In this document: positions 1 to 40,782 of the stretch, piece by piece
Position numbering within the stretch: the first letter of the stretch is position 1
How the letters are laid out: the number at the start of each line of letters is the position of its first letter
Source of the DNA: a virus
Direction: 5' to 3' (one strand)
DNA: 40,782 nucleotides
Virus record (IMG/VR): IMGVR_UViG_3300001242_000343
Span: 1 to 40,782 of that record
Position numbers and translations under genes: made by a program
Notes under the pieces: generated by a model
The model's input: the letters and a program-made list of their open reading frames with translations, nothing else
What the model was told of the DNA's origin: nothing
Databases searched by the model: none

Positions 1-186
1 GATCGACATAATTTTCATGATTTTTATCCGACCAGAGCGAAGACATTTGACCCGTATAAAAATCATATGCGCTGTTGGCCGTATATTGCAAGGGATGCGG
101 CAGAAGTTGGGTTGGAAATCATCAACGCAACACCGGACAGTGCAATAAAGGATTTTCCATTTATGAAGCTGGAGAAATTAATTTGA
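1..186 (+). CDS. C-terminal end of a DUF115/MptE-like protein (partial)
   Basis: Open frame from the window edge with 61 visible residues. It ends with a hydrophobic strand, then IINATPDSAI, then DFPFMKLEKLI. This tail resembles the end of DUF115 (6-hydroxymethylpterin pyrophosphokinase MptE-like) proteins, which end in a strand, an Asn-x-Thr-rich turn and a Pro-Met-Leu-Glu helix, and which often accompany glycan genes. The resemblance is from memory of the family and rests on a short tail, so the name is tentative. The stop overlaps the TTG start of the next gene by 4 nt (TTGA), which argues that this is a genuine translated gene end. The same DNA carries a ribosome binding site, GGAG at 171-174, for the downstream gene. 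Confidence 0.5.
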   Translation, partial: DRHNFHDFYPTRAKTFDPYKNHMRCWPYIARDAAEVGLEIINATPDSAIKDFPFMKLEKLI

Positions 187-1217
187 AAGCTGCAATACTT
201 ACAGAACTGAATCAGAATTTGGTTGTTGCGAATATATCTCTTCCGAATATTCTTGATGTTGGACAGGTACTTGTAAGGGTATTTGCTTCTGGTATTTGTG
301 GCGCTCAGATTGGGGAAATATCTGGGGCAAAAGGGCCAGATAAATATCTTCCCCATCTTCTCGGGCATGAAGGCGGTGGTATTGTAGAGAAAGTTGGTCC
401 TGGAGTAACAACTGTAAAAAATGGGGATCATGTTTGTTTGCATTGGCGAAAAGGAGAAGGGATTAATGCAATACCGCCAAAATATAAACTTGGGGCAGAA
501 ACTGTTGGTGGCGGTTGGGTAACAACATTTAATGAAATGGCCGTTGTTTCAGAGAATCGTTTAACAAAGGTGCCTTCTGCTCTTCCTTTTGAGATTTCGG
601 CCTTACTTGGATGTGCGGTTACAACAGGATTTGGTTTAATAAATAATGAAGCACAATTAAAGATTGGACAATCCATTGCTGTTGCTGGTTGTGGTGGTGT
701 TGGCCTTAATGTGATTCAAGGGGCAAAACTTGTTTGTGCTGATAAAATATTTGGTATTGATATTCATGATAGCAAACTTGAAATGGCAATGAGATTTGGT
801 GCAACTCATTTGATTAATTCCAGTATTGATCAAGAGTTTATTATTGACGAAATAAACAAATCTACAAGTGGAAAGGGTGTAGATGTATTTGTCGATTGTA
901 CCGGAGTCCCTGAAATTATTGATATGGGATTACATTTATCGAAGAAATTAATTCTTGTTGGTCAACCTAAGATTGGGGTTGATTATAAGATTTCCAATGC
1001 AAGAAATATGTATACCGGGAAAACAATAATTGATAGTCAAGGAGGGCTGACCAATCCAACTGTTGATATTCCTCGATATGCCGCACTTTATTTGAATGGG
1101 AAAATAAATCTTGAGGACTTGATTACCAGGAGATTTCCATTGAGTGAAGTAAACAAGGCAATTGAAATGGTTAAATCAGGAAAAGTTTGTCGTTGTATTC
1201 TGGAGATGAATCAATGA
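183..1217 (+). CDS. zinc-dependent medium-chain alcohol/polyol dehydrogenase
   Basis: A 344-residue MDR-family oxidoreductase that interconverts an alcohol and a carbonyl with NAD(P). The likely start is TTG 183, with GGAG 8 nt upstream, because the protein then begins MKAAILTELN as family members do; a longer frame from 75 overlaps the upstream gene. Catalytic-zinc ligands appear as Cys39 (SGICG), His62-Glu63 (GHEGGG) and Cys144 (LLGCAVTTG). The Rossmann turn is GCGGVG at 169-174, with Asp193 after the second strand, favouring NAD. The four structural-zinc cysteines of classical ADHs are absent. It sits with transketolase halves and an SDR, so the substrate is probably a sugar or sugar precursor (inference). 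Confidence 0.88.
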   Translation: MKAAILTELNQNLVVANISLPNILDVGQVLVRVFASGICGAQIGEISGAKGPDKYLPHLLGHEGGGIVEKVGPGVTTVKNGDHVCLHWRKGEGINAIPPKYKLGAETVGGGWVTTFNEMAVVSENRLTKVPSALPFEISALLGCAVTTGFGLINNEAQLKIGQSIAVAGCGGVGLNVIQGAKLVCADKIFGIDIHDSKLEMAMRFGATHLINSSIDQEFIIDEINKSTSGKGVDVFVDCTGVPEIIDMGLHLSKKLILVGQPKIGVDYKISNARNMYTGKTIIDSQGGLTNPTVDIPRYAALYLNGKINLEDLITRRFPLSEVNKAIEMVKSGKVCRCILEMNQ

Positions 1218-1960
1218 ATAATGTTGGCAAATTTCTGAAAGAATTACAACTGGTTGACATAGGATTGACCAAGATTAGGGTTGGTCCTGATCATGATGGT
1301 GGCTATGTTGTTTTGAAAGAAATCTGTGAACAATCAGATGCATTATATTCCTATGGGATCGGGGATGATGTTGAGTTCGAACTTGATTTATTGAATAGAT
1401 TTCTTAATATTCAGAAGGCATTTTTGTTTGACCCGACAATTGATGGATTACCTAAACAGAATGGGAGATTTGTATTTGTCAAAGAAGGAATTGAGAATTC
1501 GTTGAAATTTTTCAAATTCCATAAATCCCCAATGCTTAAAATTGATGTTGAATATAATGAGTGGGAAGCGTTAAACAAAATTGCCCCACTTGAATTATAT
1601 AGTGCTTCTCAAATTGTGATTGAATTTCATCTTGTTCATTGTGAACCAAGAGAAGGATTGACTAAATATTTCAATAGTTTTTATTCTGGTGTTTTTGAAA
1701 AGTTTAATGAGGAATTGTTTTCTGCTTATCTTGATATATTGAGAAAATTGAAGGATAGTTTTCATCTTGTCCATATCCATCCCAATAATTCACTTGGAAT
1801 GCGGGAAATGAATGGATATCTGGTTCCTCCGCTGTTGGAATGTACATTTGTCCATAAAAATTTGGTGGACAATTTTGTACCGGCTGAATATCAAGGGAGT
1901 GTCCAAGGGCTTGATTATCCTAACAAGAATGACCGTCCTGATGTGGGGTTTATATGTTGA
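1214..1960 (+). CDS. FkbM/METTL24-like SAM-dependent methyltransferase
   Basis: A 248-residue protein. The start is ATG 1214 (ATGA overlap with the dehydrogenase stop; GGAG at 1202-1205) rather than the upstream in-frame ATG. Diagnostic motifs of the METTL24/Methyltransf_21-24 group are present: DHDGGYV (26-32), SYGIGDD (46-52, the SAM loop), FDPT (72-75), LKIDVEYNEWEAL (108-120) and QIVIEFH (133-139). Relatives are thought to methylate sugars or other small molecules, often in polysaccharide clusters. The downstream HIHPNN and a C-terminal NKNDRPDVGF also fit the family. The acceptor is unknown; the surrounding genes suggest a sugar hydroxyl (inference). Confidence 0.75.
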   Translation: MNNVGKFLKELQLVDIGLTKIRVGPDHDGGYVVLKEICEQSDALYSYGIGDDVEFELDLLNRFLNIQKAFLFDPTIDGLPKQNGRFVFVKEGIENSLKFFKFHKSPMLKIDVEYNEWEALNKIAPLELYSASQIVIEFHLVHCEPREGLTKYFNSFYSGVFEKFNEELFSAYLDILRKLKDSFHLVHIHPNNSLGMREMNGYLVPPLLECTFVHKNLVDNFVPAEYQGSVQGLDYPNKNDRPDVGFIC

Positions 1961-2676
1961 ATGAAAGGTCAAAACAACTTCGCCGTGATACATTAAAACT
2001 TTCTACTGCAAACGGTGGGTATCATTATGGTGGTTGTTTTTCAATTGTTGAAATTTTAATTGCTCTTTATGATTTTTGTCTTAAAGAAGATGACAAGTTT
2101 GTATTGAGCAAGGGCCATGCTTGTTGGCCGCTCTATGTGATTCTTCAGGAACATGGGTTGAATCCGAAATTATCTGGACATCCTGAAAGAGATGTAGCAA
2201 ATGGCATAAATTATACAACAGGATCATTGGGCCATGGTTTTCCTGCTGCTGTTGGAATGGCATTTGCCAAAAAGATGAAAGGTGAATCAGGGAATGTTTA
2301 TGTTTTGATGGGTGATGGCGAGGCCCAGGAGGGTACGACTTGGGAATCAATGTTAATTGCCAAAAAACATAATCTTGATAATTTAATTGTAATTGTTGAT
2401 GAAAATAGAATTCAAGGTTCAGGCTGGAATCAAGATATTTTATCATTTAATTTGTATGAAGTAACAAATGCTCTTGGTTTTGATACTTGGATTGTTGATG
2501 GACATAATGTTGATCAATTGAGAAAGATAATTGAAGAACCTTGTAAAACAACTAAATTTATAATTGCCCAAACGACAAAGGGCAAAGGTGTTTCCTATAT
2601 GGAAAATGATCCTAAATGGCATGCCAATTGGCCTAATAAAGAATTTATGGATTTAGCTTTCGAGGAATTGAATTGA
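1954..2676 (+). CDS. transketolase N-terminal subunit (TPP-binding half)
   Basis: A 240-residue protein with the thiamine-diphosphate half of a transketolase. Visible motifs are LSKGHA (51-56), TTGSLGHG (88-95) and the TPP signature GDGEAQEG (120-127) ending at Asn151 in IVDEN. Split transketolases work as a two-subunit enzyme moving a two-carbon ketol unit between sugar phosphates. ATG 1954 overlaps the previous stop by 7 nt; TTG 1957 would restore the 4-nt overlap used at other junctions. The matching pyrimidine-binding half is at 3453-3935, separated by a sulfotransferase-like gene. Both halves are needed, because the active site forms between them (family knowledge). Confidence 0.92.
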   Translation: MLNERSKQLRRDTLKLSTANGGYHYGGCFSIVEILIALYDFCLKEDDKFVLSKGHACWPLYVILQEHGLNPKLSGHPERDVANGINYTTGSLGHGFPAAVGMAFAKKMKGESGNVYVLMGDGEAQEGTTWESMLIAKKHNLDNLIVIVDENRIQGSGWNQDILSFNLYEVTNALGFDTWIVDGHNVDQLRKIIEEPCKTTKFIIAQTTKGKGVSYMENDPKWHANWPNKEFMDLAFEELN

Positions 2677-3449
2677 AATTGAACGATATTATATTTGTTC
2701 CATCTGTTCAGCATACCGGAACTTGGTTTGTGATAAATTTTCTTTTGAATTTCTTTGAACAAGAAAAAGAACTTACTTTGTTGCTTGAAGATAGGAAGAA
2801 ATACGATGCAGAACATATTAATTATCAATACAAGTATGATTGCCCTCTTGATAAAAAAACAATTGCTCATATTCATTTACCGATAGTCCAGCAGGATAGT
2901 GGTCTTGATTTAATGGATGAACAATTTTATAATGGTTGGAAAAGTAATCTTGAGACAATGAGAAGTCTTCCGATTTCGACAATTTTATTGTTCTGTAATT
3001 TTTTTAAAACAGTTATTCCGGTGCGCGATCCATTGGCCGCAATATTGACAAGAGAAGTAAGGCATCCTCAATTCAGACATTTTTATATTATTGATAATTT
3101 TGTTGCATTGGCTACGGAATTTGTTCAACATCCGAATATTATGTTTTTACCTATTGATTTGAATTATTCATTTGAGCAACGAAAAGATTTATTATTGAAG
3201 GTATTAAATCATTGTGAAATTGATAATTTTGATGAAAGTATTGTCAATAAATATGCTGAAGAATGGATTCCACAAAATATAACACCGAATAATAAATTTA
3301 AAGAAATGTATGAGAATAAGGATATTGACGGGATAATGAATTTGTTGGGACAAAAACAAGCAAGTGTTAAGTATTTACAGAATATGGCATCAATTATTTT
3401 TCCATTTATGACTTCTTTTGGCTATACAAGAGAGAATTTTATTTGGTGA
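2673..3449 (+). CDS. sulfotransferase-like protein
   Basis: A 258-residue protein starting at TTG 2673 (TTGA overlap; GAGG at 2662-2665). The N-terminal strand-loop VPSVQHTGTWF (9-19) matches the 5'-phosphosulfate-binding loop of PAPS sulfotransferases. VIPVRDPLAAILTRE (114-128) matches the 3'-phosphate-binding strand and helix with its Arg-Asp-Pro. Such enzymes move sulfate from PAPS to hydroxyl groups of sugars or proteins. It lies between the two transketolase halves, so it is probably co-translated with the sugar genes. The acceptor cannot be read from sequence. Both nucleotide-binding motifs are recognisable, but overall similarity to characterised members looks low. Confidence 0.68.
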   Translation: MKLNDIIFVPSVQHTGTWFVINFLLNFFEQEKELTLLLEDRKKYDAEHINYQYKYDCPLDKKTIAHIHLPIVQQDSGLDLMDEQFYNGWKSNLETMRSLPISTILLFCNFFKTVIPVRDPLAAILTREVRHPQFRHFYIIDNFVALATEFVQHPNIMFLPIDLNYSFEQRKDLLLKVLNHCEIDNFDESIVNKYAEEWIPQNITPNNKFKEMYENKDIDGIMNLLGQKQASVKYLQNMASIIFPFMTSFGYTRENFIW

Positions 3450-3452
3450 TAT

Positions 3453-3935
3453 ATGAGAAGGGCGTTCGGTAAAACTATTGTAAGGCTTGGGGAGAAGGAT
3501 AAACGAATTGTCGTTCTTCACGGTGATGTATTTCAGGAAATGGATGAATTTCAGAGACGGTTTCCTGATCGGATTTACAACATGGGGATTTGTGAACAGT
3601 CCCTCCTTTCTGTAGCTGCTGGAATGGCTTGTGAAGGATTGAGGCCAATTGTTTATTCCTTGACTCCGTTCCTGATTGAAAGGCCATTTGAACAATTAAA
3701 GATTGATATTGATGAGCAGAATTTGCCAGTAATACTGGTTGGCAATTCTGACTATCCTACGCATGGGCCGACCCATAGGGCATTGAATCCCGAGGGGCTT
3801 ATTGGTTTGTTGAAAAATGTTCATGGTTTCTTTCCGAGAAATCAATTTGAGACCGAAAAGGCAATGCTTGATGCTTATTTGATGGGAGTTCCAGCGGTAA
3901 TTTGCTTGAAGAATGAGAGGCTGCCATTCATATGA
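3453..3935 (+). CDS. transketolase pyrimidine-binding subunit, short form
   Basis: A 160-residue protein matching the transketolase pyrimidine-binding domain. RIYNMGICEQSLLSVAAGMA (40-59) carries the catalytic Glu (Glu48) that activates the TPP aminopyrimidine. HGDVFQ near 23-28 matches the domain start. It should pair with the TPP half at 1954-2676. It stops after the Pyr domain: usual C-terminal subunits are about 300 residues and carry a further C-terminal domain, which is absent here. The frame ends cleanly with an ATGA overlap into the SDR gene, so this looks like a natural short form rather than a frameshift. The start ATG 3453 has only a weak Shine-Dalgarno and may depend on coupling. 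Confidence 0.85.
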   Translation: MRRAFGKTIVRLGEKDKRIVVLHGDVFQEMDEFQRRFPDRIYNMGICEQSLLSVAAGMACEGLRPIVYSLTPFLIERPFEQLKIDIDEQNLPVILVGNSDYPTHGPTHRALNPEGLIGLLKNVHGFFPRNQFETEKAMLDAYLMGVPAVICLKNERLPFI

Positions 3936-4579
3936 AAGTTATGATTACAGGTGCATCTCGGGGACTTGGAAAAGAACTTGTTAATGTATTTTCTGGCCAT
4001 GGGAATTATTTGATAATGAGTAATCGTAATGACATTTATGAATTGCATGAAGAAGGTGTTGTGGTAAGCGGGGATTTAACTCATCCCGCAACAATCAATA
4101 CATTATGTCATGAAGCAGAATTGGTTGATGGGATTGATATATTGATTAATTGTGCCGGGATTTATGCTAATGGGGAATTTAATCAAGCAGAACTTAAAAA
4201 AGTAATGGATGTAAATTTTTTCGCAACAGTCCTTCTGACTATGAAATTATTCCCGCTATTCCGCAGGCGGAATGGGGGCTGTATCGTTAATTTAAACTCT
4301 CTGGCTGGGGTAGTAGCCGGAAAGGGAGAAATGGCATACGCAGCCAGTAAACACGCCTTAAAAGGGTTCTTCGATTCTTTGAAATTTGAAGCCACAAAAT
4401 ACAATATAAAAATTTTGAATGTTTATTCCGGGGCAATGAAAACCGATATGACAAAGCATCGTCCTGACTGGGATAAACTTATTGACCCGAAAGAAGTTGC
4501 AAGAGTTATTTTTGATTTATGTCAAAATTATAAATCATTAAACATAAATGAGATTACAATTACCCGGAGCAATTATTAA
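3932..4579 (+). CDS. short-chain dehydrogenase/reductase (SDR)
   Basis: A 215-residue classical SDR. The cofactor loop is TGASRGLG (6-13), the NCAG motif is at 73-76, the catalytic Ser is in LNSLAG (Ser123), and the Tyr-x-x-x-Lys is Tyr136-Lys140 (YAASK). All catalytic parts are present, so it should be an active NAD(P)-dependent oxidoreductase. It overlaps the transketolase gene by 4 nt (ATGA at 3932) with GAGAGG upstream. With the MDR dehydrogenase and split transketolase it suggests a short pathway that builds an unusual sugar or polyol. That pathway is inferred from context only. Confidence 0.92.
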   Translation: MKVMITGASRGLGKELVNVFSGHGNYLIMSNRNDIYELHEEGVVVSGDLTHPATINTLCHEAELVDGIDILINCAGIYANGEFNQAELKKVMDVNFFATVLLTMKLFPLFRRRNGGCIVNLNSLAGVVAGKGEMAYAASKHALKGFFDSLKFEATKYNIKILNVYSGAMKTDMTKHRPDWDKLIDPKEVARVIFDLCQNYKSLNINEITITRSNY

Positions 4580-6955
4580 ATGAATGCATTAACCAAATGT
4601 ATTTGTAATAGTGACCGTTTCACAGAGCGGGAATCACAATATTATGAAGTGACCCCAGAAGGGGAAACTGTAATTGCTAAAAATGGATCAAGAATAAAAT
4701 TGGCCGAATGTCTTGATTGTGGGGTTATTCGACAGACAACTCTTCCTTTTGTTAAAACAGAATATAAGAAATATTATCAGGAATATCAGCCGGTAAATGA
4801 ACAATATAAGGCAAAAGATTATGATCATGACTTGAGAATTGCTAAATTACGGGCAAATGATTACGGAATTTATGGAGGTTGTGAACTTATTTTGCTTGAT
4901 GTTGGTTCCGGTTCCGGGGCGTTTGTAGATGAATGCCGGTCCAGGGGTGCGGCGGCTTATGGTTGTGAGATTTCCCAATATGCCTATGCCCCTACTGGGA
5001 ATTTTATTTATAATGGGATGTTGGAGGATATTGCATTCCCAACTGATCATTTTGATGTTGTAACGTGCCATGATGTATTAGAGCATTGTCTTGACCCGGT
5101 TTCTTTTATAAAGGAAATGTTCAGAATTACCAAACAGGGTGGAAAATGTATTATTGATTTTCCCAATTTTCATGTTGAGGCTGGAAAACATCATTGGAAG
5201 ATTGAACATATTTGGTATTTTAATACAGATCAATTAAAAGAATTGCTTGCAAAAACAGGATTTATAATCAGTGGAATAAAAAATCCAATTGAATCAAAAA
5301 TATTATTTACTTGTGCCAAACCAGAAGAAGATAGAAAAACAATTTTGCTCCCTCCTGGGATTGGGGACTCATATTGGTCCTTGATTAAATTACCGGCATT
5401 GATTGAAAGGGAAAATATTGGAATTCCTGAAATAGCAGTTGCTTGTAATAAAGAGAAAAAATACAACGGACACAAGAGGGCATTTCCTTTTATTGAAATG
5501 TTTCCTTTTGTTCATTCTTCCGGGTTCTCTCTTTCTACAGATGGGGAAAGTAATAAAAAAATCTGGAAAGAAGCGTATGCTCAAGAAGGAAGGACAATTT
5601 TCAGAGATGTTTTAAATTGTAATTATTTCGTTTCATATAATGGCCATTTACGAATTGGCAAAAGTATGAATGAGATTGATCCTGATTTGAAATGTTCCTG
5701 GAATCCGAAAATGTTTGTTTCTCTTGAACAACTTAATTTTCAGAAGATGTGTCAAGAACAATTTGGGAAATATATTGTTTTTTATTTTATTTTTGGTGGG
5801 ACTTATAGTTATTGGACGCAGCAATTCCCAATTAAGAATATTATTGGGTATATCAGGAAGGTATTGAATCGGACAGGATTGAAAGCAGTATTTACCGGAG
5901 CAATATGGGATGGTGATGATAATCCATTGAATGAAATAAAAAAGAATTTTCCTGACTCAATTGATCTTGTAGGGAAGACGACTGTTCAGCAATTGTTTGG
6001 ATTATTGAAAGGTTCAGAATTGGTTGTTGGTTATCCTTCCGGGTTGACAATTCTTTCTGCTTCGATGGGGATTAAAACCCTTACAATATGGAACGATTAT
6101 TATAATAGGGATTTTGCCTGGAATTGTGTTCAACCGGAAGTTTGGAATAAAACATATTTTACCGAAAATACAAATGGGATTAATGTTAATTCATTAACAA
6201 CTAAATCAATAGGAATAATCGAAGGGATTGCAAAACCTTCCAAACTTCCTTTGCCAACAGGAAAGAGGGAAGTTCAAACAAAGAAAAATGAAAAGGTTAT
6301 TAAATCTGTTGAATTAAAACGTTCTCCTTGTTTGACAATTGCTTGTGTCCTCAAATCTGGTGGGGATTATGACGAAAAATACGTCCAGATTATGAAACGA
6401 ATGATTGAAAAGACTGTAACAATTCCTTATAAGTTTTGTGTTTTAACTGATATGAATGTTAAGGATATTGAATTAATTATACTTAAAAAGAATTTTCCGG
6501 GTTGGTGGTCCAAACTTGAATTATTTTCTCTTTATGGTCCGGTACTTTATATTGATCTTGATACAGTAATTTTACATAATATTGATAAACTTGTAAATTC
6601 TGTATCAAGGATGGATAATGGTCAATTTTGGATGCTTCCTCCTTTTAATTCTTCCAGGAGGGAAAAGGGGATGTGGGCATCTGGGATAATGGCTTGGCAT
6701 GGGGATTTTAGATATTTAATTGATAAATTTGATCGTAAAAATTATGAGGGGTGGGATCAGGTTTATATTTCAAAGACACTTGAAAAACGAGGAGTTAAAA
6801 TTGAATCAATTGGCCGTTTTTCAAGAATAGCATCATACAAAAGGCATTGCTCAAGTACGAGTAATAAGCCAAATGAGTTTGATATTGTTTGTTTCCACGG
6901 GAGAGAGCGGCCACATACTTGCAAACATCAATGGGTCAAGGAGATTTGGGTATGA
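4580..6955 (+). CDS. three-domain fusion: methyltransferase, GT9-like and DXD glycosyltransferase
   Basis: A 791-residue protein. Residues 1-50 carry CxC (7,9) and CLDC (44-47), probably a zinc site. Residues 95-235 form a class I SAM methyltransferase with LDVGSGSGAF (106-115), DVVTCHDVLEH (159-169) and a post-II GGKCIIDFPN. Residues 254-555 resemble heptosyltransferase-type GT9 enzymes: LLPPGIGDS at 256-264 and a second Rossmann half with LVVGYPSGLTILSASMGI (481-498). After a charged linker, residues 583-791 form a GT-A-like glycosyltransferase with YIDLDTVI (657-664), the DXD metal site, then GMWASGIMAW and GWDQVYIS. One polypeptide therefore combines methyl transfer with two sugar-transfer activities. 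It abuts the SDR stop. Confidence 0.8.
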   Translation: MNALTKCICNSDRFTERESQYYEVTPEGETVIAKNGSRIKLAECLDCGVIRQTTLPFVKTEYKKYYQEYQPVNEQYKAKDYDHDLRIAKLRANDYGIYGGCELILLDVGSGSGAFVDECRSRGAAAYGCEISQYAYAPTGNFIYNGMLEDIAFPTDHFDVVTCHDVLEHCLDPVSFIKEMFRITKQGGKCIIDFPNFHVEAGKHHWKIEHIWYFNTDQLKELLAKTGFIISGIKNPIESKILFTCAKPEEDRKTILLPPGIGDSYWSLIKLPALIERENIGIPEIAVACNKEKKYNGHKRAFPFIEMFPFVHSSGFSLSTDGESNKKIWKEAYAQEGRTIFRDVLNCNYFVSYNGHLRIGKSMNEIDPDLKCSWNPKMFVSLEQLNFQKMCQEQFGKYIVFYFIFGGTYSYWTQQFPIKNIIGYIRKVLNRTGLKAVFTGAIWDGDDNPLNEIKKNFPDSIDLVGKTTVQQLFGLLKGSELVVGYPSGLTILSASMGIKTLTIWNDYYNRDFAWNCVQPEVWNKTYFTENTNGINVNSLTTKSIGIIEGIAKPSKLPLPTGKREVQTKKNEKVIKSVELKRSPCLTIACVLKSGGDYDEKYVQIMKRMIEKTVTIPYKFCVLTDMNVKDIELIILKKNFPGWWSKLELFSLYGPVLYIDLDTVILHNIDKLVNSVSRMDNGQFWMLPPFNSSRREKGMWASGIMAWHGDFRYLIDKFDRKNYEGWDQVYISKTLEKRGVKIESIGRFSRIASYKRHCSSTSNKPNEFDIVCFHGRERPHTCKHQWVKEIWV

Positions 6956-7626
6956 TTGATCCTATCCTTATAACCGGCGCTGCCCGTTCTGGAACAAGTA
7001 TGACCGCTGGGATTATTCATATTTGTGGTGGATTTGGCGGGGATACGGCAGGCCCGAATATTCATAATCAAAAGGGGATGTTTGAAAATCTTGAAATAAG
7101 AAATTCAATTACTAAACCATATTTGAAAAGCATTGGTTGTGACCCTTTAGGGCAAAGGCCATTACCTAATTCCCGGCAGGTTTTTGAGGTAACTCAACAG
7201 CAAGGAGAACAATGGAGAAAAAGGATACAATCAGTAATACAATATCAAGGATATAAGGACGGGATTTGGTATTACAAGGGGGCGAAGATGTGTTTGTTTT
7301 GGTATATGTGGCATCTTGCCTTTCCTGCTGCTAAATGGGTAATTGTAAGACGTGAAGCTGATCAAATTGCTGAATCTTGTTTGCGAACTTCTTTCATGCG
7401 TGCTTATAAGACAAAAGATGGCTGGTTGGATTGGGTAAAAGTTCATGAAGATAGATTCAGACAAATGAACAAGGCTGGTCTTGAAATTATGGAAGTTTGG
7501 CCCTCTAAAATAATTGCCGGGGATCAATTAGAGATGAAACAAATGATTGAATGGTTAGGGCTTGAATGGAAACAGAATCTTGTAAATGCCTTTGTTGATC
7601 CTGCTTTATATGGAGGTAAAAAATAA
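6952..7626 (+). CDS. sulfotransferase family protein (P-loop)
   Basis: A 224-residue protein. The start is ATG 6952, with an ATGA overlap on the fusion gene and AAGGAG at 6938-6943; an earlier in-frame ATG at 6889 lies inside the upstream gene. The N-terminus LITGAARSGTSMTAG (6-20) is the phosphosulfate-binding loop of a sulfotransferase group common in phages, and VIVRREADQIAES (130-142) provides the 3'-phosphate Arg. It is a different subfamily from the gene at 2673. It is the last gene of the sugar cassette and runs into the head-tail connector gene with a 1-nt overlap (TAATG). The substrate is unknown; glycan or virion sulfation is possible. Confidence 0.72.
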   Translation: MIDPILITGAARSGTSMTAGIIHICGGFGGDTAGPNIHNQKGMFENLEIRNSITKPYLKSIGCDPLGQRPLPNSRQVFEVTQQQGEQWRKRIQSVIQYQGYKDGIWYYKGAKMCLFWYMWHLAFPAAKWVIVRREADQIAESCLRTSFMRAYKTKDGWLDWVKVHEDRFRQMNKAGLEIMEVWPSKIIAGDQLEMKQMIEWLGLEWKQNLVNAFVDPALYGGKK

Positions 7627-8009
7627 TGGGCCGGGTTACTTCCGCAGAAGTTCGAGAAATAATTGATATTGATTCATCAATAACTGATATCACTCCATTT
7701 ATTACTGCTGGGAATTTGTTGGTAACAAATGCATTTTCCGGGGATACGCAAGTTGGTGATGCAACATTAAAAGAAATTGAACGATATATTGTTGCTCATA
7801 TTATTTGTTCCAGGGATCAGAGAACAATAGAGGAATGGGCAGGCGGTAATGAGGGGGTAAGGGTGAAATATATGGGCCAGTTCGGAAAAGGTCTTGAATC
7901 TACTCCTTATGGGCAGAATGCATTGCTTTTGGATTTTACTGGCAGATTGGCGGCTCTTGGTAGAAAACGGGCAAGTATCGGAATGATTGATTATTCGACG
8001 GATGTATAA
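7626..8009 (+). CDS. head-tail connector/adaptor protein
   Basis: A 127-residue, largely helical protein with a C-terminal stretch in which ALLLDFTGRLAALGR is the most conserved-looking part. Size and position, immediately before the head-closure, HK97-gp10-like and tail-terminator genes, match the gp6/gp15-type adaptor that docks on the portal. GGAGG lies upstream of ATG 7626. The assignment rests on gene order and size more than on motifs. The gene follows the sulfotransferase with a 1-nt overlap, tying the sugar cassette to the structural operon. Confidence 0.6.
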   Translation: MGRVTSAEVREIIDIDSSITDITPFITAGNLLVTNAFSGDTQVGDATLKEIERYIVAHIICSRDQRTIEEWAGGNEGVRVKYMGQFGKGLESTPYGQNALLLDFTGRLAALGRKRASIGMIDYSTDV

Positions 8010-8360
8010 ATGAACAATCGAGTAAGAAAAAATCTGTTGAGACAAACCGCTGTTTATTGGGGTTCTCCGGTAAATGATGGGTATGGAGGAAAGACGTTTG
8101 CTGCCCCTGTAGAAGTTGAATGTCGTTGGATGGTTAAACAGGAAAAGATTGTATTACAGAATATGGAAGAAGTTCTTTCAAAGGCTGTTGTTGCATTGAG
8201 TGATGATGTTGAAGTTGGGGGGAGATTGGCCTTGACTGATCTTGATAATTTGAATAGTTCCCAACTTCCTGAAGATGAAGAGTCTTTTGAAATTATGAAA
8301 TTCTCGAAGAATCCTGATCCGAAAGCAAATGTTTTTGTAAGGACTGCGTGGCTGATATGA
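8010..8360 (+). CDS. head closure (stopper) protein
   Basis: A 116-residue protein. It begins with a short basic helix followed by AVYWGSPVNDGYGG and CRWM, a pattern of the SPP1 gp16-like head-completion family (antiparallel beta barrel after a short N-terminal arm). It lies directly between the adaptor and the HK97-gp10-like gene, which is the usual order. The protein would close the connector after packaging and provide the surface for tail docking. It ends with an ATGA overlap into the next gene. Confidence 0.65.
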   Translation: MNNRVRKNLLRQTAVYWGSPVNDGYGGKTFAAPVEVECRWMVKQEKIVLQNMEEVLSKAVVALSDDVEVGGRLALTDLDNLNSSQLPEDEESFEIMKFSKNPDPKANVFVRTAWLI

Positions 8361-8767
8361 GCTTGAATCTTACCGGATTAGACAAAGTGTTGCAAAATCT
8401 CAATCGAGAAGTGAAAGCAATTGAAAATAGAACGCAGAAAGGATTAATGACTGCTGGTTTACTCGTAAAACGAGAAGCACAGTTGAAAACCCCTGTTGAT
8501 ATTGGAAATTTGAAGGCATCCGCTTATGTTGATCCAATTCATGACTCCATGGGGAGACTTGGTGTCGAAATTGGATATACCGCTTTTTATGCTCCTTTTG
8601 TTCATGAGGCATCTGGGAAATTGAAGGGATTACCAAGGCCAAGGCCACATAAGGGGAGATTTTGGGATCCACAGGGAAGGGCTGAACCGCAGTTTTTACG
8701 AAATGCATTATATCAAAATGCAGATAAGATTTTATCAATAATTGCCGAGGATGCAAAAATTAGATGA
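8357..8767 (+). CDS. HK97 gp10-like tail completion protein
   Basis: A 136-residue protein with the HK97-gp10 layout: MSLNLTGLDKVLQNL at the start, a helix LMTAGLLVKREAQLKTPVDIGNL (about 47-70), then the beta part IGYTAFYAPFVHEA with its Tyr-x-x-Phe-Val-His-Glu motif, and a C-terminal helix. Homologues complete the neck or tail. ATG 8357 gives a 4-nt overlap with the upstream stop; GTG 8348 is an alternative with AAGGA only 4 nt away. It overlaps the tail terminator gene by 4 nt at its end. Confidence 0.85.
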   Translation: MSLNLTGLDKVLQNLNREVKAIENRTQKGLMTAGLLVKREAQLKTPVDIGNLKASAYVDPIHDSMGRLGVEIGYTAFYAPFVHEASGKLKGLPRPRPHKGRFWDPQGRAEPQFLRNALYQNADKILSIIAEDAKIR

Positions 8768-9156
8768 ACTCAGTTGCCGAAGATATAAAAGACATTCTTG
8801 AAGATGATTCTATTGGGTCATTAGGGACTGATATTTTTATTGGTATGATGCCCGAACTTCCCGATTCTTGTATTTGTTTGTCTGATAATCAGGGATTAGG
8901 AAAACCAGAATCAAGATATGAGTGGGATTATACCGGGGTGCAGGCTTTAATTAGAGGGGTAGAAGGTGGCTATCAGGCTGTGTACGCGAAAGCCGTAGCC
9001 GTTAAGGTATCTCTCCATGGACTGGTAAATGAAACGGTAAATTCAGCGATTTATAAGATGATTCAGGCGGGCCATGATCCGCTTTACCTGGGAGTCGATA
9101 ATAAAAACCGGCCAATGTTTTCAATTAATTTTGAAATTCAAAGAACATCGGCCTAA
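8764..9156 (+). CDS. tail terminator / minor capsid-type protein
   Basis: A 130-residue protein. The opening helix MNSVAEDIKDILEDD, a strand with DIFIGMMPELPDSCICL, a long beta hairpin and the end PMFSINFEIQRTSA match the tail-terminator/minor-capsid family (DUF3168- and gp17-like), which caps the finished tail tube. Its place just before the major tail protein is the canonical one. ATGA overlap at 8764. Family membership is judged from the fold pattern and position. Confidence 0.7.
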   Translation: MNSVAEDIKDILEDDSIGSLGTDIFIGMMPELPDSCICLSDNQGLGKPESRYEWDYTGVQALIRGVEGGYQAVYAKAVAVKVSLHGLVNETVNSAIYKMIQAGHDPLYLGVDNKNRPMFSINFEIQRTSA

Positions 9157-9176
9157 CAAAACAGGAGGACAATGAT

Positions 9177-9596
9177 ATGTCTGTAAGTGCAGTTGTAAGC
9201 AAGGGGACAGTTTTTAAAAGAGGCGATGGGGCAAGCAATGAAGTGTTTGCTACCTTGACGGAAATTAATAGTGTTGGGCTGCCTTCACAGTCCCGGCCCA
9301 TGATTGATGTTACCGATCTTTCCAGTACAGCAAGAGAGTTTATCCCTGGCTTACTGGATTCTGGACAGGTAACAATCAATATGAATTTTACCCGCAATAC
9401 TTATATTGCGATGCGGGCGGATTTACTTTCTGATAGTTCGGTAAATTATCAGATTGTTTTGCCTGATGCAAGTAATACGACTATTGATTTTGCCGGGTAT
9501 GTTCAGGATATGGGCGGTAATGTTCCTGGACCGGATGAAAAGATTGCTGTTGATGTTACTTTTAAAATTACTGGCTCGATTACTGTAAGCTCTTAA
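9177..9596 (+). CDS. major tail tube protein
   Basis: A 139-residue beta-rich protein. GTVFKRGDG, FATLTEINSVGLPSQSRPMIDVTDL and EFIPGLLDSGQVTINMNF are characteristic of siphovirus major tail proteins, and the C-terminus KIAVDVTFKITGSI fits the tube fold. A strong AGGAGG lies upstream of ATG 9177, in keeping with high expression. The G/GT chaperone genes follow. No Ig-like C-terminal domain is present. Confidence 0.88.
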   Translation: MSVSAVVSKGTVFKRGDGASNEVFATLTEINSVGLPSQSRPMIDVTDLSSTAREFIPGLLDSGQVTINMNFTRNTYIAMRADLLSDSSVNYQIVLPDASNTTIDFAGYVQDMGGNVPGPDEKIAVDVTFKITGSITVSS

Positions 9597-9642
9597 TCAA
9601 TAAGGGTTTGAATTAATAACCAAGAAGTAAAGAGGAATCAAA

Positions 9643-10041
9643 ATGAAAAAAAATGAAACTGGTAAAATGGCAACTCTTCCCTTTCTTACTCGTGAGGCAA
9701 TTCTGGCCGCTGACGATCTTATTCGGGAAAGGGTGGATATCCCTGAATGGAATGGATCAATTTATGTGTCCATGATGACCGCAACCGGCAGGGATGAGTT
9801 TGAAAAAGATATGGTTATTATGAAGGAAGATGGCACCACGGAACGGAATTTGAAAAATTTCCGGGCTTCTCTTTGTGCCAGAACAATTTGTAATGAGAAA
9901 GGAAAAAGGATGTTTAATTCTGTTGATGAAATTGAGCAGCTTGGTGGGAAATCTGCTGCAGCAATTGAGCGGATTTTTACTGTTGCAATGCGCCTGAACA
10001 AAATAGGGAAACAGGATGTTGAGGAACTCACAAAAAACTAA
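9643..10041 (+). CDS. tail assembly chaperone, gpG-like
   Basis: A 132-residue protein between the major tail protein and the tape measure, as lambda gpG is. RVDIPEWNGSIYVSMMTATGRDEFE and the helical C-terminal half match tail assembly chaperones. It probably coats the tape measure during tail assembly and is absent from the virion. The last codons contain the slippery heptamer A AAA AAC (10032-10038) immediately before the TAA stop, so a fraction of ribosomes should continue as a GT fusion. Confidence 0.85.
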   Translation: MKKNETGKMATLPFLTREAILAADDLIRERVDIPEWNGSIYVSMMTATGRDEFEKDMVIMKEDGTTERNLKNFRASLCARTICNEKGKRMFNSVDEIEQLGGKSAAAIERIFTVAMRLNKIGKQDVEELTKN

Positions 10042-10084
10042 TTGCCCGGCCAGGCAGAGTTTTTGCCTTTCGCCTCTGCCTGGC
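10032..10084 (+). promoter_or_regulatory. programmed -1 ribosomal frameshift site with downstream hairpin
   Basis: The slippery heptamer A AAA AAC is at 10032-10038 in the correct phase, followed at once by the gpG stop (10039-10041). Ten nucleotides after the heptamer begins a perfect 11-bp inverted repeat, 10049-10059 with 10074-10084, with a 14-nt loop; GCCC (10044-10047) and GGGC (10088-10091) could extend it. Slippery site, spacer and stable hairpin form the classic three-part stimulator. The -1 frame is open on the far side and encodes the GT extension. Confidence 0.87.
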
Positions 10085-10388
10085 ATTGGGCTTTCCTCAC
10101 CCGGATTTTCTTTTGGCGAATTTGACGAGTGAACAAATGGCAGAGTGGAAGGCATATAGTGAGATTGAGCCATTTGGGAATAGGCATCAAGATATTGGTA
10201 TGGGGATAATTGCTTCAACAATTGCCAATTTTGCAATGCGGACAAAGAAATTGACAAAGCCGTTTACCCCTGATCAATTTATGGTGCCAACTGCATCTGA
10301 TAAGAAAAATAAAGTAAATGTTATAACGGTTAAAGATATTTTCAAATCACTTCGGGACTCCATGAAAGGAAAAAAGAAAAATGGCTAA
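10038..10388 (+). CDS. tail assembly chaperone T-extension (frameshift product C-terminal part)
   Basis: The -1 frame is open from the slippery site through to 10388, adding 116 residues to the 132 of the gpG-like protein (248 in total). The extension contains LGFPHPDFLLANLTSEQMAEWKAY and EPFG, typical of gpT-like extensions, and ends in a Lys-rich tail. There is no convincing independent start: the first possible initiators are TTG 10086 and later codons with no Shine-Dalgarno. It overlaps the tape measure start (ATG 10381) by 8 nt. It should be annotated as the second part of a programmed frameshift, not as a free gene. Confidence 0.85.
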   Translation, partial: LIARPGRVFAFRLCLALGFPHPDFLLANLTSEQMAEWKAYSEIEPFGNRHQDIGMGIIASTIANFAMRTKKLTKPFTPDQFMVPTASDKKNKVNVITVKDIFKSLRDSMKGKKKNG

Positions 10389-13300
10389 TATCGGAACATT
10401 GATGGCCCATTTGGGGGTTGATACCTCCGACTTGAAGCGCGCCGAAAAGGATTTGAAATCGTCTACCGGAGCAATGGAACGAGGATTAAATTCTTTAAAA
10501 AATACAGCAATGGGAGTATTTGCTGGATTTGGAATTGTTGAAGTGATTAAGGAACTTTATCAAACAGGAATGGAGGTTCAACGCCTTGATTATTCATTTC
10601 GCGCCATCAATGGTTCAGTTGGAGCTGCTCAACAGGAACTTGATTATGTAAGAGAAATAACAAATAAACTTGGACAAGAATTTTATTCTGTTGCTGATGC
10701 ATATCGGTCATTTTCTGCTGCTGCTAAAACATCAAATTTATCATTACAACAACAGCATGATATTTTTACATCTGTAATTGAAGCATCAACCGCATTAGGA
10801 CTTTCGACAGATCAAACAAAAGGTACATTATATGCCCTTGAACAGATGTTGTCAAAGGGTGTTGTATCAATGGAAGAGTTACGTCGGCAGTTAGGTGATA
10901 GACTTCCGGGCGCTTTTGCAATGGCTGCTGGTGCAATGGGGATGACTCAACAGAGTTTTACGAAGTTGGTTGAATCTGGACAAGTATTGTCTGATGATTT
11001 GCTTCCTAAATTGGCAAAAGCATTACATGAAAGATATGCAAAAGGTGCAATTGATGCTTCTGATAATGCGATTGCCGCATGGAAAAGATCAATAACTGCA
11101 TTTAAGGATTTTAAAAATGAGGTTGGCGAAGCAGGTGTAATGGATGCATTGACTTCTGGATTGAAGGCATCAACAGAAGCAATGAAGGCAATGACAAAAT
11201 TTTTAGGAGAAAATAGAGATGCTGTTGTATCATTGATAAATACAATTTCCACTGCAACTAAAATTTTTGCTGGTTATATCGTTGTTGCTTATGGCCCTGC
11301 TGTTCTGGCAGCTATTGGTGCTTGGATAGCATTAAAATATAAGGCAGTTGCAGCAACTGTTCAATTTCATACGCAAGTTGCTGCCGGAAATGCAGTAATG
11401 TTGAGTAGTGCTCAAGCGACTGCAATGAAAACTGCAGCCAATGTTCAAGAGTTGGCTTCTGTAGAGGCATTGGCTATTGCAAGGGTTCAACAGTCTGCTT
11501 CTGAAATAAATTCATTACGTTCAAAACTTGCCTTAATTACTGCTGAACAAAATCAGATTCAAACTTTAATTGTAGAGGGAAGGGCGACTGCTGATGTTTC
11601 AATGTTACAACAGAGATATGTCGTAACAACTCAAGAAGCTGCAATTGTACAAGCTCAATTATCTACCGCTGTAGCTAATAATTCAAGAGCACAAATTATA
11701 GCGGCAGGGGCGACTGCAAGACATGCAGAAGCAATTGTTGTTGCTGATGCAGCGGCAAAGAAGGCGACTTTTTCTTTTTTGACACTTGGCAATGCTGTAA
11801 ATATGATATTTGCTGGTTGGATTGGATATCAAATAGGCAAATATTTATATGATGAATTTGAGATTGTAAGAAAGGCTGGAGTAAATCTTGTAACGAGTTT
11901 AGATCAATCTTGGACGTATATTAAATATGGTGCGTTAATTGCCTTTGAAGGAATTAAAAGTGGATGGGATACCATTATTTATGAAATGCAATTAAAATTC
12001 AAGGAATGGATTGTTGACCTTGGAAATTTAATGGCGGCTATGCCATTTGGTGATAAGATTGGTTCTGCAATTATTAATGTTGGTAATAGTTTAAATATTT
12101 CTTCTGTAGCGGTTGATAATCATAAGGAGAAGATAAATCAACTTGTATCAGAAATGGATAAGGAAATTGTTGTAACTCGTGAAATTGCGGATGAAATGTA
12201 TAAAGAGGCTGGAGTTTATAAAAAAGTTGCTAAAGTTGTTGGTGATACAGCTGACGTAGTTAATGATTTAAATAAGGGTAATAAAAATAATGTTGATACA
12301 ACTGAAAAAGTAACAAAAGCAGCAAAAGATCATGCAAACGCACTTCAAAGGGTTGTTGATACATACCTCCCTCTTGAAAAGGAAATAAGAGACGCAAATG
12401 AAGCCGAATTGCTTTTGAAGGAAGCTCTTGGGGGGAGTGCGTCAAATGCCGATAGATTAAAAGAAGCACTTGACAATTTAACAGTATCCTCCAAACAAGC
12501 GAGATTGGCACAAGATGGTCTTACTGAATCAGTAATGGAAACAGGCATGTCTTATGATGTAATGCAATCTGATTTCCAACAAGGCCAAGATGTATTAAGG
12601 GCCGAGATTATAAATACTGATGAATTATATAAGTCCGATACAGATGAAACTGCAAAATATATTCAAGATCGTTGGGATGAAGCATATAATGGAATACAAG
12701 ATATATTGGCTGAATGGATAAAAACAGGTGAGATAAGTTTTGATTCATTCCTTAGCATGTTTAAAAATATGCTTGCCGAAATGGTTGCTGCATGGCTTAT
12801 GAATATGGGCCGGATGGCAATTGGCAATCTATTAAGTGGTTCTGGGGGGATTCTTGGAGCAATTGGTAGCTTTATTGGTGGTGGTTCAAGTGGTGGTGGC
12901 GGCGGCGGATTTGGTGGCGGTTTAGGATCGCTTGGAACTCTTTATTCTGGGTATCAATATTTAACTGGTGGAAGTTCATTACTTCCTACTTCTGCATCTG
13001 GAGTATCCGTTGGTGGTCCTGTTGGTGGCGGGGTTGGATATGCAGGAACGGTTGTGGGTTCTGCTGCTTATGAGGCTATTGCCGCTGAAATAGCGGCTCA
13101 AGCCGCCCAGGAAGCCGCGATTACTGGGATGTATGGTGGGGCATATGAGGGTGTTGTAGGTGGGATTGCTGCTGAAGAAGGTGGTAGTGCTGGATTAGGA
13201 GGGGTTAGCGGCGGGATAGGTGGTGCAGCAGTTGCCTCTGTTTTTGCTATTGGGATTTCTCTTTGGGCTGCACAGATGATGAAAGAGGACGTCCCCCCTA

Positions 13301-14268
13301 TGTCAGAATTGATGAATCAAATGGGTATTGGCCCTGATGCTTTTGCTTATGCGATGGGGGATACTTTTAAGCAGGGCATGAACCCGGTATTTGGTGGACT
13401 TGAAGCATTTATGATGGATGCTGAAAGTTCAATCCTGACTCGCTCAAAACGGCTCGGGTTGGGGATTAGAGAAACCGCAGACAGTATAAATGATATCAAT
13501 TTGCAAATGTATGACAACCAGAAAAAGATGTGGATTGATCTAGGTGGGGAGTTTAAATCATTTGAAATTCTTGCAACTACGATGGGACGGTCCACTGCTG
13601 CATCAATGATTGAAGCAAAATCAGGCGTTGTAGGACTTTCCGAAGAATTAATTAATATTACCGATGCTCAGAAAACAAGTTTGGATATTGCAATTGAATC
13701 TTTACAAAATATGGGAGTTGAGGGTGAAGAATTAACAATTATTTTTGATGAAGTAAGTAATATTATTTCTGGTGTTTCTAAAGATACTTCAAAACTTAAA
13801 TCAGAATTAAAGGGACTTGGTTTAGCAAGTGATCAAGTTGGTGTTGTTATTGAGCAATTAGGACTTGATGTGTTAGGAATAGAAGGAAGTTTTACTTCTG
13901 CATCAAGTGGTTTGCGGAATTTTGTAAATACTGTTGGAACTCTTGATTATGGCCTTACCGATCTTGAAAATGCTCTTGGTGACGTTCATAATGCAGTAAG
14001 AACGGCAGCAGATGGAATGGTAAGAATTGCAGAGGATACTGTTTATAATATTAATGATTTGCTTGCCGGTGTCGGGGATGGAGGAAATGACTATCCTTCA
14101 GGGGAAAATTACGGCTCAAATTCAAATGATAGTACAACAAGAAAAATTTCTGTTGATGTAAATGTTACTGCCTCAAAAGAGCTTGATGCTCAAATTGTGA
14201 AGATTGCTGATAATAATAGGGTTCAAGCTGATTTACGGGGGATGAAAGGTCGCCCAATGGTGTTTTAA
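10381..14268 (+). CDS. tape measure protein
   Basis: A 1295-residue protein that sets tail length and is ejected during infection. Residues 1-230 match the lambda-type tape-measure N-terminal domain, including LGVDTSDLKRAEKDL, EFYSVADAYRSFSAAAKTS and LSKGVVSMEELRRQLGDRLPGAF. Then come hydrophobic segments (near 290-320 and 465-490), coiled-coil stretches, a glycine-rich patch near 835-860 and a hydrophobic segment near 955. At roughly 1.5 angstrom per residue this predicts a tail of about 190 nm (rule-of-thumb estimate). No lysozyme or peptidase motif was seen. It overlaps the GT extension. Confidence 0.95.
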   Translation: MANIGTLMAHLGVDTSDLKRAEKDLKSSTGAMERGLNSLKNTAMGVFAGFGIVEVIKELYQTGMEVQRLDYSFRAINGSVGAAQQELDYVREITNKLGQEFYSVADAYRSFSAAAKTSNLSLQQQHDIFTSVIEASTALGLSTDQTKGTLYALEQMLSKGVVSMEELRRQLGDRLPGAFAMAAGAMGMTQQSFTKLVESGQVLSDDLLPKLAKALHERYAKGAIDASDNAIAAWKRSITAFKDFKNEVGEAGVMDALTSGLKASTEAMKAMTKFLGENRDAVVSLINTISTATKIFAGYIVVAYGPAVLAAIGAWIALKYKAVAATVQFHTQVAAGNAVMLSSAQATAMKTAANVQELASVEALAIARVQQSASEINSLRSKLALITAEQNQIQTLIVEGRATADVSMLQQRYVVTTQEAAIVQAQLSTAVANNSRAQIIAAGATARHAEAIVVADAAAKKATFSFLTLGNAVNMIFAGWIGYQIGKYLYDEFEIVRKAGVNLVTSLDQSWTYIKYGALIAFEGIKSGWDTIIYEMQLKFKEWIVDLGNLMAAMPFGDKIGSAIINVGNSLNISSVAVDNHKEKINQLVSEMDKEIVVTREIADEMYKEAGVYKKVAKVVGDTADVVNDLNKGNKNNVDTTEKVTKAAKDHANALQRVVDTYLPLEKEIRDANEAELLLKEALGGSASNADRLKEALDNLTVSSKQARLAQDGLTESVMETGMSYDVMQSDFQQGQDVLRAEIINTDELYKSDTDETAKYIQDRWDEAYNGIQDILAEWIKTGEISFDSFLSMFKNMLAEMVAAWLMNMGRMAIGNLLSGSGGILGAIGSFIGGGSSGGGGGGFGGGLGSLGTLYSGYQYLTGGSSLLPTSASGVSVGGPVGGGVGYAGTVVGSAAYEAIAAEIAAQAAQEAAITGMYGGAYEGVVGGIAAEEGGSAGLGGVSGGIGGAAVASVFAIGISLWAAQMMKEDVPPMSELMNQMGIGPDAFAYAMGDTFKQGMNPVFGGLEAFMMDAESSILTRSKRLGLGIRETADSINDINLQMYDNQKKMWIDLGGEFKSFEILATTMGRSTAASMIEAKSGVVGLSEELINITDAQKTSLDIAIESLQNMGVEGEELTIIFDEVSNIISGVSKDTSKLKSELKGLGLASDQVGVVIEQLGLDVLGIEGSFTSASSGLRNFVNTVGTLDYGLTDLENALGDVHNAVRTAADGMVRIAEDTVYNINDLLAGVGDGGNDYPSGENYGSNSNDSTTRKISVDVNVTASKELDAQIVKIADNNRVQADLRGMKGRPMVF

Positions 14269-15849
14269 ATGATACTTGTCGAATTTACAATAAATAGTGT
14301 AGTTAATCGGATTTCCGATGAATATTGCTATTTGACTCATCAATGGGTGAGGAAAATTAAGGATTTGACTCCACCTAGATATTCGATAAAATCTTATGTT
14401 GGTGGATATGTTGAACCAGAATCAGGCAAAATTGTATTATCTCCTGATTTATTTGCTTCTGATTATCCACCTCCTGTTTCTTGTGCAATATCAATTTATA
14501 TAACGGATACAACGGAAGAAGCGGCAGTATTAATGTTTTCTGGAACCGCTCATCTTGAATCAATAGGACAATCTGAAATTTCTTATGGATTGTTTGGAGA
14601 AGAATATTCATTAACTCTTTCTGAAAAAACTTATATTGATGATACATTATCAGATGTATTTGATACATATTGTGCCTCTGCTTATCTTGGGTTGACATTA
14701 AATACTACTTATGCAAGGGTAACACAGCCAAGTGTTTATAATGTTTTTGAAGAAGGTGAAATTGTAATTGATATGCTTTCCAAATTGGCGGAAGCAACAA
14801 ATCATCTTTTTTATATTAAAAATGGGACTCTTTATCTTGTAGATATGTTATTGAGTAATGGATCAGCTCTTACTCCTGGAATAAGGATTTATCCACCTGA
14901 ATATAAATATTTACCTGCATATAAACAATATACAAGTGAGGCAATAAAGAAATATAAATTGGCTGGTTCTTATGCTTATGGAACTGTTGAATCATCCGAT
15001 GTTGCAAATAGTATTGAACATTTGTATGGAAGGGTCGGGAATAATTCGGGCAATGATCAACTTTGGTTAATGCCGCAAGCATTTTTTATCGCTTATGAAG
15101 CCAATAAATATTATATGATGAAAGTTAAAGTTCGGCGGCCTGCCGGAACTGGTACTTTTGTTGCTGGATTTCTTGGTTATGCATCTGATAGAACAACAAT
15201 TGTTGACCGTAATGGTGGTACAAATTATGCTCTTGCCTGTTGGCATTGTGCTAATAATGCATCATTAGATGATGTTGATTGGACAATAAGTACTGGTTAT
15301 TCAAAGGACTGGAGCGATCCTGCTACATATATTCCTGCACCAAATATTGCTAGTCCAGGAACAATGTATGATGCAAGTTTAGGTGCAGTAATAACAGAAT
15401 ATATTAGGCCGGTATTGGTATTTAATTCGTCATCTGCCGCCGGGATAATGGATATTGATTTTGTTGCTGTCTATGAAGTTGATAGTAATGGTTTAATATT
15501 GGAAGAATTATTTTATGATGACTTTACAGAAGGGTTTAATTTTAGTTGGTATAATTATTCTGGCTCGGGTAATCGCGGAATTTATACAAGTGTGGTTGCT
15601 TCTGCTTCTGCAATGGCCACTCATCTCGGGAATAGAAAAACAATTCTTGAAAGGCCGCAGATTACATTAAAAATGGATTTACTTGCGGCAAATGTTCCTG
15701 TTCCGGGACAACCAATTACGTTTACTGATACAATGGTTCCTCCTGATAATTCAGTTGCTGGAATTGATGCTACACTTTATACAAGAAATATTTCTTTTGA
15801 TTTAGCGAATTATAAAATAATTGTTTCCGGTGATGGAGTAATAGCATGA
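14269..15849 (+). CDS. tail tip/hub protein with beta-sandwich insertion
   Basis: A 526-residue protein abutting the tape measure stop. The first ~220 residues (beta-rich, with EYSLTLSEKTYIDDTL and EGEIVIDMLSKLAEATNHLFYIKNGTLYLVDM) resemble hub or baseplate domains of siphovirus tail tips. Residues about 265-405 look like a carbohydrate-binding-type jelly roll (NKYYMMKVKVRRPAGTG and DIDFVAVYEV). A further hub-like beta segment closes the protein. The insertion may contact the host surface. The assignment comes from position and domain texture, not from a signature motif. Confidence 0.6.
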   Translation: MILVEFTINSVVNRISDEYCYLTHQWVRKIKDLTPPRYSIKSYVGGYVEPESGKIVLSPDLFASDYPPPVSCAISIYITDTTEEAAVLMFSGTAHLESIGQSEISYGLFGEEYSLTLSEKTYIDDTLSDVFDTYCASAYLGLTLNTTYARVTQPSVYNVFEEGEIVIDMLSKLAEATNHLFYIKNGTLYLVDMLLSNGSALTPGIRIYPPEYKYLPAYKQYTSEAIKKYKLAGSYAYGTVESSDVANSIEHLYGRVGNNSGNDQLWLMPQAFFIAYEANKYYMMKVKVRRPAGTGTFVAGFLGYASDRTTIVDRNGGTNYALACWHCANNASLDDVDWTISTGYSKDWSDPATYIPAPNIASPGTMYDASLGAVITEYIRPVLVFNSSSAAGIMDIDFVAVYEVDSNGLILEELFYDDFTEGFNFSWYNYSGSGNRGIYTSVVASASAMATHLGNRKTILERPQITLKMDLLAANVPVPGQPITFTDTMVPPDNSVAGIDATLYTRNISFDLANYKIIVSGDGVIA

Positions 15850-16640
15850 AAGTAATTTCTGAAAATTTAATTACGGGTGTTCTTGCTTCATCGGAAGAAA
15901 GTGCAGATTATGCTGACGAGAATTTGCTCGATGAATATCCTGGACATATTTGGAAGGGGGATACTGCTTCTGAAACTTTAACCGTGTCAATTTCTGGTTT
16001 ATGTTCAGGTTTTGCAATTTTTAATACAAATGCAGATAGTATTTCGGCTCAAATAAGTGATCCGAATTTAATTCAATGGGAAGTAGCCGTTTTATCTTCT
16101 GGTGATGATGGGGTTGAATGGGAAGCCGGTATTGAATGGTCTAGTTTTATTGTTCCTACAGAAACTATTGCTGCCCAAGACGATGAGACCGGAGCATTTA
16201 TGATTCAATGGGATCAAGTATCGGCTGATCTTGAAATAATTGTTTCTCTTGCTAATTCTGCCGGTGCTGCGGTATTTGCCGGAACTATTGTTGCTGGACT
16301 GATTTTATCTTTTGCCGGTCCTCATGGGGAAATTATGGAGGGGACAAAAGATTTGTCCTTTGTTGATGAATATAATTCTGGGGCGGTATTTGTAAAAGAT
16401 AGGGATGTTTTAAGAACATTCGACAATAGACACATAATTACAAGGGATAGTGCCTTTAATGATTTTTTATTTCTTGTAAAAAAGATTGTTAAGATGCGGC
16501 CTGCTGCTTGGCTTATTACTGATTTGAATGATTCGAGATGGCTTGTTTATGCAAGATTTACGGTTGATCCTAAAGGAAGGCACTCACCAGAACTCAATGG
16601 ATATACAGAATTGACATATCAATTAACGGAGGTAAGATAA
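15846..16640 (+). CDS. tail tip-associated protein
   Basis: A 264-residue protein that overlaps the previous gene by 4 nt (ATGA). The N-terminal part, with SSEESADYADENLLDEYPGHIWKG, resembles the discoidin-like beta sandwiches in minor tail proteins that report deviations from reference positions. The second part, HIITRDSAFNDFLFLVKKIV followed by PAAWLITDLND, resembles distal tail components. It lies between the hub and the collar fibre, so it is most likely a structural part of the tail tip. I do not recognise a named family. Confidence 0.5.
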   Translation: MKVISENLITGVLASSEESADYADENLLDEYPGHIWKGDTASETLTVSISGLCSGFAIFNTNADSISAQISDPNLIQWEVAVLSSGDDGVEWEAGIEWSSFIVPTETIAAQDDETGAFMIQWDQVSADLEIIVSLANSAGAAVFAGTIVAGLILSFAGPHGEIMEGTKDLSFVDEYNSGAVFVKDRDVLRTFDNRHIITRDSAFNDFLFLVKKIVKMRPAAWLITDLNDSRWLVYARFTVDPKGRHSPELNGYTELTYQLTEVR

Positions 16641-17572
16641 TGGCTGTTATTGTTTATTATCGGCAAGGGATTACTGGTGGTGCGGCAACTGATCTTGATG
16701 GAATTGACAGTTCAATTCTTAATGATAAGGATTTATGTATTGTTGCAAATGGAACAACATTTTATCTTTATCAATTAGATGTTGATTCGGGTGCTGCTGA
16801 AAGTTCTCCGAGTATTATTTCCCCTGATGATTCCGCTGCTGGGGATAAGCGTTGGAAACTTCAACGTCAACCTGTAGACGCCGGAATTCCTGCTGGTTCA
16901 ATTGTTCCTTGGATTGGTGGATATTTTGGGGACGGATCAAATGGAAGTTATACAGATGTTTTGCTTGGAGGAAATAGTGTTGCTTTAGCAAATGCTTATC
17001 TTAATGCGGATAATTGGTATGTTTGTAACGGCGCTGCCTTAAATACTGGAACTGGGATATTTAACGGGGCAAGTCGATATCTTCCAAATTTAACGGATTC
17101 TCGTTTTATTATGGGGGATACAACTGCTGGCAGTATTGGTGGCGCTGCTTCAAATAGCCATACCCATTCCCATAGTCATGGAATGAATAGTCATACGCAC
17201 GGATTGAATAGTCATGTTCATTCGATGCAGAGTCATACACATGTAACTCCTCCTGTTGCATTGACAATTGCTCAATTGCCAGCGCATAGTCATACAGTTC
17301 AGATGATCAATACGGTTACTTCCGGGACGATTGATAGCGCTGAATATATTTCGAATAAAGGATTAGGAGGTGTTTATACTTCTTCTTCTGCTGGTTCTGG
17401 GGCAACTCATGAACATGGTTCAACTTATGCTTCAAATTATACGAATACTGGGGCAGCAAGCGGGAATACAGCAGCAGCAACCGGAAATACAGCAGTAGAT
17501 GCAACAGCAGCAAGTTCAAATGAAAATAGGCCACTTTTTCTTTCATGTTTTTATATCATGAAGGTTGCTTAA
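16640..17572 (+). CDS. tail fibre protein with collar-like and His-rich segments
   Basis: A 310-residue protein. Residues 90-165, with AGSIVPWIGGYFGDG, WYVCNGAALN and SRYLPNLTDSRFIMGD, match phage tail collar domains. Residues 173-201 form a run of HxH motifs (see repeat at 17156-17242). The end, ENRPLFLSCFYIMKVA, is the usual C-terminus of collar-type fibres. HxH runs bind metal ions along trimeric fibre shafts in T4 gp37-like proteins (family knowledge). The protein would form a receptor-contacting fibre or tip. It overlaps the preceding gene by 1 nt (TAATG). Confidence 0.85.
   Translation: MAVIVYYRQGITGGAATDLDGIDSSILNDKDLCIVANGTTFYLYQLDVDSGAAESSPSIISPDDSAAGDKRWKLQRQPVDAGIPAGSIVPWIGGYFGDGSNGSYTDVLLGGNSVALANAYLNADNWYVCNGAALNTGTGIFNGASRYLPNLTDSRFIMGDTTAGSIGGAASNSHTHSHSHGMNSHTHGLNSHVHSMQSHTHVTPPVALTIAQLPAHSHTVQMINTVTSGTIDSAEYISNKGLGGVYTSSSAGSGATHEHGSTYASNYTNTGAASGNTAAATGNTAVDATAASSNENRPLFLSCFYIMKVA
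17156..17242 (+). repeat. His-x-His tandem coding repeat in the collar fibre
   Basis: The segment encodes about 29 residues made of the unit Ser-His-Thr/Val-His followed by Gly or Ser, Met/Leu and Asn, repeated at least four times. It is followed by a separate AHSHT further on. Such alternating histidines can chelate iron or zinc between three chains of a fibre shaft. Confidence 0.8.
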
Positions 17573-17605
17573 TTTCTTATTAACCACAATAAGGAGAAAA
17601 TTAAA

Positions 17606-17872
17606 ATGGACAGTTACACGGTTAAATATAAATTGAAAGAAGATTGGTTTTGGACAACAATTAAAAATGTAATAGGCGATGGAATTACTTCAAGACTGGT
17701 TGATTCCGGGGAATTTATAAACCTTCCTGAACCATTTAGGTTTTTTACAACAATAGATAATAAAATGATTCATATTCCTTATCAGGCTCAAGTAATTTTC
17801 TCAAAAGAAAGGGATATAATCATCTCAAAAAGAATGTCAAAACAGGCTGGTCAACAGATTCAAAGAAATTAA
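17606..17872 (+). CDS. small hypothetical protein
   Basis: An 88-residue protein with a clear ribosome binding site (AAGGAG) before ATG 17606. It has charged and aromatic alternation (YKLKEDWFWTTIKN) and a basic C-terminus; no signal peptide or Cys pairs are seen. It sits between the collar fibre and the exported proteins, with an 11-nt gap to the next gene. AT-rich codon use matches the structural genes upstream. A fibre assembly or accessory role is possible, but no family is recognised. Confidence 0.6.
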   Translation: MDSYTVKYKLKEDWFWTTIKNVIGDGITSRLVDSGEFINLPEPFRFFTTIDNKMIHIPYQAQVIFSKERDIIISKRMSKQAGQQIQRN

Positions 17873-17883
17873 GGAGAAATGAG

Positions 17884-18387
17884 ATGAAAAAGTTTATTGT
17901 TGTATTATTTGCATTATTGTTTTACGGGAATGTTTTTGCCGCTGGAACTTGTACAGAAACAGATTGGGAAGTTGTCAAAGATTATCGGGGAAATAAAGTT
18001 GGAACAGTTCTGACTATTCTTTGCACTCATCATACTGATAATTCTCTTTCTGCCCCTTTGGCCTCGAATGGTGATGAATCTGCAATGCAGAAATTGTCAG
18101 GACAATATATTTATAAAATCAAATATATTCCTTCTTCTCCTGCTCCAACTGATGAAACTGATTTGATCATTACTGATTCCGATGGACTTTCCTTACTTGG
18201 GGCAAATGGAACGAATTTTATTGATGAAACAACGAAACAGGAAACATTGGGCAAAAATACATTTCTTGGTATTTCAACCTATTTGTGGCCGGTATATTCT
18301 GAAATTTGGACAATATCAACTACTGGCAATGCTGTTTCTGGTTCAAAATTTTATTTGAAGTTTTATGGATTGTATGCGGATAGATAA
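17884..18387 (+). CDS. exported protein of unknown function
   Basis: A 167-residue protein with an apparent Sec signal peptide (MKKFIVVLFALLFYGNVFA, cleavage near Ala19). The mature part is beta-rich and begins with two cysteines (Cys23 in GTCTE and Cys42 in LTILCTHH). It has the Ser/Thr-rich texture of a fibre-associated or receptor-like domain. Its first 62 nt parallel the first 62 nt of the next fibre gene. An exported product encoded among tail-fibre genes is unusual. No known family is recognised. Confidence 0.65.
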   Translation: MKKFIVVLFALLFYGNVFAAGTCTETDWEVVKDYRGNKVGTVLTILCTHHTDNSLSAPLASNGDESAMQKLSGQYIYKIKYIPSSPAPTDETDLIITDSDGLSLLGANGTNFIDETTKQETLGKNTFLGISTYLWPVYSEIWTISTTGNAVSGSKFYLKFYGLYADR

Positions 18388-18396
18388 AAATAAAAT

Positions 18397-18425
18397 TTAG
18401 AAATATAAGAGTTTTAGGATATAAT
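18397..18425 (+). promoter_or_regulatory. possible sigma70-type promoter before the fibre gene
   Basis: A perfect TATAAT lies at 18420-18425, 17 nt after a weak TTAGAA at 18397-18402, within the AT-rich gap between the two exported-protein genes. A strong AGGAGG (18441-18446) follows. The -35 match is poor and AT-rich DNA gives chance hits, so this is only a candidate. Confidence 0.25.
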
Positions 18426-18456
18426 AAAGCAGAATATAAAAGGAGGTTGATAAATT

Positions 18457-20565
18457 GTGAAAAAATTAATAGTTGTTTTATTTATATTATTTTATTATTC
18501 AATCGTGATGGCCGCTGGGCCACCAGCCATCCCTCCCCCCTGCCGCGCCCCCATCCCCTACAACGCGGAGTCCTGGCAGGCGCAATATGCAAACTGCTAC
18601 GCTCCGGCTACCGCAGTTGCGGCAAAGATCGAAACCCTTGCCGGTGGTCACGATGCGGTAACTCTCGCCGCCAGCCTGACTGACATTTTTGGTATCTCAG
18701 CGGGTCAGGAGTTGAGCGCGGATGTGCAGGTGGCGAATTATGTGCTTGCCGGGCCGACCTCCGGGGCAGCCGCCGCGCCTACTTTCAGGGCTTTGGTGGC
18801 TGATGATATTCCGGACTTGTCGGGGACGTATGAGCCTGCCGGGATTACCGAGTCAGATATTTCCGATCTTGGGGCGTATCTCACTGCTGAAACTGATCCA
18901 ACAGCCTTGCTCACTGCAGGAACCGATAACGTCAAAGACACGCATGTTGATTGGGGCTCCGGTGCTGGGCAGGTAAATCTTGCCGATATCCCTGGGGGGA
19001 CCGCGCCGGCCAATGCCTTCGATTTTGCATCTGCCACATGGCGGCTTCCTGCAGCCAATGCGGACCCAACCGCGACCGCCGGGTATCTTGTCCATGACAC
19101 GACAGTGACCAATCATGCGCACGGTGCAGTCAGGTGGCATGACGGTACGAATATCCGGCAGGCTGTGGATATGGTAGCGGCAACGGCTGAAGGATGTACA
19201 GACGATCAGGTCGTAGCCTACGATGCCGACGCAGATTTGTTTTACTGCAAGGCCGAAGCTGCTGGGGCTGGTGATTTCCTGGCAGACGGCTCGGTTGCCA
19301 TGACAGGCGCCCCCGTCCCCAACGCCGCAAACACCATTGCACTCGGCTCCGCAACGGTAGAATGGGCTGATGTCTTCTTCGGTGACGGCGCGGTGATATC
19401 CGGGCAGAATGACCAGAGCGCAACACTTACCTCTTCCGCCTCCCTGTGGACCGCGAACAACTTTGCAGTTGACACACAGTTCAAGTTGCCTTCGTCCAAC
19501 GCTGACGTAACGGCTACAGCTGGGTATACCAGGCACGACTCGACTGTAACCAATTTTACCGGCGGTGCGTTGAGATACTACAACGGGGCGGCGACTAAAC
19601 AACTGCTCGACATGACCGCTGCAACGGCTGAGGGTTGCACTGATGACTATGTCGTGGCCTATGACGCCGATGCTGATCTTTGGTACTGCAAGGCCGATGG
19701 TGGTGCCGGGGCGTTTACCGCTGCAGTGACAACCGCTATTACCCCGACAACACCTATCGTGCTGGACGAAGCAACGGGGGACGAAAAGGCTTTGAATTTG
19801 TCGTATACAACGAATAAGGCGACAAGTGGAGCTGACTACGGACTGTATATCAACCAAACCGATACATCATCCCCTGGTACATCATATTTGATTTGGTCTG
19901 GAAAGGATGGAACGTCAAGATTTAATGTATCAAATGCTGGTGATTCCGTTATTTCGGGGGGCCTTACGACCGCTGGATTTGTTGGGCCACTAATAAAACA
20001 TGGATCAAATAATAGCACTCTGGCTATTAACGGGACCAATACATACAACAATACGGATAACGGAGTCGAATTTTTTGGAGGATCAGGGCATACACTAACG
20101 CAAGGGACCGGCGAGACCTTTAATGGTGTAGCAATACTCCCAATATATAACCAGACTGATACTGCCGGGGCTAATGATTTGTTTATCAACCGGACAGAAA
20201 CAGCCATTGGTACTGGCGAGCATAACATTGTTAATTTACAGGTTGGTGGTACTCCGCAACTTAGGATAACAAATAAATCGCACATTGTATCATCTGGGGC
20301 TGATCCGGCTGTATCGTCGTGCGGGACATCTCCGACAATCACAGGTTCAGATACATCAGGGATTGTAACAGTTGGCGGAGGGGGCGCGGTTACTGCATGC
20401 ACAGTAACTTTCGCGTCTGCATTTACAGCTGAACCGTCATGCATAGTTATTCCTCAAGCTAACGTAACATCATACTTATCAGCATCGTCAACCTCCGCAA
20501 TAACAGTTACATTTTCTGGCGATATACAAAGTGGAAAATTCAATTATTTATGCGTTGGGTTATGA
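18457..20565 (+). CDS. repeat-containing tail fibre protein with signal peptide-like N-terminus
   Basis: A 702-residue protein starting at GTG 18457, with AGGAGG at 18441-18446. Residues 1-20 look like a signal peptide (KKLIVVLFILFYYSIVMA, then AGPP). The body shows tail-fibre texture (ALVADDIPDLSGTY, then a collagen-free beta-rich shaft) and two copies of a domain of about 85 residues ending DADADL(F/W)YCKA. The C-terminal 100 residues, with CGTSPTITGSDTSGIVTVGGGG and SAITVTFSGDI, match the beta-sandwich tip of many phage fibres. Base composition jumps to GC-rich right after the signal-coding part. It ends in the same frame as the SGNH gene. Confidence 0.8.
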   Translation: MKKLIVVLFILFYYSIVMAAGPPAIPPPCRAPIPYNAESWQAQYANCYAPATAVAAKIETLAGGHDAVTLAASLTDIFGISAGQELSADVQVANYVLAGPTSGAAAAPTFRALVADDIPDLSGTYEPAGITESDISDLGAYLTAETDPTALLTAGTDNVKDTHVDWGSGAGQVNLADIPGGTAPANAFDFASATWRLPAANADPTATAGYLVHDTTVTNHAHGAVRWHDGTNIRQAVDMVAATAEGCTDDQVVAYDADADLFYCKAEAAGAGDFLADGSVAMTGAPVPNAANTIALGSATVEWADVFFGDGAVISGQNDQSATLTSSASLWTANNFAVDTQFKLPSSNADVTATAGYTRHDSTVTNFTGGALRYYNGAATKQLLDMTAATAEGCTDDYVVAYDADADLWYCKADGGAGAFTAAVTTAITPTTPIVLDEATGDEKALNLSYTTNKATSGADYGLYINQTDTSSPGTSYLIWSGKDGTSRFNVSNAGDSVISGGLTTAGFVGPLIKHGSNNSTLAINGTNTYNNTDNGVEFFGGSGHTLTQGTGETFNGVAILPIYNQTDTAGANDLFINRTETAIGTGEHNIVNLQVGGTPQLRITNKSHIVSSGADPAVSSCGTSPTITGSDTSGIVTVGGGGAVTACTVTFASAFTAEPSCIVIPQANVTSYLSASSTSAITVTFSGDIQSGKFNYLCVGL
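19021..19260 (+). repeat. fibre domain repeat, copy 1
   Basis: Encodes about 80 residues, from DFASATWRLPAANAD through TATAGYLVHDTTVTN and TAEGCTDDQVVAYDADADL to FYCKAEA. Copy 2 at 19444-19701 shares most of these positions, but the DNA differs at many third codon positions, so the duplication is not recent. Confidence 0.85.
19444..19701 (+). repeat. fibre domain repeat, copy 2
   Basis: Second copy of the domain in the fibre: WTANNFAVDTQFKLPSSNAD, TATAGYTRHDSTVTN, then TAEGCTDDYVVAYDADADL and WYCKADG. The conserved Cys pair (in EGCTDD and YCKA) may form a disulfide in each copy. Confidence 0.85.
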
Positions 20566-20583
20566 GATACATGCTATATACCC

Positions 20584-21159
20584 GTGGTCACGGAGAATAT
20601 AGTTATGGCCGGGGATAGCAAAACAGACGCTACCTGGCCTAATTCGTGGCCGAGTGATCTTGATGCTGCTGTAAACGTTGAAGAAGAAACAGGCTGGACA
20701 CATTTTAACATCGGGATTTCTGGTGCTACTGTTGCCAGTTTTCTTGCTGTGATAGATGACAAAATCGCCGAAATAGACGATCCTGAGAATACTAAAAAAA
20801 TATTAATTAATTTTGGGGTAAACGATCAAGCGAGTATTGATTTTGACAATGCTGGTGAAGTTGCGGTATGGGTATCTGACTATGAAAGTCTTATAGACCA
20901 ACTGGCTACTGTATGCCCAAACGCTGATTTTTATTTGAGCCGACCGTGGGCACGAATAGGAACAGAGTGGAATCAAATAGCGGCGGCAATAGGCACCATT
21001 GTATCTGATCGTCCGTTGATAGCACATTTGGGAGATGATGAGCGAGTATGGCTTGAGGGCGGGGATGATGGGGCAACGATGACTACAGATGGAACGCATT
21101 ATAGCGCAGCGGGACAGGCCGAAAAGACTGCTCAGATGATGACGGTGCTGGGGTATTAA
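20584..21159 (+). CDS. SGNH/GDSL hydrolase (probable tail-associated esterase)
   Basis: A 191-residue enzyme with all four SGNH blocks: AGDSKTD (nucleophile Ser12), NIGISGAT (block II Gly), INFGVND (block III Asn80) and DGTHYSAAG (Asp169, His172). Family members hydrolyse esters or acetyl groups, often on surface polysaccharides. In phages they act as fibre-borne deacetylases. The likely start is GTG 20584, with no good Shine-Dalgarno, only 18 nt after the fibre stop and in the same frame; translation may be coupled, or the pair may be a split fibre-esterase. No signal peptide is seen. Confidence 0.82.
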   Translation: MVTENIVMAGDSKTDATWPNSWPSDLDAAVNVEEETGWTHFNIGISGATVASFLAVIDDKIAEIDDPENTKKILINFGVNDQASIDFDNAGEVAVWVSDYESLIDQLATVCPNADFYLSRPWARIGTEWNQIAAAIGTIVSDRPLIAHLGDDERVWLEGGDDGATMTTDGTHYSAAGQAEKTAQMMTVLGY

Positions 21160-21161
21160 CA

Positions 21162-21743
21162 ATGACCACCTGGGATAAATGGGCAATAGCCGTAATTCTC
21201 GCCCTCCTCCTGACGCTTGCTGTCCAGGCTCATGGCACCGTGATCGAAGGGGCCTACGAGGGCTGCACCTGGGAGTGGCACCCGTGGGCAATGAACGCAG
21301 CTTTCTGGGATGCGCCCGATCAGTTCTACGAGATCGCACATGGTGGGCCGCAGCTTATCACCCCGCTGTGCAGCAGACCGGATATCACCCCGGACCAGCT
21401 TACCGGGTACCGACTGGGATTCTTCGCGAGCTGCGACGGGATGTGCTCGGTTGCTGATGGGACTTTTGCGGAGTCGGCAGATGAATCGGTTGGCTACTGC
21501 AATATGTCTGAGTCGGAGTGCGGCGAGTGCTGGCCGCAAACAGTAGCTTGGCAGGATACTTTTTACCGAGAGATGAGCAACGGCGCAGGGGCACAAGCAG
21601 CATTTGACGCGGCGATGAACGCGGTACCGGCCTGTCTGCCATGTTTGAGATATCACAAAAAGCGGGTACCGGAGCAGGTGAACGAAACTCAGGTTGTACT
21701 GGCTACGGTAATTATTCCGTGGCTGATGCGGGGGAGAGAATGA
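21162..21743 (+). CDS. Cys-rich protein with N-terminal signal/anchor
   Basis: A 193-residue protein. The N-terminal hydrophobic stretch (WAIAVILALLLTLAVQAHG) is a signal peptide or anchor. The rest is rich in Cys and Trp: CTWEWHPWAMN, FFASCDGMCS, GYCNMSESECGECWPQ and ACLPCLRYH. A second hydrophobic stretch near the end (VVLATVIIPWLM) may be a membrane segment. GC-rich codons match the surrounding module. The cysteines would suit periplasmic disulfides. No family is recognised. It ends with an ATGA overlap into the zinc-ribbon gene. Confidence 0.65.
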   Translation: MTTWDKWAIAVILALLLTLAVQAHGTVIEGAYEGCTWEWHPWAMNAAFWDAPDQFYEIAHGGPQLITPLCSRPDITPDQLTGYRLGFFASCDGMCSVADGTFAESADESVGYCNMSESECGECWPQTVAWQDTFYREMSNGAGAQAAFDAAMNAVPACLPCLRYHKKRVPEQVNETQVVLATVIIPWLMRGRE

Positions 21744-21937
21744 AAATCAAACTCAGCGGCAAGGTTAAAAGTCCCCTCGGATCATGCCCGTACTGCAAGA
21801 AGCAGATTGTCGGAGAGCAGTTTATCAAGACCGCGACCGAGAAGAAGATGATCGGGCCGTGCCCGAACTGCGGGGAGCTGCTGCGGTATTATATCATCAA
21901 TCCTCACGTTTTTGTGAAGTATAAGGAGAAAAAATGA
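21740..21937 (+). CDS. small zinc-ribbon protein
   Basis: A 65-residue protein starting at ATG 21740 (ATGA overlap with the previous stop, GGGGAGAGA upstream). Two Cys pairs, CPYC (near 16-19) and CPNC (near 41-44), form a typical zinc ribbon, followed by a short beta tail and a basic end. Probably cytoplasmic. Function unknown. It overlaps the next gene by 4 nt. Confidence 0.65.
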   Translation: MKIKLSGKVKSPLGSCPYCKKQIVGEQFIKTATEKKMIGPCPNCGELLRYYIINPHVFVKYKEKK

Positions 21938-22719
21938 AACGACTTATCATTTTATCGCTGGCAATATTCATCACCTGCGGTTCAGCGTATGCAAAGGGCA
22001 CGCTTCCCGGTGGCTGGTTCGACGGCAAGCCGGTGAATCCGCCAGTTACCCCTCCGCCTGTAACTCCTCCACCTCCAGTGCAGACATCAGTTACGGAGCA
22101 AGGGGTGAAGGCTGTTTTCTCGGCTGAAACAGATTGGTACTTCCCCAAGCCGATTGCGGACTATGGCAAGTTTGATCTCTTTATTGGGGTTGACGGTGCG
22201 TACAAAAAGTACACCATTTCGATGGCCTATAAGGACTCTCAAGTTGAAGTTCGCAACTCGGAGACTCGGCGGACGATGGTTGTAATCGCTCCTGCCAGCT
22301 TCCGGGACAAGAAAGCGTATATCAGCTATCCCAGCGGCGAGACTGTTACTCCTCCACCAGTTACCCCTCCGGTAACGCCTCCTGCTGATGGTGCGGTAGA
22401 ATCAAAGCGGTTCGCCCACATCAATCACATGAGTTGGAATGGCCAAGGCACCACGATTGTATTCTGTGCCGGGGATGATGTGACCAGTGTGACCTTTCAT
22501 GATACCGCATTTCACTTCCATATGAAAGACGGACTTGACAAGGGCGTAGGCCGGGAGCAGTGGACGAATCACTACTTCCAGAAAAAGAGCGAAACGCAGA
22601 CCGCTGGCCTGTTCGTCTGGACCATCGGCGGGAAGAAGTATCAGCACTATTCAGACGGGCGCGGGGACGGGCTGGCTGATTACCAGAAGCATACCGGAGA
22701 GTGTTACCACAAATATTGA
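21934..22719 (+). CDS. exported modular protein with Pro-rich linkers
   Basis: A 261-residue protein. The signal peptide is MKRLIILSLAIFITCGSAYA. Then comes a Pro-Thr-Val linker (NPPVTPPPVTPPPPVQ), a beta-rich domain (about 50-130), a second similar linker (TPPPVTPPVTPPADG) and a C-terminal domain of about 100 residues rich in His, Trp and Lys (HINHMSWNGQGT and CYHKY). The layout resembles secreted two-domain adhesins or enzymes. No catalytic motif or known family is recognised. The nearby lysis genes make a periplasmic or released product plausible. Confidence 0.65.
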   Translation: MKRLIILSLAIFITCGSAYAKGTLPGGWFDGKPVNPPVTPPPVTPPPPVQTSVTEQGVKAVFSAETDWYFPKPIADYGKFDLFIGVDGAYKKYTISMAYKDSQVEVRNSETRRTMVVIAPASFRDKKAYISYPSGETVTPPPVTPPVTPPADGAVESKRFAHINHMSWNGQGTTIVFCAGDDVTSVTFHDTAFHFHMKDGLDKGVGREQWTNHYFQKKSETQTAGLFVWTIGGKKYQHYSDGRGDGLADYQKHTGECYHKY

Positions 22720-22913
22720 TGGTCAAAATGAAAAAATGCCCGTGGTGCAAAGCAGAGCCGGAACCGCTTGGGGAAATAGCATTTGCCATAAACCACAAAC
22801 CGGACTGCTTCCTATCGCTGAACAACCAGGAATGGAATATCAACGAGGACGAAGGGGCGCGGATGATTGTGCAAAGGTATGACGTTAAAATTTGGAACAG
22901 GAGGGGCTTATGA
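22719..22913 (+). CDS. Lar-like restriction alleviation family protein
   Basis: A 64-residue protein starting at ATG 22719 (1-nt overlap, TGATG); ATG 22728 is also possible. The N-terminal CPWC and a later Cys (KPDC), followed by a C-terminal motif ending in IWNRRG, match the small Lar-type zinc proteins (CPFCG at the start, WNRR at the end). Rac Lar reduces EcoKI restriction, but many phage members are uncharacterised. The usual second Cys pair is incomplete here, which lowers confidence. ATGA overlap into the next gene. Confidence 0.55.
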   Translation: MVKMKKCPWCKAEPEPLGEIAFAINHKPDCFLSLNNQEWNINEDEGARMIVQRYDVKIWNRRGL

Positions 22914-23128
22914 GATACCTGATACTGATTGCGGTGATGATGCTGGCCGGGTGCGCAAACTCAAGCCGAAACCTGACGATTCATGTTCACGAAGGCGGGA
23001 CATTTATGATCTGCCACAGTCCGTTTTCTACGGAGGTCATGAAGTCGAACACCGACGAGCGGGCGACGAATACCCCTGACATCAAACCGGAAGTTACCAT
23101 TCCACTGGTTCCGGGAGGTGGGCTATGA
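22910..23128 (+). CDS. small lipoprotein, possible outer-membrane spanin
   Basis: A 72-residue protein starting at ATG 22910 (ATGA overlap, AGGAGGGG upstream). The N-terminus MRYLILIAVMMLAGCANSS is a lipoprotein signal with lipobox LAGC, so Cys15 should be lipidated and the rest lie in the periplasm. The mature part is short and Pro-containing at its end (IPLVPGGG). Its place before a holin-like gene is consistent with an Rz1-like o-spanin, but no Rz family match is evident. Confidence 0.65.
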   Translation: MRYLILIAVMMLAGCANSSRNLTIHVHEGGTFMICHSPFSTEVMKSNTDERATNTPDIKPEVTIPLVPGGGL

Positions 23129-23325
23129 ACATTTTTGAGCAAGCATGGGAGTTCTTCAGCGGGAAGAAAGTTGCAATCGGTTCACTTCTTTTTACTGTAT
23201 CAGTAATTCTAAGGAATTATTTTCCTCATCTTATCATTTGGGCTGGCGTCTGTGATGAGTTGGGGCTGCTGTTCGTAGGTGGTGGGTTTGCACACAAGGC
23301 AGTAAAGGCGAATCGCGGCGAATAG
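23125..23325 (+). CDS. holin-like small membrane protein
   Basis: A 66-residue protein with two predicted membrane segments (VAIGSLLFTVSVILRNYF and LIIWAGVCDELGLLFVGGGFA) joined by a short turn and ending with a charged tail (KAVKANRGE). Size, topology and position among lysis genes fit a class II holin. ATGA overlap at 23125. The endolysin gene is about 1.9 kb downstream, so the cassette is interrupted by unknown genes. Confidence 0.65.
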   Translation: MNIFEQAWEFFSGKKVAIGSLLFTVSVILRNYFPHLIIWAGVCDELGLLFVGGGFAHKAVKANRGE

Positions 23326-23327
23326 TC

Positions 23328-23774
23328 ATGTTCGACACCTACGATCTCATCACTCTTGATGGTGTACCCTTCATCGTTCGCAAGGGCATAGAGGTTCCAT
23401 ACAAGACGTTGAGCGAGTTCCCTGATTGCTGCGGGGCAGGACAAGGGTTTTGGGAGAAAGTCGTACCAGAGCGCATTTGGTTCCTCAGGATAAGCCCTGC
23501 TTGCTATTTCCACGACACTGATATGGAAATGACTGAGCCGACGCAAGACGGGTTCACGTTGATGAATAGGCTCTTCTTGCTAAACACGCTTTCCATCATA
23601 GACAACAAATCGAGGTGGGAATGGTTGAAGATGTTGCGCCGACAGACGGCTATGGTCTATTACAGCGGTGTCAATACAAAATTGGCATTGGGCCAGATAT
23701 TCTGGGAATTGAAGCAGAAACAAAAAGAAATAGGCCTCTGGCCTGACTTCAACAATGAGGCGCTCAAACCATGA
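23328..23774 (+). CDS. conserved phage protein with phospholipase A2-like Cys-x-x-His-Asp motif
   Basis: A 148-residue protein. DCCGAGQGFWEKVVP, then ISPACYFHDTDMEM, then FTLMNRLFLLN and LRRQTAMVYYSGV form a pattern seen in a group of uncharacterised phage proteins. The Ala-Cys-x-x-His-Asp segment (about residues 63-68) resembles the catalytic Cys-His-Asp core of phospholipase A2. A lipase role in lysis would suit the location but is inference. No signal peptide is present. It overlaps the next gene by 4 nt. Confidence 0.65.
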   Translation: MFDTYDLITLDGVPFIVRKGIEVPYKTLSEFPDCCGAGQGFWEKVVPERIWFLRISPACYFHDTDMEMTEPTQDGFTLMNRLFLLNTLSIIDNKSRWEWLKMLRRQTAMVYYSGVNTKLALGQIFWELKQKQKEIGLWPDFNNEALKP

Positions 23775-23980
23775 AAATGAAAAAGAACGACAAGATTTAC
23801 GTGAGCAACACAGGCCTGGAATGGGAGAAGCGGTATTTCTCACATTGGAAAAATGGTACGGCAGTCTGCTTCACCAATGGCTGTACTTCTTGGTCCGCGG
23901 ACGGGACGGCGAGTTGGGAATTTTGGAAAGACGAACAGGGGCGGACTAAGTCAATACCAAAAAAGTACGCTCGTAAGTAG
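23771..23980 (+). CDS. small hypothetical protein
   Basis: A 69-residue basic protein starting at ATG 23771 (ATGA overlap). The amino acid pattern is aromatic and Lys-rich (LEWEKRYFSHWKNGTAVCFTNG and ASWEFWKDEQG), suggesting a compact beta fold, perhaps Tudor-like or SH3-like. There is no Cys pair and no membrane segment. GC content matches the module. No family is recognised. Confidence 0.55.
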   Translation: MKMKKNDKIYVSNTGLEWEKRYFSHWKNGTAVCFTNGCTSWSADGTASWEFWKDEQGRTKSIPKKYARK

Positions 23981-24000
23981 TCCGGGCAAAGGGAATAAAA

Positions 24001-24048
24001 ATGAAAGCTCGCGAGCCTCAACAGGCCGGGCAAAGGAGCTGGGGATGA
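24001..24048 (+). CDS. possible 15-codon leader ORF
   Basis: ATG 24001, preceded by AAAGGGA, reads 15 codons (MKAREPQQAGQRSWG) to a TGA that overlaps the next gene's ATG by 4 nt. The same ATGA coupling is used throughout the operon. It could be a leader for translational coupling or chance. Confidence 0.25.
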   Translation: MKAREPQQAGQRSWG

Positions 24049-24515
24049 ACATTGAACTTTCGGTGGTGGTAACTGTTTTGTCTGCTGCTGTAACAATCGG
24101 AACGGTAATCTCACTTGACCGTAGACGGGCAAGAGCCGAGGGGGCAAAGGATCAGCAATTTGAGGATATGCGGGCAACTGTATCCAAACTTGAGGACATG
24201 CGGGCAACCGTGTCTAAACTTGATGATATGCGCCAAACTGTATCAAGTCACGGCAGGGAGATCACGGCGCTTAAAGAGCATTGCATAACTTGGTCCGACC
24301 ACGAAGCTGATTCAGTTAAATGTCGGAAGGCTATTTTTGATAAAGTGACAGACGTATCAGTAAGGCAGGATGAGATGGACCATTCCCGCGACAAGGCCAG
24401 GGAAGAAGACCAACGGTGGAAAGATACTGACCAGCGCTGGAAAACAAACATCCTGGTTTACTTGGGTAGAATAGCAAACAAGCTTGAAATCCCACCGATC
24501 AATCACGAAGCATGA
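24045..24515 (+). CDS. membrane-anchored coiled-coil protein, possible inner-membrane spanin
   Basis: A 156-residue protein starting at ATG 24045 with AAAGGAG upstream; a longer in-frame extension from 23853 overlaps another gene. One N-terminal membrane segment (ELSVVVTVLSAAVTIGTVISL) is followed by basic RRRAR and a long helical region with three tandem 10-residue repeats (EDMRATVSKL), then more charged helix. A single N-terminal anchor plus coiled coil fits an i-spanin (Rz-like), or a generic phage DUF with the same topology. It overlaps the next gene by 4 nt. Confidence 0.6.
   Translation: MNIELSVVVTVLSAAVTIGTVISLDRRRARAEGAKDQQFEDMRATVSKLEDMRATVSKLDDMRQTVSSHGREITALKEHCITWSDHEADSVKCRKAIFDKVTDVSVRQDEMDHSRDKAREEDQRWKDTDQRWKTNILVYLGRIANKLEIPPINHEA
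24162..24251 (+). repeat. three tandem 30-nt coding repeats
   Basis: Units at 24162-24191, 24192-24221 and 24222-24251 encode the 10-residue unit EDMRATVSKL twice and a diverged third DDMRQTVSSH. Differences fall mainly at third codon positions. The repeat lengthens the coiled coil of the anchored protein. Confidence 0.85.
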
Positions 24516-24631
24516 CCAGGCTCACAAAACAATATCTGATAATTGGCGGATCGATCCTCGGCCCGGTCCTGACGTTCATTTATTTCTGGTTCTGCGGGTA
24601 CGAATCTACCTGCTGGTGGTGTTTTTTATGA
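24512..24631 (+). CDS. 39-residue membrane peptide
   Basis: ATG 24512 overlaps the previous stop (ATGA) and the frame runs 39 codons to a TGA that overlaps the next ATG (24628) in the same way. One membrane segment (LIIGGSILGPVLTFIYFWF) is followed by CGYESTCWWCFL. Perfect coupling on both sides is the main support that it is translated. It could be a second holin/antiholin-like peptide, but the function is unknown. Confidence 0.55.
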   Translation: MTRLTKQYLIIGGSILGPVLTFIYFWFCGYESTCWWCFL

Positions 24632-31401: not shown

Positions 31402-31733
31402 TCCGTATCTCCACAAACAGGACATCTTTCACCTGCCGGGATTTTTGCCCCGCAGCAGGCCCAAGGTAGATTTTTTAATGTTTCGTCTTCTTTTGATTTT
31501 TCTATATTGTAAAAAATTGCTGCTTTATATCGTGTAATTTCCATCGCCAATTTGACAAATTCATCTTTTGTTAAATATCTTACAAAAATTATATCATCAC
31601 TATCAATAAAATTTCCAGTTTCAGTGAATCCTAAATCATTAAGTTTTTTTAACAATCCAGATGAAATATTAATATTATTCAATAAAATCGATTTATATTC
31701 CATAACCAACTCAATTATATTTTTTAAAATCAT
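31398..31733 (-). CDS. helical protein with C-terminal zinc ribbon
   Basis: The open frame extends upstream to 31856, but that part overlaps the preceding gene. ATG 31733 (111 residues) or ATG 31703 (101 residues) are more plausible starts, and neither has a strong Shine-Dalgarno. The body is helical, and the C-terminus carries ACCGAKIPAGERCPVCG, a rubredoxin/zinc-ribbon pair. Function unknown. Confidence 0.5.
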   Translation of the reverse strand: MILKNIIELVMEYKSILLNNINISSGLLKKLNDLGFTETGNFIDSDDIIFVRYLTKDEFVKLAMEITRYKAAIFYNIEKSKEDETLKNLPWACCGAKIPAGERCPVCGDTE

Positions 31734-31980
31734 TATACAATCTTGACATTTTCTTTTTTCTAAGTCTCTTTGTCCTATCACTTCCAGGAATTTTCTTTCC
31801 AGTAATCTTTTTATAAAGGATTTGAAATGCAATAAGATCCGCGAGATATTCAGCAAATTTATCGATTAAATAATCTGTAGTTGATTGTATATTTGCATTT
31901 ATTCGCCCACATTTTTCACATAGATGAGTTGTATGATTTGCGCAGCCGCGTGAACATTCTTCTCCGTCTTTATAATCCAT
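31711..31980 (-). CDS. small Cys-containing hypothetical protein
   Basis: An 89-residue protein. ATG 31980 overlaps the exonuclease stop by 11 nt; the longer frame to 32070 lies inside the exonuclease gene. The N-terminus carries ECSRGCANHTTHLCEKCG, a Cys/His cluster that could bind zinc. A helical middle (YLIDKFAEYLADLIAFQILY) and a basic C-terminus (RTKRLRKKKMSRL) follow. Nucleic-acid binding is possible but unproven. Confidence 0.6.
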   Translation of the reverse strand: MDYKDGEECSRGCANHTTHLCEKCGRINANIQSTTDYLIDKFAEYLADLIAFQILYKKITGKKIPGSDRTKRLRKKKMSRLYNDFKKYN

Positions 31981-32827
31981 AACCAATCCTAAAATGATTT
32001 TGCCATTCACTTGCTTGTTCAGCCAAATGATGCATTCCATAAATTTTACAAACTTCCAGGAATGAATCAATGCTAAATTTATTTTCTTTCAATTCAATTT
32101 CTTCAGTTCCAGGAAATGGAAGGGAAACAAGTTTTTCATTTCTCTTTCTGACCCATCTCCCCTTTACACTCTCAATTTTATTATACCTGATTGAGTCAGA
32201 TTTCATCTCATTTTTTAAATATTGGATTGCATATTTCTCCCCAATCCCCGAAATGCCAGGCACTTTATCAGAGCTGCAACCAGCTAATGCCTTTACATCC
32301 ATCCATTGTTTTGGTTCAATTCCATATTTCTTTCTGAATTCTTTTCCGTTAATCAATATCTTTTTTGAAGGGGAATACCAGGAGCAATAATCAGTAAGCT
32401 GCAAAAGGTCTTCGTCATTTGTCAAAATAACAGATTGATTAGGATTATCAATTACAAATTTTGCAATTAAATCATCTGCTTCATATCCGGTTTGAATAAA
32501 ATTGTTTTTAAATCCAATGGCCGGGAGAATTTCTGTTCGAAGAATTTCCATTTGATGATAAAGTTCCTTTCTGGCTTCCATTTCATCATCTGTCATTTCT
32601 TCTTGTTGCCGGTCCTTATACCCAGCATAAATCTGTTTTCTGATTTTCTTCTTTGAATCCCAAAAGAAAACAGGAAATGTTAAGCCAAAATTCCGGGAAT
32701 GAATCAATACTTGAACAAGGAATGAATGAATAATACCTGTCCCGAAATCTTCATAAGAAAGATTTCCGGCAGGGGTATGGAAAGCTCGCCAGCAGAAATA
32801 ATTAGAATCAAAAAGGATGTATTTCAT
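31970..32827 (-). CDS. FEN-type 5'-3' exonuclease
   Basis: A 285-residue protein of the PIN/FEN family (T5 D15, Pol I N-domain). Metal-site acidic residues are Asp7 (ILFDSNY), TGYEADDLIA (113-122), ILTNDEDLLQL (134-144) and Asp187 in SSDKVPGISGIG, the helix-three-turn-helix DNA-binding loop. It would remove RNA primers and flaps during replication. ATGA overlap with the RecA-like gene shows co-translation. Confidence 0.92.
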   Translation of the reverse strand: MKYILFDSNYFCWRAFHTPAGNLSYEDFGTGIIHSFLVQVLIHSRNFGLTFPVFFWDSKKKIRKQIYAGYKDRQQEEMTDDEMEARKELYHQMEILRTEILPAIGFKNNFIQTGYEADDLIAKFVIDNPNQSVILTNDEDLLQLTDYCSWYSPSKKILINGKEFRKKYGIEPKQWMDVKALAGCSSDKVPGISGIGEKYAIQYLKNEMKSDSIRYNKIESVKGRWVRKRNEKLVSLPFPGTEEIELKENKFSIDSFLEVCKIYGMHHLAEQASEWQNHFRIGYGL

Positions 32828-33873
32828 ATTCTCCTTTTCGGCATTCTATCCTGGACAAATTGAGCCTGTATTTCTTCCCATAATTCAATTACTGCTTCTT
32901 TCAATTCTTCTTCAATTCCGTTTTCTTCAACATAAGAAATCGCTGCATCAAGGCTATTTGAAAATATTTCTTCCCCGTCAATAGAATATTTCTTGTATTT
33001 TGAATTCTGTTTCAGGAAAACAAGATTAGCCCGGATATCATCAATCCCATAATTATCCATAATATAAATGTCGGCAGAGCGATATCCCTTCCCCACAGAG
33101 GATTTAACAACATCTATATGGGATAATATACCAATTGATTCTTTATGCTCTTTCCCATACAAACTCTTTTCAGCCTTGATCACTTGTTTCTTAGAAATCT
33201 CCAATCTTAATGAAGCATAGAATTTAGGGGCATGTCCGCCCGTTGCTTTCGTCTTTTTAGCAAAAGGCATAGTGGCCATGGTATCTCTAATTTGATTCGA
33301 AAATACCATAAGCCAGCCTCGTTGTTTTAGCATTCTACAGGTGCGCCGGAATCCCTGGCTAAAATCATTCGCTCTTTTCGCCCCGTCATAACCCTTGGCA
33401 TCTTTCATTTCTTCTTCAGTACAAAGGGCTGCTATTGAGTCCGCAATTATGGCATGGGGGGGATTTCCAGAAGGTTTCCAGGAATCGAACAAATTGAATA
33501 CTTCTGCAATTGTATCTGGTTCTTTAATTGTTTTGTCAGTAATGGAAAAATCAAAAAGGGCAGCAAATTCTTTATTTAATCTTGCTTCAGGGTCATTGAA
33601 TATTACATCTCCACCTTTTCGCTGAATAGCCCCAGCAATTTCACACATGAGGACAGTTTTACCTGCAGATGAATCCCCGAATATTTCTACTGCTATCCCG
33701 GTTGGAATCCCGCCACCATGAATGATTTCCCCGGATATTGCAAGATCAAGAAGAGTTGAACCAGTGGAAATTGTATTATTGAAATCCCCATCATAGGTTG
33801 TTTCTGATTTTTGATGCTTCTGGGAAAGTGCTGCCTTGACTCTTTCAACTGTTTTGCTTTTCGTTCTTTCCAT
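32824..33873 (-). CDS. RecA/UvsX-like recombinase
   Basis: A 349-residue protein with the RecA core. Walker A is GDSSAGKT (66-73). The Walker B strand is HAIIADSIAAL (about 137-147). Loop and L2-type segments are VFSNQIRDTMATMPFAKKTKATGGHAPKFYASLRLEI-like, seen as NQIRD and ATGGHAPKFYASLRL. It would catalyse strand exchange for recombination-dependent replication with the gp32-like protein. The N-terminal domain of bacterial RecA is reduced and the C-terminus is acidic. Confidence 0.92.
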   Translation of the reverse strand: MERTKSKTVERVKAALSQKHQKSETTYDGDFNNTISTGSTLLDLAISGEIIHGGGIPTGIAVEIFGDSSAGKTVLMCEIAGAIQRKGGDVIFNDPEARLNKEFAALFDFSITDKTIKEPDTIAEVFNLFDSWKPSGNPPHAIIADSIAALCTEEEMKDAKGYDGAKRANDFSQGFRRTCRMLKQRGWLMVFSNQIRDTMATMPFAKKTKATGGHAPKFYASLRLEISKKQVIKAEKSLYGKEHKESIGILSHIDVVKSSVGKGYRSADIYIMDNYGIDDIRANLVFLKQNSKYKKYSIDGEEIFSNSLDAAISYVEENGIEEELKEAVIELWEEIQAQFVQDRMPKRRI

Positions 33874-33885
33874 TATTGATAACCG

Positions 33886-34023
33886 TTAAATAATACCAAA
33901 ATGCTGCATTGTTTTAATTATTACCCAGCCGATAAATCCTAAAATACTAATACTTAAAACGGTACTAAGGATAAGACCAATAATTGTCATTATTTGAATT
34001 TTTGCAAATCCCTTATCATTCAT
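33886..34023 (-). CDS. 45-residue membrane protein
   Basis: ATG 34023 with GGAGGAAATT upstream (good Shine-Dalgarno) reads 45 codons to TAA 33886-33888. The product has one long membrane segment (IMTIIGLILSTVLSISILGF then IGWVII) with basic N-terminus (NDKGFAK). It lies between the terminator after the ssDNA-binding gene and the RecA gene, in a space that otherwise has no gene. Function unknown. Confidence 0.6.
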   Translation of the reverse strand: MNDKGFAKIQIMTIIGLILSTVLSISILGFIGWVIIKTMQHFGII

Positions 34024-34041
34024 AATTTCCTCCATTGAATT

Positions 34042-34067
34042 AATAAAAATGCCAGTCTCTCCTGGCT
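34042..34067 (-). terminator. rho-independent terminator after the ssDNA-binding gene
   Basis: On the minus strand GCCAG-GAGAGA-CTGGC (34066-34051) is followed by ATTTTTATT. The 5-bp stem with T-rich tail lies 57 nt after the gp32-like stop. It would reduce transcription into RecA and downstream genes, giving higher levels of the ssDNA-binding protein. Confidence 0.6.
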
Positions 34068-34123
34068 GTCACGCCCATTTTATAAGGGGAGGGAATTGGA
34101 ATTGACGTTTTCCAAATCTTAAA

Positions 34124-35332
34124 TTACAGCTTTTCCTGAGCTTCCATACAAGAATCCCAAACCTTGCAGACATCACATTGCTTATGCTTATCACAATCTA
34201 CAGCAAACGCAAATCCATGCGGACAATCACCTTTCGGTTTTGCTGTTTTCTTGTTTCTGGCTGGAGCTGGTTCCGGTTCCTGCTCTCCGTGTTCTTCAGG
34301 TCCGTCTCCATCTTCCGGCAACGCATCAAACGCTTCCTCACATTCATCTTTGACTTCACACTTCCGGCAAACTTTCTTGGAATTAAAATCAACAGCAAAT
34401 GTCAAATCATGAGGACACTCAGAACCGCTATCTTCTTCTTCCCCAACATTCAACGGTACATCATCTCCTGTTCCTTCATCTTCCTCGGGTGGTTCAGGCT
34501 TTGCTGTTTTCCGTTGTCTTGTCTCCTTTGCTGGCTTTTCTTCCGGTTCGTCTTCGGTTTCTTCCCCGGAATCCATTTCGAGGAAAATATTGTTCAATTC
34601 ATCGTAAGATTTAATGACCAAGACATCATCGAGATTGATTGCCTCATCGAGAATAGATTCGTCAATATCATCCCTTTCGATAAAAGAAATGCTATCAGCA
34701 GATACGAAATCATGTCCGGCAAAGTTCTCTTTCTGAAAACGCACCCGAAGATCAAATCCACCAACCAAATCCATAAAGGTTGCGTATTCATCATTATCCG
34801 GGTCAAGCAATTCTTTTTTCAGCCGCTTTTCAAAACAAGCGTAAGAAAACCACCAGAACATAATCGGTCCAGGTTCACCTTTCTCGATTACCTGAACATT
34901 GTACATTACGCAATCCTGGGCCTTGAACTTATTCGCTTCAGCGTCAGGAATAGAAGGATCAGCTTTTGCCTTAATGTAATATTCATTAATCGGGCAAGCC
35001 TTCCCAATGGAAAGAGGGCTGATGTATGATTTCTTATCGACCCCAACCTGCCGAACTCGCTTGAAGGGCCGTTTATACCACAATTCCCCAACAGGAGCAA
35101 TATTCTGCCCATCTGGGTGTTTGGGATCGGAAACGATATAGGGCAAGAGCCGCAAGGTATATTTTACCTCCGTCTTACCCTTGGGAATATCAACATTAAA
35201 AAACTCCGTTCCATCTCCGAGATTCTTGAACATTGTCCCACTTCCACCTTGCGGACCAGCAACGGCTGCTCCTGCCCTGGCCCTGTCTGCAGCCGATCCA
35301 TACTTTCTGGTTGATTTACTTCTTGCCGCCAT
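34124..35332 (-). CDS. gp32-like ssDNA-binding protein with duplicated C-terminal Cys motif
   Basis: A 402-residue protein. Residues 40-245 resemble the T4 gp32-type core of related phages: KYTLRLLPYI, then CPINEYYIKAKADP and a Cys/Lys region, then MFWWFSYACFEKRLKK. A long acidic linker follows. Two copies of a Cys motif end the protein: CPHDLTFAVDFNSKKVCRKC with a later Cys, and CPHGFAFAVDCDKHKQCDVC with a later Cys. Acidic tails of such proteins recruit replication partners. The upstream ribosome site is AAGGGAG. Confidence 0.75.
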   Translation of the reverse strand: MAARSKSTRKYGSAADRARAGAAVAGPQGGSGTMFKNLGDGTEFFNVDIPKGKTEVKYTLRLLPYIVSDPKHPDGQNIAPVGELWYKRPFKRVRQVGVDKKSYISPLSIGKACPINEYYIKAKADPSIPDAEANKFKAQDCVMYNVQVIEKGEPGPIMFWWFSYACFEKRLKKELLDPDNDEYATFMDLVGGFDLRVRFQKENFAGHDFVSADSISFIERDDIDESILDEAINLDDVLVIKSYDELNNIFLEMDSGEETEDEPEEKPAKETRQRKTAKPEPPEEDEGTGDDVPLNVGEEEDSGSECPHDLTFAVDFNSKKVCRKCEVKDECEEAFDALPEDGDGPEEHGEQEPEPAPARNKKTAKPKGDCPHGFAFAVDCDKHKQCDVCKVWDSCMEAQEKL

Positions 35333-35486
35333 GTTTGTTCTCCCTTATTTGTTTTGTTGATAAGATTCTTTCAATAATCCGGCTAATTGTTATAATCAAT
35401 CCGGAATGCCATAACCTTGACGCTATATAAACCCAAATCAATGAGCCAAAAAATAAATATATCCAATGTTGAATAGTCCAATCCAT
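35316..35486 (-). CDS. small membrane protein
   Basis: A 56-residue protein starting at ATG 35486 with GGAGG about 9 nt upstream (an in-frame Met at 35531 lies inside the preceding gene). One membrane segment (IYLFFGSLIWVYIASRLW) is followed by a second hydrophobic stretch (GLIITISRII) and a basic tail. The end overlaps the ssDNA-binding gene by 17 nt. Function unknown. Confidence 0.55.
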   Translation of the reverse strand: MDWTIQHWIYLFFGSLIWVYIASRLWHSGLIITISRIIERILSTKQIRENKHGGKK

Positions 35487-35487
35487 T

Positions 35488-35991
35488 TCATTTTGTCCTC
35501 CTTGGTTTGGTTGCAGCTCTGATTTTTTCATTTACAGAACGATTTTCATATTCCTCCATTTTTGCTGATAATTGTTCAAATGTTTTCGGAGCAACCGGCA
35601 CAGAAGTCCAGCCCATTGCCGCCAATTTTACAAAGTTCTCAAGGGCTGATTTCCGCATATAGATTGCTGACTTTGCGGCATTGATAATATCCCGCTCATA
35701 TTCAGCAGCAAACAAATCTTCTTTTGCCCTTTGATGTTTCGGATGAGTACGATAATATGCTTCAACATTTGCAATAGTCGGCTTTTCTAATTTTGAATTT
35801 GCCTCAAGAGTTAATTCCGAACGAATTATTTTAATATTTTCAATTGCATTTTTAACAGCAAGTTCACAATCCGCTGCCGCCTTAGAATATTTTAGGAAAA
35901 GCCCTGATTGCCGCAACCATTCGATATCCAAATCTTCTGGGATTACATTAATATCGTTTTCCGGATTTAGATCATAATTTTCATATCCCAT
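35488..35991 (-). CDS. helical protein, possible recombination mediator
   Basis: A 167-residue protein starting at ATG 35991 (GGAG upstream); an earlier Met at 36006 is possible. It is mostly helical: YSKAAADCELAVKNAIENIK, then EAYYRTHPKHQRAKEDLFAAEY, then YMRKSALENFVKLAAMGW. Size, helical content and position directly upstream of the gp32-like and RecA-like genes recall UvsY-type loaders. No sequence signature supports this beyond general pattern, so it is only a candidate. Confidence 0.55.
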   Translation of the reverse strand: MGYENYDLNPENDINVIPEDLDIEWLRQSGLFLKYSKAAADCELAVKNAIENIKIIRSELTLEANSKLEKPTIANVEAYYRTHPKHQRAKEDLFAAEYERDIINAAKSAIYMRKSALENFVKLAAMGWTSVPVAPKTFEQLSAKMEEYENRSVNEKIRAATKPRRTK

Positions 35992-36238
35992 TTTGTTTAT
36001 CTCCATTTAAGATTAAATCAACAAATGCTTCTCGCATTTTCATTCCCATTCCTTTTGCAAGGCAATTTCCACAAATAACTTTTTTGGGTGGATATTCCTT
36101 GTCAATTGCCTCAACAAGTTTCCCTATTTTGCAATGAGGGCATTTTCCAGATAATACCAAAAATAACAATTCTCGATCAACATCATCAGGAAGAGCTATT
36201 TTTGGAATTGGATTGCCATTATATTTTACCCAGTTCAT
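35981..36238 (-). CDS. small zinc-ribbon protein
   Basis: An 85-residue protein with CPHC and CGNC pairs about 23 residues apart, flanked by a helical N-terminus (LPDDVDRELLFLVLSG) and a C-terminal helix (MKMREAFVDLILNG). ATG 36238 overlaps the preceding stop by 3 nt within ATGA. Function unknown. It resembles other small ribbon proteins along this operon. Confidence 0.65.
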   Translation of the reverse strand: MNWVKYNGNPIPKIALPDDVDRELLFLVLSGKCPHCKIGKLVEAIDKEYPPKKVICGNCLAKGMGMKMREAFVDLILNGDKQNGI

Positions 36239-36414
36239 TTTATTGGAAGGGTATTTTCCATTTGATAAAGTAAATTCTTTGCTATTTTCTTTCGTTTATT
36301 TTTATTACAATATTCTTCAAGTGCAATAATTATTAAATTTGATTCTTCTCCAGTTAATTCAATAATTGATTTTCCTGATTCTTTAACTCCATTGGTTTCA
36401 ATAAACGTTCTCAT
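36235..36414 (-). CDS. 59-residue small protein
   Basis: ATG 36414 reads 59 codons to a TGA that overlaps the next ATG (36238) in the usual ATGA manner. The product is helical with charged ends (ELTGEESNLIIIALEEYCNKN and KRKKIAKNLLYQME). The overlap and protein-like composition support translation; the upstream ribosome site (GGAATAAATT) is weak. Function unknown. Confidence 0.6.
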   Translation of the reverse strand: MRTFIETNGVKESGKSIIELTGEESNLIIIALEEYCNKNKRKKIAKNLLYQMENTLPIK

Positions 36415-36435
36415 AATTTATTCCTATTTATTTAT

Positions 36436-36441
36436 ATTATA
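36436..36441 (-). promoter_or_regulatory. possible -10 promoter element
   Basis: TATAAT occurs on the minus strand in the 55-nt gap between the clamp-loader stop and the 59-residue gene. No good -35 is visible at 16-18 nt. AT-rich sequence makes chance hits likely, so it is listed only as a candidate promoter for the genes that follow. Confidence 0.25.
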
Positions 36442-36469
36442 CTCAGAAACCTAAAAATTCTGCTGAAAA

Positions 36470-37393
36470 TTATTGGGCATGAACAGCTTTAAAACAAGCC
36501 AATGTCAAGCCAGGTTTCCCAGTATTATAAAATGGTTCTGCAAACTCATCCATTACAATAAATGCCTGGAAATCTTCTTTCTTTAAAAGGATTGTATTGC
36601 AATAGGACAATACCATTCGTCTCAATGATTCTTCTTCTTCATTCTTCAATCCTTCCAATATTGAAGAAACTTTTTTCCAGGAAGATTTCTGAATCAATGC
36701 TCTTGCAAGATCAATTGCAGCATTTTGTTTTGCCGCTTCCTCAAAAATAACTTCTGCCATTTCCTCTGGATTCAAACCAGCAACCTTCTCCAGTAATTTG
36801 AGGGCATTCCTGGGATGACCAAATGATTGTTCATAAATCAATTCCCTGGCCTCGTTCGGCAATGTAATCTTTTCAGCTCTGCAAACCTTTCTGAGTAATA
36901 CGCTCATTTCTCCTTCGTTCAAAGGGGATACCATAAAATGGGTGCATCTGCCCTGTATGGTCGGCAAGAGCTTCTGAGGGTCTGTAGTGCAGAGGATAAA
37001 ATAAACGTGGCCAGGGGCATCCTCCAGGGCTTTTAGCAAGGCATTCTGACCGTCTTTACTGATAGAGTGACATTCATCCAGTAACCATACCCGGCAAGAG
37101 CTTTTTGGATCTTGCGGCTTGAGCCGAACTTGTTTTCTGATTTCCCGTATTGTATCAATTCCCCGGAAATCAGCTGTATCAATTTCCCGGAAATCTGCCT
37201 CCTGTGCACCGAGGGCATTTGAAACTATTCTCCCGATCGTGGTTTTCCCACAACCTGTTGGGCCGGTCAGAAGGATTGCATGAGGAAATTTATCTTGCCT
37301 ATTTTCAAATAACGATTTAATCCCCTTGATTGTTCCTTGATTGCCAATTACTTCATCAAATGTTGCTGGGCGATGATCTATTGCAAGGCTCAT
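36470..37393 (-). CDS. DnaX-type clamp loader ATPase (DNA polymerase III gamma/tau-like)
   Basis: A 307-residue AAA+ ATPase. The N-terminus AIDHRPATFDEVIGNQGTI matches DnaX/RFC proteins. Walker A is LTGPTGCGKTT (42-52), Walker B LLDECHSIS (104-112), then the sensor region FILCTTDPQKLLPTIQGRC. The usual Ser-Arg-Cys motif reads Gly-Arg-Cys. It lacks the DnaX zinc module and the tau extension. It would load a sliding clamp for the DnaE-type polymerase encoded upstream; no clamp gene is visible in the window. Confidence 0.9.
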   Translation of the reverse strand: MSLAIDHRPATFDEVIGNQGTIKGIKSLFENRQDKFPHAILLTGPTGCGKTTIGRIVSNALGAQEADFREIDTADFRGIDTIREIRKQVRLKPQDPKSSCRVWLLDECHSISKDGQNALLKALEDAPGHVYFILCTTDPQKLLPTIQGRCTHFMVSPLNEGEMSVLLRKVCRAEKITLPNEARELIYEQSFGHPRNALKLLEKVAGLNPEEMAEVIFEEAAKQNAAIDLARALIQKSSWKKVSSILEGLKNEEEESLRRMVLSYCNTILLKKEDFQAFIVMDEFAEPFYNTGKPGLTLACFKAVHAQ

Positions 37394-37401
37394 AAATTTC
37401 C

Positions 37402-38244
37402 TTATATTAAATTTTTATTTTTTGCCATTCTATATATCATTGCCGGTCTTGCCCAACTTCTTTGAAATGTTTTCCATTTATAATTGGCATTTCCATTTTC
37501 ATCTCTCATTAACATTGCCATTGGCATAAATCCAGCAGATATTGTTTCATAAAGTCTTTTTTCTGCATTTTCAAATGTATCTGCTTTTATTTTTCTTTTT
37601 TTATCTTCAGGCCAACCCATGAAAACGTACGCTCTTAATTTAGGCCAATTTATTTCGTATTTATTCAATAATTTTCCAGCTTCAATTAATGGCTCAAGAT
37701 CATCAGGGGTATCATAAGCAAAAAATAATTGGCTTAAACTTAATTTTTTAAATTCTTTGACATGCCATTCACGAAGTTTTAATGCTTCTAATCCTCCAGT
37801 AAACTGAATTTGTTTTTGATTTTTAAGCATATTAAAAACATTCAATATGTGCAGTTTTGAACAAGCCAATAAATTATCATCTAATATATTATTTCCTTCA
37901 GTTATTGGTAACTCCCTTACGTCCCCACCTTCTCTAATCCAAACTTTACAAAACCAACATCTATTTGGACAACCTCTTGATGTTAAGATATAACCTTTTT
38001 TAAGGTACCTTCCTGGAACAAAATCTCCACCAGGTTCATTAAGTGCTGGCCCACCAATTTTCACATTTGCAACTTTCCCCCAATATTTAGCTAATTCTTC
38101 TGCTCTTTTTAAATCCCACTCAAAAGCTACAGAAATATGAATTTCATCGGCTTCATCATAAAATCCTGGCCTTCTATTTATTATGGCCAATTCATCATTG
38201 GGAGTAGCAGAAGTTTTTCTTGGGAAAATACGAATAATCCTCAT
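37402..38244 (-). CDS. radical SAM protein
   Basis: A 280-residue protein starting at ATG 38244 (ATGA overlap). SRGCPNRCWFCKVW contains the CxxxCxxC cluster-binding motif (Cys92, Cys96, Cys99) that holds a [4Fe-4S] cluster and SAM. The preceding FEWDLKRAEELAKYWGKVANVKIGG-type region, seen as KRAEELAKYWG and VKIGGPAL, resembles the cobalamin-like N-terminal part of B12-dependent members, though no B12 motif is clear. Downstream FTGGLEAL (GGE-like) also fits. Substrate unknown; nucleic-acid or small-molecule modification is possible. Confidence 0.85.
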   Translation of the reverse strand: MRIIRIFPRKTSATPNDELAIINRRPGFYDEADEIHISVAFEWDLKRAEELAKYWGKVANVKIGGPALNEPGGDFVPGRYLKKGYILTSRGCPNRCWFCKVWIREGGDVRELPITEGNNILDDNLLACSKLHILNVFNMLKNQKQIQFTGGLEALKLREWHVKEFKKLSLSQLFFAYDTPDDLEPLIEAGKLLNKYEINWPKLRAYVFMGWPEDKKRKIKADTFENAEKRLYETISAGFMPMAMLMRDENGNANYKWKTFQRSWARPAMIYRMAKNKNLI

Positions 38245-38501
38245 TTTGATATTCCAGGGCAAATTACCCGTTTATAATTATTTCCATGATTCAATAAATT
38301 TACTGTTGGTCTCGTTGGCTTTTGTTCAGAACACCAAAACAATTGGATATATCCATCATCAATTATTTTCTCCAACCATGTTTTAGGAACTTTTGATTTG
38401 ATCCTTTTCTCTTCCAGAAATTTCAACAAATCATTTTCGTTTCTAAATATCTTTGTTTTATTGTTGAAGCATTCGATACATTGTTTCCCCTTCTTAATCA
38501 T
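38241..38501 (-). CDS. small Cys-containing hypothetical protein
   Basis: An 86-residue protein starting at ATG 38501 (AGGTGA upstream); GTG 38510 is an alternative. CIEC at the start, FWC and VICPG later could together form a zinc site around a helix (ENDLLKFLEEKRIK) and a strand (YIQLFWC). Function unknown. It overlaps the radical SAM gene by 4 nt, so the two are co-translated. Confidence 0.6.
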   Translation of the reverse strand: MIKKGKQCIECFNNKTKIFRNENDLLKFLEEKRIKSKVPKTWLEKIIDDGYIQLFWCSEQKPTRPTVNLLNHGNNYKRVICPGISK

Positions 38502-38502
38502 T

Positions 38503-38868
38503 TCAATCACCTATCTTGATTCCATTAATTTCTCTATGTTCTTTCAATAAATCAAACATATTTTCAGCTATATCAATACAATATCCATATTCATTTAAAT
38601 TTAAAAATTGTTCCCCACAGGCAGAACACATATACCAAGGAGCAAGTGTTATTGAATCTTCTCCATCTCCATATATTTTTATTTCAAGATCGGTTCTTGG
38701 TTCTCTTGTTCGAATAAACTTTAAACATTCAGAACCGTAATCAATTAATTTTTTACAAGAACAACATCTTTTCCTTCTTAAAGTTCTTAATATTGTAAAA
38801 TCATCAGGAGGATAATAATACCAGCCTTCTCCATAATAATCTTCTGGGACATAGCAAGAAAGAGACAT
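38503..38868 (-). CDS. conserved phage protein with two Cys pairs
   Basis: A 121-residue protein. The N-terminus SCYVPEDYYGEGWYYYPPDD is aromatic and acidic. Next come KRCCSCKKLI and MCSACGEQFLNLNEYGYC, which form two zinc-type pairs. This pattern belongs to a group of uncharacterised phage proteins that I recognise only by general appearance. It lies just downstream of the polymerase gene. Confidence 0.65.
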   Translation of the reverse strand: MSLSCYVPEDYYGEGWYYYPPDDFTILRTLRRKRCCSCKKLIDYGSECLKFIRTREPRTDLEIKIYGDGEDSITLAPWYMCSACGEQFLNLNEYGYCIDIAENMFDLLKEHREINGIKIGD

Positions 38869-38880
38869 TTAAATCACCAT

Positions 38881-40782
38881 TCAAAAAGAAAATAAATGCT
38901 TTATTTTATTATACTCTATCGGGGTAAAAACCTTCTCTTTTTCATAGGCCCCAATCTCTTTTAATATCAAAACAATATTCTTATTTACTCCTTTTATACT
39001 TGTCGATTCCATATTATCAGAGTTGAAAAACCCTTTATTTTTTTGTTTTTGAGCAGAAGCATTTTCAAGATTCAAGGCAACTGTTTCCCCAACCCCATTA
39101 ATTGAGATAAAAGGAGCATATAGATTTCCTTTTGTATCCACAATCCAGCTTTTTGCTTTTGAAATTCCTATTTTGGGCAGTTTCAATTTCATCCGTAATC
39201 TTTTACTTTCTTGAATCAATTTAGGTGAATGTTCTTTACTTCCAAATGTCAAGGAACAAGCAATAAATTCATTAGGGAAATATGTTTTACAATACATATC
39301 CCAATAGGTAATAACGGAATACTCAACAGAATGGCTACGGTTAAATGCGTAATTACCGAATGTTAATATTGTTTTCCAGATTTCTTTTGCCTTTTTCTTA
39401 TCGACAGATTTATTATTCAGGCATCCTTCAATAAATTGATCATAATATTTGTTTAATGCTTCTTCCCCCTTGCTTTTGGCCATTACCTTCCGAATTTTAT
39501 CACAAATATTCATGGGGATTCCAGAAAGTTTATTGATAACTTGCATTACTTGTTCTTGATAAACAATAATCCCATAAGTATTTTCAGTTATTTTGTCATA
39601 AGCAGGATTGATACTTTTGATTTTAGCCTTACCATTTTTCCTTTTAACGAATTCTTCTGCCATCCCTGAATCCAAAGGACCAGGACGAAACAAGGCGGTA
39701 GCAGCAGAAAGAACTTCAAAATTATCTACCCCCAAATCAATACAATATTTTGTCAATCCATAAGTTCCAATCTGAAATGCCCCTATTGTATTTCCATTAT
39801 TTATTTGGTCATAAACTTTTTGATCATCAAGAGATAATTTTTGAAAATCAATATTAACATTATGATTTTCCTTGACCATTTTTTTTGTTTCATTCAGGAC
39901 AGATAAGGCTGATAATCCCAGAATATCAAGTTTCATCAATCCACAATATTCAGCATTATCCTTATCCCAATTTGCAACAATTTGATTACTTCTCAAAGCA
40001 AGATTACATTTTGTCCCGATTGTTAAATCTTCCGAGGAAATACAAAGAGCAGCGGCATGTTGGCCGCAACCGCGTACCTGACCTTCAAGGTTTTCCGCTA
40101 TCTTTACAATTTTAGGATATTTATGTTTAAATTGTTTACATTCAATAATATTTTCAAATGAACCCTTTACTTGTTCATTATTTTTATTATCATCATTCAT
40201 TGCCTTTGCAGCAACATCAACTTCATTCAGGGGAATATCAAATACCCTTGCAACATCCCTGATAACACTCCTTCCCTTCATCAACATAAATGTAGAAAGG
40301 CCAGCAACATTATTCTTGCCATATTTATTCTCTAAATATTCCCGGACTTGATACCGTTTATGATCCTCAAAATCAAGATCAATATCGGGTAGATCATTTC
40401 TGTCAGGAGAAATGAACCTGAAGAATACCAAATTATGAATTATGGGATCGACATCAGTAATCCCCAGCAAAAAAGCGATAAGCGAACCCCCCACCGATCC
40501 TCTGCCAGGGCCAACCATAATATTATTTTTCTTGCACCAATTAATCAAATCCCATACAATCAAAAAGTATCTTTGAAATTTCATCTTTTTGATTAATTCA
40601 ATCTCTTCGTCGACTCTTGCAGAATAATTGACATATTCCTCATCACTCAAATGATTTAATTTACGTTTCATTCCCCGGACAATTTGACTCCAAAGAAATT
40701 CATTTTCTTCTTCATCATCCTTAAATTCCATTATTGAGGGAAGAGAAACAGCTTGTTGTTTTATCTCAAATCCTTCACACAT
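38881..40782 (-). CDS. DNA polymerase III alpha subunit (DnaE-type), partial
   Basis: The frame is cut by the window edge; 633 residues are visible. GPGRGSVGGSLIAFLLGITDVDP (split as GPGRGSVGGS 91-100 and LIAFLLGITDVDP) and LPDIDLDFE (131-139) are the polymerase active-site motifs with catalytic Asp residues. GQHAAALCIS and YQEQVMQVINKLSG also match the family. An N-terminal PHP domain and part of the palm should lie beyond the edge. The C-terminus ends after a helix-hairpin-helix-like GISINGVGETVA-type segment, so the OB and tau-binding domains of bacterial DnaE are absent. Confidence 0.93.
   Translation of the reverse strand: MCEGFEIKQQAVSLPSIMEFKDDEEENEFLWSQIVRGMKRKLNHLSDEEYVNYSARVDEEIELIKKMKFQRYFLIVWDLINWCKKNNIMVGPGRGSVGGSLIAFLLGITDVDPIIHNLVFFRFISPDRNDLPDIDLDFEDHKRYQVREYLENKYGKNNVAGLSTFMLMKGRSVIRDVARVFDIPLNEVDVAAKAMNDDNKNNEQVKGSFENIIECKQFKHKYPKIVKIAENLEGQVRGCGQHAAALCISSEDLTIGTKCNLALRSNQIVANWDKDNAEYCGLMKLDILGLSALSVLNETKKMVKENHNVNIDFQKLSLDDQKVYDQINNGNTIGAFQIGTYGLTKYCIDLGVDNFEVLSAATALFRPGPLDSGMAEEFVKRKNGKAKIKSINPAYDKITENTYGIIVYQEQVMQVINKLSGIPMNICDKIRKVMAKSKGEEALNKYYDQFIEGCLNNKSVDKKKAKEIWKTILTFGNYAFNRSHSVEYSVITYWDMYCKTYFPNEFIACSLTFGSKEHSPKLIQESKRLRMKLKLPKIGISKAKSWIVDTKGNLYAPFISINGVGETVALNLENASAQKQKNKGFFNSDNMESTSIKGVNKNIVLILKEIGAYEKEKVFTPIEYNKIKHLFSF

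Follow-up and report, generated by a model that had tools for sequence, protein, structure and literature searches.

Gene content of the locus

The window analysed here, i.e., the whole stretch of DNA under study, comprises all 40,782 bases of one IMG/VR virus record. Positions 1-7626 contain the end of one gene (g1) and eight complete genes (g2 to g9), all on the + strand. The features are presented in Table 1, together with two genes of L003 (66.6 kb), another contig of this phage. MCP denotes the major capsid protein, TKN the g4-type transketolase N subunit, and TKC the g6-type pyrimidine subunit.

Table 1. Features of the island and its flanks. Positions refer to the window unless L003 is named.
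Feature	Positions	Strand	Evidence or remark
g1, left bookend of the island	1-186	+	C-terminal 61 aa of a 209-aa protein
g2, zinc-dependent MDR alcohol dehydrogenase	183-1217	+	PF00107 (ADH_zinc_N), E 8e-19
g3, predicted SAM-methyltransferase-fold protein, distantly Methyltransf_21/22-like	1214-1960	+	weak Pfam matches, E 0.01-0.02
g4, transketolase N (ThDP-binding) subunit	1954-2676	+	PF00456, E 2e-25
g5, predicted sulfotransferase-fold protein between the transketolase halves	2673-3449	+	motifs, Foldseek
g6, transketolase pyrimidine-binding subunit	3453-3935	+	PF02779, E 2e-18
g7, short-chain dehydrogenase/reductase (SDR)	3932-4579	+	PF00106 (adh_short), E 4e-39
g8, methyltransferase + GT9 (heptosyltransferase-like) + DxD glycosyltransferase fusion	4580-6955	+	PF13489, PF01075
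g9, PAPS-type sulfotransferase, right bookend of the island	6952-7626	+	PF13469, E 3e-6
c10, head-tail connector closing the slot	7626-8009	+	1-nt overlap with g9; homologs 3' of the island in relatives
c11-c14, stopper-like, HK97 gp10-like, tail terminator, major tail protein	8010-9596	+	PF04883, PF12691, PF16460
g1, complete	L003 7604-8233		209 aa
KdsB (CMP-Kdo synthetase)	L003 738-1469		TIGR00466, 193.5 versus a curated cut-off of 155.2 bits

The alcohol dehydrogenase g2 is also matched by ADH_N (PF08240, E 3e-15) and phrog_2640 (E 2e-78). The fusion protein g8 contains a Methyltransf_23 domain (PF13489, E 1e-18), a weak Glyco_transf_9 match (PF01075, E 2e-5), and a C-terminus corresponding to the glycosyltransferase phrog_1962 (E 4e-25). 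No Pfam match above the cut-off was obtained for g3 or g5, and both were modelled with AlphaFold from alignments of relatives. By its predicted structure (pLDDT 82; 48 PDB matches with E < 1e-3, to methyltransferases), g3 resembles a SAM-methyltransferase fold; searching the PDB with its sequence returned nothing credible. For the g5 model (pLDDT 81), the top Foldseek matches listed are PAPS sulfotransferases, with probabilities of 0.91-1.00, a best E of 1.4e-3, and TM scores that are low (0.3-0.45). With its HTGTW...RDP motif pattern, g5 is predicted to have a sulfotransferase-like fold with a PAPS loop. The other sulfotransferase, g9, lies over the Sulfotransfer_3 (PF13469) cut-off (28.3 versus 27.0 bits), and its A-R-S-G-T-S loop and R...S motif are kept in 15 relatives; against the PDB, its sequence gave one weak match only (E 0.025).

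A preliminary description of this DNA had listed oxidoreductases, a split transketolase, methyltransferases, glycosyltransferase domains, and two sulfotransferase-like proteins. That list stands, with an amendment at the transketolase: its halves g4 and g6 are interrupted by g5, and g6, which is 160 aa long, contains Transket_pyr only, the C-terminal transketolase domain being absent.

Coupling to the head genes and upstream sequence

The genes are tightly coupled. Junctions of the ATGA/TTGA type (-4 nt) join g1/g2, g2/g3, g4/g5, g6/g7, and g8/g9, the g7/g8 junction reads TAAATG, and g9 runs into the connector through TAATG. Upstream, the junction between the small gene h7 and g1, as present in L003, is likewise a 1-nt overlap. 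The GC3 of g2-g9 is 0.23-0.40, versus 0.29-0.34 in the connectors. The shared coupling, AT-rich codons, and run-in to the connectors described previously are hence seen in both the junctions and the codon composition.

The left end of the window continues into L003, whose other end matches window positions 37384-40782 and beyond, such that the two records cover nearly the whole genome. The upstream gene order is terminase, KdsB, portal, MuF-like, protease, decoration-like, MCP, h7, and g1. The preliminary description had therefore drawn the cassette too short, missing its continuation to the capsid genes, the Maf/sialyltransferase-like g1, and KdsB.

L003 was obtained, with L002, from a transketolase search of viral contigs; both represent the same phage and are 100% identical over 9.2-9.6 kb, and the relatives L004 and L005 are about 96% identical at the protein level. 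Sought at the capsid/connector boundary of related phages, as had been suggested, the arrangement proved common to many distant phages. The proposal that the cassette arose by chimeric assembly of phage with host DNA is refuted by these independent contigs, since they carry the identical or a 96%-identical arrangement. Nothing was found in its favour, and we regard its probability as negligible.

A conserved slot with variable contents

The neighbourhoods of 150 loci were analysed, for which viral contigs were searched with MCP alignments only, i.e., without bias towards glycan genes. The 140 MCPs were grouped at 90% identity into 89 clusters, and genes were counted by domain profiles. The counts below apply to the 80 best-matching loci per scan rather than to a random sample, on metagenomic contigs in which some ORFs are frame-broken.

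Both ends of the slot are fixed. In 77 of the 78 clusters where it is visible, g1 lies at most three genes after the MCP, the exception being L246. A g9-type sulfotransferase occurs at most three genes before the connector in 44/48 clusters, and a g8-type glycosyltransferase lies within the slot in 38/48. The length in between varies from 1.0 to 9.8 kb (median 5.5 kb), with three loci (L204, L217, and L316) having minimal slots that hold g1 alone. The sampled contents of other slots are glycan-type, including hexapeptide transferases, FkbM methyltransferases, NAD epimerases, GT2, GT11, DxD glycosyltransferases, and radical SAM proteins. An APS-kinase-like gene is present in 4/48 capsid clusters, and such genes adjoin g9 in some islands.

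The window thus shows one of the fillings carried by a conserved slot whose bookends are fixed, and the sugar-making middle varies. The transketolase set is present in only 4/48 capsid clusters, which rules it out as the core of the system; what had been taken for the unit is instead one interchangeable filling. Throughout a large uncultured phage family, the shell genes are interrupted at a fixed place by a swappable set of enzymes for sugar synthesis, sugar attachment, and sulfation.

Among the cassette-bearing phages, distances between island proteins correlate with MCP distance. Mantel r is 0.89 for g9, 0.86 for g1, 0.85 for g8, 0.83 for g2, 0.75 for g3, 0.74 for g7, and 0.71 for g6, with 0.85 for the connector itself (permutation p about 0.0005). 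The exception is TKN, which tracks the capsid more weakly (r = 0.45, p = 0.04). By these correlations, most of the island has long accompanied the capsid instead of having been inserted recently.

The left bookend and KdsB

The left-bookend protein g1 corresponds to phrog_4603, annotated 'alpha-2,3-sialyltransferase' (E 6e-5). Seven of ten members of its family match PF01973 (MptE-like/Maf_flag10) at E <= 0.01, weakly (best 7e-7), and the bit scores of two g1 proteins, 22.6 and 23.3, fall below the 34.6-bit cut-off. A sequence search against the PDB gave no match for g1, and no bacterial PF01973 member was found in eight genomes for profile comparison. On the PHROG name, the sub-threshold Pfam match, and motif resemblance, g1 is a putative sialyltransferase/Maf-like glycosyltransferase.

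Maf_flag10 (PF01973) resembles CstII, and Maf enzymes transfer Kdo from CMP-Kdo to protein Ser/Thr (PMC11339370). Given the sub-threshold scores and the missing PDB match, a CMP-sugar donor and a protein Ser/Thr acceptor are guesses for g1, made solely from the neighbouring KdsB and capsid genes. Priming with Kdo is an attractive idea and plausibly applies to the phage of the window; since only four of the 28 clusters in which the site between terminase and portal is visible carry KdsB there, Kdo is not a general phage-supplied donor.

Transketolase and the sugar

The best PDB matches of g4 and g6 are both to the split transketolase of Carboxydothermus hydrogenoformans (6yak with E 4e-60 for g4, 6yaj with E 8e-22 for g6). 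Its two-gene organisation is shared by the phage genes, although the phage g6 has no C-terminal domain, the phosphate-site residues differ, and the phage sequences, together with five cell-assigned ones, form their own clade. In all eight viral pairs, the residues for ThDP/Mg binding and catalysis (E. coli H26, H66, H100, D155, N185, E411, and H473) are kept, and the sugar-phosphate residues are not: H461 is replaced by V/I, position R520 holds N/R/K, and R358/S385 are unaligned. In addition, the specificity residue D469 is replaced by H. Residue roles are those of E. coli TktA. Considering the kept catalytic residues along with the loss of His461, the Asp469 to His change, and the missing C-terminal domain, g4 and g6 probably form an active transketolase with a non-classical substrate.

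A tree of TKN and TKC unites 27 sequences from phages with five that come from cell-assigned contigs (three Pelagibacteraceae, an Ignavibacteriales, and a Methanocellales MAG) at 100/100 support, and 45 further cellular sequences fall outside this clade. Cultured phages contain no close transketolase, the best reaching 39%. The Pelagibacter contig L028 carries the same ADH-TK-SDR-g3 genes with GmhA, the HldE kinase (HldE-I), the HldE nucleotidyltransferase (HldE-II), HldD, and a GT9-like gene, i.e., most of the ADP-heptose route, with no GmhB seen. The HldE kinase is also present in some phage islands. Our best guess for the product of the sugar genes is a heptose-related sugar, given the ADP-heptose genes of L028 and the GT9 domain in g8.

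Destination of the product and alternative explanations

Host-surface polysaccharides normally require membrane proteins for export and assembly. Among 315 slot proteins (at least 90 aa, from 44 complete slots), none has two or more membrane-like segments, and none resembles a flippase, a polymerase, or the GtrA/GtrB/GtrC-like proteins of serotype-conversion modules; by the same membrane rule, 45/816 proteins (5.5%) are positive in cellular polysaccharide-type loci carrying related transketolases. Multi-membrane proteins are also absent from an 18-kb part of the phage that lies beyond the window and the L003 locus. Six related records yielded neither an integrase nor a member of the thymidylate synthase/hydroxymethylase family (PF00303), with control genomes positive. 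Lysogenic O-antigen conversion is rejected on the lack of integrases in these six records and of multi-membrane proteins in the slots and the 18-kb part. Since membrane proteins, integrase, and thymidylate synthase family members are all missing, we infer that the acceptor is cytoplasmic, and the capsid-side position and co-inheritance of the island make the virion the obvious candidate. The preliminary description had favoured the virion over the host surface from gene position; that preference is strengthened by the fixed ends, the co-divergence with the capsid, and the absences listed above.

An island that alters the infected cell surface (LPS, capsule, or exopolysaccharide, e.g., for superinfection block or receptor change), placed in the late operon for expression only, would agree with the occurrence of ADH-TK-SDR-g3 genes alongside ADP-heptose genes in cellular loci of polysaccharide type (L028, L029), as well as in large phage-like contigs rich in glycan genes (L006, L011, L017); KdsB, GT9, and heptose chemistry also recall the LPS inner core. 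However, the slot proteins include no multi-membrane protein, the six related records give no hint of lysogenic conversion, a surface change so late in a lytic cycle would bring little benefit, and g1 persists by itself in minimal slots. We consider this explanation unlikely, though it is the strongest of the alternatives. Modification of phage DNA, by glycosylation or another hypermodification, is very improbable: DNA-decorating phage glycosyltransferases are known (Pyle 2024, cited in PMC12619734; Shewanella phage Thanatos, PMC12838424), but the thymidylate synthase family is missing from the six related records and the genes adjoin head genes rather than replication genes. We know of no role for sulfotransferases in DNA hypermodification.

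Against the virion reading, co-location with head genes could reflect an insertion hot spot. The cyanophage hyperplastic region of Millard et al. 2009 reportedly consists of variable host-like metabolic genes between structural genes. To our knowledge, it lacks conserved flanking glycosyltransferase and sulfotransferase genes of the kind that bound the slot. A hot spot of this kind, holding host-derived genes with no functional tie to the virion, agrees with a slot middle that varies in content and length, but not with two fixed ends that co-diverge with the capsid, nor with glycan-type contents in the slots sampled; it is an improbable account of the locus.

Proposed mechanism

Positions 1-7626 of the window probably make up the greater part of one variant of a conserved island for virion glycosylation, which lies between the major capsid gene and the first connector. 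Because the genes are co-oriented with the head genes and overlap them at both ends, expression would be late, together with the capsid. In the proposed sequence of steps, g2, g4, g6, and g7 would make an unusual, probably heptose-related sugar, and the Maf/CstII-like g1 would prime Ser/Thr of the capsid or of a neighbouring head protein from a CMP-sugar, in the phage of the window plausibly CMP-Kdo supplied by its own KdsB. The GT9 and DxD domains of g8 would extend the glycan, its methyltransferase domain and g3 would methylate it, and g9 and g5 would sulfate it from PAPS, relatives sometimes having a phage APS-kinase-like helper. As an outcome, the particle would bear a glycan that is charged, methylated, and sulfated, the glycan itself being what we infer. 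The bookends (g1, and the g8-type glycosyltransferase with g9) would be inherited with the capsid and the middle exchanged between lineages, resulting in a different coat per phage.

The full scheme for the whole family, i.e., a sulfated capsid glycan with Maf-like priming from Kdo or another CMP-sugar, heptose-like sugars, and a sulfotransferase cap, exchanged between lineages at a fixed slot, is a tentative proposal that we hold to be rather doubtful in its entirety.

Relation to known systems

In the mycobacteriophage Che8 and its relatives, phage glycosyltransferases glycosylate capsid and tail-tube subunits, presumably as a shield (PMC12619734 and PMC11256854, both citing Freeman 2023). 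The likeness lies in the phage-encoded glycosyltransferases, and in the window the island lies with virion genes. In contrast, the glycosyltransferase genes of the Che8 relative Maravista are near the genome's 3' end and not in the head operon (PMC11256854), and no sulfotransferase, KdsB, transketolase, or Maf-like gene is described for the mycobacteriophage systems in the text consulted.

Homologs of g1 also exist in laboratory phages. Coliphage P1 encodes one, pmgO (26% identity, tblastn E 6e-9), in a group of 'putative morphogenetic' genes that follow a late promoter, with ppp and the glycosyltransferase pmgQ just downstream; unlike the island, P1 has no sulfotransferase, and pmgO does not adjoin the capsid gene. 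By deletion and CRISPRi, pmgO, pmgP, and pmgQ are nonessential, and a P1 virion glycan is not mentioned in the text consulted of the two reports (PMC9024508, PMC10695390). In D3-like Pseudomonas phages (PP9W2, PMG1, PAJU2, FBPa47) and in Psp6, a g1 homolog lies behind capsid or adaptor genes, directly after the capsid gene in PP9W2, FBPa47, and Psp6 and after the head-tail adaptor in PAJU2; PP9W2 has a glycosyltransferase and a methyltransferase nearby. A similar series of several glycan genes follows the head genes of Tetraselmis viridis virus S20 and ends at head closure Hc1. All of these differ from the island in having other capsid families, smaller sets, and no annotated sulfotransferase. 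Compared with Maf/CstII (GT42) enzymes, to which its PF01973 match is weak, g1 is a stand-alone protein of 209 aa without other Maf domains.

The nearest cultured phages by MCP (MaInes and Hardycor1, 29-32% identity) have no annotated island, and searches of cultured phages gave no match to either g3 or g9. The literature searched on phage transketolase, phage sulfotransferase, and KdsB contained nothing on such an arrangement, and the papers listed included none with the phrase 'phage-encoded sulfotransferase' or 'sulfated capsid'. While virion glycosylation is already known, sulfation and the slot architecture appear to be new. The parts of the locus are ordinary and their arrangement is unusual: probable phage virion glycosylation, with probable sulfation, at a fixed, exchangeable locus.

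If this reading is correct, exchangeable sulfated sugar coats would be encoded beside the capsid gene, which bears on adsorption, stability, and recognition by host and immune systems. For phages, both features would be novel: a sulfated glycan on the virion, and a 'serotype' locus of the virion that is exchanged as bacterial capsule types are. Laboratory phages offer a way to test the idea, since D3-like phages and P1 (pmgO) carry g1 homologs, and it would provide a function for the widespread capsid-adjacent 'alpha-2,3-sialyltransferase' family, including P1 pmgO and its counterparts in the D3 relatives.

Upstream extension and composition of the window

The 66.6-kb contig L003, from the same phage, supplies the sequence upstream of the window and carries a KdsB gene (see the table below). 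The terminase and portal genes flank it there, each with a 4-nt overlap, and this placement recurs in several further capsid clusters. Within the window, the tail-tip/lysis region (18001-26000) presents a GC content of 0.44-0.55, higher than the 0.31-0.43 of the remainder. In locus L123, the sulfotransferase g9 and the connector c10 are separated by two additional large unannotated genes, of 447 and 638 aa.

Features located outside the island
Feature	Locus	Position	Context
KdsB (CMP-Kdo synthetase)	L003	738-1469	~7.3 kb 5' of window position 1; between terminase and portal
pmgO, g1-family gene	coliphage P1 (L254)	79592-80254	annotated "putative morphogenetic"
g1 homolog	PP9W2 (L250)	5837-6388	gene behind capsid gene
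g1 homolog, methyltransferase, genes of no assigned function	Caulobacter phage CcrSC (L249)	118481-122967	
SDR-ADH-TKN-TKC(-g3-HldE) set	L006-L013, L017, L141-L148, L153-L156		other phage-like contigs, some >100 kb

Split transketolase outside the capsid slot

In the phage-like contigs of the table, the set comprising SDR, ADH and the transketolase halves TKN and TKC lies apart from these capsid genes, with a cupin and many glycosyltransferases alongside, and near-identical copies are found in several metagenomes. Among cell-assigned relatives, L031, binned in a Methanocellales archaeal MAG, clusters with phage sequences in the TKN+TKC tree and is probably a phage, either misbinned or integrated; a MuF-like phage gene adjoins its SDR-ADH-TKN-TKC genes. 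The split-transketolase relatives in Anaerolineales (L036, L044, L073 and L075) and Chlorobiaceae (L050-L066) are part of conserved operons, which also encode an uncharacterised protein of 545-557 aa and a 221-aa protein.

g1 homologs in cultured phages

In the D3-like phages PP9W2 and FBPa47 (L253) and in Psp6 (L252), the gene that follows the capsid gene is a g1 homolog, and the homology reaches further 5' than its annotated start; hence, these annotated ORFs look truncated. In coliphage P1, the glycosyltransferase pmgQ lies near pmgO, and the two probably constitute a so far unrecognised glycosylation pair. The g1-homolog run of the jumbo Caulobacter phages, placed between tail genes and the endolysin, possibly represents a second type of glycan run linked to virion genes.
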